64,000 nucleotides of DNA from Serendipita indica DSM 11827 (lineage: Eukaryota; Basidiomycota; Agaricomycetes; Sebacinales; Serendipitaceae), in NCBI GenBank assembly GCA_910890315.1, contig CAJVGD010000045.1:106346-170345 (forward strand). Reading direction: 5' to 3'. Both the position numbers and the translations under genes were made by a program. The notes beneath the pieces are model-generated. The model was given only the letters and a program-made list of their open reading frames with translations. It ran no database searches and was not told the DNA's origin. This document shows positions 1 to 64,000 of this stretch, piece after piece (the stretch's first letter is position 1; each line of letters begins with the position of its first letter).

Positions 1-419
1 GGGTTGATGAGCTTCAGACGATGAAGAAGAGCAGCTGGACAAACTTCTGGCGTGGATTTTCCGTATGTATGGGATGAAATTTGATAGTCGAAAGGATCCG
101 AGAGTATAGGAAGAATATAGGTAGGTACAAAGTGTATTTTTGGGGGAATTTTATAGATAGCTAAACGTCGGACTTTCTTGGTGGACAGGGCGCATGGGCC
201 CGGGCCGAGGACGGAGTTGGGACGGAGTGTGGACCCGTCGAATTGGATGGAGAACACGCTCTCAACCCAAGGTTAAAAAGCACGCCGTCTTCCAGTTGGG
301 AGCTTTTGAGAAGACCACTTGGACTCGTCGTCCTTTGCCGCTCCTTGGACTCTTCCTCGTCCGTCCACCCCGTCGAAATCATCTTTCAACTCTCAGTCAA
401 GTAGATAATTTTTTCTACA
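1..419. other. No gene supported; 5' flank of the first gene
   Basis: I see no convincing coding exon on either strand. The short open frames here have no family resemblance and no splice-site logic. The last part, before the ATG at 420, is presumably promoter and 5' UTR of the plus-strand aldolase-like gene. A gene on the minus strand could end or begin left of the window. Confidence 0.4.
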
Positions 420-1986
420 ATGCCCACTGCAAACGGCACACACGTCTCCCGCCCTCTGAAGCCTGGCGTTTTCGCCCCCATTCCTACCTTTTTCCTCGAG
501 GGCTCCCAGGACATTGGTACGTTGTCTCCCTCGTGTTTACTGGCTTCCTAGGATCTCAACGCTAATCGCTTGTCCTCGTGCGCTTCTTATATCATCTAAT
601 CGCACCATTCCTCCGCAAATTTACGACGTGTGGACGCCACTATTAGACATTCCAACCCTCAAGAAGCATGTCGCCCATGTCGGCTCGGCTGGAGTCGGAA
701 TCGTCATGTGTGGCTCTATGGGCGAGGCCCACCATTTGACTGCAGACGAACGGATTCAAGTCGTCAAAGCTGCTCGTGAAGCACTCGACGAGGCTGGACT
801 CACTACAGTGCCCATTATCGCCGGTACAGGAGCTGGCTCGACAAGGGAGACAATCAAGTTGAGCAAGGACGCTGCTCAGGCTGGTGCAGACTATACCATT
901 GTCATTCCCTCGGGTTATTTCGCTGGTGCACTCGCCAATGATCGACTGGCCATCAAGACTTTCTTCAAAGAAGTCGCCGAGGGAAGCCCGTTACCCGTCA
1001 TGGTCTACAATTGTACGTGCGCATCTCTTAATTCTTGATTGCATAGAGAAGGATTAAAACGACACCCCCCCATCGATTAGATCCTGGCGCCTCTGGAGGT
1101 ATCGACATGGATTCCGACTTGATTGAGGAAATGGCGGCGGAGATTCCAAACCTCTGCGGGGTCAAACTCACATGCGGAAATGTCGGCAAACTCACGCGTA
1201 TCGCCGCGACAGTTTCGATTCCCTCGTTTGCAAAGGAGCACCCGCGGAAGAACAAGGATGCTCCGTACGTCTTCTTTTCTTTCGACTCTCCAAGTAACAA
1301 AATCCCTCTGAAACACGATGTGTAGCTTCCTCGTTCTCGGTGGATTCATCGACTTTTTGCTCCCGTCCTTGTACGCAAATGCCCATGGAGCCATTACCGG
1401 TCTTGCCAACTTGTACCCGCACACCATTGCTGCACTCTGGAATGCATCTCTTGCGACGCTTCCAACCGCTACTGGTCACGCATCCGACGCTGTCCAACGC
1501 CTCGAGCAAGCACAGCACCTGCAGGGGATTGTCGCGCGTGCCGATAGAACCATTGCGGTCTCGGGCATTGCAGGAACCAAGTGGCTATTGGAGAGGAAGC
1601 ACGGCTACGGTGGTGTATGCCGACGTCCGCTCGGACCGCTGCCGGCGTCTGTAGGCGAGGTTCTCGCGAAGCACAAGCACGTTGTCGATATCTCCCAAGT
1701 CGAGAGCGAGTTGGAAAAGGCGCACAAGACCAAACCTTACTCTTCGACCCCGGCTGTGATCAAAGCGACGAATGGTGTCCAGAATGGTGTGCCGGTAAGC
1801 AGTAGCCAAGAAAGCTCGTCCACTCCTACATCTTCACTCTCGCCTGCTACGCCCTCGACGAGTGCTGAGAACGATCAGTCATCGGTCACGGGAAAGAAGA
1901 AGAGCCATTCGCGCTCAGGTTCCCTTTCGAATAGCGTCCGGTCGCTGTTTGGTTCGATGAAGCGCAAAAAGGCGACGGTGGCATGA
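420..1986 (+). CDS. Dihydrodipicolinate synthase-family aldolase/lyase
   Basis: Four exons join in frame: 420-516, 647-1012, 1081-1264, 1326-1986. The first intron is 130 bp, the others 61-68 bp. The product is a class I (Schiff-base) TIM-barrel lyase of the DapA/HOGA/L-threo-3-deoxy-hexulosonate aldolase group. The N-terminal strand reads FAPIPTFF. The substrate loop GSMGEAHHLT stands where DapA has GTTGE. The YNYPGASGG motif holds the catalytic Tyr, and GVKLT holds the Schiff-base Lys. Fungi make lysine by the aminoadipate route, so a role in sugar-acid or hydroxyproline catabolism is likelier than lysine synthesis; that is inference. The C-terminus is odd: after the barrel come about 100 residues of Ser/Thr/Pro-rich sequence ending in a basic tail (FGSMKRKKATVA). 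I chose the ATG at 420 because it gives the barrel start directly. Confidence 0.85.
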
Positions 1987-2646
1987 TCCGTCTTCCCTTC
2001 CTCGTTGATTCCCCTTCCAGCACCACGCACGCCATCATGTTCCTTCTTTTTTTGGTCTCTGTGCAATACAACCGTGTTTACCTCATATTTCAGGTCCTGA
2101 CAACTGCGTGACGTGGATATGATCGCGTTCTAGTGGAGGCTCGGGTAGAGCTATTACTCCGACATGTGTCCATTTGAAGTGTCGAGAGTCTCGTGAATAT
2201 TACGTGTTGCAGCGATTGAAGCGCTTTGTTTGAAAGAGGACGAATAGAAGTGTCGTTTTGGTATACCATGGATTGTGAAATGGCAGCTATTCGCCGTCTG
2301 GACTTTCGCGGGGGAAAGATTGAAAGCTGGCTCCCGTCGGGCGTTGCTGTCCGTCCCGGGACGACTTTTCCCGTTGTATCTGCCAAGACTTTTGTTTTTT
2401 GATCGGTTTCAAAGTGTACAAAACCATGGTCGGTCTTCCTCTCTGCTCAGATGAGATCGTGGCGCGGGTGCAGGGTGGCGACTTGCTTTTTGGTTCCGAC
2501 CGCCCGAGCCGTTTGGACTGCTCGCGTCGCTTTCTCTTCTTCTATTCGCCATTTTCTTTTTCCAGTTTATTTTCTTTTTATTTTATACCCTATCTATCTG
2601 CAACGACAATCATACGACGCGCTTTCATACCTAGTACAATACCTCG
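1987..2646. other. Intergenic; pyrimidine-rich promoter of the next gene
   Basis: No coding signal fits here. Positions about 2520-2590 form a long CT/T-rich tract, typical of basidiomycete core promoters just upstream of transcription starts. It precedes the plus-strand membrane-protein gene starting at 2647. Confidence 0.45.
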
Positions 2647-5180
2647 ATGCCAGGAATTCAAAGGTACGTATCGGATAGAGCCGACTAGTCTCTGGCTAAT
2701 GACATTTGGGAATAGATATGTGATAGAGGAACGGCAAGATGCATTCCCTTCTGGCACCTTTGAACAATTTGGAAACTTGCCTCGATTTCCAAACCAGGGC
2801 ATCCAGCAGCCAATCCAGGCATCATCTCAACGAGAAACTAGATCTCCTACAAGCTCTCCACCGGCATCAAGCTCTCGTTCAACCTCTAGTTCGTCTGTAC
2901 CGGTTGCGCCACCTCCAGCGACGCTGCCTGAAGAGACACCATCATCACGAAGTGAGGTGCCGTCTACAACTCAGAGTACCTCGACGAGCTCGGTGACGGT
3001 ATCGTCTACTACGTCCACTGCGTCCACCAGCACGGTTCTGTCCACGACGAGCGTACGAGTCACGACGTCGCGGCCGTCCGCTACGAGTGTTCAGACGTCT
3101 ACGATATTTACAAGGACCACGACTATGTACATCCAAGAACCTCCAATACCCTCCTCGAATCCCAGCACCGACTCGAGTAGTGTCGATCCAACGCCGTCAC
3201 CGACTCACCTCTCTCCGACCGCAATAGCCCTCCTCATCACACTTGGTGCATTTTTCTTCCTCCTCATTTCCATTGGGGTCTTCCGCAGTGTGCATACGTG
3301 CATCCGCAGACGTCAACGGGAGAAGCATGACGACTCATTCCAGAGCTCAATGCACTCGGAAAAGGACGGGCCGAAGGAAACTTCTGGTAGGCTGGGTGTT
3401 GGTCACAAGTCAAAATCTTTGTTCTCCAAGAGCCCGAGCTCAATCTTTGGCGGCAAGGAGCGCACCGGGTTGACGCCGAATCCGAGTTGGACGACGTTTC
3501 CTGAAGCCATGTCTCCCGGCATCATTCCATCACGGTATCCCCTAGGATTGGTCGTGCCACCTACGACTGTCTTGTTTCCCCAGTTGCCCTCTGGAGGTCC
3601 AATCGGACTCGGAGTCACGACAAAGGTGGAGGATGCTACTCCGAGTTCTCATCCGCAGCAAACATTTGCACCTCCTACAATCACCATCACCTCGAGCAGC
3701 CCTCGTCAGTCTTCTCAGCCGTCAGGAGAGAATCCTCGCGACATATCTCCCTCGAATTCTCTCAACTCGGCCAGTGTGTATGAGCATCCCGTTTACGGTG
3801 CCCAGCTTGTCAAGCCGCCCAAGCTAAGATTAGCAAACGCGGACGCCGGAGGCCCCTCGTCTGACTGCGAGAGTGGAACGAGGAATAGCGGTTGGAGTAG
3901 CTGGGACGATAATGTTGGCATTGAGCTGGGCGTCAAGATGGATCGAAAGGTATGCCTTCTTTTCACAGAAAACTCTGTGAGAACTCACCGTTTCATAGCT
4001 TGCTGGCTCTCGTCGGGCTAACATGTACAAATCCAAGACTGCTCCGTCGCCACTTCGTCGTCAGCAACGCCTCGAACCAGTCAAGGAAGTGTCGGATTCC
4101 GAGACGGAGAGGCCGAATGTCGGCTCTCGCACGGCCATTGCGCATTCCTATTCCCAACGAAGGAGACCTGCAAATGCGTCTCCACTTTCGACGAGGTCGA
4201 GTCCACGGTCAATACGTAGCCCACGACGCCAGCAGACCGGCGAGCTGCTCTATGATCTTCCTAGATTCGATACTCTGAGCCCTAACATGCCTTCGCCATC
4301 GTCGCATCGAGGGGCATCATTGTCGAGATTACGTGGCTCGAACCCTGGGAGCAAGAGGAGACAAGACGCTGGGAACAACGTGAAAAGCTCGGATGGATCT
4401 AGTCTAGTGGCGAATGCCGGCTCCTCCCAGGCGTTGAACCGAAACTCCAATGTACCCTCTGTGGACCAGGGAACGCCGAGAAGGGATAGAAATGGCCAAG
4501 AGAACAAGCCAATCTCATCCTCGACTGGCGCCACCAACAGCAAGCTAAAATCCTCAACGACTGGATTTGCATATAAACTCACACCGCAGCTTGGGTCCTC
4601 ACCCAATCCGCATACAAGAGTGGGTACACTCATGATGTCTGCGGCGTACGACGAGGACGAGGTGGAGAATTCATATGTACGGCGACCACCCCTCAAAGAC
4701 ACGACCAATCGTCCCCCGACTCGGGTTGGGCTGGGTGTCATGATCCCGTCTGACGAGTCAAAGGAGAGCGACCTTGCCTACGTCGAATCTGCCCTAGCGA
4801 CACCAGATTTTGCAAGTACGGCCTACAGCTACAGTCCAAAACGAGATTATCGACGACATACGACTGGTACGAACGAGAGACGGCGTTCGACAGATGACAG
4901 GCAATACACTCCTTCAAGCGACAGAAGGTTCACAGGCTCTTCGACCGTGACGACGCCAGGAACCGGAAAGATCTCACCCGAGTACCGCGACGTACCGTCG
5001 CTTCCGCCAGTTGGGGGTCCAAACCTGCAGCAAATTAAGATGATGCGCGATCAGCCCGACTATAGAAGCCCGACATATAGTATTTATGGGCTATACCGCG
5101 ATCAGTCGCGTGTGAGCCCGTTGAACGCAACACCTGCAGAGCTAGTACAATACTCGAGCGCTCCGACAGAGCGGCTATAG
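2647..5180 (+). CDS. Ser/Thr-rich single-pass membrane protein, unknown function
   Basis: Three exons (2647-2663, 2716-3949, 3999-5180) give 810 residues. After a short N-terminal segment comes about 150 residues dominated by Ser, Thr and Pro. One clear transmembrane helix follows (ALLITLGAFFFLLISIGVF), then a basic CIRRRQREK stop-transfer, then a long polar, Ser/Pro-rich cytoplasmic tail. The layout recalls fungal cell-surface sensors of the Mid2/WSC type, with an O-mannosylated ectodomain and a long tail. However, I see neither a WSC domain nor an N-terminal signal peptide with this start. An upstream exon could supply one, since the frame stays open back to about 2399. The 17-nt first exon rests on a good donor (AG|GTACGT) and is the least certain part. 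I do not recognise a family. Confidence 0.6.
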
Positions 5181-5450
5181 TGCACTTTGGAAGGGGTGTG
5201 GCAGAGAGTCGAAATGTTCATACGCTGAGGGGCAAATGATAGAAAGGGGAACTGGAGGCTGGAGTGTGTGTCATGCCCGACACCACCGGTGTGGTTGTGG
5301 GAACATGTATACTAATCTGAGGACCTATCGACCAAGGTTACGCCCGGAATTCGACAGGAACGCTTCTTCGTGCGTTCTGAGTGTTGGCCTCAATGGGCGT
5401 CAAATTTCGGTAACCGCATGTGCGGGGTCATGCCGTCACCGAGATTGGTT

Positions 5451-5456
5451 TATAAA
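5451..5456 (+). promoter_or_regulatory. TATA box of cupredoxin gene 1
   Basis: TATAAA lies 51 bp upstream of the ATG at 5507. The same arrangement precedes the paralogue at 7303, and flanking words such as GAGTCTACTCTT and CACCCCATCG are shared. So the element was duplicated with the gene and has been kept. Confidence 0.6.
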
Positions 5457-5506
5457 CTCGACTCGTACGAGTCTACTCTTGCACCCCATCGTTATACTCT
5501 TTCGAC

Positions 5507-6183
5507 ATGGTCTCTCCGTCCCTTCTCTCCATTCTTGCCGCTGTTGCTGCCGTTGCTCGTGCAGCCAATTACGATGTCAACGTTGGTGCAGATGGCTTAA
5601 ACTTCACACCAGCGAGCGTCTCCGATGCTGTTCAAGGGGATACGATCACGTTTCGCTTCAGTGGGATGCACTCTGCGTCCGAGTCTACGTTGACTGACCC
5701 GTGTACCAAGAAGAGTGGTGGCTTTGATTCTGGACAGTGAGTGATAGCTTTTTAGCATTGTGAAAATGTACTGACGAGGTGGGCGTAGATTGACCGGCGG
5801 AACATATCAGGTTACGCTCAACTCGACGGACCCCGTCTGGGTCTATTGTAATGTCGGTGGACATTGTCGTGCTGGAATGGTGAGTGATCTATTTGCAATT
5901 CATTGTATGTCTGAGTGCGTCGTGCTAGGTCTTTGCTGTGAACCCCGGTTCCAACTTGGCGGCATTCCAAGCTGCTGCTCAAGGACAGACAGTTTCTTCG
6001 ACTGGTAGTGCCGGTGGATCTTCGACTGGTTCGGCGTCGAGTGCACACACCAGCTCGACGGGCTCTTCTGGCGGTGGTAGTGGTGGCGGCTATGGCAGTC
6101 CCGGTGCTGCATCTCGCTCTTCTTCGTCCTCTAGTGCATTCTGGGTGCTGGCTGGTACCCTTCTCGGTGTGGCAGCTCTCTAG
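5507..6183 (+). CDS. GPI-anchored cupredoxin-like extracellular protein, copy 1
   Basis: Three exons: 5507-5736, 5789-5879, 5929-6183. An N-terminal signal peptide (LLSILAAVAAVARA) is followed by a plastocyanin/azurin-like domain of about 110 residues. Candidate type-1 copper ligands are the His in FSGMHSASES and the Cys, His and Met of YCNVGGHCRAGM. A Ser/Gly-rich stalk of about 45 residues comes next, then a hydrophobic C-terminus (AFWVLAGTLLGVAAL), the usual GPI-attachment signal. The family is common in plant-associated fungi as secreted or surface serine-rich proteins; a precise role is unknown. The neighbour at 7303 is a tandem duplicate with identical lengths of exons 1 and 2. Confidence 0.88.
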
Positions 6184-7244
6184 TAAGGGTGATAAACCTC
6201 AGGGCTTCCGGGTATGAATCAAACTATTGTCGCCATATGAAGTGTATGAGATTAGATACTCCAGTTTGTCATTTATGACTTTTCAGGGTTGAAATGCAGG
6301 TCTTGGAAGCCTTCTCAGACCACAGTTCCGACTACAAAACGCCAGTTGGTTGAGCTTGGTTTGTAGTTCGGTAACTAAACTCCCTTTGGAAGCACCAACG
6401 ACTTTGATTGTGTTCAAGTTTTCGAACTCTGCTACTGTTTCGCTGAATTATGTCAGCACCAACTACACGGAGCAACTAAAATGCAAATGAAAGCGCATGA
6501 TGGAGGCTAAAGGGAATTGGTGAGCGACTCTCGGAATAAAGCTAGGTGAAAGACAACTGTGCGTACTCCTTCATGCATGTTTGAATTAAGAATCCGACTG
6601 GGCTATCCATGTCCGGTCGCGAAAGGGATGAAAGTCTTTGCCTCTCTGCTCTCCTTTTTGGGGCCTGAAGATGACGCTAATTGTACTGTGAATGTCTATA
6701 TCAGCTATATCTGCACATTGGCGTGCACGACACTGGCTGTTGGCGCATCTTGGCACGGGAACAGCAGGCGGTACACCCTCTAATCTGAGGTTCATAGCCT
6801 CTTCGGCCATGATGAGACCGAGACCTGGAGGATCCCTGCGGTTTACCGAGACATGACGTCGCTTGTACGTGTTTATGGGTCACACCTGCAGATCAAAATG
6901 GCGCAAGTATGTCTACGCGAGTGCGCTCCGATGAATGGGATATCCGTAATATACAGCTGGCGCATTAATCACTCGCTTCAGGAGAGCGGCGATGGCCTGC
7001 TGTGAGTGGTGAGTTGCGAAAACGGAAAACATCCACACTCGAGGAGATAACGGTAGATAGTTGTCAGAATGCTGGACTCTAACGCGGTTTGGGTACATGT
7101 AGCAACGTGTATGCGACTCTGGGCTAACGAAGGGAGCCACACCCGCACTTGGACACAAGGTACTCGTTCGTATATGCCAGGGTAATTCAATTGGCGTCAA
7201 AGTCCGGTAGCCAGCAGCGCGGGGCATGCTGGCATTGAGACGGG
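6184..7244. other. Intergenic region between the two cupredoxin genes
   Basis: About 1.1 kb without a gene I can support. The last 60-100 bp align by eye with the promoter of cupredoxin copy 1, both having a GCGGGG..CATGC word before the TATA box. That marks the edge of the tandem duplication. I see no RNA gene. Confidence 0.4.
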
Positions 7245-7252
7245 TATATAAA
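7245..7252 (+). promoter_or_regulatory. TATA box of cupredoxin gene 2
   Basis: TATATAAA ends 50 bp upstream of the ATG at 7303, matching the spacing in front of copy 1. The downstream words GAGTCTACTCTTCCACCCCA are nearly the same in both promoters. Confidence 0.6.
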
Positions 7253-7302
7253 CGATTGGTGCGAGTCTACTCTTCCACCCCATCGATACACTCTCCATCT
7301 AC

Positions 7303-8032
7303 ATGCTCTCTACGCCCTTCCTCTCCATTCTTGCAGCCATTGCTACCGTCGTTCACGCAGCCAACCACGACGTCAATGTGGGCGTAGATGGTTTGCAGTT
7401 CACGCCGCCAAGTATTTCAAATGCTGTGAAAGGAGATACGATTACGTTTCGCTTCAGCGGACTGCACTCTGCTTCCGAATCTACCCTAACCAGTCCATGC
7501 ACCCACAAGAGCAGTGGCTTCGATTCTGGACAGTGAGTGAGAGCCTGATAGTGATGAACGGCGCATTGACCACGATGGTGTAGATTGTCTAGTGGGACGT
7601 ACAAGATCACCCTCAACTCGACGGACCCTGTCTGGGTATATTGTAGCGTAGGCGCGCACTGTCGCGCTGGAATGGTTAGTGATCCGCTTTCAAGTGATGC
7701 CGTGCCTGAGTGTGTCGTATTAGGTCTTTGCGGTGAATCCTGGTTCTAACTTGGCGGCATTCCAAGCTGCAGCCCAAGGACAGACGGTCTCTTCAAGTAC
7801 CGGTACGACGTCGACGTCGACCATAAGTAGACCTCCGACAAACACTACATCTTCGTCTGCCACCATTAGTACATCTCCGCATACAAGTACCTCGACCACG
7901 CCGAGACCTTCGACGGCTTCGACAATTACGAGCTTGAGCACTTCAACTCCTGGCGCTGCGTCACGGTCAATGTCGCCATCAAATGCGCTCTGGGTGTTGG
8001 CTGGTGCTGTCCTCGGCGCAGTGGGCATCTGA
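7303..8032 (+). CDS. GPI-anchored cupredoxin-like extracellular protein, copy 2
   Basis: Exons 7303-7532, 7584-7674 and 7724-8032. The first two exons are exactly as long (230 and 91 bp) as those of copy 1. The product has a signal peptide, a cupredoxin domain with the same candidate ligands (FSGLHSASES; YCSVGAHCRAGM), a Ser/Thr-rich stalk and a GPI-signal C-terminus (ALWVLAGAVLGAVGI). The stalk is the main difference from copy 1: it is Thr/Ser/Pro-rich and longer instead of Gly-rich. So the linker has diverged while the domain and the segment NPGSNLAAFQAAAQGQTVSS stayed identical. Confidence 0.88.
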
Positions 8033-8331
8033 TCTGTTCGGTAATCAAAGTGTAGAGCTGCAAGAAAATGAATAAAGGCTGTTGCGAGCACACGAGTGTG
8101 AATGATAAACGTCGTTTCTTGACCTTTTATTGGGAGTCCCTATGATTAAGGACCGGAGGACCGTATTAAGAGTTCGATAGTCAATAGCTCCAGCCGTGAG
8201 CGCTAAACTCATTGAATCCAGTTGGAGAGTTGAGTGGGTCAACGTCCTATATGTTCTGCTTGCAAGCGAGGATAGTCTTGGTCGGGTCCAAGCGTTTGCA
8301 CTCCGCCACCTCTGACGATTCAGTTCAAAAC

Positions 8332-10276
8332 ATGCCGGTAGCCGTCTCGACGCAGTCTACACCATCTCAAACGGAGCAATTGATCCGGGTTACATCCGCA
8401 ATCGCGCTCGAGCTCATCAAAGCGCACGATGCGGGTCAAACGGTGTCGCTGAATGAGATCCGGAATAAAATGAGCAAAAAATACAACTTTAGCGGAGTAC
8501 CACGTCTCGTAGACATTATCAGCGCAGTACCAGACGAGTACAAAAAGGCCCTCTTGCCAAAGCTAAAAGCGAGGCCGATTCGGACTGCATCTGGGGTGAG
8601 TGGCAGCCCCTTCCTGAATGATTCCCGCCGGAGATGCGTTTAGCACGGTACTAACAGAGTTTATTTGTATAGATTGCCGTTGTTGCGGTGATGTGTAAAC
8701 CCCATCGATGTCCACACATCGCCATGACAGGGAATATCTGCGTATATTGCCCAGGAGGACCAGATTCAGACTTTGACTACAGCACTCAAAGCTATACGGG
8801 ATACGAGCCTACAAGTATGCGGGCTATACGTGCCCGATACGATCCATACGAACAGACAAAAGGACGAGTAGAACAACTTCGAAGCCTAGGCCATAGCGTT
8901 GACAAAGTCGAGTTTATTGTCATGGGAGGAACATTCATGTCGATGCCAGAAGACTATCGTAACAAGTTCATCGCCCAGCTACACAACGCTCTTTCCGGAT
9001 ATACTGGTCAAGATGTCGACGAGGCGGTCAGGTGGGATGCAATCAGTTGCTTCATCGAGTGTGATAATGAACTTGGATAGATTCTCTGAACAGAGCAAGT
9101 CCAAGGCGATCGGTATCACCATCGAGACACGTCCAGACTACTGCCTACGACCACACCTCTCGCAAATGCTCCGCTACGGATGCACGCGTCTCGAAATTGG
9201 AGTTCAATCTGTGTACGAGGATGTAGCACGGGATACGAACCGAGGGCATACAGTGCGAGCCGTGTCAGAATCTTTCCACCTCGCCAAGGATGCAGGCTTC
9301 AAAGTTGTTGCGCACATGATGCCTGATTTGCCCAACGTTGGCTTGGAGCGGGATTTGGAGCAGTTCAAGGAATATTTTGAGAATCCAGCATTTCGGTCGG
9401 ACGGACTGAAGATTTATCCCACTTTGGTTATTCGAGGGACGGGGCTCTATGAGCTATGGAGGACAGGGAGGTACAAGAACTATACGCCCAACGTCTTGGT
9501 TGACGTGGTGGCGAGAATATTGGCTCTTGTACCGCCGTGGACGAGGGTTTATCGAGTGCAAAGGTGAGCTCATTTCAATCACGAGATGGTTGCTAACGTT
9601 TATAAGGGACATTCCTCTTCCACTGGTGTCGAGCGGCTGTGAAAACTCTGGAAATTTACGAGAGCTGGCCCTTCAGCGGATGAAGGACTTTGGCACAGAG
9701 TGTCGGGACGTGAGGTTTAGAGAAGTCGGAGTAAGTGATCTTGATTGTTTGTCTATCATTACTCATTTCTCTAGATACATGAGATTCACCACAAAGTTCG
9801 ACCAGACCGCGTCGAGCTCATTCGAAGAGACTATACGGCCAACGGTGGATGGGAGACGTTCCTCTCGTACGAAGACCCGGAGAAAGATATCTTAGTTGGA
9901 CTTCTTCGTCTTCGAAAGTGTTCCGATGAGGGTACATTCAGGCCGGAGCTCGTTCGAAGACCCGTGGTGGACGGAGAAGAGGAGGGTGGGTCGGTGAGCA
10001 TCGTGCGTGAGCTACATGTGTATGGCACAGCCATCCCCGTTCACGGGCGTGATCCGACAAAGTTCCAGCATCAGGTACGTATAAACTTTGTCTGATTACC
10101 AGCTGACGGGGCCACAGGGCTTTGGCACCTTGTTGATGGAAGAAGCGGAACGGATAGCCAGAGATGAGCATGGTAGCGTCAAGCTTGCTGTCATCTCTGG
10201 AGTAGGGACACGGGATTACTATCGAAGACTAGGCTACGAGCTCGATGGACCATACATGTCCAAGTCTCTCCTATAG
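8332..10276 (+). CDS. ELP3: Elongator complex catalytic subunit 3 (radical SAM / acetyltransferase)
   Basis: Six exons (8332-8595, 8673-9031, 9081-9563, 9607-9730, 9775-10074, 10118-10276) give 562 residues, the usual ELP3 length. ELP3 starts the xcm5U-type modification of wobble uridine in tRNA anticodons, using acetyl-CoA and S-adenosylmethionine, in the cytosolic Elongator complex. The radical-SAM iron-sulfur cysteines are in [14 protein letters not shown]. Downstream core segments are [14 protein letters not shown] and [10 protein letters not shown]. The C-terminal GNAT domain shows [16 protein letters not shown] and ends [17 protein letters not shown]. Introns are 43-77 bp. I preferred the ATG at 8332 to an in-frame one at 8212 because the N-terminus then matches the family and is not interrupted by promoter-like sequence. 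Confidence 0.96.
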
Positions 10277-10459
10277 ACTGAGTGTATTGCATCGCATTTT
10301 GAGCGCCAAGTTAACATCAAAGACCACAGTCTAGAGTCTGGACCTATATAAGCTAGACGGGTATGCTATCATAGGTTGGACCTGACGACAACAGTGACGA
10401 CTTTGATCCTATTGCGATCTCCTCTACGAACGATCCCCGCATAATCCATTCTCGTTGTA

Positions 10460-11788
10460 ATGCGCACAATTCTTGTCACTGGCGCAACAGGCCACCAAGG
10501 TCATGCTGTCATTTGCAGCCTGCTAAGGGAAAATGCGGCTCAGGGAGATCAACACAAGCACTTTAAGATTCTCGCCACAACACGTGATCCAGACTCACCA
10601 AGAGCAACTGCACTTCTAAGGAAGGGAGGCGGGCGCGTGGAAGTCGTCAGGTGCAATCTCAATGATGCAAATGAGGTCAATGGTCTATTCACAAAGTGTG
10701 GGCCACACTCTGGCAAGATTTGGGGCGTCTTTTGTGCATTGGTATTCCCTGGTCCGGGCAAGAGTGCAGTCGGCGAGGAGAGACAAGGAAAGGTGAGGTT
10801 TCCTATATCACAGCATATGAAGTAGAACTGATCACTTCTTTTAGACACTCATTGATGCTGCGATCAAGCACGGCGTTAGCCACTTTGTGTACTCATCCGT
10901 CGATAGAGGCGGTGAAGCACGGGATGATACCTTTACACTCGACAAGGCTGCCAAGGTCGCGATTGAAAGATACCTCAAGAAACGAACTGGGGAGGAAGGG
11001 TCGATGTCCTGGACGTATGTTGCGGTCACTTCATCTATATTGCTCTCACAACCCCCCCCCCAGTATCTTGCGACCTGGATTCTTTATGACCAACTTTGTT
11101 GGATCTGCGGGCAAAATTGCAGCTGCAGTGGTCCGTGAAGGACTCAAGCCATCGACCAAATTGGAACTTGTCGCCGTCGAGGATATTGGGGAGTTCGCCA
11201 GAGTGGTGTTTCATGTAGGCTACTCGTATAAGGCGATCTATCCTTTCTGACGAGTATCTAGGACCCGCAGAAATACTCGTCGAGATGCGTCGTCCTCGGC
11301 GCAGAGTGTCTCACGGCGGCTGAACGTGATGCGAGCTATGCTAGAGCGATGACGCCGCATAATACGGATAAAAACGTGAGCAAGAAGGACAAACCTAAGA
11401 ATAAACAGCTTCCTTCTGCTTCTGGGATCCTCGCCCGTGCGCTCATACGCTGGAATGGATTCACCAGAGACCTGTACGTCTTCGCCTCTTAGCTTCCTTG
11501 TATCTCACCCATTGGGAATCTAGGTGCAAAGAGTTTGAACAGGCGTATACTGCGCATATGGAAATGAACAACGGAGATCCAGAGGCGCACTTGCGCGAGT
11601 TCCGAGAAGCGCTCACAAGCCCAGACGGACAGCCTCTCTGGACTACGTTCGAAATATTTTGTGCGCGAAACTTCCGGGGAGGGAGGCTCTATAGAAAAGA
11701 GAACAAAGAAGACTTCGAAGCTCACGGGGTCGGCAAGGATCTGGAGGGAATCGTCGCGACTGGGGCACTGAGCCAAGAGCAAGCCTGA
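10460..11788 (+). CDS. NmrA-like NAD(P)-binding protein
   Basis: Five exons (10460-10792, 10845-11014, 11064-11214, 11262-11473, 11524-11788) give 376 residues. The N-terminus is a Rossmann nucleotide-binding motif (ILVTGATGHQGHAV). FVYSSVDRGG and LRPGFFMTNFVG follow, as in NmrA/HSCARG-type atypical short-chain dehydrogenases that sense NAD(P) state or act as reductases. The last about 90 residues, charged and ending GALSQEQA, lie beyond the usual NmrA fold and are not recognised. The third acceptor lies in a run of nine C's followed by AG. A second, unrelated-looking NmrA-type gene lies at 55836-56895. Confidence 0.8.
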
Positions 11789-11918
11789 TGTAGTTCATTG
11801 CTTCATTTGACGGCAGGGTTGCCGACAACATATCCCCGAAATCTTATACCCTAGCAAAGGCGCTCTATATGCTCCATATGTACTATGATTTGATCTCTTG
11901 TAATATATACGTGATAGG

Positions 11919-14271
11919 TTAAAAAGGTAGCAGGCAGACAACCAAACCTTGAAGGACAAGTGGCAAATAAACCGCACAAGTGATGGGGACGAACCACGTC
12001 TTGAGAATGACAGCTTCCCAGAGTATCCTCCTCAGCCATCCTGAAATCGCAACGTCTGTCAATGTCGGATAGAGGGCACCCAACGACCTAGCGCATTGCA
12101 GTAAGCCCATCGGACTGATGAGCAGAACGAATGCCACCGCCGCTGGACGAAGAACCGGCTGAAGCTTGACAAGCTTGCTTACATTTTCTGTTATAGGTTG
12201 ATCCAGTCGTACTGGAACAAGGCAGAGCGGCACTGTCGCGAGAACGGCAATAGTCACGCTCAAGCTAAAGTTGGCGACGGCAATAACAGAGATAACGACG
12301 CCAAGACAGCATAGGTTGAGTGCCTTGAGTAATGCTGGCGTTGTTGGCGGTAAAGGCCGAATCGCAAAGGAATAGACTCCAACAGCGAGGAGGAGAAGCA
12401 CGGACGGCACGCTGACGATCCCGATTGCGAGCGACAAATCAGCCTCCTACAGCCACGTTAGGTTCGAGTCAAAAAGAGCCCAGGAAAAGGCTAACCTGTA
12501 CAAGAGCCCAAAACCAAGCCTGATGAACGATGGCGAGCGTGGCGATACCGACGAGATGCGTCGCACCCATGATACACAAAACTTCCAGTACGGGTCTGTC
12601 CCGCATATGCCAGACCAGCTTTCCCTCATCATCTTCGTCGTCCTTCTCTGACCGCTCTTCGTGCTGAATCCACCCTGTTTGGACATAGAGATGGAGCCCT
12701 CCAAAGCTCGCTGCGAGACCGAGGATAATAACCGGTGGTAAGTAGCGTGCAAACTCTGCAAACTCGCTGGGTGCGGTGAAGAGGTAGAAGAAGAATGATG
12801 CATGGAGGCGTTCGAGGAGATTATTTGTAGTTCGAAGAAGCGATTCTATCACTCTGACAAGGATCAATGAGGTAAGAAGTGGAAAATAAAGGAATTTACC
12901 TTCCGAGGGAGTGGAAGCCATGAGGCCCTGTTGCAGGAACGGTGTAAAGCGTGATTGCATCGATGCGATACCTAAATAGTCTTAGGGGCTTTATAATTTG
13001 CACATATTCAACGAACCGGTGGAAAAGACCATGAACGCCGCTTGGTTCTCCAATGGCCTGATAAGAGACATGGCGTCCAATGTTTCGGACGCGGCGTACA
13101 TAATCGGGCAGATCTGAGGACTTGATCAGAATTGCAGACTTGCCAAAGGTATCACCCACTAATGTCAAAGAGGTCGGCAAGCGGTTGCAAAATTGCGGGT
13201 CCGCGGTGGATTTGATCATCCTTGTGATCGTACAGCACGAGTGGTACACCCATATTTCGAGAGATGACAGATAGGGAATTCGACAAGTCTTGGTTGGGGA
13301 GGCGACCATTTGTTCCCTCTGCCAACTAGTCAATTTTCAAGTAGAATGAATCAGAATGATGTCGCACCAAAGAAGAGGCCAAGGTGACTGAAAGAGTGCC
13401 CTGGATAATCTATTACGAGGGCGGTCCAAATAACGCCCGCAGGTTCCGGATCATTGAGAGGCTGAGCGACGAGGCCTACCGAAAGTGAGCATTCAGCGAA
13501 GAGAATTGAATGAAACGCACCTTTTGACTGGACCCATGATATTCACTCAGCCAGGCGTGTGCTCCATCCAGATACGAGTCGGACACGAGAAATATGAGAT
13601 CTTTTGCCCAGACTGACTGGCGACGAAGGTTATTTGCTAGTGACAACACAGTCGCTATTCCTCGAAGATTTGGCTGTCGCTTCTGACCTTCGTCTTCACG
13701 AGAAATCCATGAGGCCACGATGACTATGGCCTCTGCTCCAGACGTGCGAGGGGACCGGAACGTTCCATATGCGTTGACACCGGCAAAGTCCTGTATTCAT
13801 TATTCAACCGTCCAGCGCTAACGGTATTCACGTACGCCAGTAGGAGTCGAGAAGGTGTATTGTTGAGTCGCCGACGCAATGCCCAGCTCACGAAACTGGG
13901 AAGAAATAAACTCTGCACGTCTAAAGAGCGAAGATTGGAGTTGTCAACGATTATTGCGACACTTTGCTTGAAAATACATACTCTGCGCTGGATGCATTTC
14001 GTCTCCACAAATCCTCCAATAAGCCGAGCTTGATGTCTGCAAATCTAACATCTGCCCAGCTCCAGTCAACGTTTACTTGTCCGGGCTGGAGCGCATTCTC
14101 GTCTATCCATGTCCGCCTGCTGAGTCCGTCCCAAGGCAGGAGCAACAACCATCCAAAGCCGACGAGGAAAAGGAGAACACGAAGAGGAACAAGTCTGTCG
14201 ATTACTTTTGAGATGATTCTTGTACGTCGTTCTATTCGTTTGCGATGTGAAGCCAGCTCTTTGGCCGACAT
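11919..14271 (-). CDS. GAA1: GPI transamidase subunit GAA1
   Basis: Nine exons on the minus strand (14271-13982, 13920-13836, 13790-13521, 13461-13368, 13318-13160, 13113-13017, 12971-12900, 12853-12496, 12446-11919) give 650 residues. GAA1 is the ER-membrane subunit that brings substrate and GPI lipid to the transamidase. A first membrane helix (VLLFLVGFGWLLLLPW) is followed by the luminal peptidase-like domain. That domain contains RTWIDENALQPG, YGTFRSPR, NQDLSNSLSVISRNMG and GLFHRYRIDAITL, then PHGFHSLGR. The C-terminal third is strongly hydrophobic with several membrane helices. Every intron is 45-61 bp. The start codon lies 40 bp from that of BUD23 on the other strand. Confidence 0.93.
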
Positions 14272-14311
14272 TGTCGAGTTCCAAGACTTGAACTCTACCC
14301 GATTTTTCAGA
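14272..14311. promoter_or_regulatory. 40-bp bidirectional gap between GAA1 and BUD23 start codons
   Basis: The minus-strand ATG ends at 14271 and the plus-strand ATG begins at 14312. Both starts are supported by protein conservation, so the two transcripts must either share this 40-bp gap as 5' leaders or overlap. No TATA box is evident. Confidence 0.5.
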
Positions 14312-15460
14312 ATGTCCCGGCCAGAAGACCAGGGGCCAGCTGAACTCGTATGGACCCTATCGTGGGTATTGCAATGGCTTACTCAGGGATTTTAGTACTA
14401 TGGCGATGCAGAAGCACAGAAGTACACGAACAAGTACAGTCAAATCATCTGAATTGGACCAGTTTGCTGATCTTATTCAATTTTTAGCTCCAGAATACAG
14501 AAAATCCAAGCAGAAATGACACACCGAGCCTTGGAACTTTTGGCCTTGCCACCCGACCAACCCCTCTTTCTGCTCGACATTGGCTGCGGCTCCGGTCTTT
14601 CAGGGGAAATTCTCGACGAGCTGGGATATATTTGGGCGGGTGTCGATATTGCCCCTAGTATGCTCCGTGTGTTTCCGTTCGGTGCCTCGTATTCTCATCT
14701 AACACTGCAATGAGACAGAGGTCGCTTTGGAGAGAGAGGTCGAAGGGGATCTATTCCTTCAAGATATCGGTCAAGGGTTTGGATTCCGACCCGGTAGCTT
14801 TGATGGAGCAATCAGGTAAAAGGCTGCATTCAGTCTCAAACGGCACCGCTGACGCGCCTATAGTATCTCTGTACTACAGTGGCTTCTCACCTCCCCATCT
14901 TCACATCCCAACGATACCCCGCCTGCACGCTTGACGCGCTTCTTCACGACACTCTACGCCGTACTTCGGAATCCCTCTCGTGCAGTCTTTCAGTTCTATC
15001 CTGAAACCGATGATCAGATCACATTGATCACTACTATTGCGCGAAAAGCCGGCTTCGGTGGTGGAATTGTCGTCGACTATCCCAATTCACGCAAGGCACG
15101 CAAAGTGTTCCTCTGTCTCATGGTTGGCAGTGGTCGATACCCCGGGGCAAATACGGAAGAATCCAGCAGTATGGACGTCGATAATGAAGGCTTACCACGA
15201 GGTCTCAATGGCGAAGATCCCAACGAGGAGAAACGAAATGTCACATTTGAACGACGGCGAGCTCGTGAAAGACTCCATGGTAAGAAGAAGAAGAAAGGCG
15301 GGATTGACAAGGAGTGGATTTTGAAAAAGAAAGAGGTTCGTTTCCCCGCAAAGGTCATGGCCACTCCTGAGCGCTTGAACAGTTGTATCGCCAAAGGGGC
15401 AAACAAGACGTTCCAAACGATTCCAAGTACACTGGTCGCAGACGCAAGCCGGTATTTTGA
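14312..15460 (+). CDS. BUD23: 18S rRNA (guanine-N7)-methyltransferase BUD23
   Basis: Six exons: 14312-14347, 14396-14433, 14488 to about 14666, about 14719-14815, 14864-15335, 15383-15460. They give about 299 residues. BUD23 with TRM112 makes m7G in the small-subunit rRNA and helps 40S maturation in the nucleus. The canonical start [12 protein letters not shown] is followed by [20 protein letters not shown] motif I (LLDIGCGSG), and [12 protein letters not shown]. Then come [14 protein letters not shown] and the basic C-terminus [20 protein letters not shown]. The exact splice around 14667-14720 has two equal solutions, giving MLQVALERE or MLRVALERE. The last intron (15336-15382) is needed to reach the conserved tail. 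Confidence 0.93.
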
Positions 15461-15858
15461 TCCGACGGACGATGACTTGAGGGCACTAGGCCCCCTCTGT
15501 ATACAGCCTTTACCCATTTTTCAACCTTGGCGCCTCTTTTTTATCGGTTTCAGTCCCCCGCCGACCAACTCGAGTGGCGTACGCGAGAGGCCGTTCTCAT
15601 TCCGAGCAACGTCTACGAGGCCCAATTCAAAAGATAATGAGTAGGAGGACCTGAATCATCGCAATTTTGCTGTGCCTTGAATGTACGCCAGGCTCGCATT
15701 CCCTGTAGCCCACCCCGTCCATGTACGCAAGTCCGACGGAGACCGGTTTGTCAGGGCGCGCTGTTCCACCTTGACCTATGTCCTTTCCGGCGCTGTGACC
15801 ATAAAAGCGACAACTATCACTCTCGCCTTGTAGCTATCATCTTTTCTTTCTCTCATTC
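15461..15858. other. Intergenic; CT-rich promoter
   Basis: No gene. The interval from about 15820 to 15890 is rich in TTTC/CTTTC runs, typical of a fungal core promoter directly upstream of the ATG at 15859. Confidence 0.4.
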
Positions 15859-17593
15859 ATGTTTTCTTTCTTTCCTTCCAAGTTGAACTCACGTCGCCAA
15901 CGGTCAGCCATTATTGCCCCGTCTTTCTCGCTGCTGACGAATACCAGGGTTCGCAACTGCAGTCAACCTGCCCTTTCTTCAATAGATTCAGATGCACGAT
16001 CTTCTGCTTCAATCTGCTCGAGCCCAGACGATGCTCCCCCATTGCCTGACTCCCAAGAATACCGAAACGCATACACCAAGTTTCTCATCAACTACCCTCA
16101 ATATACCAAGACTCGACCATTAGATACGCTAAGGGAGCAAGAATTTACTCGGCTGACCAACAGCAAGATTGTCTACATGGACGCCACCGGTGCAAGCCTT
16201 TACCCAGAGTCGCTCGTCCGTGGGCACTTGCAGCTACTTTCTCAAACTGTCTTTGGAAACACCCACTCCGATAGTCCTTCGTGAGTCGGGTTTCAGGTAT
16301 TCTTTTCATTCTGCTGATGACCCTGCACAGATCTCGAGAGTCCGAGGTTCAACTCCGCGCAGCACGGAGTGCAATCTTATCATACTTCGAGGCACCAGAG
16401 TCCGAGTACGTTTGCATATTCACAGCAAATTGCACTGGTGCCCTCAAGCTCGTTGGGGAGTCGTACCCTTTCACCTCGAACGGTCGGTTTGTTCTTGCCG
16501 AAGACAGCCATAATAGTGTCAACGGGATTCGAGTTTTCGCCGAGCGCGCCGGGGCATCAGTACATTATGTTCCTTCGACCCGCTTTGGGGGCTTTGACGA
16601 GATGTCCATGCAGGTATGGCACTGCTTGTTTGTGGGGGGCCATGTGAACAAATAGCTAATCCAACCTCGTAGGAGGCACTCAAGGGCAGTCCATCTGGTG
16701 CTTCTCTCGTGGCGATTACTGGCCAATCCAACGTCACGGGATATCGTCCACGCCTCGTAGAAGTGGTGTCAAGCGCCAAGAAGGCAGGCTACGACGTTCT
16801 TTTGGATGCCGCGGCGCTTGCGTCTACGGCACCGATATCCTTGGGCTCCACATCTGACAAAGGCAAGGGGCTCAGGGGCCGAGTGGACGCGATGGCGATC
16901 AGCTTTTACAAAATGTTTGGATATCCGACTGGTGTTGGGGCGCTCATTGCTCGCAAAGACTTTTTGGAGAGGCTGAGAAAGCCGTGGTTTGCAGGCGGAA
17001 CCGTCGAGGTGGTTGGATTCCCAACTGGTGTGACGGAGACGGCCGTCCAATGGGAGCGATTCGAAGAGGGTACCACGAATTACACAAGCATCTCTGCCAT
17101 CCCAAGGGGTTTAGGCATTTTATCCCCGTTTGTCAAAGGAAAAGATCCGGTCCTCCCACTCCGACTATCAGCCCTTCACAAATGGCTACACCGCGCATTG
17201 CAATCTATCGTACACAGCACTGGGCTTCCCGTCGTCCACATACTCACCATGGATCCGGAGCATATAAACCCTCAGTCCGACTCGATGGGCTACATCCTCT
17301 CGATGACCTTCCACAACCGATATGGTATTCGAATTCCCAATTGCGTAGTCTCGCAACGTGCCGACAAGTGTGGTCTCTCGCTTCGGACTGGCTGCGTCTG
17401 CAACCCAGGAGGCGTGATTGCCATCATGAATCTACGCGACAAGTTGTGGATGCTCGAAGGTGGACTGAGATACCAAGAGATTGAAGCTAGGATGGGTGTG
17501 GATGCTGGTGTCGTCCGTCTCAGTCTTGGGATCACCAGCTCATTCCGCGATGTCTTTGAAACTGCGCAGTTCGTGTCAACATTTGTAGAGTAG
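15859..17593 (+). CDS. Class-V aminotransferase-fold PLP enzyme (molybdenum-cofactor-sulfurase-like)
   Basis: Three exons (15859-16280, 16331-16613, 16673-17593) give 541 residues. The fold is that of the NifS/MOCOS N-terminal domain. YMDATGASLYPESLV and FTANCTGALKLVGESYPF are seen early. The PLP-Lys segment is ISFYKMFGYPTGVGAL, and the desulfurase-type cysteine loop RTGCVCNPGG lies near the C-terminus. Full MOCOS proteins carry an extra MOSC domain that is absent here, so this is a stand-alone desulfurase-like enzyme of a family common in fungi. Whether it supplies sulfur to the molybdenum cofactor is inference. The first about 50 residues are Ser/Arg-rich and could be a mitochondrial presequence. 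Confidence 0.82.
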
Positions 17594-17731
17594 TCGGAAG
17601 AGATTAGCTATATCTCTGATTTTTAAAATATCTTATTATATAGGGCATCTGGCATTGCGCTCCTCAGCCGGTTGTCGGCGCTTGAAACCGCTTTGACCTC
17701 GACCACCCTTTTGTATTACATAATCACGGCC

Positions 17732-20700
17732 ATGGATGCCTCTGCAGCGCTTGCCGAGGCTCTAATGGTTCCTCCAATAATCTCAGAAATCGATACAGCG
17801 GGCCTTGCACTCCTTTCGCAGGTCCTGATGGACGAGCCCGCCGATTCAGCAGACGCTATCATTTCAATGCCTTTACCGGAGCCACTTCCGCCCGAAAAGG
17901 ACACTTTAAACGTTGCCAAACCGATAGGAAGCGAGGAAAAGGAGCACATCACTGTGGTCACAGCGGAAACGACAGAACCACTGGCCTTTGAACCCATCTC
18001 TGGGTTATTGCCACCAGCTACTTTGGAGGACGTCGGTGACTTGGCTGCGAAAGATGAATTCGCAGTCGAAGAGTCGCTTGGAGATGAGAAAATGGCTAAA
18101 AATCCACTCTCAACTCTTCCAGCGGCTCAGGGCGGTGACATAGCCGCTTATTTCGCCTTGGAATTCCTCGACCTGCAGTACATCTACTATCTACAACGTT
18201 CTTCCGTGTCTCTTGGACGATCTTCCAACGATTCGTCTGGGACAGCCGCCGACATCGACCTCGGACCTTTGAAGAACATTTCGCGACTTCACGCTCGCAT
18301 CGAGTATGAAGAGGAGCTCGAGCGATTCGTCCTTGCCGTCGTCGGTAGAAATGGCGCGTTTGTCGACGGAAACTGGTACGGTCCTGGCAAACGAATACCC
18401 TTGGGCAACGGGTATGTCCACAAAGCTATGTATTTTATGAGAAGGATCGCTGACTTGGACTTGTTTTATAGTACCCTTATTCAAATTTCGACTCGCACGT
18501 TTCATTTTTTACTCCCTCATAGCAACACACCTTCGGCCTCTGGCGATGGCAATGTGGAAAACGATATGGACAACGAAGTGCCGGCTCTGGACAGCGCCGT
18601 TACCACTGTTGACGACGATTCGCATTCAACCAACGCATCTGCCACTCCAAAACAGGGAGTCGTCATTCCTGAGCATGAACCCGACGAAGAGGATGATCTT
18701 GCACTCGACGAAGAAAATGCTGCGCTGGATCAAATGGAGTTTTACCGGTCGCTTAGTGGCAAAGGGAAGGGAAAGGGCAAAGGAAAGGCACCTACAGCTC
18801 CTCCCAAGCGAGGAAGAGGTCGTCCTCGCAAGTCGTCCACTGCGACCAAAGTGAAACCAGCACCAGCATCGTCCTATACATACGACGACGAAGAGGAAGT
18901 CGACTTGCGCGCTGCTGATATGGACGACTTTGAGAGCGAAATTGATGACGAGGACGATCGAGACGGGGACTTTGTGCCCAAGCGCACAAAAAGTGGTGGC
19001 CGCCGGCGGGGAGGACTGGGCAAAGTGAAGAGTGGGACAACTGCCAGAGCTGTTCGGACATCGGTCGACGCGGTGGAGGTCAAGGACGAGGAAATGTCTG
19101 ACGCTGAAATCGATCAACTTGATGAGGCAGACGAGTTACAGGAGAATGATGCCGGAACTGAAGCGCTTTCTCCGACGGCAGAAAAGAAGTCTGCTCCCAA
19201 AAGAAAGCGAGAACTCGTTGATCTCGATTTTGAGGACGTGCCCCTTGGCAAGCGCAGACGCACGGCGAGTTCATCTGCGCCCACAGAGGCCAATAAAGCG
19301 CCAAAGCAGCCCAAGGGTCGAAAGAAGGGATCTAGCAAGCCAGAGATGAAGAGCCTCTTCACGACCACTCCCGCACCTCTTCCGTCGGCATCAGCAGCAG
19401 CGAATGCAGAAAATGGCGAGGCGGATCTGGGCGACAAGGCCAAGGGAGGGAAGAAAGGCAAGGCCATCGCGAAGAAAGGCAAGAAGACGACTGGGAATGG
19501 AACTGAAGATCAAGATGAGCTCAAAGAGGACGAATCAGAGTCGAAAGAGGTCAAGGAAGAGCCAAAACCGACAGGACCGCCACCGCCAAAGCCACCGTTT
19601 ACGTATCCATTACTATGCTATCGAGCTCTCAAGGTAACGTCGTAATGACTACTCTTGTCACTTTTGCTGATCCACTTCGAGGCTTTGAATGGCAAAGCTC
19701 CATATCGTGCTATCACCAAATGGCTAGAAACTGAGTATCCTTATTTTGCTGCCGCAACAAGAGACGGGAAGGACGGGTGGGAAAACTCGACTCGACACAC
19801 CTTGTCCTCACATCGAGCGTTTATCAAGATTGATAGAAAGCCCGAAGAACGTGGCAAAGGCTGTTTTTGGAGCTTTGACCCCGAGTTTGAGGAGCAGTTC
19901 AAGGACCAATGGAGGGCATCCGAGAGCCAGGCTCGTAACCCAAGACCTGGTCCTCGACCACCAAATCCTCCTCCGCCGTTTCAAGGAGCGCCTGGCATGT
20001 ACCCAAGACCCCCATTTCCTGGACCGCCTCCCATGGGTTGGCAAGGAGTCACCCCGCCGCACTTGATGCCTGGATATCGACCGATGCCACCAGGCGTTCC
20101 AGGCCCTGCGTATCCATATTCATCTATGCCTCGTCCTCCAGGCATGATGCCGCACCCCCTTGGTCCACATCCACCCCCTATGCGCCCGATGATGGGACCT
20201 CCTCCGCTTGGTGGACCCATTCCGCCCGGCGCCAGCGCCGCAGCTGCGAAAGCTCGAGCACCCAAGAAGTCAAAGGCGGCATTGGGAGCGGCATTCAGCC
20301 GAGCTCCGCTAATACGGCCTGGACTTGGTGGTGTACCGTCCAAGCCTGGTGAATCCTCCACGGGAGATGGTGGCGTAGATGAGCTCGTACTCCGAGGCGA
20401 GCATATCATTAGGATGGCTACTCGTGCGGCAAAGGATGAGCTCTTGGGACGTGCTCCCCCTGGAATGGGTATCGCGGTTGCTACAGGTGGTTGGGGAGTT
20501 GGAGGTTTCCCACCTCCTATCCCAGTTCATGGCGCGAAGGGACCAGGAAAGCATCCAATATCCAACGCTAGGCCGACTGCGAGCCAAAAGATCAAGTTTG
20601 TCTTATCGGAACCTCCCCCAGAAGCTCCTGTGCCCATGGCACCCCCTGTTCCGATGAACCAGGCGAAGCCTGATGCATCAGATGGTGGTGAAAAGGAAAA

Positions 20701-21016
20701 GCCTGTACCAAGACCCCTGGTCGTCCCACTCCTTTTTTTCAGCGGCACGTTGTACATCAACCCGAAGGCGTACTCGCAACTGGACGAGGAAGACGTCACA
20801 AAGATGAACGGCATGACATTCGCAGATGCAATGGCACATGTCATGGCCAAATGTGCTCCGATTCCTGCGCCTTCGCGAACCCCAGCGCCGAACACCAAAG
20901 TCTCTGGGGACAAGGATGAGGAAAAGGAGGAAGACGAGGACGAGGCCTCTCAATCACCCATCGTAGACTCCCCTGCTGACGATGGTGAAGGATTCTTGCG
21001 ACAGCTTCCAACTTGA
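17732..21016 (+). CDS. FHA-forkhead transcription factor (FHL1/FOXK-like)
   Basis: Three exons (17732-18411, 18472-19633, 19682-21016) give 1058 residues. An FHA phosphothreonine-binding domain lies around residues 135-245, with the GRSSN, SRLHARIEYEEE and RNGAFVDG core motifs. It is followed by very acidic and Lys-rich stretches and an AT-hook (GRGRPRK, about residue 343). A winged-helix forkhead domain at about 598-690 starts KPPFTYPLLCYRAL and contains ITKWLETEYPYF and WENSTRHTLSSHRAF. A Pro/Gly/Met-rich tail ends the protein. FHA plus forkhead is the FHL1/FOXK plan, and in yeast FHL1 drives ribosomal-protein genes; transfer of that role is inference. The first intron is 60 bp with no in-frame stop, so an unspliced read-through would stay open. 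Confidence 0.88.
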
Positions 21017-21459
21017 TGCTTGATGTCTTCGCATATTGCTGGCATTCTGCACTTTGCTATTATGCTGGGTACTCTGTATTATCATAGTCTGTAACACTAG
21101 TGCTAGACTGATACTTTACTATCGGAGATTTCCTTTTTGGATGCGGCACTAAACGAAGGGCGCGCCCTTTGGCGCTGCAAACTTTGGACCCGACTTGTTG
21201 ATTGTGAGACACTATTGGTCCCCGCTGAGCCGCCAACGCTGGTTCGGATGATTTCCAGTCGAACCTGATATCTCATATTCAATTTGGGTCGCGTTTGCTG
21301 GTCCATGCTTGGTCAATTGCAGGCTGTAACACAAACAGCACATCATACAAACTAGACTTGTCACCAAGCCATTATTGATGAATAGCGACGCGTCAGCCGA
21401 AACGCGTACGCCTCAGTCGTGTTGTGCTCTTCCTCAACTTCCCCCACGACTTTGCTTCG
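21017..21459. other. Intergenic region, nothing recognised
   Basis: This stretch lies between the forkhead gene and OTU1, both on the plus strand. It should hold the terminator of one and the promoter of the other. I see no coding exon or RNA gene. Confidence 0.4.
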
Positions 21460-22865
21460 ATGGCACCGCTCAGGATTAGACATCCAAAAGGGGTATCCAC
21501 GATAGATATTGACCTGGAGAGCGGAACTGTTCTCGAGCTTCAGCAAGAGATTCGTAAAGTCACTGGAATTCTTCCATCTTTACAAGATGGTGAGTGCAGT
21601 CTCTTCTATCTCATTTTCCTATTCTATCCCTATATTATATCAACCTGTTTTCACTAAACTTATCCTTTTTCGTGCTGGCTCCTTTACTCTCACGTCATCC
21701 GATCAGTCAAGACTGGATTTCCTCCACGGAGTATCACGCTCATCTCAGAATTGCCCATTGCATCACTCGGTCTCCAACGAGGGGATCAACTGATCATCGG
21801 AGAGCTCAAGGCCACCCCAACGTCTACAGCGCCAGCCCCTCAGCCACAACCGATAGAACGGACAATAGCTTCACAGGGAACGGTCAGAAAGGGAGAAAAT
21901 GCTCCTCCACGGCCTCAGCCAGCACCAAAGACAATTCCTACGCCAGCTCAGCCAGTCCCGACTGCCTCTTCGTCAAGTACATCGCGCGCTGCGCCTCCTG
22001 TAATTACACCAACCCCTACTGTCCTGGGGCAAGGTGCACAAGGAGACGAAGTGGAGACTGATTCTGGTGTCGTTGTTCATCGGATAGTACCCGATGACAA
22101 CTCGTGTCTCTTCTCCTCGGTGGGAATCGTTCTGGAGCAAGATATGGGCAAGGGAGCGAGCCTAAGGCGCGGTATGTCTTAGACTTCCTTCTACTAAGAT
22201 AATATATACTGACCTCGAATAAAGTGGTCGCGGACGCCATTATGAAGAACCCTATCAAGTATGACGAAGCCACCTTGGGGTGAGTTTTCAATTTAGGTTC
22301 AATTACAAATTCTGATTCAACCAAGACGCTCAACGGATGACTATATCAGGACTATCCTCAAGCCGTCCACATGGGGAGGAGCGATCGGTTCGTGATTTTA
22401 GTCACATAACGCCTCAGAAAACTTAGGCGTTGCAGAGCTCTCGATCTTCTCGGACTATTACAAGACGGAAATCACGAGCATAGACGTCGAAACGGGAAGG
22501 TGTGATCGCTTTGGAGAGGGTCAATATGTGAGTCCTTCCGTCGGTTTGTCCCGTTCTCATGATTGACATGCTCGTAGGCCAGTCGAGTTATCCTCCTATA
22601 CTCTGGGATTCATTACGACGCCGTCTCCCTGGCCCCAATTCCAGATGCTCCTCTTGACTTTCATACCACCATCTTTCCAGTAGAAGATGAGGCGATCCTC
22701 CAAGGTGCACTCAAGCTCGCAACCGTTCTCCGAGGCAAGAAACAGTTTACCAATACGGCAACGTTCGATCTGCGCTGCGAGATTTGCAATGTCGGACTCA
22801 AAGGGGAGAAGGGAGCACGAGAGCACGCTACTCAGACGGGGCACACCGCGTTTGGAGAGTATTAG
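21460..22865 (+). CDS. OTU1: OTU-family deubiquitinase OTU1/YOD1
   Basis: Six exons: 21460-21589, 21707-22171, 22225-22279, 22326-22387, 22427-22527, 22578-22865. They give 366 residues. OTU1/YOD1 trims ubiquitin chains from CDC48/p97 clients. The N-terminal ubiquitin-like (UBX-like) domain includes IRHPKGVSTIDID and LGLQRGDQLIIG. A Pro/Ala-rich linker precedes the OTU catalytic domain. The catalytic Asp/Cys segment is PDDNSCLFSSVG (Cys near residue 178) and the catalytic His is in GIHYDAV (near residue 282). A C2H2 finger closes the protein (CEICNVGLKGEKGAREHATQTGH without its middle is C..C..H..H). The first intron is long for this window at 117 bp. UFD1, another CDC48 partner, is also in this window at 49757. 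Confidence 0.93.
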
Positions 22866-22928
22866 TTGTTGGTACGGTCTGCTTTCATGCAATATTCGAG
22901 TGAAGTAACAACTATAACTAAACCGGCA

Positions 22929-24015
22929 TCATGAGGATACTGACTTGATGACTCTGTGAACTGCACGACCGAGTTGGACGAGTGGGTTTGCATGAGATGC
23001 AACTCCGACGGTCACTTGTGCTTTGGCCTTTTCATCGGCAGGGAATGCGAGGGATAAGATGCGATCCGAATGTTCGACTATCTTTGGGTAAAACTCGTCT
23101 AGCAGTGCGGGTATTGGGTTCTTTGCTGTCTGAGCATTGCGGAGGAGGAGTATGCAGGCAGCAACCTGGCAGTCAAGAGGAGTGACTCTGCATCACACAG
23201 TCATTAACGCGAGAGACCTCAAATGGAGCATGCATACTGTTTCGAAAGGAAGAACGCATGATGCGCCAGTAGCGGGTTGAGAAGATCAAAGGTTTCGCGG
23301 GCCTTTTCTAGCAGCTATAAGTTATCAGTGTATTGATGATCTGCAAATGATGAGCAGCCGACCTTTTCCTTCCCGAATGCTTCATTAATAATCTTGTCCT
23401 TTTCGTCAACAATAGTCTTGGGCTTGTCAAAAGGTCGTTTCTTCTCCTCCATTCCATCGTTTTCGTCGTTCTCTTGTTGGAGATTCCACATGCCTGCGGG
23501 CTCGAGCGTCGCACGAATCTCCTCCCTCAGTCGCCGAGGGAGGTAATATCGAGCAGGTACTGGAAGAAGCGTCGCGAGGACTTTATGGACACCGACTCGA
23601 TAATTTTCTGGATTCGCATACAGAACCGCGTTCTAGACCAAGCCTCAAAAACCCTCCATCAAAGGTATTTCCAATCACTCACTGTGAGGTCCTTGAGTCG
23701 TGAGTCTACATATGCAGACCACGCTGTCCGCTTTACACTCGCGATATCGTCACCTGCCTCTTCGCCTTGCAACTTTTGGAGGTATCGCAAAATCGAGCGC
23801 GCAGTACCAATTTCTTGACCCTCGTGTCTGAGAAACGGAAGACTACATGTTGGTGAAACGTCTGGGTCGGTACATTCGACGAGCGCATAACTTTGCTGGC
23901 CGTTTGCACAGAGAAGTTGCAAGTACAAGACACAAGCAAGCGAGTCGACGTCAAAAGAAGGAAGGCTCCAGCTATGGGGCCATATGTAGAGAGTTATCTC
24001 AGTGTTATGGGACAT
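22929..24015 (-). CDS. Metaxin / SAM37-type mitochondrial sorting protein
   Basis: Four minus-strand exons (24015-23683, 23632-23363, 23314-23238, 23187-22929) give 312 residues. The N-terminus LYIWPHSWSLPSFDVDSLAC, then LQLLC and SLPFLRHEGQEIGTA, is the thioredoxin-like GST fold of metaxins and SAM37. These are cytosol-facing subunits of the outer-membrane sorting and assembly complex that inserts beta-barrel proteins. Further along, LDCQVAACILLL and a C-terminal GRAVHRVIK segment fit the GST C-terminal domain. It lies tail-to-tail with OTU1, 63 bp apart, and 152 bp downstream of SLT11 on the same strand. Confidence 0.8.
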
Positions 24016-24167
24016 TCCAGGCCTCCGGAACAGAAAAGTCGAATGTTGTCGGGATTCAAGCTGGTTTTCAAAGGGAACTCAGGCAGCCTTTGGGGATCAC
24101 CATGATTCTATTAGCACAGGAATATAAGTAAAGGGATGTGATCTTTCAGAAAGCTAGCGTGGAATGG

Positions 24168-25511
24168 CTATGTAGCGACGGTCTCAGAGGTTGACGCTAC
24201 TGGGGCTGTCTTGTTCTTCGAGCGACCCCATTTCACACCTACAATGCTTCCATCCCAGTCTAATCCATTCGCCCATGCTTCGGCAGCGCGCTCTGCAGCA
24301 TTGCGCGATGTAAAATTGACAAAGGCAGACCTGGGATAACCTTGTTAGCAGCTGATCAATGTAACTGTTAGACGCTTACTTTGTCTTGGCAACGTGAACA
24401 ATTGATCGAATGTCTGAGGGCGAAAGGAAAGGAAGGGCTTGTACTACACGAGTTCGTATCGAGTCTTCCGTGGCGTCTTGAGGGAGGGGTGTGAGGAAAA
24501 GAGATTGCTTAAATGCGGTCAGTTATTATATTCAGGTAACAGATAGATAACATACCACAGAAGGATCATCCGGCGGAACAAGACCTTTGGAGGCTGCGTA
24601 GTTGGAGAGAATCTTCTTCGCCACGGGATCGTTCCTGCCGTGATATCTGTCCTTGATGTTCTGCTTCGCCATGGGGTCGTCCTTGTCTGTAGGCATTTCA
24701 TGTCTGCCGAGAGGTGAGCAGGAGCCAAGCGGTGTATGGACAAGGAGACTGACCTGTATGGACACTCTGCACCACGATTACACTGCCCTTTGACAAAGAA
24801 ACTACAGATATGCGGTCGATTTCGCTTATAGTATGGGTCAGAACGGGCGAGTTGCTGCAACATCTCCTTTGTCGCAGAGCCAACACGACCGGTCTTCATT
24901 AATGATTCATGGGGGGCAAGCTGTGAAGACAGTCAATGTTTCATCGAAGAGAGCATGGCGACAAACGTACTTTTCCTTCAGCATTTTGGGCGTACCATTC
25001 TCTGTTGATCTCGCTGGTCGGTGCTTCGCTTCGAACAGCAAGAGCAGTGTCACGAGCTTGGACTGGGAGGCCAAACTCGAGGTCCAAAAGGCAAGTTTGG
25101 CAAATATTTTTAATCTGGGTGAGGCAACACAGTCGTGGTGAGCTTATTGCGAGTTGCTAATCCATGACAAGCGTACCTTTGCACACGTTTGGCAAATAAC
25201 AGTCATCTTAAACCGACCGCCCTCTCCAGGGTTCCATCGGAAAACAGTAAATGGCCTAGCGCATGTCCCGCACTCCCTGCCAAACTCTTGCTTAGACTAT
25301 AAATGTATGAGCATGATAATTATAACATTAAACGATAATTTACCATTCGAACGAATGGATTAGGACCTAGACCTGGGCATATGGTCAGCAAGGCAAGCCG
25401 AGAACGCTAATGAACAAGGTATGAAACAGGATGACACCTACATGTTTCACAGAGGATAGGGAAGTCACTCTGCTCCCATCCAGCCTTGTTGAGATCGGCT
25501 TTCGGTGGCAT
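24168..25511 (-). CDS. SLT11: Pre-mRNA splicing factor SLT11/ECM2 (RBM22-like)
   Basis: Eight minus-strand exons: 25511-25442, 25372-25344, 25296-25177, 25114-24971, 24920-24754, 24703-24556, 24507-24380, 24330-24168. They total 322 residues. The protein joins the NineTeen-related spliceosome core. The start [20 protein letters not shown] is typical, followed by the zinc-binding cysteines of [23 protein letters not shown] and [19 protein letters not shown]. Then come [10 protein letters not shown] and a CCCH finger ([19 protein letters not shown]). The C-terminal RRM shows [16 protein letters not shown] and [19 protein letters not shown]. Exon 2 is only 29 bp. It is shorter than human RBM22 (about 420 residues), as often in fungi. 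Confidence 0.92.
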
Positions 25512-25832
25512 TATGACAGTCGCCCAAGTGAAGAGAAGATTGAAATGTCCGAGAGAAACTTGAGAAAAGAATCAAATGCTTTTAACGCTGACTTTTAGCG
25601 ACTGGCAAGAAAGGCTGGACAGAGTCGAGGTCAAAGTTGTCGCTGACCATTCCCGGCGTCAGTATCTGTTATGAGCTCTGGCGAGTAAACGAATTCATTA
25701 TGACTTTGGATACTGCGTAAGGGCATGACTAAAAATCATATCGGAGCACTTGTATTACGCCGGGAATCCCCGAGGCTTACATAAGGTCAAGCCACCGATA
25801 TGATCGTCTTCACATTCCGCGCTATCCAATTT
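25512..25832. other. Intergenic region, nothing recognised
   Basis: This gap lies between the SLT11 start on its left side and the 3' end of the F-box gene on its right, both on the minus strand. I see no supported feature beyond presumed promoter and terminator sequence. Confidence 0.4.
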
Positions 25833-27720
25833 CTACTCCCCACGGACAAACTCGTAGATGAGAATCTTCCCGCTTCCAGTCGCAAACGCCACGCGCCCTC
25901 GAGCATCGTCAAAGTCTACGGTATTGAACCCTCCATACTTTCTAGCCATGTCTGCAGAGAGTTCAAACTCGCATATGTGACCAGACGTGGCCAGAGGCCG
26001 TTCAGGAGCTTCAAGCTGTCGATCCCAAATTACTTCCTGTGCATCCTCCTCCAGTTCTTCTTCGTCGCCCTCTAAGTGGGAACCTTGGTTACTCGAGCTT
26101 GTTTCCGTTGATTCAGAGCCATGGCTGTGACTGTAAGTCGACGAAGAACCGCTCTCGTCCATGGTGTGGTTCTCGTCCACTTCCACAGTGGTGCTGAGGG
26201 GCGTAGATGAAGCAGCCGAATCCGGTTCTAGGGGTAAAGCTGCGTCTGCGAATGTCGCAAAGCACATTTTGTAGTTCTGGAGAGGTATTGTATCGCCACT
26301 AGGTGCAGAGCCGTCGTCCTCCATCCATACGGCGGCTCTCCCATACGTCCCCGTTCCGTACAAGTTCCAGTCTCCGTGACAGGCGACAGAAACCTGACCA
26401 GCGACCGTTCTTGATATACTCCTCCTTGCTTCAATAAGCGCCTCGTTAGGAGAGTTGAATCTCGTGTCCAAAGTGGCCAATGTAAGATAGTCTCCCTGGG
26501 CTGATCCTGCAGCAGACAAGCGGCTGAACACGCCAAGTCTACCATCTGCTAGACTTTTACAAGTAGGAAAAGACATATCGGACAGGTCCCATGTGTCTAC
26601 TTGGAAGGTAAACACCTTTCGAATGGCGTGAGGAAACTCGGTCGCGGGGCTTGCATCACCAAGGTACTTGCAAAGATGATCCAGGTTGTAGGAGTAGTAA
26701 ATGGCAAAGCCAGATCGTTCTGCATAGAAAAATAATTCGGAATCCGAGGTGGCTGCGGAAAGTGTGGCAGGGAGCTGCGAAGTCGTGAGTACAAGCCATC
26801 AAACGAAGACCTAGTGCTCACTCTGAATCCAGTTTCGAACTGAATCTCTTTAAGTGTCTCTCGGTCGACGAGATAGACATAGATGATCCCGTCATGGGTG
26901 AGGCCGACGCATCCCATTTGTTTGTTACGAATAAAGTTGGCCCTCACATCACCTATCATCTGCCTTCGAACCAAAAGAGCAATGGTAGCGGTTCTCCACG
27001 TATATCGCCATACACGAAACGTCTCTACGGCGCTGGGCGAGTTGTGAACAGGTCGCCTTTTGACAAGAGTTCCACTCACCCGTTTTCTATCTCACTGTTG
27101 ACAAGTAGCGTGATTCCTTCTTCATCTATCCAACAATCCCAGCATAGGGGTGCGCCCATTACATCGATGGAAAGGACAATCTGCTTTGTCGTAAGATTCC
27201 ATAGCCGCATTATACCTCCAAGGGACATGGAAAGCATATGAACGGCATCGTCTAGCATCCATGTCCACAAGACAGGTTCTATGCGTCGCTTCCAGTCAAC
27301 CACCGACTTTGTCAGCTCAAAGGTGAGACTGTTTTCCTCTACAAAGATCTCTTCGGGACACTCTGGTAGCTCCAAGGTCCATATTTTTTTAGGTTCAGGC
27401 AATTTGTCGTCTTTGAGGATACGATCAAAGGCGGAAACGTCTTGCAGAAGGCACTTAATCTCCTCGGTGGAACTGTGCTGAAAGTTGCGCAGGACGGGTG
27501 CCCTGTGGGTGCTTGTCTGCAGATATAAGATACGCCTCCAGAATGATCTCGACGCAGTCAACTTCCAGAAGTTACGCGATGTCTAAATTCTTATGAGCGC
27601 TGAGGATAGATGTCGTCGGTGATGGCTCACTTGCGCTAGATTGATGGAATCAACAGTTGTGGGTACATTGAGTAATATTTCGAGTAGAACTTCCTCAGGA
27701 AGATCCAATAGGCCAGTCAT
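25833..27720 (-). CDS. F-box protein with divergent beta-propeller-like C-terminus
   Basis: Four minus-strand exons (27720-27631, 27582-27080, 27032-26822, 26774-25833) give 581 residues. An N-terminal F-box reads LLDLPEEVLLEILLNVPTT followed by TSRNFWKLTASRSFWRRIL. Such proteins are substrate adaptors of SCF ubiquitin ligases. The rest has weakly WD-like pieces (GGIMRLWNLTTKQIV; GRVAFATGSGKILIYEF), suggesting a degenerate propeller. A Ser/Glu/Asp-rich insert lies before the last blade. It is head-to-head with the NACHT-WD40 pseudogene at 28205. Its first exon, first intron and promoter recur as a broken copy at 30190-30351. Confidence 0.75.
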
Positions 27721-28204
27721 GTTCGAAGTGAACAGGAGCAAGGAACGTTACCACCTGTGTCGGAGGTGTGTCGTCCTTTTAGAGGGTTTCAATGACAGCA
27801 ATGGATCTTATCTGTAAGTCAGAGACTGGTTGAACGGTCCGTCAGTAATAGAGGGGTGGAGAGCCTGGGGGCACATAAGCAAATTTACTGATAATCTTAC
27901 GCGAGCGAGTCAGAAGAGCATAAATACCTTGTGATTGGATAGTGTTTGGATGTTTATTACATCCCCACTATGGGCCAATTGTATTGCATACTCGCCAGTC
28001 TGCGTAGACAACTTTACCGCAAGATTTGCCAACAGGCGCAGATAAACTCTACGTCGCCGGCGGCATGGTCTCTGGCGTGGTAGTGTCAGTAAGGTGGCAA
28101 ATTCTAACCAAGCTGTTGAATTCCACGATGACGTACTATGTTCCACCCTCTAATTATGCGGCCTGACAGACGCCGGCTTGGTCTTTGGACCTGTCCATCT
28201 CGCA
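27721..28204. promoter_or_regulatory. Shared upstream region of F-box gene and NLR pseudogene, duplicated at 30352-30547
   Basis: No gene. Several blocks are repeated by eye in front of the intact NLR at 30548. Examples are CCTTTTAGA, CTTATCTGTAAGTCAGAG versus CCTATTTGTAAGTCAGAG, and GGTTGAAC..CCGTCAGT. This shows the two intergenic regions are copies of one ancestral divergent promoter. Confidence 0.5.
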
Positions 28205-30137
28205 ATGGCAACTCAGAACTCAGCAAAATCAAAGGGCAAAAGCAAAAGTCGTTGGAGATTCTTGCGTTACGCAATAAGGTCATCAAGCAAGAAGCACCAA
28301 ATGCAAAACACGGATAGCATCGCACCGGATGTAGTGATAAACGTAGTCGAGGCATCAGATATACTCGTGCCCCTCAAGGAAGCCCGCAGAACAACAAAGT
28401 CAATCATCGACCTCAAGCAGGTAAGTGGACGAGCCTAACACAATAATCTCGTCTGATGAACCTGATAGGCACTCAATGATAATCAGGGAGACTAAAGCGA
28501 TCTGGTACAGCGTTTGGAAAAACACATGTCCGCTATTGAGCACCAAATCGACACTCTGGAGAAATATCCTCCAAAGGGTCGGGCCGTCGATGAAGCGAGA
28601 TCGACCGAGGGTAAGCGAGTATTGTCTACGAGAAATCCACTCAAGTTTTCCAAAGTCGAAGCGTCTTTTATATATCAGCTCCCAATGGTGGCATTCCTCC
28701 GATGCTCGGTCCACGGCACCTGCCTTCAAGGAACACGTCAAGCCGTTCTCCAGACCGTTCATGATTGGGGCTGAGGACGAATCCTCGGGAAAACCAATAT
28801 TCTGGCTTGTGATATAGCTGGGTCTGGGAAGATCACTATCACAATGTCGGCAGCGGCGTCGTGGCGCGCGGAGGGAGCACTAGGAGGCCAATTTTTCTTC
28901 TCAATGGCGAACATTGATACGCCAAACACCGAAAAATTCTGCTCAACTATGGCTAGAGACCTCGTGCAACAAATCCCAGACGTCGCGATGCATGTAGCGA
29001 ATGCGGTGAAGCGGAACCCTTCCGCAATCTCAGCTGACGGCTCAAGAATTGCCTCTAGCTCTCAAGCTTGTACAATTCGATTATGGGATGCGGAGGCTGG
29101 TCAGGCGCTGGGGAGGCCTCTTCTAGGGCATATCAAATGCGTCCAAGGTGTTGCATTCTCACCCTACGGTTCGCAATTTGTCTCTTGCTCGGGTGGCCAC
29201 ACAGTTCGACTATGGGATGCAGAGACCGGGCAAACGTTGGGGGCTCCACTCCGAGGCCATAAACATTGGATCCATACTGTCTGATTCTCGCCAGATGACT
29301 CGCGAATCATCTCTGGGTCTCAGGATTTTAGAATTCGATTATGGGATGCGACCACTGGCCAGTCGGTGGGAGAGCCACGACGAGGGTATCGAGCCGCCGT
29401 CCAAGCAGTCGCATTCTCACCAGATAGCTCAAGGGTTGTCTCTGGCTCTCAAGGTCGTACAATCCGACTACGGGATGCGGAGATTGGCCAGACGCTGGGA
29501 GTTCCGCTTCGAGAGCATACAAATTGGGTCCTGGCTGTCGCATTCTCACCAGACGGGTCACAAATTGTCTCTGGATCGACAGATCGTACTATCCAAGTGT
29601 GGAATGTGGAACTTTCCGAGTCATTGGGGCCTGTCCAGCCATTGGGACCTGTCTATTCGTTTAGGGTGGCACTTCCCGGACAAGGCGACTTAGAGTTAGC
29701 CGTTCATTTCATAATCCCAAACCCTCGAGGCTCACCTCGGACTCTGAAGATTGCATAATTGAGGAAGAAATTGATGGTAATAGCCCATGGAACACTTTTC
29801 CTGGTTAGTTTGATTCACATTTGTCTTTGTTATTACTTCAAGCTGAACGAAATTACTAGGATCGGACATGACTGGTATGATTTTGTGTCAGAATTTTTCG
29901 ATATCTCCAGAAATGATTATGCCGCCCGAGCTTCGAGGATGCTCGCTTTGAAGGGATGGCTGGGTACAATTGTCTGGCAAGCTTCTATTCTGGGTACCAC
30001 CAGACAATCGGATCTCACTAATTTCCCCATCACTACTCACTCCTCCGACATCCAGCGCTCCCCACCCGACTAAAATAGATTTCACGCGCTTTCAATACGG
30101 CCCTTCTTGGGCAAAAGTCAGAGACAATATCCATTGA
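28205..30137 (+). pseudogene. NACHT-WD40 NLR-like pseudogene 1 (internally deleted)
   Basis: This is a decayed member of the cluster. Exon 1 (28205-28420, MATQNSAKSK...) and its donor are intact and match the other copies. Exon 2 hits TAA at 28493, where the minus-strand homologue encodes Trp. The Walker A region survives as CDIAGSGKI, with the Ser/Thr after the P-loop Lys lost and two small frame shifts around it. After AVKRNPS the sequence jumps directly to WD40 repeats, so the Walker B half of NACHT and the following helical region are missing. A TGA at 29282 interrupts the propeller (HTV-stop-FSPDDS). About four or five WD repeats remain. The conserved C-terminal cap (LFWVPPDNR ... SWAKVRDNIH) is recognisable to 30137, out of frame. 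Confidence 0.8.
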
Positions 30138-30189
30138 ACCAAAATATTTGTTACAAATGCGATCAGTATTAATTGAGCAAGATAGATTG

Positions 30190-30351
30190 TCATGATCAGA
30201 GGTTACGCAATGTCTACACTCTTGTGAGTACTAAGAATAAATGTCGTCGGTGAGGGCTTACTTGCGCTATATTGGTGGAATCGGCATTTGATGGTACAGT
30301 GAATATTATTTCTAGTAGAACTTCCTCAGAAAGATCCAATAGGCCGGTCAT
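30190..30351 (-). pseudogene. Truncated 5' copy of the 25833-27720 F-box gene
   Basis: On the minus strand, ATG at 30351 opens LLDLSEEVLLEIIF, matching the F-box gene's LLDLPEEVLLEILL. Exon 1 is exactly 90 bp (30351-30262) as in the parent. It is followed by a homologous intron containing CCGACGACAT..ATTCTTAGTACTCA and the start of exon 2 (ACATTGCGTAACC), where homology ends at a stop. It therefore records a segmental duplication with a breakpoint just inside exon 2. Confidence 0.8.
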
Positions 30352-30547
30352 CGTCCGAGGTGGACAGGAGGAAGGAGAGCCACCACCTGTGTTGGTGGCA
30401 GTTAGTTCGTATTTCCCTTTTAGAACGCTTCGATGTAAGCGGTGAATCCTATTTGTAAGTCAGAGGCTGGTTGAACTGCCCGTCAGTCATAGAGAAGTGG
30501 GGAGACCGGCAGGCGCCAAACATATCTTGGAATCACCCACCTTCGCG

Positions 30548-33500
30548 ATGCCGGCCCAGAATTCAAACGTGCCTAAGAAGCAGCAGAGAATTGTGAACAA
30601 CTCGCTATCCCCATCTCTCGCCCAACGCCTAACAAGCAAAAAGAATCAAGCCTACGACGCGGCCAGGTTTGGGCTCGACGTCACGGCCAACATAGCTGAG
30701 GGATCGGATCTACTTGCTCCTCTGAAGGCTGTATGCCGAGCGACAAAATCAATCCTCGAGACCATACAGGTGAGCATGGGAGACTGTCACAAATTCGGGC
30801 TTATGAGTGCGACAGGCAATCGAGGGCAATCAAGAAGAATGGACCAACCTTACTCGACGCTTGAAGGGATATCTGTCTGCGCTTGAAGAGCGGATCACCT
30901 TGTTTGAGAAATACTCTCCAGAGGACAGGATCGTCGACGAGGCGTTCAGCCAGCCGCTTATCCACTATACAGAGTGCGTGAATACCCACTCTGTTTCAAG
31001 ATGTTGAATTATCTAGGTTCCTCGAAACTTTGCATGATTCTGTCGTCGACCTCCAGAAGAAACGCAGCCGCAGTAAACTCGAGTTCTTTACAGGAGGAGT
31101 CGATGCCAGAGACATTCTCGAACTCAATAGAGATGTCGAGGACCAGCATAGGCAGTTCATGGTGCGAATGTCCCTAGTCCCATTCTCTAGTTCACCGTAA
31201 ACACAGGAGGCATTGAGCGTTTTCCTCGCATTACGCACTCAAGTCATCGAGCGGAACACCAAAGTGACCAAGGAAGATGCCCAAGCTACTAAATTCGACA
31301 TGGAGGCTGTAAAGGCTGATGTGAAAACGATTCGGGCAGATGGTGAGTGGGGGCTCTGTTTGGGACACTTGCTTAGGATTCCAAGTCGACGCCTCTGTCA
31401 TACTTCAGTTACCAACGGTGGCGTTCGTTGCATCTTCAGTTCACAACACCTGTCTGAAAGGAACGCGTGAGGCGGTTATTCAGACGATCCGGTGCTGGGC
31501 CGATGATGATGGTCTGGAGATGCCGATATTTTGGTTGTGTGACATAGCTGGATCTGGAAAGTCCACAGTCGCCATGTCCGCAGTGGAATTATGGCGTAAT
31601 GAGGGATTGCTAGGCGGCCGATTCTTCTTCTCCATAGCAAGTAGCGACGCATCGACTACGGACAAGTTCTGCGCTACTATGGCAAGAGACCTCGTTCATT
31701 ACATCCCCGACCTTGCATCGTGCATTGCTGGAGCCGTGAAACGGAATCCGTCTTTGATGCGAAGCCCCCTCGACGAGCAATTCCAGATACTCATCACCTA
31801 CCCTATTCGCCATCGACAACGGCGCGTAGTTCTTGTCATCGACGCTCTTGACGAGTGTCAATCTGAATCACAGCGAAGAGAGCTTGTCGATACACTTGTT
31901 GCGGCTGTTAGGGAATGCAAGAACCTCAGAATATTTATTACAAGTCGTCCGGACTCTGTCGTTGAAGCAGCTTTGGGCTCGCTTGCGATCAAAACCAAGT
32001 TGGAGGACCGCCTGCACGATCTCAATTATCATGATAACGTCAATGATATCGCCATATATATACATAACTCACTAGAAAAGGTGCTGTCGGAGGACAAGAG
32101 GGGAAGGCTGGTCGAGAGAGCCAATGGATTGTTCATTTGGGCAAGCACCGCGTGTCGAATGCTTAGTAACAAGACTAGACTGAGGTCCGCGGCGGAAATA
32201 TACAATCGTCTCATTTCCATGGACCAGAGCGGTGTCATCGACGATCTGTACGGTCTCATCCTCGAGCGCATAGACCCCGAAGACTACGTGGTCATGTATG
32301 AGATGCTCGCTTTACTGCTCGTTGCCTTTGAGCCACTCACTACCGATGATCTTGATGACATCCTCAAACATGCCGGAGTAGATGGGAGCGCCAGGGGGCT
32401 AATGGACGCTCTTGGCAGTGTACTGGGCGAAGACAAGACAACAAATCTGATCCAGTTTCGGCATCCCACCTTTGTGGAGTACCTCAAACGCCGCACAATT
32501 GTTCGACCCATAGATAGCCACAACAGAGTATATATCAATACCACCAACGCGCATGGGAAAGCCGCATCATGGTGTCTCAAATGCCTGAATTCACCGGACG
32601 GTCTCAAATTCAACATATGTCAGCTTGAAACGTCTTTCTACTTGAATAGGGAATTACCAGACCTTGACGCCAGGGTATCAAAGTTTATCCCGAGGAGACT
32701 TCAATATGCTGGCTCCCATTGGTTGTTTCACGTAGCGGAAACTGACCATCAATGGCGATCCACGTTTACAAAGGAGCTTCAACTTGTTACCCGATCTCCA
32801 TACGTACTATACTGGATGGAGATTATGAGTTTCACAGGGGGAGTGTCACGAGCAATAGCTGGGCTTCGAGCTGTAGAAGGCAGCACCGGAGTGAGTGTTT
32901 TATCCCACCAAGGTGTCACCACTGAAGCAGTAGAAAGATTGAAGAACACACTAGACGCAACATGGAGGAGGCTCGACGGTTTATGGTAGCATTTTCGGTG
33001 CCGATCCAGGATAGCGCCTCACACATCTATATTTCTGCACTTCCATTCGCTCCCATCAAATCAAGACTGCATAAAGAAGGCGTGAATCAGCGCCATAACA
33101 TGCTTAATGTGGTTCGGGGGGTCGAGAAGATGTATCCCGGACTTCCAGCTAGTCTTCGAGGTCACCAGGGTTGGGTCAATGCCGTCGCGTTCTCTCCGGA
33201 TGGCTCACGAATTGTCTCTGGCTCACATGACAAGACGATTCGAGTGTGGGATGTGGATACTGGACAGCCGTTGGGAGAGCCATTGCATGGCCACGAAGAT
33301 TTTGTCTGGAGCGTTGCATTCTCTCCAGACGGCTCACGAATTGTCTCTGGGTCGGCTGATCGGACGATTCGAATATGGGATGCAGTCACTGGGCAGTCGT
33401 TAGGAGAACCGCTTCAAGGGCACGAAAATGGGGTTAGTGCTGTCGCGTTCTCGCCAGACGGCTCTCGGGTTCTCTCAGGTTCGGCTGACAAGACAATTCG

Positions 33501-36335
33501 ATTATGGGATTCACTCTCTGGGACCCCCATAGGAGAGCCGCTCAAAGGTCATAAAAATGGAGTCTTGGCCGTCGCATTCTCGCCAGAAGGTTCGCGAATC
33601 GTCTCTAGCTCGTACGACAAAACGATTCAAATATGGGACGCGATCAATGGTCGGCCGCTGGGAGAGCCATTCCGCAGTTACGAATGTTGGGCCCTGGCCG
33701 TCGCATTCTCACCGGACGGCTCACGAATCGTCGCTGGGTCGACAGATGATATGGTTCGAGTATGGGACTTACGCACTGAGCAGTCATTGGAAGGGCTCTC
33801 TAGAGCTCAAGGCGACTCGGTTCGAACCGTCGCGGCTTCACCAGAGGTCTCGCGAATCGCCAGTGGCTCGCAAGAAAGTACGATTCAAGTTCAGGGTGTA
33901 CATTTTAGAAGTGTGTTAGACTCCCCATTCGAAGGTCACGAGGGCTTTGTCTTAGGTGTCGCGTTCTCTCTGGGGGGCTCTCAAATTGTCTCTAGCTCGG
34001 CTGACGGGACGATCCGAACATGGGATATTGTAACTGGGCAGTCGATACGAGAGCCGGCCAGAGGTCAAGAGCATGGGATTAGCACCGTCGCATTTTCACC
34101 TGACGGCTCACGAATTGCATTTGGCTCGTCCGACCGCACGATTCAATTGTGGGATGCAGCTAGAAAAAATTCTTTGGGAGGCTCTCTCAGAGGTCATGAT
34201 AGCGGAGTCCTGGCGGTCGCCTTCTCCCCAAACGGCAAACAGATAGTCTCTGGCTCGTATGACCAGACGATTCGCCTTTGGGATGTAGCCACAGGAAAGC
34301 CATTAGGAGAGCCCCTCAAAGGTCATGAGGATTGGGTCATGTCCATCGCATTCTCTCCTGATGGCTCACGAATCGTCTCCGGCTCGGCTGATGGGACTAT
34401 TCGACTATGGAATATAGCAACTGGACAGCCACTAGGAGATCCACTCCGAGGTCATGAATATTATTGGGTCTTGGCCGTCGCTTATTCGCCAGGTGGCTCT
34501 CGAATCGTCTCTGGCTCAGCTGACGGGACTATTCGAGTTTGGAATGCGATCACTAGACAGCCTTTGGGAGGGGCACTTCGAGGCCACGAATACGGGGTGT
34601 TGGCCGTCGCATTCTCGCCAGAAGGCTCGCGAATCGTCTCCTGCTCACATGACAAAACAATTCGGCTGTGGGCTGTGGAGTCTGGGCAACCGCTCGCAGA
34701 TCCAATCCAAGGACATAATGACTCTGTAAAAGCCGTCGCATTCTCGCCGGATGGTTCAAGAATTGCCTCTGGCTCGTATGACCAAACGGTTCGATTATGG
34801 GATGCTGTACCCGGGCAGAAATTGGGAGAGCTGCTTCGGTCTCACACAGACGCAGTTTCAGCTGTCGCGTTTTCACCAAATGGTTCGCAAATAGCCTCAG
34901 GTTCTCATGACAAAACGGTTCGGATTTGGGACGCATACGCAAGGAAGACGTTTGGGAAGCCACTCCAAGGTCACCAAGGCTTTGTTTTGAGCCTCTCATT
35001 CTCGCCAGACGGCTCAAAAATTGTCTCTGGATCGAGTGATGAGACGATTCGGTTATGGGACATTGTCACTGGACAGCCATTGGGAGAGCCAACCCAAGGT
35101 CATGAAGACTGGATCAACGCCGTCGCATTCTCACCAGACGGCTCACGAGTTGTCTCTGCCTCTCAAGACAAGACAATTCGAGTTTGGGATGCAAACACCG
35201 GACAGCCGTTAGGAGGGCCACTGGAAGGTCACGAAGGCCCCGTATGGAGCGTCGCATTTTCTCCGTGGGGTTCGCGGATTGCATCTGGCTCGCAGGACCA
35301 GACAGTTCGCCTGTGGGATGTAGTCGCTGGGCAGCCAGTTGGAGAACCACTCAGAGGTCACGAAGCTGGAGTAGGCACAGTCGCCTTTTCGCCAGACGGC
35401 ACCCTGATTATCTCCGCCTCGGTCGACGAGACGGTTAGATGGTGGAACGCAGTCACCGGAGCGCCGTTAGGAACGCCACTTCGAGGTCAAGATTACGGAG
35501 TTTTGACCATCGCAGTAGCGCCAGATGGCTCACTGATCTATTCTAGGTCTGCATATGGGAAGATTCATATCTGGGATGCAAAGACTGGACAACCGTTGGG
35601 AGTGCCACTCTCTGGGTATGAGAGCGGTGTCTCGTGTATCGCATTCTCACCAGACCACTCGAAGATTGCGATAGTTGCTCCTTCAGCTAGCAAGAAGATC
35701 CATATATGGGATATAGTCACCGGAAATCTGTTGGGAGAGCCACTCCTGGGTCACCAGGAGTCTGTCAAAGTGGTCGCATTCTCACCAGATGGTTCTCGAC
35801 TAGTCTCCGGCTCTGATGATAAAACTATTAGACTGTGGAATACATACACAGGTCGATCATTGGGAGAGCCGATCCGAGGTCACCAAGGCGAGGTCAGAGC
35901 CATCGCATTCTCGCCAGATGGATCACGAATCCTCTCTGGCTCGACCGACATGACCGTTCGTGTATGGGACGCAGGAATAAGTGAGTGTAGCTTGTAATAA
36001 GTTTATGTGGGAAGTGACTCTTCCCCCTCCTAGATGATGCGAACAACATCAATCCGCATGACAGGAATTCTATACATTCTGATCTCAGGGAAGGTTCTCC
36101 TCTCGGAATCATTATACCCGGATTCGAACAGTGCTCACTCACGCTCGATGGATGGGTACAGTCAGGGGCTAAGCGTCTATTCTGGGTGCCTCCAAACAAT
36201 AGGCATGGGATAAAAAATCCCCGCCTTCTTTTGACAATCCCGACCTCGAGTCCTTTCCGTTCAACCAAACTCGACTTGACTCATTTTCAATGTGGCCTTT
36301 CTTGGACGAATGTTCAAAACGACATCCGCCGGTGA
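30548..36335 (+). CDS. NACHT-WD40 STAND protein (HET-E/NLR-like), intact
   Basis: Seven exons: 30548-30769, 30816-30973, 31017-31161, 31207-31342, 31386-32890, 32938-35980, 36034-36335. They give 1836 residues. Residues 1-220 are a helical, charged N-terminal domain, perhaps HeLo/MLKL-like; that is a guess. NACHT follows, with Walker A CDIAGSGKSTVAMS near 272-285 and Walker B RVVLVIDALDE near 367-377. TSRPDSV and RLVERANGLFIWAS come next. A winged-helix/superhelical linker follows (FEPLTTDDLDDIL, IQFRHPTFVEYL). About 22 WD40 repeats (SPDGSRIVSGS..TIRLWD) occupy about 800-1735, enough for three propellers. A separate last exon encodes the cap LTLDGWVQSGAKRLFWVPPN. Such proteins act in non-self recognition and heterokaryon incompatibility in ascomycetes; the role here is inferred. 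Confidence 0.9.
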
Positions 36336-36550
36336 CCTGTCAGGTATTATATTTGCCACTTTGTGTATTTTATTTGTATCCACGTCGATCGAAGAATGCT
36401 GTGAGAGCCATTCGAGCACATCCAGTCATTTATCGTAGACGTTGAGGGTTGTCCTCCCTCATACCAATCCGTGTGTCAGCAGATTGAATAGTGAGATATG
36501 GCCAGGTCGGGTCGGCGCCAAATACATCTTATGCTCAGCCACTTTGCGCG

Positions 36551-39500
36551 ATGTCAGCCCAAAGGCCGATCAAGGCCAAGAAACAGCACACAGTTGGGAA
36601 TGACACAACAATCTCGTCTTTGACGCAACGCCCAACCAGTAAAAGAGATCAACTATACGATGCGGCTACCGTGGGCCTCAACGTGGTGGCAAATATAGCC
36701 GAGGGATCAGACATACTAGCCCCTCCAAAGGCAGCTTGTCGAGCGACGAAATCAATTCTCGACGTGGCGCAGGTGAGCAAGATAAATTGTCACGATTTGA
36801 CCTGATCAACGCGAGAGGCGGTTGAGAACAATCAAGAAGAATGGGCTGAACTCATTCAACGTCTGAAGAAATGCATGTCCGCACTTGAGGAACGGGTCGC
36901 CTTCTTTGAAACATATCCCTCAGAGGACAGAGCTGTCGACTAGGCATTCAGCCAGCCGCTCGTCCATTATATCGAGTATGTGAGCCTCTCTATTTGTGTC
37001 AAGAGGTTGAAACATGCAGGTTTCTTGAGACTAGGCATGATACAGTCGTCGACCTCCAGACGAAACGCAGCCGGAGCAAACTCGGATTCCTTAAAGCGTT
37101 TGGAAAAGTGAAAATTGATGCAGAAGAGCTTCTCAAGTTCAATCGAGATATCGAAGATCAACATAGGCAATTCATGGTGCGAGTTTCGTCCGTTTCGTTC
37201 ACAAGCTCATCATGGACACAGGAGGGGTTGAATTGGTTTGTCGCATTGCGGGTTCAAGCCATCGAGAGGAACACTAGAGTTACAAAGGAAGATGTCCAAG
37301 TAACGAAAGCCAACGTGGAGGCCACCAAGGCAAACGTCGAGATAATTTTGACAGACGGTAAGCGGAAACCTTGTCTGAAGCGCCCACTGAATACTTCAAG
37401 TCGACACTTCTGCAATACTTCAACTACCTACGGTAGCATTCGTTGCATCCTCAGTCCATAACGCATGCCTGAAAGGAACGCGTGATGCAGTTCTGCGGAC
37501 AATCTGGTGCTGGGCCGACGACGATAACACGGAGAAACCAATATTTTGGCTCTGTGATATAGCCGGATCTGGCAAGTCCACAGTCACGATGTCCGTGGTG
37601 GAATCATGGCGAAAGGAGGGAGTGCTAGGCGGCCGGTTCTTCTTCTCGATAGCGAGCAACGAAGGATCGACCACGGACAAGTTCTGCTCCACAATAGCAA
37701 GAGATCTCGTTCACTACATCCCTGGGCTCACACCCCACGTTGCCAAAGCCGTGAAGCAGAACCCTGCTTTCATGCGGAGCTCTATTGACGAGCAGTTCAA
37801 GACTCTCGTCACTAATCCTCTTCATTATTGGCAAGGGCGCGTAATTCTTATCATCGACGCTCTTGATGATTGTAAATCTGGATCACAGCGAAGGGAACTA
37901 GTCGACGTCCTGGCTGGAGCCGTTCAAGAAAGCAACAATCTGAAGATATTCATGACAAGCCGGCCGGACTCTGTCATCGAAACGGCATTGGGTTCGCTTG
38001 CGATCAAAACCAAGTTAGAGGACCGCCTACATGATGTCAACCCTCGCGACAACGTTGATGACATCGCGCTCTACATTCACAGATCGCTAGATGGAGTGCT
38101 TTCGGAAGACAAGAGGCAAAGGCTTGTCCAAAAATCCAACGGCTTGTTCATTTGGGCAAGCACAGCATGTCGAATGCTCGATAGCAACACCAGATTACGG
38201 CCTCCTGAGAGCATATACAACCGTATCATCTCCATAGACCAGGGTGGTGTCATAGACCATTTGTACACCCTCGTCCTCGAGCGCACAGACCCCGAAGACT
38301 ACGCGGTTATGCACGAGATGCTCGCAATACCGCTGGCCGCTTTCGAACCGCTTACCGTTGGCCATTTTGACGACATAGTCAATCATAATAGGGTAGACGG
38401 GAGTGCCAAGGCGCTAGTAGATGCTCTTAGCAGCGTGCTGAGCGAGGATAAAGCGACGAATGCAATCCAATTTCGTCATCCAACCTTCGTTGAGTACCTT
38501 CGACGCTGCTTTCATACCTCGGCCATCCAGAAGCGCAATAATCTCTATCTCGACGTCAGCAAGGCACATGGTCAAACCGTATCATGGTGTCTCAAATTCT
38601 TATATCTGGTCTCAAGTTCAATATCTGTCAAATCGAGTCATCCTTCTACCTAAACAGGGATATCCCAGACCTTGATGCAAGAGTATCCAAGTTCATTCCG
38701 ACAAGACTTCGATATCCCAGCTCTCATGGGCTCTCCATGTGGGGAAAAGACTCCGACTGGCGGTCTATACTCAAGAACGAGCTTCGGCGCATGGTTGAAT
38801 TTCCATACGTGCTGTGCTGGATGGAGATCCTGCGCTTCACCGGGGGATTGCCTCGAGCAATAGCGGGTCTTCGAGCCGTGACAGCCCACATAGGAGTGAG
38901 TGGTTTATCCCAGCGATATTCAAGCGATTAGGCGGTAGACAACTTGAAAAAGAAACCAGATGCAACATGATCGAAATACAACGGTTTATGATGACATTCT
39001 CAACACCGTGTTGTGACAGCGCCCCACACATCTACATTTCCGCGCTTCCGTTCACCCCAACAAGATCGAAATTACATAATGAGGTTGTAAAAAGACGCAT
39101 CAATACCCTCGCTGTGACAAAGGGACTCGATGAAATGTATCCCGGGCTCCCTACTAGTCTTCGGGGTCATACCGACTGGGTCAATGCTGTCGCATTCGCG
39201 CCAGATGGCTCGCAGATCGCCTCATGTTCAGTAGATAAAACAATTGGACTGTGGGATGCATTCACTGGGCAGTCATTGGGGGAGCCGCTCCGAGGTCATG
39301 TCCACTTGGTCGAGGCCATCGCGTTCTCGCCAGACGGCTCACAAATTACCTCCGTTTCGCGCGATACGACGGTTCGACTCTGGGATGTAAACACCGGATA
39401 TCCATTAGGAGAACCACTCCGATATCATAATGATGGAGTCAGCGCTGTCGCCTTCTCGCCAGACGGTTCACGAATCGTCACCGGTTCGGAGGATGCGACG

Positions 39501-41269
39501 ATCAGACTGTGGGATTTAGAAGGCGATCGGCCCGTGATGGAGCCACTTCGAGGCCACGAAGATGGAGTGACCGCTGTCGCGTTCTCACCCAATGGTTCGC
39601 AAATTGCTTCTGGCTCGTACGACAAAACAATTAGACTATGGGATGGAGCTACTGGTCTTTCGTTGGGAGAGGCAATCCGCTGTCATGACAATTGGGTCAA
39701 GACAATTAGCTTCTCACCAGACGGTTCACAAATTGTCTCTGGCTCAGAGGACCGTACTATTCGACTATTGGATGCAGTTACTAGACAACCACTTGGGGAG
39801 CCATTTAGAGGTCACAAGGGTTCAGTCTCCTCGGTCGGGTTCTCTCCAGATGGCTCACAAATTGTCTCTGGCTCGACGGACAGCACAATACGACTGTGAG
39901 ATATAGCCAACAGAGAAACCCTGAGGGACCCCCTCAAAGGCAACGAAGGCTTAGTCCTCGGCGTGGCGTTTTCACCAGATGGCTCACACATCGCCTCTGG
40001 TTCAGCTGATAGGACCATTCGACTGTGGAGTGCAGTCACCGGATGCCCATTGGGAGAGATGCCTCGAGGTCACCAAAATTCGGTCTATGCCGTCGCGTTC
40101 TCGCCAGATGGTTCACGAATCGCCTCTGCATCCATCGATAAGACGATTCGAACATGGGATGCGGTCACTGGGCAGCCGTTAGGAGAGCCACTTCAAGGTC
40201 ACAAAGGTGGTATCTTAGCTGTGGAATTCTCCCCAGACGGCTTACAATTTGTCTCGGGTTCAACGGATAAAACAATTCAACTGTGGGATGCGGATAGTGG
40301 AAAACCGTTGGGAGAACCACTTCGAGGTCATACGGAGTCGATCAAGTTTGTCGGCTTCTCCACGGATGGCTCCCGAATCGTCTCTGGCTCGTTCGACACG
40401 ACAATTTGACTCTGGGATGCAGCCACTGGAAAACCATTAGGAGAGCCACTCCGAGGTCACGCGATGTCAATCGAGGCGGTAGCTCTCTTGTCAGATGGTT
40501 CCCGAATCGTATCTGGCTCGATGGATTGCACGATTCGACTATGGAATGCAGCGACAGGTCAGTCGTTGGGAGCGCCGCTGCGTGGTCACCAAGAGTCCGT
40601 GAGAGCCGTCGCATTCTCACCAGACGGCTTGAGAATTGCTTCTGGCTTGTCCGATAGGACTATTTGTATTTGGGATGTGGCTACCCGATCGCTGTTGGGA
40701 AAGCCATTTCGAGGCCACCAAGACCCGGTTTGTGGCATCGCTTTCTCGCCAGACGGTTCTCGCATTGTCTCTGGATCGTACGATGGGAAGATTCGACTAT
40801 GGGATATACCTACTGCACGGCAGTTGGAAGATCCATTTCTAGGTCACGAAAGCTGGGTCAACACTGTTGCATTTTCACCTGACGGTCTGCGAATTGTCGG
40901 CGGCTCCTCAGGCAACACGATTAGTCTCTGGAATGTAGAAGGTACTGAGTGCAGCCAGACTTTTCTTAATGGTGCAATGTACTGACAAATTCCGCTAGAT
41001 ACAAAAGCGCATAGATTGATTCACGAAATTCTCGTGCCTGGATACGATGGTGTTCGCTTTTGCGCGATGGCTGGGTGCTGTGCGACGACGATAAACATCT
41101 CTTCTGGGTACCACCGGACAATCGACATGGACTGTCATTTCCTCGCCTTCTTCTGACGTTACCGACATCAAGGAGTGTTTTCCGCGCAACCAAGCTTGAC
41201 TTTACCTATTTTCAAGGTGGTCTCTCATGGACAAACGTTTTAAAGACATCCGATGATGATTTAGTATGA
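36551..41269 (+). pseudogene. NACHT-WD40 NLR-like pseudogene 2
   Basis: The full-length architecture is visible: start MSAQRPIKAKK, helical N-terminal domain, NACHT (CDIAGSGKSTVTMS; VILIIDALDD), linker, 14 WD40 repeats and the cap exon (DGWVLCDDDKHLFWVPPDNR, ending at 41269). It cannot encode a full protein. TAG at 36941 replaces the Glu codon of the intact copy's VDEAFSQP. About 7 nt are missing near 38600 (CLKFL-frameshift-GLKFNICQ). The intron at about 38896 no longer joins in frame. TGA at 39898 replaces the Trp of a WD repeat (IRL-stop-D), and TGA at 40408 replaces Arg (CGA to TGA). The spread of lesions over several exons argues for real decay rather than one sequencing error. Confidence 0.85.
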
Positions 41270-41411
41270 TCTATATGACTACTTCTGCACATTGTATTCT
41301 ATATGCCTAGAACGAAGTATTTCTGGCTTCTGCACTTACACACGTCCAGTCGCATTGTTATAGACTTCGAAGGTTCTTTCACTTAGTAGAATACATAACA
41401 GGCGACTGCCA

Positions 41412-41482
41412 GGCACAATCTGTCACAGCACTGGGCACAATCTCTCACAACACCAGGCACGATCCGTCACAAACTTGCACGA
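41412..41482. repeat. 22-bp tandem repeat, about 3 copies
   Basis: The unit GGCACAATCTGTCACAGCAC recurs as GGCACAATCTCTCACAACAC and GGCACGATCCGTCACAAAC, ending in GCACGATG. The CAC trinucleotides fall at 41414, 41424, 41436, 41446, 41458, 41468 and 41478, so spacing is 10-12 bp. Confidence 0.7.
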
Positions 41483-41620
41483 TGAGGACGTGCTGGCCGT
41501 ATGACAGATGCAATGCTTCAAATAATAGTCGCTCACTCATCCTCGCATGCAAACTGGCATGCTTGCGCACAATTTGCACGACAATTGGAACAAATCGGGG
41601 CGAATTGGCACTGCAAGTGT

Positions 41621-41720
41621 CACCAATCGGCACAAAGTTGCACGAATTGTCACAAATCTGCACGTTCTTTCACGAATCGTCATAAATCTTCGCATTCTTT
41701 CACGATACTGCACAAGGGTG
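41621..41720. repeat. 10-bp periodic CAC repeat inside a 30-bp tandem unit
   Basis: CAC begins exactly every 10 bp at 41621, 41631, 41641, 41651, 41661, 41671, 41701 and 41711. The units at 41681 (CAT) and 41691 (CGCAT) are one-step variants. Blocks 41651-41680 and 41681-41710 are an imperfect 30-bp duplication. Ten is not a multiple of three, so this is not a coding repeat. Confidence 0.7.
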
Positions 41721-41953
41721 TCAAGGCAGGATCCTATTATTGTCCGAGCTGTCCGCCCAAATGACAGATCTTTGGATAGCATGTAGCTGACCTAGAATAT
41801 GAAGGGGTACGGTCCGAACACGATGGCCATGGTATAGATCGTTCATCCATGCACGTTTGAATCGCAAAACTACGGTGATTATTCGCAGAATCAGATAGCT
41901 GAGCCTCATAGGTACAAAGGTAAGGTAATGATTCTCTTCTTTCTCGCCAAGGT

Positions 41954-44900
41954 TCATTGATTGACGCTGCCTCGGACTTTTGTCCATGAAGGACCACAGT
42001 GGAAATGAGCGAAGTCGAGTTTGGTCGGGTAGGGAGGGGTAGACGTTGGTAAGTTGAGGAGGAATGGAGACGTTAATGAGAGCCGATTGTCTGGTGGAAC
42101 CCAAAATAGAAGCTTCCCTGAGAGATGCACCCAACCGTCATCAGAGAGAGTAAATGTTCGGAGCTGGGAAAGCATAACTTTCAATAAAGCCAGGATATTT
42201 TGATGCGAGATAAGGCCATCCTGGATTGACTGGCTCAACTGACCATTATGGTTGGATAACTCGGCTACGGGAATTTGTAAGCTTCCAGCATCACGGGGGG
42301 AAAAGGAATGAAGTGAAACGAACCAAATGCGGTGTTCCATAGTGTAATTGTGCTGTGAGCTGGAACCGACGTGATTTCCAAGCCGTCTGGTGAGAATGCA
42401 ACGGCGCCTCCCCAGTCTGTGTGGCCTCGGAGTGGGTCTCCCAACGACTGGCCCGTCTCCGCATTCCATAGTCGAATCGTATGATCGCGCGAGCCAGAGA
42501 CGATTCGCGAGCCGTCTGGTGAGAATGCGACGGCGCTGACCGAGTTTGTGTGGCCTCGGAGTGGGTCTCCCAACGACTGGCCCGTCTCCGCATTCCATAG
42601 TCGAATCGTGTTATCCCACGAGCCAGAGACGATTCGCGAGCCGTCTGGTGAGAATGCGACGGCGGTGACCGAGTTTGTGTGGCCTCGGAGTGGGTCTCCC
42701 AACGACTGGCCCGTCTCCGCATTCCATAGTCGAATCGTGTTATCCCACGAGCCAGAGACGATTCGCGAGCCGTCTGGTGAGAATGCGACGGCGCTGACCG
42801 AGTTTGTGTGGCCTCGGAGTGGGTCTCCCAACGACTGGCCCGTCTCCGCATTCCATAGTCGAATCGTATGATCGTGCGAGCCAGAGACGATTCGCGAGCC
42901 GTCTGGTGAGAATGCGACGGCGGTGACCCAGTTTGTGTGGCCTCGGAGTGGGTCTCCCAACGACTGGCCCGTCTCCGCATTCCATAGTCGAATCGTATGA
43001 TCGTCCGAGCCAGAGACGATTCGCGAGCCGTCTGGTGAGAATGCGACGGCGCTGACCGAGTTTGTGTGGCCTCGGAGTGGGTCTCCCAACGACTGGCCCG
43101 TCTCCGCATTCCATAGTCGAATCGTGCTATCCCACGAGCCAGAGACGATTCGCGAGCCGTCTGGTGAGAATGCGACGGCGCTGACCAGTTTGTGGCCTCG
43201 AGGTGGGTCTCCCAACGACTGGCCCGTCTCCGCATTCCATAGTCGAATCGTGTTATCATTGTCCGAGCTAGAGACGATTCGCGAGCCGTCAGGTGAGAAT
43301 CCGACGGCGGTGACCAAGTTTGTGTGGCCGCGGAGTGGGCCTCCCAACGACTGGCCCGTCTCCGCATCCCATAGCCGAACGGTATGATCGCCGGAGCCAG
43401 AGACGATTCGCGAGCCGTCTGGTGAGAATGCGACGGCGGTGACCGAGTTTGTGTGGCCTCGGAGTGTGTCTCCGAACGACTGGCCCGTCTCCGCATTCCA
43501 TAGTCGAATAGTATGATCGCGCGAGCCAGAGAGGATTCGCGAGCTGTCAGGTGAGAATGCGACGGCGCTGACCCAGTGTGTGTGGCCCCGCAGTGGATCT
43601 CCCAACGACTGGCCCGTCTCCGCATTCCATAGTCGAATCGTCTTATCACCCGACCCAGAGACGATTCTCAAGCCGTCTGGTGAGAATGAGACGGTGCTGA
43701 CCCAGTCTGTATGGCCTCGGAGTAGACCTCTCAACGACTGGCCCGTCTCCGCATTCCATAGTCGAATCGACTTATCATTCGAGCCAGAGACGATTCGCGA
43801 GCCGTCTGGTGAGAATGCGACGGCGCTGACCCAGTTTGTGTGGCCTCGGAGTGGGTCTCCCAACGACTGGCCCGTCTCCGCATCCCATAGTCGAATCGTG
43901 TTATCATTCGAGCCAGAGACGATTCGCGAGCCGTCTGGTGAGAATGAGACGGCGGTGACCGAGTTTGTGTGGCCTCGGAGTGGGTCTCCCAACGACTGGC
44001 CCGTCTCCGCATTCCATAGTCGAATCGTCTTATCATCCGAGCTAGAGACGATTCTCAAGCCATCTGGTGAGAATGCGACGGCGCTGACCCAGTTTGTGTG
44101 GCCTCGAAGCGGTTCTCCCAACGACTGGCCAGTCTCCGCATCCCATAGTCGAATCGTATTATCATACGACCCAGAGACGATTCGCGAGCCGTCTGGTGAA
44201 AATGCAATCGTCCTGACTACCTCTGTATGTCCCCGAAGCGCTTCTGGAAGTCCCCGGTATGTCTTTTCCAGCCCTTTAGTCACTTTGAGAGTGTTACTAT
44301 ACATTGATAACCCCTCCATATGCATATGTGATTCTGTAGGTGTGAACGGAATCGCCGAGATGTAGATATGTGGAGCACTCTCTTGAATAGGTACTGAAAA
44401 TGCCATCATAAACCGCATCACTTCACTTATGCGACCATTAGTCTCTTTTTCAACCTTTCCCTTGTTAAAAAATGCGAATATACCGAGGCGAGCCACTCAC
44501 ACTATTGCGCATCACAGCTCGGAGCCCATCTATAGCTCGCGGCAGTCCTCCAATCAAGCTCAGAACCTCCATCCAATGTAGTACATATGGGACTCGAATA
44601 ATATGTTCAACTTCATTTTTGAGCTTGCTTCTCCATTTGCTATCCGTTTCGGCCATATGAAACGGCCAGTGTAAACTCGCATATCGAACGTTCATTCTGA
44701 TGAACTTTGATATTCTTGCCTCTAGATCCGGCATCTCTCTGTTTCGATAGAAGGACGACTCGATTTCACATATATTGAACTTGAGGCCTTCCTTCGGTGC
44801 TTGAAGTTTATTGAAACCCCACGATGCAATTTGACCGTGCGCATTGGCGATGTCGATATACATTCCACTCGGCTCTTTGAGGTCTGGGCCTAGACAGCGC

Positions 44901-46773
44901 CGTCGCAGATATTCCACAAGAGTAGGGTGACGAAACTGAATGACTTTTGTTGCTTCATCTTCGATAAGAACACTTCCAAGTTCTCGAATCAACACCCTGA
45001 AGTGTCCCCGTAGTCTACTATGCTTGAGAATGTTGTCTAGATCCTCGGAGGTAAGTGGTTCGAATGCAGCGAGCAGTAGTGCAAGCATGCTCCACATGAT
45101 GGTATGGAATTTGGGATCTATCCGCTCGAAGATGAGCTTGTATACGTCGTCAATGTCTCCACTTTGGTCCAATAAGACCAATGAGTCGTATATATTTTCA
45201 GGCGTGTCCCATGTTGTTTCGTTGTTGATCATTCGACATGCGGTGCTCGCCCAGATGAACAATCCCCTCGCCTTCTCAATCAGCCGCCGTCTCTTGTCCT
45301 CGGGTAGAACAGTGTAGAGTGATTGATGGACATACGTCGCGATGTCATCTACGTTGTCACGATGTTTGACATCATGCAACCGGTCTTCCAATTTACATTT
45401 GATCGAGAGTGGTTGAAGAACCGATTCGATGACGGCGTCTGGCCGACTCGTGATGAATACCTTGAGGTTCTTGCTTTGTCGAACGGCTTTAGCAAGCGTG
45501 TCGACAAGTTCCTTTCGCTGAGGTCCAGATTTGCATTCGTCTATGGCGTCGATGACAAGAACTACGCGTCCGTCTCGATGACGGAGTGGATCGATGATGA
45601 GTGTGTGGAATTGTTCCTCCAACGAACTCCGCATGACCGATGGGTTCCGTTTGACGGCATCTGCGACGTGGGGTGCGAGTTCGGGAATGTGTTGAGCAAG
45701 GTCTCTTGCCATGGTCGAGCAGAACTTTTCTATTGTCGATGTATCGCTATTAGCTATGGAGAAAAAGAATTGGCCTCCTAGTGTTCCCTCGACATGCCAG
45801 GACGCGGCTGCCGACATTGCAACTGTGGACTTGCCAGAGCCGGCTATGTCGCAGAGCCAGAATATTGGTTTGTCTGAGGTATCATCCTCAGCCCAATTCT
45901 GGATTGTCTGAAGGACAGCCTGACGCGTTCCTTGTAGACAGGTTCTGTGGACCGAGGATGGGGCGGATGCCACCATCGGGAGTTGGAATATAAAGGATGC
46001 GTCGACTTGGAGCATTTGAGTGAACGTCGTGCAAGCAAGTCCTAGCTTACCGTCTGAGGAGACTGCTTCTACCTTGTGTTCGATAGCATGAACTCGGTAG
46101 CCCGTGAAGAGGGCCAACGCTTCCTATTTAGGGTGTGAAATTAGGATGATATAGCCTGGTGCTCTCACCATGAACTGCCTATGCCGGTCCTCGATATCGC
46201 GATTGAATTTACGAATGAGCCCTGCGTCGACCTTTACTTTTCCGATGGCCGTAAAAGCACCGTGGCTGGTGCGGGGTCGCGTATGCCTATCATTGACGAT
46301 AGCGCAATGAATATCCTCGAGAACTCTGCGTCAATCAGTCGACTGCGCCAGAGTAGATGTGCCAATTACTTACTCGACATAACGAACGAGTGGCTGGCTA
46401 AAAGCCTCGTCGACAACCCTATCCTGTGGAGGATACTTCTCGAGCGAGTCGATTTGGTTCTCAATAGCCCACATGTATTCCTCCAGACGGCGTACAAGGT
46501 CACTCCAGTCTCCTTGATTATCGTCGATGGCCTATGATAACCGTCAGGCGACATTATGCGGGTTTGTGTGCTTACCTGCTTGACGTCGATGATTGACTTT
46601 GTTGCTCTGCAGGCTGCTTTGAGAGGAGCGAGGATATCCGAGGCCTCTGCTACGTTTGCGACTACATCCAGTGCGATACTGGCCGTATTTTGGACTTGAT
46701 CCTTCTTGCCTGGCGATCGTCCTGCAGCATTCGAGGGCCCCTGATTCAGTTTAGTCGACTTTTGAGATGACAT
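41954..46773 (-). CDS. NACHT-WD40 STAND protein (HET-E/NLR-like) with near-identical WD repeats, intact
   Basis: Seven minus-strand exons: 46773-46576, 46531-46374, 46325-46169, 46123-46051, 46005-44501, 44454-42324, 42264-41954. They give 1510 residues. Exon 5 is 1505 bp, exactly as in the intact plus-strand copy. The N-terminal helical domain starts MSSQKSTKLNQGPS; an upstream in-frame ATG at 46833 is possible. NACHT shows Walker A CDIAGSGKSTVAMS and Walker B RVVLVIDAIDE, then TSRPDAV and KARGLFIWAS. The linker includes FEPLTSEDLDNIL. Fifteen WD40 repeats of 43 residues follow, mostly GHTN(W/S)V(S/T)AVAFSPDG. The last exon encodes the cap DGWVHLSGKLLFWVPPDNR..HCGPSWTKVRGS. All splice junctions join in frame and there is no internal stop. 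Confidence 0.92.
42345..44236 (-). repeat. 15 WD40-coding tandem repeats, 129-bp unit
   Basis: The block AGTGGGTCTCCCAACGACTG (plus-strand reading) recurs at 42431, 42560 and 42689 and onward at 129-bp steps across the propeller exon. Most units are almost identical at the DNA level. Differences cluster at the codons after Gly-His (TNW, TNS, TDW, THW, TNL, TEV) and around SGS-x-D-x-T (x = N, R, W, D, H, G, then N, H, K or S). One repeat is a residue short (GHKLV) next to one with an extra residue (SSSDNDNTI). Confidence 0.9.
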
Positions 46774-46954
46774 TGCGGAGGTGGAATCCAAGTCAAGGAC
46801 GGCGTCTACCACTCTCTGCCGCATATTCTCCACGAGCCAGTCGAATCTAACTATGAGAGTAACAATACATCCAGTCTTAATGCACGATTCCGACAGTCCA
46901 GGGAGCAGTCAAAGGTCTCGAACCTTGGCGAGTTGTCTAATTGCCCCTGCGTGT

Positions 46955-47276
46955 GTAGACTGCACGATTCGCAATTGGAACGCGGCAATTTGAAGAGCCA
47001 CTTCAAGGGCACACAAGTTCGGCCGGCGCCATTGCATTCTCGCCAGATGGCTTGGGAATCATTTCGAGCTCCATAGACTCCACAGTTAGACTGTGGGGCG
47101 CCGCATTCGGTTCGTTCCATTTCACTCCTCTCTTACCCTACTTCTGGAAGCTCACCAATACCGCCGGACAATCGCCTCTCATTGACTTCTCCACTGCTGC
47201 TCACCATACCGACATCGACTTTACCCATTTCCACTGCGGTCCCTCTTGGACAAAAGTCAGAGAAAGTATCCATTGA
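46955..47276 (+). pseudogene. 3' stump of a fifth NACHT-WD40 gene
   Basis: Plus-strand sequence reads a damaged WD blade (CTIRNWNAAI-stop), then in another frame AIAFSPDGLGIISSS..STVRLWGAAF. The family's C-terminal cap follows (DFTHFHCGPSWTKVRESIH) to a stop at 47276. Only the last one or two repeats and the cap remain, with no NACHT upstream. It lies just behind the promoter of the intact minus-strand gene, so it is the remnant of a former divergent partner. Confidence 0.75.
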
Positions 47277-47835
47277 ACCAAGGATTTGACAGGTATAAAA
47301 TCAATATCACTATATATATCCCTTGCTTACGAGCTTGAAAATGAGCATGATGTTTGTGTACACTTGGCTTGCTGGCGTTGCTGGAACGAGCGCTTTCGAC
47401 GATGCGATCGACAATATAGATGGGGCAAAGCTTAGTTCTCGCCAATAAAGTCGATAATAGCTCGTAAAAGACAGGAAACGACTGGGTTTACAAGGCGAGA
47501 GGTCACCAGCAAGTCTGTCAAGAGGTGTTGCTTGCAGGATCATTTGATTCCAATGTTCTGGGTCCTCGCCTTGCTTCTTGTTTAGGACGACCGGCTTTAC
47601 TATTTTCGCGCCTATATTCGCTTCCTCATCGAGTTCATCTCACTAGTCTCTCGATTGACAATTGAGGTAATCGACCTGAAGAGTCTCTTCTTGAGACGTA
47701 GCACGCCAAAGTATCCAACTCGACTTTTAGTATTCAGACTCGTCTTTGCGCATACACTAGGCGACTCGTATAGATTAAGACTTGCAGGTGATGTCGCACT
47801 CACGATCCAAAGAGAGACAAATGCTGACCAACTCT
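47277..47835. other. Intergenic region, nothing recognised
   Basis: This gap lies between the NLR stump and the 3' end of the mS35 gene. I see no convincing exon, RNA gene or repeat. Positions 47290-47330 are AT-rich, with runs such as ATATATAT. Confidence 0.4.
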
Positions 47836-48800
47836 TCACCGAGGACTGGGAAGCCATTCTTTTGGAAAGTCTGCAAGCGTAACTCTTCTCCTTTCCGCTT
47901 TATAACTCCCTCCACCTCGTCCGTGTGATCGTAATCTCGAATCGTGATGCCTTGTTGGAAGAGGGATATCTGTAAAAGAGTCTGGTGATGAGGACGTAGC
48001 CCTGGCCTAGACAAGACGTTAGGACTTTGATTGATGGTATTCGAACAACTTACATTCGCCTCGGAAACCAATTTACGGAGTGTATCCATACACCACTTCA
48101 AGTTCATTGGACCTTCGGGGAACAATTCGCAGGATATCTTGACATATCCATGCTCTGCTTCAATATCCTTCGAAGCAGAGGTGGCCTTGGACGCGTACAC
48201 AGGCTCGTGTGTAGCTTGCGGAAGTCCACTGTCCTTGGGTGGCTCCAAAAACCAACGAGGACCTGCGATCACTTTGATATTGTGAATCGCGTCCGCATTT
48301 CTAAGTTGCAGTTTCGATATTGGTACGACGATTACTCGTTTCGGCGTGACTGGATGGTGAAGTTCCCCAGCATAAGTCACTGAGCGGACGAGAACGGATG
48401 TCTTGTTGGGATTTGGCGGTATAAATGGCCTCCTGTACTCTTATTTAGAGTTAGCAAAGCGCCAACTGTGCAAAGTCGAGTTTGACAAACTTTCGAATCG
48501 TGGAACGTCGCGCTCCAATAGCCTCATACGATCGAAAAACTCTTTTTGCTGATGAAAGATCTCCCAACCCCAGCTGCTCATGTGCCGTTGGTCCTCTTCT
48601 TCGACGTTTTCGATATCCCATAGACGGTCTTCCTCTTCCTGAATGTTGGCGCGTAATAGTCGCGCATCTCTAGGTACATCTGTAGATGTACTGGCTTGGT
48701 CTGCATGTGCTGAGGAGCTGGAAGAGAGGAGTCTGCGGGTGATGGACGGTGTTATTCTGTGTTGAGTGAGCGTTGCTACACTCCGAGTAGTTGACCACAT
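47836..48800 (-). CDS. Mitochondrial small-subunit ribosomal protein mS35
   Basis: Three minus-strand exons (48800-48491, 48439-48054, 48006-47836) give 288 residues. The N-terminus (MWSTTRSVATLTQHRITPS..RRLLSSSSS) is a typical mitochondrial import sequence. The Rsm24/MRPS35 core is clear: IHNIKVIAGPRWF, HGYVKISCELFPEGPMNLKW and TLRKLVSEAN. The C-terminus LADFPKEWLPSPR fits the family's FPKEW ending. The first intron has an unusual donor context (GAAA|GTTTGT) but a textbook branch site (GCTAAC) before its acceptor. Cells use it in the 28S-type mitoribosomal subunit. Confidence 0.88.
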
Positions 48801-49756
48801 GTTGAATAGTGAGATATAAATGATAATAGGCCTTGACTTGTAAAGCCGTGTAAACTGGTTCTGGCCAACCTTGACCTCTCCCACATTTGACCCGAAAATG
48901 GCGAGTCTCACGCGTCTCGCAGTGGAAATCTGGCAACATCTAACGACATGGTTGGAATTATAGGATCCTAATAATCTCTTTGCCCAGTTTGCAGGGTGAG
49001 TTTTCTCCAAGCCACCTGGATCATATCTGCGCCTGGATGTCTTGTTTTTCATTTGATGGGTGTATCTGCCATTTAGCAGACCACACCCATCCATCCAACG
49101 TCGCGTCTGCATCCAGCCTGTCTCTGGCAGTTAGTGGCAATGACGCGTCGTGTTTGAAACCAGAGCCAGCCGTTGGAAAGACGCTGACCTATTCCGTTCT
49201 CGCACACCAATCTCGTTGTTTCTCCATCTCCTGGATCCACCCACAAACCGCATTTCTCTCTGTGGAAATGGCCACCGCTTCCCTTGTGGCTAACGCGCAT
49301 CCCGGCAATCCCGCGCCTGCAACGATTCTACACTCCTCCACGACAATCTCGTCAAACTCCAAATCCTCAAAACCACCTCAAACACGTAATCTTGTTCCCG
49401 TGACGCTTGTTGACGCCGACTTGCTGCATGCAACCGACACCGATTCGGCTACACCACCATCTCGCCCACGAATACAAACATGGATCAACTTGCGGCTGAA
49501 ATTGCTTCAAACACGGGTCAACGGACGCCTTTCTCTCTGGTACCTCCGCCTCCCTCAATGCATGCGTCGGCGGCTCGACAAACGGCGTGCGGCCAAATGG
49601 GCGGATCACGACATGTCCGTATGGAATGATACTACTGAATCATCCAATGATTATTGGGCCAACTTGGGAACGCCTCACCAACTCTCCGACACGACGGCGC
49701 CTGCGCCTACAAACGCTGACGGACCTCCTGCTTCGCTACCGATTCGATCGCATAGA
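48801..49756. other. Intergenic or 5' leader of UFD1; possible N-terminal extension
   Basis: A plus-strand frame in phase with UFD1 exon 1 stays open across about 48980-49756 and holds ATGs, for example at 49268. The encoded sequence (Ser/Thr/Pro then Arg-rich) has no family resemblance, and UFD1 proteins normally start near GSFMGGG. I treat it as promoter and leader. A minor upstream exon cannot be excluded. Confidence 0.4.
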
Positions 49757-51444
49757 ATGGGCTCATTCATGGGTGGTGGTCTCGCTGGTAATGGCTTAGC
49801 GCCTCCTCCGCATGCATTCGACGAGCACTACAAGGCCTACTCGGTCGCAATGTTCCCTCGCGCAGAGCGAGAGAATGTCAGCTATGGAGGAAAGAGTATG
49901 TCTCTTTTGAATTGCGCATAATACGGACGCGTTGACCATGGTCATAGTCTTGATGCCACCATCTGCTCTAGCACGCTTGTCTCAACTCAACTTTCCGTCT
50001 CCATGGATGTTCCAACTACGCAATCCTAAGAACGCTGCAGCAAGCACTCACGCGGGTGTTTTGGAATTTATCGCCGACGAAGGATGCGTCTTCCTTCCTC
50101 ATTGGGTAGGTCGAGCTAGGGAGCGAAATCGAGGTGCTCACGGCCGTTTCTCAGATGATGAAGACTTTGAAGCTCAATGAGGCTGATCCGATTCGGATCA
50201 CTGGCGCGTCGTTACCGAAAGGAAAGTTTGTCAAGCTACAGGCTCAAGAAACGTCCTTTGTGGAGGTACAATGGTTTATATCATACAGATTCCAATCTAA
50301 GCACGATTCTAGGTTTCGGATCCGAAAGCTGTGCTAGAACAAGCTCTCAGAAACTTTACCTGTCTCACACAAGGCGACATCATCGAAATCTCATATAATA
50401 GCATTATATTCGGGCTATTGGTTATGGAGACACGAACGACAAGTCAAAGTGGGCCCGCATGTGAGTTTCATACCTGTCCTAAGCAAATCCCTATTGACCA
50501 TTTCCCTTATCCAGCATCGCGATCTGCCACTCCAGCACCGGTCCTGGTATAGCTGTCTTTGATACCGATCTAGAGGTCGATTTTGCGACTCCAAAGGGCT
50601 GGAAAGAGCCGGTGAGAGCACCGCCAAAACCAATCGAGACAATGGCAACTCGTCTCGGTTTGGACGGAGGCAAGACTGCATCTGGCAAGTCGACACCTTC
50701 TGGTTCACGTCCAGGCAGTAGCCTGGGTGCCGTTGTTGGTCAGTTATCCCCACTTACTCTGAACGATGTAAAGTACTCATTTTCCTTTCAAGATGACGAT
50801 GCGTTTGAGGCATTCAAGGGTCGAGGAGAAACGCTCAATGGACGCAAGACGAAGGGTAAAGGAGTGAGAACTGGAGGACGAAAGATTACAGAAGTTGACG
50901 CCTCGTCCAAAATCGAGCGAACTGAGTGAGTTTCGCTGTCAACTCGAGATTTATCCTACTCACCTTTTGCGCGTATAGCAAACCCAAACTCATCACGTCT
51001 TCAATGCTCGACATGGCCTCTTCAGCTACTGCAACCGATGCACAACCACTCAACCTCGAATTCGGCCAGCTCTTTTTCGGATACCCAGTCGTCCCATATA
51101 AGCCACCAGCGCAGACGCAGAAGGAAAAGACAGAAGGCGAACCTTCGACATCTGGTATCGGGCTCTCAGTCTTGGACTCGTTACGAGGCGGGAACACGCT
51201 CAGTGGACGACCGACGCCGCGGAGCTCTACGCCCGCTCCAACTGGATCTGAACGAGGAGGCGCAGCGACGCCAGATGTACCCGGAACGACGGCGGGAGCG
51301 GGGTATGCGTGGGGCGCTGGTGGGCATGCGTTGGGGAGCGTTCGGATTGGGAGTAGTGCGAGTGCCAGCAAAGCTGGGAGCGCGCGTGGAGACGGGGAGA
51401 AGAAGAAGAAAAGGAAAAAGCCCGAGTCGATTGATGTCGATTGA
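49757..51444 (+). CDS. UFD1: Ubiquitin fusion degradation protein UFD1
   Basis: Six exons: 49757-49895, 49948-50105, 50155-50265, 50313-50460, 50553-50925, 50979-51444. They give 464 residues. UFD1 with NPL4 is the CDC48/p97 cofactor that recognises ubiquitinated proteins in ER-associated degradation. The conserved double-psi barrel reads FDEHYKAYSVAMFPRAERE, then LMPPSALARLSQL and PWMFQLRN. Further on come EFIADEGCVFLPHWMMKTLK and DPKAVLEQALRNFTCLTQGD, then VFDTDLEVDFATPKGW. The C-terminal part includes PLNLEFGQLFFGYPVVPYKP and a basic KKKKRKKPESIDVD tail. Intron 4 (92 bp) ends at GGTATAG; nearer AG sites would break the frame. The start is uncertain because the frame is open upstream. Confidence 0.92.
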
Positions 51445-51600
51445 GGTTGAGGACGTTTACGTTTGTCTGAGCATTAGGCTTGATGGCTTATTGTATGTTA
51501 TTTCATCCAGCTCTGATTTGAAAGATACAAACATAACGATACTATCTCTTGGCCGTCCAGGCTTTGTTTAAATGTGGCTTTAGGTCGACAAGTTATGCGC

Positions 51601-51981
51601 TCAACCAGGCGCTCCGGCCCCGTTTTGAGTTGCAGGTGGTATCGTATTATAAAACAGGATGATTTCTAGCCTCTGGCATTCGTAGATATTTGACTGCAGC
51701 GCTGTACCGAGTTCCGAAACGGCCTGCCTGAGGAGGGCATCTGGAAGGTGGGCCATCGATCAATATAGCAAGTCGCATCAACACTCTACATATTCAACGC
51801 ACTTTCATTTTGGAGGTTCCCCTCTTGCTCCTTCTTACGGATCCGGTACTCTCTCTGCGATTCGGCATTCTTCTTCCTCTGCAGCGCCGCCTTGTCCTCT
51901 ACAGGAAACAAAATCAGGACTATCAGCGTACGAAGATGAACATCACAAACTGAAATCGTTTTCACAGTTGCTATCGGACAT
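51601..51981 (-). CDS. Micro-bZIP protein, copy 1 (88 residues)
   Basis: Three minus-strand exons (51981-51951, 51898-51803, 51740-51601) give 88 residues. The product is almost only a bZIP domain. Its basic region LQRKKNAESQREYRIRKKEQ matches the AP-1/YAP pattern (N-x-x-x-Q-R-x-Y/F-R-x-R-K). It is followed by NLQNENALLRQAVSELGTALQ as a short zipper and a non-coiled tail ending NGAGAPG. With no activation domain visible it could act as a dimerisation partner or a dominant-negative regulator; that is inference. Splice sites are canonical, and introns are 52 and 62 bp. Copy 2 at 52583 has the same intron positions. Confidence 0.72.
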
Positions 51982-52582
51982 TCTCAGTGCTGACAGGTGT
52001 CGGGAGGAAAGTCATGGTGCAGGCCAAGGAGTGAAGCTAGACGCCTGACTGCACCCGGCCAAACTTTACTAGAGCCGATTTGAATATTTCCAAAGCTTGT
52101 GCATCGATGTCCATTATGACGATTCCTCAAGATGGGTGGCGTCGACATCGCTAGCTGGCTCATCGCATGCCATAACTATAAGGCCGATATTGGTCTTGCA
52201 ATGGCTCCAAACCGATGTAAAGTCATTATTAGAGCATATTATTGCTCTCTATTTTATTTCTATTTTATTAAATGACAAATTTTTGGCTCTGATTGCAAGC
52301 TACAAGGATAGCTACATTAATTTTTGATTGTGCTAGACCTCGTTAAAGCTTGCCTATAGCTTGATATATATTACGCTTACCGGGGGGATTTATGAATGCC
52401 TTGCGTACTATACGCGCTCCGTGTCTCTTTCGAAACAACGGAAAGTTGGCGCGCTATCGCTGGTGCTCTCTTTGACCTATCAAAGCGCCCATGAGTGCCA
52501 AAACATCATCATGCTCCACATCGTCGTTGAGAGAAAGTGAACTAGTAAGGTTCCGTAGTGCATTCTTGCCCAGACTCGCGAA
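51982..52582. other. Intergenic region between the micro-bZIP genes, itself duplicated
   Basis: No gene. The word TTCCAAAGCTTGTGCATCGATG near 52088 (cited here as TTCCAAAGCTTGT) and following TCCTCAAGATG..CTAGCTG recur about 1 kb further right in front of copy 2. The stretch at about 52240-52330 is AT-rich. Confidence 0.5.
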
Positions 52583-52976
52583 TCACCTCAGAATGATATC
52601 CAAAGGGGAGCCCACCGGGGGAACAGTACGGACATGCATGAGGCTTCTTAACATCTCTAATTCCTTACTTTTTGCCTCTAGCGCTCTACTGATCTCCGAA
52701 ACGGCCTGCCTGAGGTAGGCATCTGGAAAGTAGGCCATCGATCAATATAGCAAGTCGCATCAACAGTCCATATATTCAACTTACTTTCATTTTGAAGGTT
52801 CTCTTCTTGCTCTTTCCTACGGATCCGGTACTGTCTCTGCGATTCGGCATTCATTTTTCTCTGCAGTGTCACCTTATCCTCTCGTATTTCCACTGCGAAT
52901 AAACCGAATCAACATCATCAGAAAACAGGAGCAGGCATTAAAAACCTGAATCTAGTCCAAAGAACAGATCTGACAT
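52583..52976 (-). CDS. Micro-bZIP protein, copy 2 (92 residues)
   Basis: Three minus-strand exons (52976-52946, 52892-52785, 52722-52583) give 92 residues. Exons 1 and 3 are exactly as long as in copy 1 (31 and 140 bp), and the second intron is 62 bp in both. The basic region is LQRKMNAESQRQYRIRRKEQ. The zipper-like part is NLQNENAYLRQAVSEISRAL, then EAKSKELEMLRSLM, so the coiled coil is better kept than in copy 1. The C-terminus is PPVGSPLDIILR. Both copies keep open frames despite sequence drift, which suggests coding constraint. Confidence 0.72.
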
Positions 52977-53341
52977 TCGAGTGCAGACAGCCGCCGACAG
53001 GAATTCGTGGTAAAGGGCAAGATGCGTCTAGGTGGAGACACCCAGCGTCCAGTTCACAGCAATATTTATATATTTGAAGTGAGTATTTCCAAAGCTTGTA
53101 CAATTATGTTCGTTGTAGCGAATTCTCAAGATGCTCGGTGTCGGCATGCCTAGCTGATCGTATACCATAATCATAAGAATGAATAGAAGTCTCGAAACGG
53201 CTCAGTCCTGGGGTAACATATCATCCGAGAATAGGTACGCTTGTTTGCTATATATCATTTGCATCTCGCTCTGATTTCAAGATACAAGGATCGGCGTATT
53301 ATCTACCATCGCCCGACACTAATTGAGAATTATATCAACCT

Positions 53342-53839
53342 TTATCGAGACACCTCTCTGGGAACCTCTCGCTCGTTTTGTGGATTGTAGGTCCACCGCA
53401 GACGGCAACTCATACCCCGCGGATGAAAAGTCACGACTGCCGTCTTCCAGAGGCCCGTCTCTTCTATCTCTTGAAGAACCGAGGTCCCTGTCATGAAATA
53501 TAACTCCAGTTCCTTCAAAGCAGGGCACCCTGCAATGGTCTCACCCATGTCATTGATTGGTATAAAGCGAGTGTTGACCAGATCCGAGAAGTACTCCTTC
53601 TTTATCGTACTGTATGCTACTAGGACCGAGATTAGAACTGGCCATAATGTAGGGCTGGCAAAGACGAATCTGTTCCAAGCTTTGCAAATGAGAGCCAGAC
53701 CTGCGGTAGCGTGGATCTTCAAGGCAAGTTTGGGAGATGGTTCAAGTCTTGAAGCCTCATCATTGGCGACCATCTCAAAAATCAATAAGAGCAGCTCGGG
53801 AGTGCATCGCTGGATTGGACAGTACTCTTCGGGTAGCAT
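53342..53839 (-). CDS. Short F-box-like protein, probably truncated
   Basis: An uninterrupted minus-strand frame of 165 codons starts MLPEEYCPIQRCTPELLLLI, followed by FEMVAND, an F-box-like helix. ALICKAWNRFVFASPTLWPV follows, the usual second part of basidiomycete F-box proteins. Instead of the long leucine-rich or variable domain, the frame passes quickly to CPALKELELYFMTG and a Trp/Arg-rich end. So the middle of the family's C-terminal domain appears deleted. The frame is open upstream to 53956, so the start is uncertain. It may be a pseudogene that happens to stay open. Confidence 0.5.
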   Translation of the reverse strand: MLPEEYCPIQRCTPELLLLIFEMVANDEASRLEPSPKLALKIHATAGLALICKAWNRFVFASPTLWPVLISVLVAYSTIKKEYFSDLVNTRFIPINDMGETIAGCPALKELELYFMTGTSVLQEIEETGLWKTAVVTFHPRGMSCRLRWTYNPQNEREVPREVSR

Positions 53840-54013
53840 GATAAGAGCTAAAAAGACATACCGAGACTTTGATAGTGCAAGTCTTGTCGCAAGGAACGTG
53901 GATGGGACGAGGATTGAATGCAAAAGCCCCCAATTCAAACAAATTATAGCGTACATGCTGAATGTTCAGGATTGAGATGAAAATTTACGTACATCACCAG
54001 TATCGGACAAGAA

Positions 54014-55509
54014 TTATCTGTTACGTCGCGGCGAGCGGGATCTGTCCCGTCTTCTGTCGCTGAGACAACGTCAATACAGATGAAATAAAGAATTAAAATC
54101 ACTTACTCGTAACGACTCGATTCGTGTCTGGGCCGGTCTCTATCGCGGTCACGGTCGCTTCTATGATCGCTGCTGCGATGATAGTCTCTGTCGCTCGGTG
54201 GTAGTCGTCCGTGGGCGATGATCCCTGTCTCTATCACCGCTACGTGAGCCAGAAGGTCCTGTTGGTACTCCACCCGCAGGAGCAAACGATGGAGGCGGAG
54301 GACCAGAGTGGGATGGACCAGACCCCGCTGTAAGAAGTTGAGACGAGGCTCATGAGGTCAGGGTGAGCTTACATTGACTGAAACTAGGGGGTGGTGGCGC
54401 GTTGCGGCGCTTTTCCTTTTCATCTCGGAATTGTTGCAACATTCGTCGTAGCTCGTGGTAGCCCAAGTGCATCTTGATGACGGTTTAGTTCAAACGTATG
54501 GAAACAGTAAAGTAAGACTCACCTTGCCACCGAAATGATCTGCAAGGCGCCGATCGCTGTCGAGGACGCTCAAGTATGCCCCACAGACATCGCAGACACG
54601 AAGCTTTTGATGACCAGACGCGCCGGACGTCTCTGTAAGATTTTGGAGTTCTCGCTGCGAGTAGTTGAGCATACGCTAGACGTCACAGAGAGCCAACACA
54701 CCTCTTTATCAGCCTTCTCTGCCTTGAGAGCTTCTACGGCCGCTAGTTCTTTCATACTCTCCTCGACCTTGCCCTGCTCTCCTAGTTGTTCAATCTTCTC
54801 CGTGCCACCTTGAATAGCCAGTTCGATTTCTCCAATTTCACGCATCTAGATATGTAAGTCAGCCGCGCTGCCTACTCTTGTGTTCGTGGCTCATTCATAC
54901 CAGGTTGGTCGTCTTTGCATTCTCTTCTGGCGTTTTCTCGAGTCTCCTGTGAGCCGTCTTTATCCTTCTGTCGCATTCATCCACAAACGCAAAGATGTTG
55001 CTTTCGTATTCGCGTTGGAACTGCTCAAAGCGCGGGTCGTTGGGGTTCTTCTCCTTTGCAGCAAGAAATTCGGTCTTGAGTCTGTCCGTGTGCGACTTTG
55101 GGCAGGCGCCTAGATCCATTTTCTGGATGTTGAACAAACCAGGAGTTGTGGGTTAGCCGACAGAAGAGGCGCATAGAGCTAACGCACCGTATTCGTAAAG
55201 AGCGTATGGGGACACGTCCCGCAGAGAAAGTTCCTGCACACTTTGTCGTCGTACCATTCAAGGTGGGTGTTAGTAATGCCCATCGCCTCTGGCCCCATCA
55301 TTTGCTATATTCCCACCACGAAGACGCGTTTCGAAGATATCATAATAATATGAGCCAAGTTTTGTGACGCAAAGCAACCGGCAGCGGCGAAAAAAGTAAA
55401 GGGGCCGTCAGCAAGATTACTTTGAGAAAGATTTGACGCGTGAGAGTGTAGAAAATGGAATATTACAGACCTCTAGCAGCTTTCGCTGCATTTCAGCGAG
55501 TTTCCCCAT
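54014..55509 (-). CDS. LUC7: U1 snRNP-associated protein LUC7 (one frame break near the C-terminus)
   Basis: Eight minus-strand exons: 55509-55471, 55304-55188, 55122-54901, 54845-54702, 54654-54523, 54472-54373, 54327-54107, 54059-54014. LUC7 helps U1 snRNP choose 5' splice sites. The start MGKLAEMQRKLLE joins QMMGPEAMGIT. Finger 1 is CRNFLCGTCPHTLF..KMDLGACPKSH. A coiled coil (EKIEQLGEQGKVEESMKELA) follows. Finger 2 is KLRVCDVCGAYLSVLDSDRR..HFGGK, then MHLGYHELRRML. The C-terminal RS/RD-rich tail (SDRDYHRSSDHRSDRDRDRD; end RRRDRSRSPRRNR) is out of phase with the preceding exon part by one base. Removing one C from the CCC run at 54213-54215 restores it. Confidence 0.85.
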
Positions 55510-55835
55510 GTTCGGATGTTGAGAAAGGTCGTGGTTTATGGCCAAGCTTGCAGCTAATGGATTTGGTACGACAACAATAGCAGCTGTCTCGGTTCCACCC
55601 AGACGGCATTACAAGCACAGACACTAACACAAGAGATCTGAAGGCAAAGTCACTCAGCACAATAGTCAGAAGACGCGGATACTGCAGTCGCTGCCGATTA
55701 GCTAGTGGCACCCAGAAGACATTTACCAGAATATCGCACTCAAATCACGCATAAGGAACCAGTTTTTGAACCTGGGTCATTTAAGGGAGAGGTAAAAACG
55801 GGCGTTCTATATATTCGAATAGTCAAAGATTTCTC
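55510..55835. other. Intergenic region, nothing recognised
   Basis: This gap lies between the LUC7 start on its left side and the 3' end of the next minus-strand gene. No exon or RNA gene is supported. Confidence 0.4.
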
Positions 55836-56895
55836 TTAGGCTTTAGAGATTAGCTTTCTGATCTCCTCCACCAAACTGACCCCTCCTAGTCCCAACTCAG
55901 CACTATCGTCGTTCACATCCCATCTCGCATTTCCTTCCTCCCTGAATATGCTGGTTCTAATGGCACCAAGAACATTGTCTTGAGTAAATTCACCACGCTG
56001 GAGTCCCTCCACCGCGCGAGCGGCCAATGCTTCTGCGTCAACAGTACTGGTTTCAAACTTGGACCCAGTCTCCTGTTCCACCAAATCAAGGAGCTCTCGT
56101 TGGGTGACGAAAAAGTCGTGAATATGGACAATTTGGTTCACGAACTTGTCGGGATGAGCAAGAAGGGAGATGATGGCCTGGCAGACCGAAGCGACAGTTG
56201 TCGTGTGGAATTTCCTATCTCCATTGTCGTAGAACAGTACAGTCTTGGCCTTGAGATTGAAGCCAAGAATGAGTTCGAAAGCTGGAGTGGTGATTATTAG
56301 CCACACTTTGAATACGAGAGCTCGAACATGAACACACCAAGTTCAAACCAAGGGCCATTCCTGATTGCCGTATAGGTAATCTGGTTCTTCTTAGCGGCAT
56401 CGTCGATCATCTGGTTCACCATGCGTTTCGGCATCCACAGCCCATCAGTCATAGGGAGCTCGTCACTGTGACGATAATCAAAACCACGAACGGGGTATGC
56501 TCGAGTTCCGCTTACCATCCAAACTCGCTTGGAATGATACGCTTCACGCCAGCTTCAATAGCAGCCTCGAGGATTGCCTTTGTAGTAGGATAAAGCTCTT
56601 GGTTGGCCGTGAAGACTAGGACGACGGCATCTTGGCCCTTGAGCAGCCACAAGCTCTTCGTGTACATCAAAGCTGGCTCTTGCAAGCTTGAAGCGATTGG
56701 TATCGATGTTTTCAGGTGCAGCGTACTCGGAGGATTTGCGAACAAGCGCAGTGACAGTAAAGTCGGCAAGCTTCGAGGACAGGAGAGCCTGGATCAAGGA
56801 GCGCCCAGCTTTCCCTTTGCCTGTCGTGGCTTAGTTGAACTACAAGACAAACGAAAGAGACGTACCCCGACGACGACAATGTTCTTGTAAGCCAT
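55836..56895 (-). CDS. NmrA/isoflavone-reductase-like NAD(P)-binding protein (two frame breaks)
   Basis: Four minus-strand exons (56895-56866, 56820-56516, 56465-56338, 56281-55836) are supported. The start MAYKNIVVVG opens a Rossmann fold. GQDAVVLVFTANQELYPTTK and RIIPSEFG follow, then NGPWFELG, FYDNGDRKFHTTTVASVCQA and a C-terminal VSLVEEIRKLISKA. This is the NmrA-like/isoflavone-reductase family of small-molecule reductases or redox sensors. Exon 2 needs two frame changes: near 56810 (GKGKAGRSLIQ lies one base off) and near 56636-56648, after HEELVAA. They compensate each other, so a stretch of about 165 bp is out of phase. Sequencing error or recent inactivation are both possible. The substrate is unknown. 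Confidence 0.65.
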
Positions 56896-57679
56896 TTCTG
56901 TGATTCGAGTGGAGATGGACAGAACTTGTCGTCTCTTCGTACCATTTTATACCTGAAGGAATGTCGTAGAGCCGCTTTTGCTCGCGAGTGCCGCACTGAA
57001 GGTAAGGCAGGCGGTCTGAATCGCCGTTTCGGAGGTATTGCATCTACCTTTGGAATCAGAACTGGTAGTGCGCGCAAAAGATCGGCATGGCACCTTGACG
57101 GAGGACCTCGGCTATGGCGAGCCTGTCCGAGATGCTTACCAAGATTGTTCGTGGAAGAACTGTATATGGAACACGACGGGTATGGTGGATTCTCCGACAC
57201 GGAGGTTTGTCTTCGACCAGCTTGAACACACTTGAGGTCCTAGGGAGTTGATGAATTGTGAGCTATTTATCAGCATAATCAAGGCAAGGATGCTCGATCA
57301 AGCACTTGATACTCGTACTGGCAGCCCAAATGTTTTGTGAGCTATTTATCAGCATACTCAAGGCAAGGATGCCCGATCAAGCACTTGATACTCGTACTGG
57401 CAGCTCAAATGTTTTTTGATGTTTTACCTCAACTACTGGATGATTAGATGGCCGTGTACAATGTAGCATGACCCACCTTTCGAGACGCGAGTTGCCTCCT
57501 TCAATCTCCCCAGTTCGACATGAGCCTACGCGTCAGCACATTCAGCGCCTTAGGTTCCGCCCTTGTTCCATCGCGCGTCGAATGGGGAGCGGTACCAGTC
57601 CTAGACTTGGGTAGCCCGTACGATCTTGAACGACTCACAGCAATCAACGGCAGAATAATCCATGTGTATTTGAGGGTGA
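56896..57679. other. Intergenic region with a tandem 79-bp duplication
   Basis: No gene I can support. It separates two minus-strand genes. The only clear structure is the direct repeat at 57258-57415. Short open frames here have no family resemblance. Confidence 0.45.
57258..57415. repeat. 79-bp direct tandem duplication
   Basis: The segment starting GTGAGCTATTTATCAGCATA at 57258 repeats from 57337. The two copies differ at about three positions (ATA/ACT region, GCTCG/GCCCG, GCCC/GCTC). Each copy contains the inverted words GATCAAGCACTTGATA, able to form a small hairpin. Confidence 0.85.
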
Positions 57680-58973
57680 TTACGCAATGGTATACTTTCC
57701 ATAGTTCTTTTCTGGATCGAATACTTCCCATCTAGAGGCAGGAAAATGTGTTTGGAACGCTGATACCAACTTCTTTCGACTACCTTTCCAGCATGAGACT
57801 AGCCAAAAATCAGCACCAGCAGAGCATTTAGAGGAGTGTATACCTCATCTTTCTCCAACGTGGCATCGGCGAGAAGTCGAACATCGTCGTGTACATCAAA
57901 GTTGAACAAAGGGCCACTCTTTCCGCGCGCCTTGTTGACGATAAAGTCGTAAAAGGTGTAGTGGTGCGGAATGATCAGATCCTCTTTGATATACATGAGA
58001 TTATCGACGTTGACGCCGCGGAGTTCCGGGAACTGTTGGCGAGCCTTTTCCAGAAACGTCGAGATCTTGTCACCCTTCTTAACCTGTACAGAATGAGTAT
58101 GGGAAATAATAGAGAAAAAATGATATACCTTGACGCTTTTGCGATGACCACTGCCATCCCAATAGCTGTAGACCACTTCAACCTCCTCGGCCTTGATTTC
58201 CTCCTGTTTCCTAAGCCATTCTTGTCGAAGTGCCTCTCGCATTTCTCGCTCCTTTTGCTCTCTTTCGCGATCAGGGAGGAAGGATGTGTCGACGGTCGGA
58301 TTCTTTGCAACCTTTTTGGCTTTCTTGGAAGGAGGCTCTACATCCAACGAACAAAGATATGAGCAACGAATATGACATGCAGGTGATGGCATACCTTCAG
58401 CATCTTGTTCGCCCTCATCGTCTTCATTCTCTTCATCATCTCCGGCAAACGAGAGCTTAGATTTGACGACTTTCTTACGCTTCTTGACGCGTTTTTCCTC
58501 TCTGTAGGATCAACTACGCGCATTAGCTCTTTCTCAAGGACAAACAGACGACGCGTGTCTGAATGGAGAGGGACTCACTTCAGCTCATTTGTGCGAGCCG
58601 CTTCGCGCGCCTTTGCCTCTTCCAAGTCCTTTCTCTTCTGTGTGAACTCGTCTAGCTGAACGAGACCGACGGTAGATTTGACGAGTGAGTCTGCCATTGT
58701 GTCGTTTTGTCCTACAAACCGAGACGCCGTAGGTCGCGCCTTTTCGGTTTCCTGAGCAATAGATCAGATAATTAGCACCTTGCCATATATAATGATGAAG
58801 AGACACCGTACATTGACAAGAGCCTGCTTCTGACGCTCAAACTCTTCCTGTTTTAGCGATTGTCAATGGGTGTGCTGGATGCAGATAGTCAAAATACGAA
58901 CGAGCATCTCTCTGCGCTGCTTCTCGAGTGCTTGACGGCGCATCTCGCCCTGGTCTACGTTTCTGCCAGACAT
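57680..58973 (-). CDS. XAP5/FAM50 family nuclear protein (one frame break near the end)
   Basis: Seven minus-strand exons: 58973-58902, 58847-58812, 58751-58579, 58501-58395, 58337-58129, 58083-57844, 57798-57680. XAP5 proteins are conserved nuclear factors tied to splicing and chromatin. [20 protein letters not shown], a Lys/Arg-rich part, then PPSKKAKK and [20 protein letters not shown] are seen. [35 protein letters not shown] and [20 protein letters not shown] follow, then [19 protein letters not shown]. The last conserved part ([20 protein letters not shown]) is one base out of phase. Adding one base to the GG at 57741-57742 (CCC expected on the coding strand) restores it. It shares a 116-bp promoter gap with uS13m. 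Confidence 0.87.
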
Positions 58974-59089
58974 TTGTTTGTCGAAGTCGTGGTTCAAGTT
59001 TTGGAGACGACCTCGACCACTGTCATCTCCCAAGCACAACCAAATCTACCAGTCCTTGACTCTACAATATATAACGGCCTTTATCCAAT
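58974..59089. promoter_or_regulatory. 116-bp bidirectional promoter between XAP5 and uS13m
   Basis: The start codons of the two divergent genes are 116 bp apart. ATATATAA at about 59068 could act as a TATA-like element for the plus-strand gene. No other element stands out. Confidence 0.4.
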
Positions 59090-59760
59090 ATGGTCTACAT
59101 AATGGGAGTCGCGTTGTCGGACGCTTATCCGGCAAAGGTGCGTCCAACCGTTCTATGCCGCATTTTCACGTTTCTGACTCGTAATACCCTGTAGATTGCA
59201 CTTACAGGCATCTACGGAATTGGTCGAACACTCGCCCGTCGAATCTGCGCTCGCCTTCAAATACACGAAAACGCACCATTGACGAGCTTGACTCCGCAAC
59301 AAACGACGGCATTGACGGCCTTTTTGTCTGCTCCAGCCAATGCTCCATTGCTACCAAAACTCCGCTGGCCAGCCCACACTTTCGACCCAATTTTCATACA
59401 AATCTGGTAGCACCTCCGACCGGTAAAGCAACGAATACCAACGCAATTAAAGCCATACCCCGAAATCCGAAACCTCTTTGGCTGCTCGTGCACAGAATGA
59501 GCAACAAAGTGTCGGGCTTGAGACCGCCTGAGAAACATCAAGGTTGAGACGGACCTACGAAGAGCCGTAAGGGAAAATATCATGCATCATCGACTGGTAC
59601 GTATTCTTTGCCGTCTAATATTGGACAGTAGTTGATTTTGTCGCAGGTCAACACCTATATCGGACGAAGACATGCCATGGGCCTGCCAGTCAGAGGTCAA
59701 CGGACAAACTCGAATGCAAAGACGGCTCGACGTCTCAACAAACTGGAGCGACGAGGTTGA
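59090..59760 (+). CDS. Mitochondrial small-subunit ribosomal protein uS13m (one frame break)
   Basis: Four exons (59090-59137, 59195-59422, 59523-59596, 59647-59760) encode about 154 residues. [20 protein letters not shown] then [17 protein letters not shown] is the typical S13 helix-two-turn-helix start. The C-terminus [34 protein letters not shown] is unmistakable. Exon 2 as written ends in TAG at about 59407. Adding one base in the TTT run at 59380-59382 gives [13 protein letters not shown] and joins, through a 100-bp intron, to [20 protein letters not shown]. So a single homopolymer error is the simplest reading. The protein sits at the head of the mitochondrial small subunit. Confidence 0.82.
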
Positions 59761-59830
59761 GCTTTCGTACTTATGTGGATGTAATAGACATTTGGTATCT
59801 ATCCCAGCTTCTAGCTACCTGTCCATTCGT

Positions 59831-60549
59831 TTAGTCATCCCCAACTGGTACCTCTTCCTCTAGGTATCGAACCAACTTGACCCTAATGTCCGTCGACTCG
59901 TCCCCTCGCAAGACGTCGCTCAGAAATACGACCTCGCACTGCATCTGAACCATTTCCAGCGCACCTCGTAAGACCCCGCATAGGATATTACTGTACCATA
60001 ACCCACCCGTCGGTGTCGAATCAGCGCCGACAGTTGGGAGAGCAGATTCAGGCAATTCGACAAACTCTGCCAATGGATTCTCGTCCAATGTGAGCACAAA
60101 AAATGCACCAGGAGCTGAATGCGTTTGAGCCTGTATGGCGGCATTTTGAGAAGGCAGTAACGACGATCGTGGCGTCGCTCCTGCGGGTTGAGCCGTTCCT
60201 GTGCCGCTCCCTGGAGCTGGATGGTGCACAACTGAGGGTGTGATGTTGAGGAATGATTTGAATCCGACCTGAGTTCTCGTTGGTGGGTCATAGTGCTCAG
60301 CGACTGAACGAGTACGCACCTTTGCTACCACCTCGCCGACCTCTCGGAAATCCGCACATCGTCCAAGACTACTTCGAGCGAGAAAGTCCTCTATCAGTCG
60401 CGTCCCGATGTTGTATCCCCTGCAGAAGCGTCAACCCCCTGGGAGACGCAATGAATGTAATACACATACATTTTCTCGAGCTGCTTGTTCACTTCGGCAT
60501 AATCTTCGTAATCTTGAATGAGCTGTACTACGAGAGAACCATATGCCAT
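59831..60549 (-). CDS. BET3: TRAPP complex subunit BET3
   Basis: Three minus-strand exons (60549-60470, 60419-60320, 60268-59831) give 205 residues. BET3/TRAPPC3 is a core subunit of the TRAPP Rab/Ypt1 exchange factor in ER-Golgi traffic. [20 protein letters not shown] then [20 protein letters not shown] contains the conserved Cys that is acylated in the family. [13 protein letters not shown] follows, then [20 protein letters not shown] and [21 protein letters not shown] Pro/Ser/Ala-rich insert of about 35 residues ([17 protein letters not shown]...) sits between the fourth helix and the beta-hairpin and is longer than in yeast or human. The gene converges on uS13m with 70 bp between stop codons. 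Confidence 0.94.
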
Positions 60550-60740
60550 TGTAAATAGCTCTGCGTTCTAAAGATCTCGTAAATATCGCCCCAGGCAGAG
60601 GATGTTTCCTCACTATCTTGTCCGTTCTAGACTTCCACAAGTCTTCTCCTATATTCTTAAACTGCTTTGTGCTCGCCATACTTGGTGGCCGGTAGAGGAT
60701 CTCTCCAAATTTGACCTCGGCCATAACTTTGCGATACGAC

Positions 60741-61838
60741 ATGGGCTTTGCAAACGGCTCACTTGGCCTTCCGAACGAGGTTTTAGAGCATATTCTCACA
60801 CTCTGCGCCGGTCACTGGCCTCCAAATCTCCCGTTATGGAAGGAGGAGAGATTAGTCTTGTTCAATCTGCTTGACGATTTCAGCCGAATTTGGAGCCAGA
60901 TGCACTACCAGTCTTCAACTATCGGCCTGGTGTGTAAACTCTGGTTAGGGCTTATAACAGGTCATAGATTTGCGGTGTTACGCATTTTTTCTCCCCTTAT
61001 CACGCATCTTCATATCATAATGGAACAATTCAAGGTATATTCTCATCATACGCACCAGGTCACACTATCTCGGCCATACTATCTCGACTGGGAAAATTCC
61101 GAGCTTACTGACTGGTTCATCGGAGGGCTGGAAAGAAGCACGTCAAATTGGCAATCCGTCACTCACTTAGTCATAGGTCACTCCGTCTCTTGTTCTCGTG
61201 CTATCAATGCGGCTTCCAAACTTACCCAGCTCAAAGTTCTTGGGCTATACGGTGTTCTCGACGTCTTTCCACAGGACACTATATGGACACTCCCAAGTAT
61301 CGAAAGGCTGGATATATACGTGTATGCAAACTACAAATCCGTGCCCAATTCGCCTACTATCTTCGACCTATTCAAATCCAGAGTCATCGCCCCGTCCCTC
61401 ATCAGCCTCTACATCGAATGTCGCATCAGTTCAGGCTTTCACATTGTCGACGATATGCTTTCCGCTTTCGCCGAAAATGTGACGCTGGCATCGGTTCAGG
61501 CAGGAAATGACCTCTGGACAGAGATTACCCCAAGCGAAAACCTATTGCCGCGTCTGAAGCACTTGGAGTACCCCTTCACCTCCTCGATGCTCTTGCTCCA
61601 GGAAACTCTGCGTGTCTCTCGCGTTAAAGTACTGGTCATCCTCAACTTCAATGATCTATGGAGCTGGGTCGATGAAGAGTCCAGAACCCTTCTCCGGTAT
61701 ACCATCGACGACTTGAGGGAGCATTGCAAGTCACTAGTGGGCTGTATAATTCATCTAGAACCGGTACGGCGCCCAACTACAATCATATTGGACGATCTTC
61801 TAGTGCATCCCGATCACCCAGGATTCGAGGTATCCTAG
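60741..61838 (+). CDS. F-box-like protein with leucine-rich C-terminal region
   Basis: A single plus-strand exon of 365 codons starts MGFANGSLGLPNEVLEHILT. It has a F-box-like helix pair (LPNEVLEHILTLC ... GLVCKLWLGLITG). The rest has irregular leucine-rich stretches (LTQLKVLGLYGVLDVF; LPSIERLDIYVYANY; LLPRLKHLEYPF), as in the large basidiomycete F-box/LRR families. These families are thought to supply variable SCF substrate adaptors. It has no introns, unlike nearly all neighbours in this window. The true start could be slightly upstream, as the frame is open to 60711 but without another ATG. Confidence 0.65.
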   Translation: MGFANGSLGLPNEVLEHILTLCAGHWPPNLPLWKEERLVLFNLLDDFSRIWSQMHYQSSTIGLVCKLWLGLITGHRFAVLRIFSPLITHLHIIMEQFKVYSHHTHQVTLSRPYYLDWENSELTDWFIGGLERSTSNWQSVTHLVIGHSVSCSRAINAASKLTQLKVLGLYGVLDVFPQDTIWTLPSIERLDIYVYANYKSVPNSPTIFDLFKSRVIAPSLISLYIECRISSGFHIVDDMLSAFAENVTLASVQAGNDLWTEITPSENLLPRLKHLEYPFTSSMLLLQETLRVSRVKVLVILNFNDLWSWVDEESRTLLRYTIDDLREHCKSLVGCIIHLEPVRRPTTIILDDLLVHPDHPGFEVS

Positions 61839-62334
61839 TGGGGTACTGCTAGCGGATACCTCCTCGAGATGGTGGATCAACTTCGTACTCTTGGGGTGCG
61901 TTTGATGGCGCGAGAATCGTTGCTTTCCGATACCTATGGAGCAGAGCCATTTCTTCATGCATTCTTGAATACTCAGATGCGACGGGGGATCAAGGTGTGA
62001 TAGAATTGAACTCGTAAGTCGTATGATGACAGCTACTGTCGCCAATTACTGAGACATATATATAGTGTGAAAATACACTAGACTCCCGTAGGTTTTATAT
62101 AATACAAAACAACAAGTCATTTTGAATACTCGGCCCATTGCTTTGTTCCTGGAGCTGGAGGTTGGGTAGCAGGCACGCAGATGCTCATACATCTCTGATA
62201 CGCCGCGCTTTGGAAGGTGAGAACAACTCAGAGATGTATATGCGTGCGTAGCAAAAAAATGAAGGGTGTGTGCATGACGAGTTGTGAATACATACATACA
62301 AGTCGAAGCTGGAAACACGTAAGCATAGTCAAGG
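61839..62334. other. Intergenic region; no pheromone precursor found
   Basis: I looked here for a short ORF ending in a CAAX box, since pheromone precursor genes often flank STE3 receptors in basidiomycetes. I found none. No other gene is supported. Confidence 0.4.
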
Positions 62335-64000
62335 TTAAGCACAAAAATATCTACAACGTCTAATTCGATTCATTGTCGGTACAGTCGGGAACGTAGCAGA
62401 AGCTTTGTTGCGAGAGATGGAGAAGCGATGGGTGAGTGACAATGAATTAGTCAGAACGTGATTTCTTCGGTGGCATCTGGCCAATGTCGCAGATGCTCTA
62501 ATCTGTGAAGCTCTCCGGTGATGGCTCTTGCGAGGCTCAGCCACACCTACTTCAAGGTCCCGCTCCTCGGCCACTAAGTTCGCGACCGGCTTGCCGTCTA
62601 CCCCTCTTCCCGTGATAGAAGCCTTTTCAGCTCTCTTCCCTTCAATTGAGTATCTTTGCGTTTCTGTGATGTCCTCGCTATCCTCTTCGACCAACTCTGC
62701 GTTGCACGAGGTGCATGAACAGCGGGAGGATGAGGAGCTGGTCTCAACGTCCGACGGGATATCCTTTTCGACTTTTTTCTCCTCTTCGCTTGGCCGTAGG
62801 AGTGACTTTGGCGATGAGGTTGCCTGTTGTTCGGTTCCCGGGAATGAGCTGATGCTGGAACCAAAGCTGGATGCACGCAATCTCTTGGATTTTTTATTTT
62901 GAGCTCCGGCCTCTGCTTTAGCCGCTTGACCAGATCGTAGGTATGCAGCCAGACGAGCCTGCTTCCTGGCCTCGCTCGGATTCGGGAAGTCGATATTGGA
63001 TGTATCCAATTCGGTGTCGTTTATGATATCAGAGGCGCTCCCGCCATAGGTTTGGGTGGCATGTTGGCGATACCTCTGCTTGTGATTTGGGCGTGACGAC
63101 GTCGCAGTGCCGTTTGAGGTTTCCTTTTCTCCGGTAAGGAGTCGCGGCTGAGTTGGATCTGAGACAATGTTCACCTTTGTCATGGGGACCGCAGTTGGGT
63201 CGATTGATGTGCCTGGGCGGCTGAGGAGCACGTCTAGCCAGGTTCGACGAAGATTGACGTGCTGAAGATGAACCTTTCGGAATAGAGCGCCAAATGGTCT
63301 ACGAATGGCATCGAAGACGGCATTGTACTGCATCATCGCTTCTTCGCCAAAGCCAAAGAGGAGAAAGTAGAGAATGCCACACAGTGGTAGCGTCCAGTAG
63401 CTGATGGAAGAGCTACCTTCTCCCCTGGTGATATGCTGAGCATGAAGCGCGTAATGTACGCGATACGCATCCAATTAGAATGGGTATCCTCCCAGCTTAT
63501 CCATGGGTGAATAGGATATCCCACGATGTCATTGACATACATCCATAGCGTAAAGGGAAGATGGATGCTAACAGTTACGGCAGCCAGGGAGAGCAGTTGA
63601 AAATAGCGGCTCCTGTTGATCTTGACGCTGCTGGAAATGACCGCGTTGAACTCTTTTCGATGCTTGAGAATGCATATCACTGTCATAAAGAGAAAATTGT
63701 GGCGATGATGCAGACGATTTGATCAAACACAAAGTATGTGGCCAGTGCGACAGGTGTATTATAATTGGTTTGGTGTGGGCCCAAATCTTCATATAAGTCG
63801 TACCGATGTCCTTGGTTGACGTAGTGGACGACTTTGAAAATGAGGGTGCGCCATAACAGATGAAATACGTGACGTTCTGCCTCTTCTTCTGTAAAAGTCG
63901 GTTGTTATTACTCAGATATTCGGTTCAGAGATACGCCTCTTTATGCGTGAAAAACACTCGCCTCGTTCGTGCAATGCTCCATACGGTACTGAATGCAGAA
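62335..64000 (-). CDS. STE3-type pheromone receptor, 5' end beyond the window
   Basis: Minus-strand exons visible are the partial one at 64000-63958, then 63888-63467 and 63416-62335. Membrane segments 4 (part) to 7 of a STE3-class G-protein-coupled receptor are recognisable: LIFKVVHYVNQGHRYDLYED, NTPVALATYFVFDQIVCIIA, CILKHRKEFNAVISSSVKIN and SRYFQLLSLAAVTVSIHLPF. The signature EDTHSNWMR and YWTLPLCGILYFLLFGFGEE follow. A long cytoplasmic tail of about 330 residues follows, with Ser-rich and Cys-containing pieces. In basidiomycetes such receptors bind lipopeptide pheromones and define B (P/R) mating type. The frame breaks once: the AAAA run at 63693-63696 needs one more base to join VCIIATI to FLFMTVICILKHR. 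Confidence 0.88.

Follow-up and report, generated by a model that had tools for sequence, protein, structure and literature searches.

A predicted NLR gene in Serendipita indica, located on the minus strand of the stretch of DNA analysed here (64,000 nucleotides; hereafter the window), carries an array of WD40 repeats in which a nearly constant repeat frame is combined with strong variation at five codons. We consider it likely, at roughly three chances in four, that a diversification regime of the type described for the HNWD receptors of Podospora is active in this basidiomycete NLR, a regime whose ligand, exchange, selection and output we infer. The regime is supported because none of 11 repeat codes was kept between the window array and a second copy on contig C36, as against 11 of 13 in a collinear receptor with a diverged array.

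Gene model, repeat array and neighbouring genes

The gene spans positions 42268-46824, with its ATG at 46824 and six exons, and a single open frame of 1445 aa results when five introns of 40-48 nt each (46575-46532, 46373-46326, 46168-46124, 46050-46006 and 44500-44461) are spliced out; as far as the gene model goes, the gene is intact, as originally predicted. Its architecture is that of a predicted fungal NLR (STAND) receptor, with an N-terminal module (about 212 aa, exons within 46051-46824), a NACHT NTPase exon (44501-46005), a linker (44239-44460, delimited from ORF 42265-44496 and the intron end) and 15 WD40 units, all on the minus strand. The NACHT domain was recognized from Pfam matches on ORF 44465-46117, to PF05729 (E=2.8e-11; 44 bits, above the cut-off of 26.7) and to PF24883 (E=6.3e-28). 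Pfam and PDB gave no convincing match for the N-terminal module: there were zero Pfam matches up to E=10, and the PDB sequence match, at E=0.15, was at chance level, so that no name is given to it.

The 15 units, each of 43 aa, lie in ORF 42265-44496 and run from 44238 down to 42304; TRF reported the array at 42381-44205 with a period of 129, 14.1 copies, a 91% match and a score of 2888. It had been described as fifteen near-identical units at exact 129-bp steps. Fourteen units are indeed similar (r1-r14, 42433-44238), with a mean DNA identity of 0.90, which rises to 0.915 for r2-r14 and 0.967 for r10-r14, while the terminal unit r15 (42304-42432) is diverged, sharing only 0.54-0.64 of its DNA positions with the others. 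Mean protein identity was 0.84 for r1-r14 and 0.94 for r10-r14 (minimum 0.907, over 215 aa). Units r10-r14 (42433-43077) differ from one another only at the five hypervariable codons, the remaining 114 nt being identical. Of the 14 steps from one unit start to the next, 12 measure exactly 129 bp; the exceptions are r8-r9 (132) and r9-r10 (126), with one codon more in r8 and one fewer in r9. Other frames of the array are also open at length within 42265-44496 (452 aa on the minus strand and 261 aa on the plus strand) because 129 is divisible by three, and nothing indicates that these extra frames are genes.

When 22 arrays picked by their resemblance to the window array were ranked by mean unit identity, the window array came 14th, 13 being more homogeneous, in an ungapped scan that slightly penalised r8 and r9. 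Six of the homogeneous arrays (L009, L010, L012, L016, L023 and L024) have spacings of 128, 130 and 127, which are not divisible by three, so that frames break within them; either true inactivation or assembly error may be responsible. A sister NLR on the plus strand (30548-35997, with its NACHT domain at 31340-32989 and its WD40 ORF at 32962-35997) is far more diverged, as had been noted, with a mean unit identity of 0.64-0.65 for DNA and 0.56 for protein.

Further genes and gene remnants lie in the window. At 36900-41000 on the plus strand, two stops interrupt the WD40 frame of an NLR relative and the NACHT part lies in a different frame, and this copy is probably a pseudogene. A remnant at 28284-29574, also on the plus strand, consists of an N-terminal piece (76% to that of the minus-strand NLR) and about four WD40 units, and no NACHT domain was seen between them. 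Finally, a STE3-like pheromone receptor gene at 62338-64000 on the minus strand reaches the contig end; its copy on contig C36 scores 254 bits, the stretch is 99% identical in both copies, and several other STE3-like genes occur elsewhere in the genome.

Hypervariable sites within a frozen frame

Variation among r1-r14 is centred on a few sites, as the original prediction held. With r8 and r9 aligned with one gap each, 22 of the 43 residue positions are invariant, sites 25, 27, 7, 9 and 6 rank first to fifth in entropy, and sites 8 and 26 are constant. The mean entropy of sites 7, 9, 25 and 27 was equalled by 1 in 200,000 random four-site sets. The loops that hold these sites vary in WD40 proteins generally. 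The same four sites exceeded random four-site sets in all 22 arrays of a wider scan (largest p 0.0034), for which 26 arrays were picked by similarity to the query, 4 having too few usable units, 2 of the 22 overlapping others and several being homologous copies. In the diverged sister, sites 6, 7, 9, 25 and 27 hold entropy ranks 2-6. The suggestion that the two paralogues are in different modes is thus upheld for homogenisation, which differs, but not for the variable sites, which are the same.

AlphaFold2 models of three window sequences (mean pLDDT 74, pTM 0.50) had a low-confidence break at residues 429-436, at the r8/r9 boundary, and suggest two propellers, the second with seven blades, in an arrangement that is unreliable. 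The best PDB match was 2YMU by sequence (E=1.1e-147) and also by fold, followed by Apaf-1, whose blades are diverged from one another. Mapping of the variable sites on the model by DSSP, a step that had been proposed for the propeller, placed sites 6 and 7 before strand a, site 9 at the start of strand a and sites 25-27 in the b-c turn. According to the model of Paoletti (2007), both loops lie on the same side of the propeller. The blades of 2YMU, a cyanobacterial WRAP protein, are unlike those of the window array in that only 10 point mutations are reported over 14 blades (PMC9218822).

The contrast between frame and exposed codons extends beyond the window. Among 131 units of the nine gene copies nearest the window gene, 46 share an identical 114-nt frame, and these 46 units, which come from seven copies, some being homologous contigs of one locus, carry, at the five codons, 36 distinct 15-nt haplotypes that amount to 32 combinations of residues. 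Codons 25 and 27 are linked (the observed value was attained in 0 of 2000 shuffles), and codons 7 and 9 are unlinked (p=0.39). The frequent codon states at 7, 9 and 27 differ by C/G exchanges (TCG/TGG, ACC/AGC/AGG and AAC/AAG), a pattern that may simply reflect favoured residues.

For the 74 units with at most two changes from the frame, the ratio of nonsynonymous diversity at the hypervariable codons to synonymous diversity in the frame was 16.6 (12.3-24.3), with a piN/piS of 0.20 for the frame itself. Within the five codons, synonymous diversity (0.34) was as high as nonsynonymous diversity (0.33). For the window array alone, the ratio of hypervariable piN to frame piS was 2.1 (1.4-4.4), against 1.0 in the diverged sister. 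Per-codon minimum-change tests gave no significant nonsynonymous excess at the ten most variable sites per set; both these tests and the dN/dS runs used ungapped units, so that r8 and r9 were out of register in the former. An excess of dN over dS per codon is not established, because these codons are high in synonymous diversity as well. The proposal of concerted evolution plus diversifying selection is supported in part, as an HNWD-like regime; per-site dN/dS does not by itself prove positive selection. GC-biased conversion was rejected as an account of array homogeneity, since unit identity was related neither to GC3 (rho -0.08, p=0.73) nor to the CpG ratio (p=0.49) over 20 arrays. Overall GC is higher in homogeneous arrays and GC1 correlates with unit identity (rho 0.86), which is perhaps a repeat-family effect.

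Copies of the locus and exchange between loci

The stretch from 42807 to 64000 is repeated, inverted, on contig C36, which matches the window in order at 42807-48886 (97.4% including the array), 47900-49100 (99%), 52000-53500 (98%) and 62400-63900 (99%). At 46060-48886 the two copies differ by 6 substitutions in 2816 aligned bases (0.2%), and among the loci compared C36 holds the closest relative of the 5′ part of the window gene. Divergence then climbs toward the array, from 0.4% at 45300-46059 and 1.6% at 44480-45299 to 2.9% in the linker and, in the two bins with which the array begins, to 7.0% and 9.1%, with 129 and 117 gap columns, respectively. The last 393 alignment columns differ by 1%; C36 terminates within the array after 11 units, and the alignment near its end is therefore uncertain. 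The five-residue code was retained in none of the 11 aligned unit pairs, and one code, NSSRH, is present in both arrays. Within this one assembly, repeat content thus differs between the two copies of this locus, and repeat number between homologous copies of a neighbouring receptor (see below), rather than showing the fixed number and order that would speak against the original prediction.

We regard C36 as probably the second haplotype of the locus. Plain gene duplication is less likely because the four stretches sampled, spread over about 21 kb of contig ends, all match in the same order, because a stretch beyond the overlap (16000-17500) has no near-identical second copy in the assembly, and because the strain, then named Piriformospora indica, is reported as a probable heterokaryon with two nuclei and 2.6 SNP/kb (PMC3192844). 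According to the same source, sexual reproduction of P. indica had not been detected. The genome examined here encodes a phosphate-transporter stretch that matches PDB chain 7SP5, the transporter of P. indica, at 237 of 237 residues.

Other copy pairs show the same difference between array types. The left of contig C43 and contig C55 carry three receptors in the same order. The receptor with a diverged array is collinear in both, with 14 detected units each and 98.9% identity over 6.6 kb, and it has 11 of 13 compared codes unchanged; of the receptor whose array is homogeneous, 10 units were detected on C55 as compared to 4 on C43, in matches of 98.6-98.7%. A third copy pair has 26 and 17 detected units, with gaps in the second that would fit about 19. 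A further copy on contig C54, at 95-99%, means that not every copy can represent one of two haplotypes of a single locus.

Several observations point to exchange between loci. Units r1 and r15 are closer to units at the same position at other loci than to their own array (for r15, identity with the last unit of L015 is 98%), which fits turnover of interior units. The gene's nearest relatives change from its 5′ to its 3′ part. L011 and L017, which stop before their own 3′ parts, match the second half of the NACHT exon at 98.7-98.9% identity, as against 89.3% for L015, while L015 matches the 3′ end of the gene at 98.8% and the DNA downstream of it at 98.1%. NACHT third positions differ from those of L015 at 13.8%, yet 6 of 15 L015 units carry the r10-r14 frame. 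L018 is the opposite case, with 3% different third positions and the frame in 0 of its 13 units, a finding that counts against the proposed regime. For this comparison, automatic extraction recovered NACHT frames that could be used from 4 of the 8 copies, and in L009 the affiliation switches within the NACHT domain. Given the identical frames in seven copies and the incongruent 5′ and 3′ relatives, we take units to have been exchanged between loci.

Exchange appears to extend to the N-terminal module. L010, L015 and L018 carry another module, 96.7-97.6% identical among the three, on NACHT segments that are 89-98% identical to that of the window gene, and by sequence comparison this is a recent effector-module swap. 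By eye, we take the module to resemble a SesB-type hydrolase; two pieces of the L010 module had no Pfam match above the cut-off.

These comparisons bear on the alternatives. The arrays could descend from old alleles that balancing selection has maintained while recombination evened out their flanks, with little fresh shuffling, and the smooth rise in divergence from 0.2% to 9% toward the array, as well as the high synonymous diversity and the 25/27 linkage of the five codons, would fit such a history. We nevertheless hold it to be unlikely, as homologous copies with 10 and 4 units and identical frames between loci require recent exchange. Still less probable is a young array amplified from one blade, with neither ongoing homogenisation nor selection on codes. 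Amplification of propellers from single blades is described as continuing and common in fungi (Pereira and Lupas, PMC9218822), and r10-r14 are neighbouring units with an identical frame. However, both end units are old and resemble the units in the same place at other loci, seven gene copies whose flanks have diverged carry the identical frame, changes are focused on five codons while 114 nt stay identical, and the continued exchange between copies speaks against it as well. Assembly error, in which unit order, number and frame breaks would stem from collapsed or misjoined repeats, seems very improbable: although contigs C36 and C9 both end within arrays, frame-breaking spacings are common in other arrays and arrays of this kind are reported to defeat short reads (PMC12222747), the window and C36 arrays have no frame breaks, and genuine base changes separate their codes. 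A dedicated mutagenic process targeting the exposed codons while the frame is kept identical is hardly credible. The 36 codon haplotypes in 46 frame-identical units and the lack of linkage between codons 7 and 9, which are separated by only a few nt, might suggest it, but a small set of codon states is found again at different loci and codons 25 and 27 are linked, both of which shuffling plus selection explains.

Known receptors and proposed working

The receptor class itself is already known (PMC4986451, PMC1805685, PMC2873952, PMC12222747 and PMC5587647). The window gene shares with Podospora HNWD a NACHT domain followed by near-identical WD40 units and exchange within and between loci (PMC1805685, PMC2873952). 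In HNWD, codons 7, 9, 25 and 27 are reported to be under positive selection and 8 and 26 to be conserved (PMC1805685); the same four, in the same numbering, hold entropy ranks 3, 4, 1 and 2 in the window array. Unlike HNWD, the window gene has an N-terminal module with no HET domain match and an additional variable site 6, and its host belongs to another phylum. HNWD receptors also set off cell death when unlike strains fuse. It also resembles the fungal NLRs with high internal repeat conservation of the survey by Dyrka (2014), which lists 274 NLRs for Piriformospora indica, very probably the same species, and describes NACHT-WD40 receptors and N-terminal modules swapped on similar NACHT domains, including a swapped-module pair in P. 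indica (PMC4986451). Unlike the present comparison, that survey works at the protein level, and its accessible text studies variable sites for ANK and TPR repeats and contains no comparison of WD40 arrays between haplotypes of P. indica. By its definition of conserved repeats (more than 85% identical over at least 100 aa), which we applied through unit identities, T-reks being the tool of the survey, r10-r14 are included and r1-r14 fall just below (0.84). Among the titles listed in searches of the openly licensed literature, none concerned a haplotype comparison of WD40 arrays in P. indica, which is weak evidence of absence.

In the regime that we favour, the exposed positions would contact a ligand, either a self or a non-self protein, and its binding would free the NACHT switch, leading to oligomerisation and firing of the N-terminal module, with cell death or defence as the outcome. 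The codes would be re-dealt by gene conversion and unequal exchange, acting inside family members as well as from one member to another, and selection would maintain the diversity of the exposed codons. The sequences themselves show first and last units kept by position and interior units turning over. A more speculative extension, which we regard as rather doubtful, is that in this heterokaryon, for which no sexual stage is known, recombination centred on the arrays might re-deal them during vegetative growth, so that each nucleus would have its own codes and several recognition repertoires would be pooled in one mycelium.

If correct, our reading would extend the HNWD-type regime to a root symbiont among the basidiomycetes that had the largest NLR count of the 2014 survey. 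The locus provides a natural comparison within one strain, in which two copies of one receptor agree at their 5′ ends and differ in their repeat codes, and the origin of recognition diversity in fungi would thereby be testable in a single laboratory strain.
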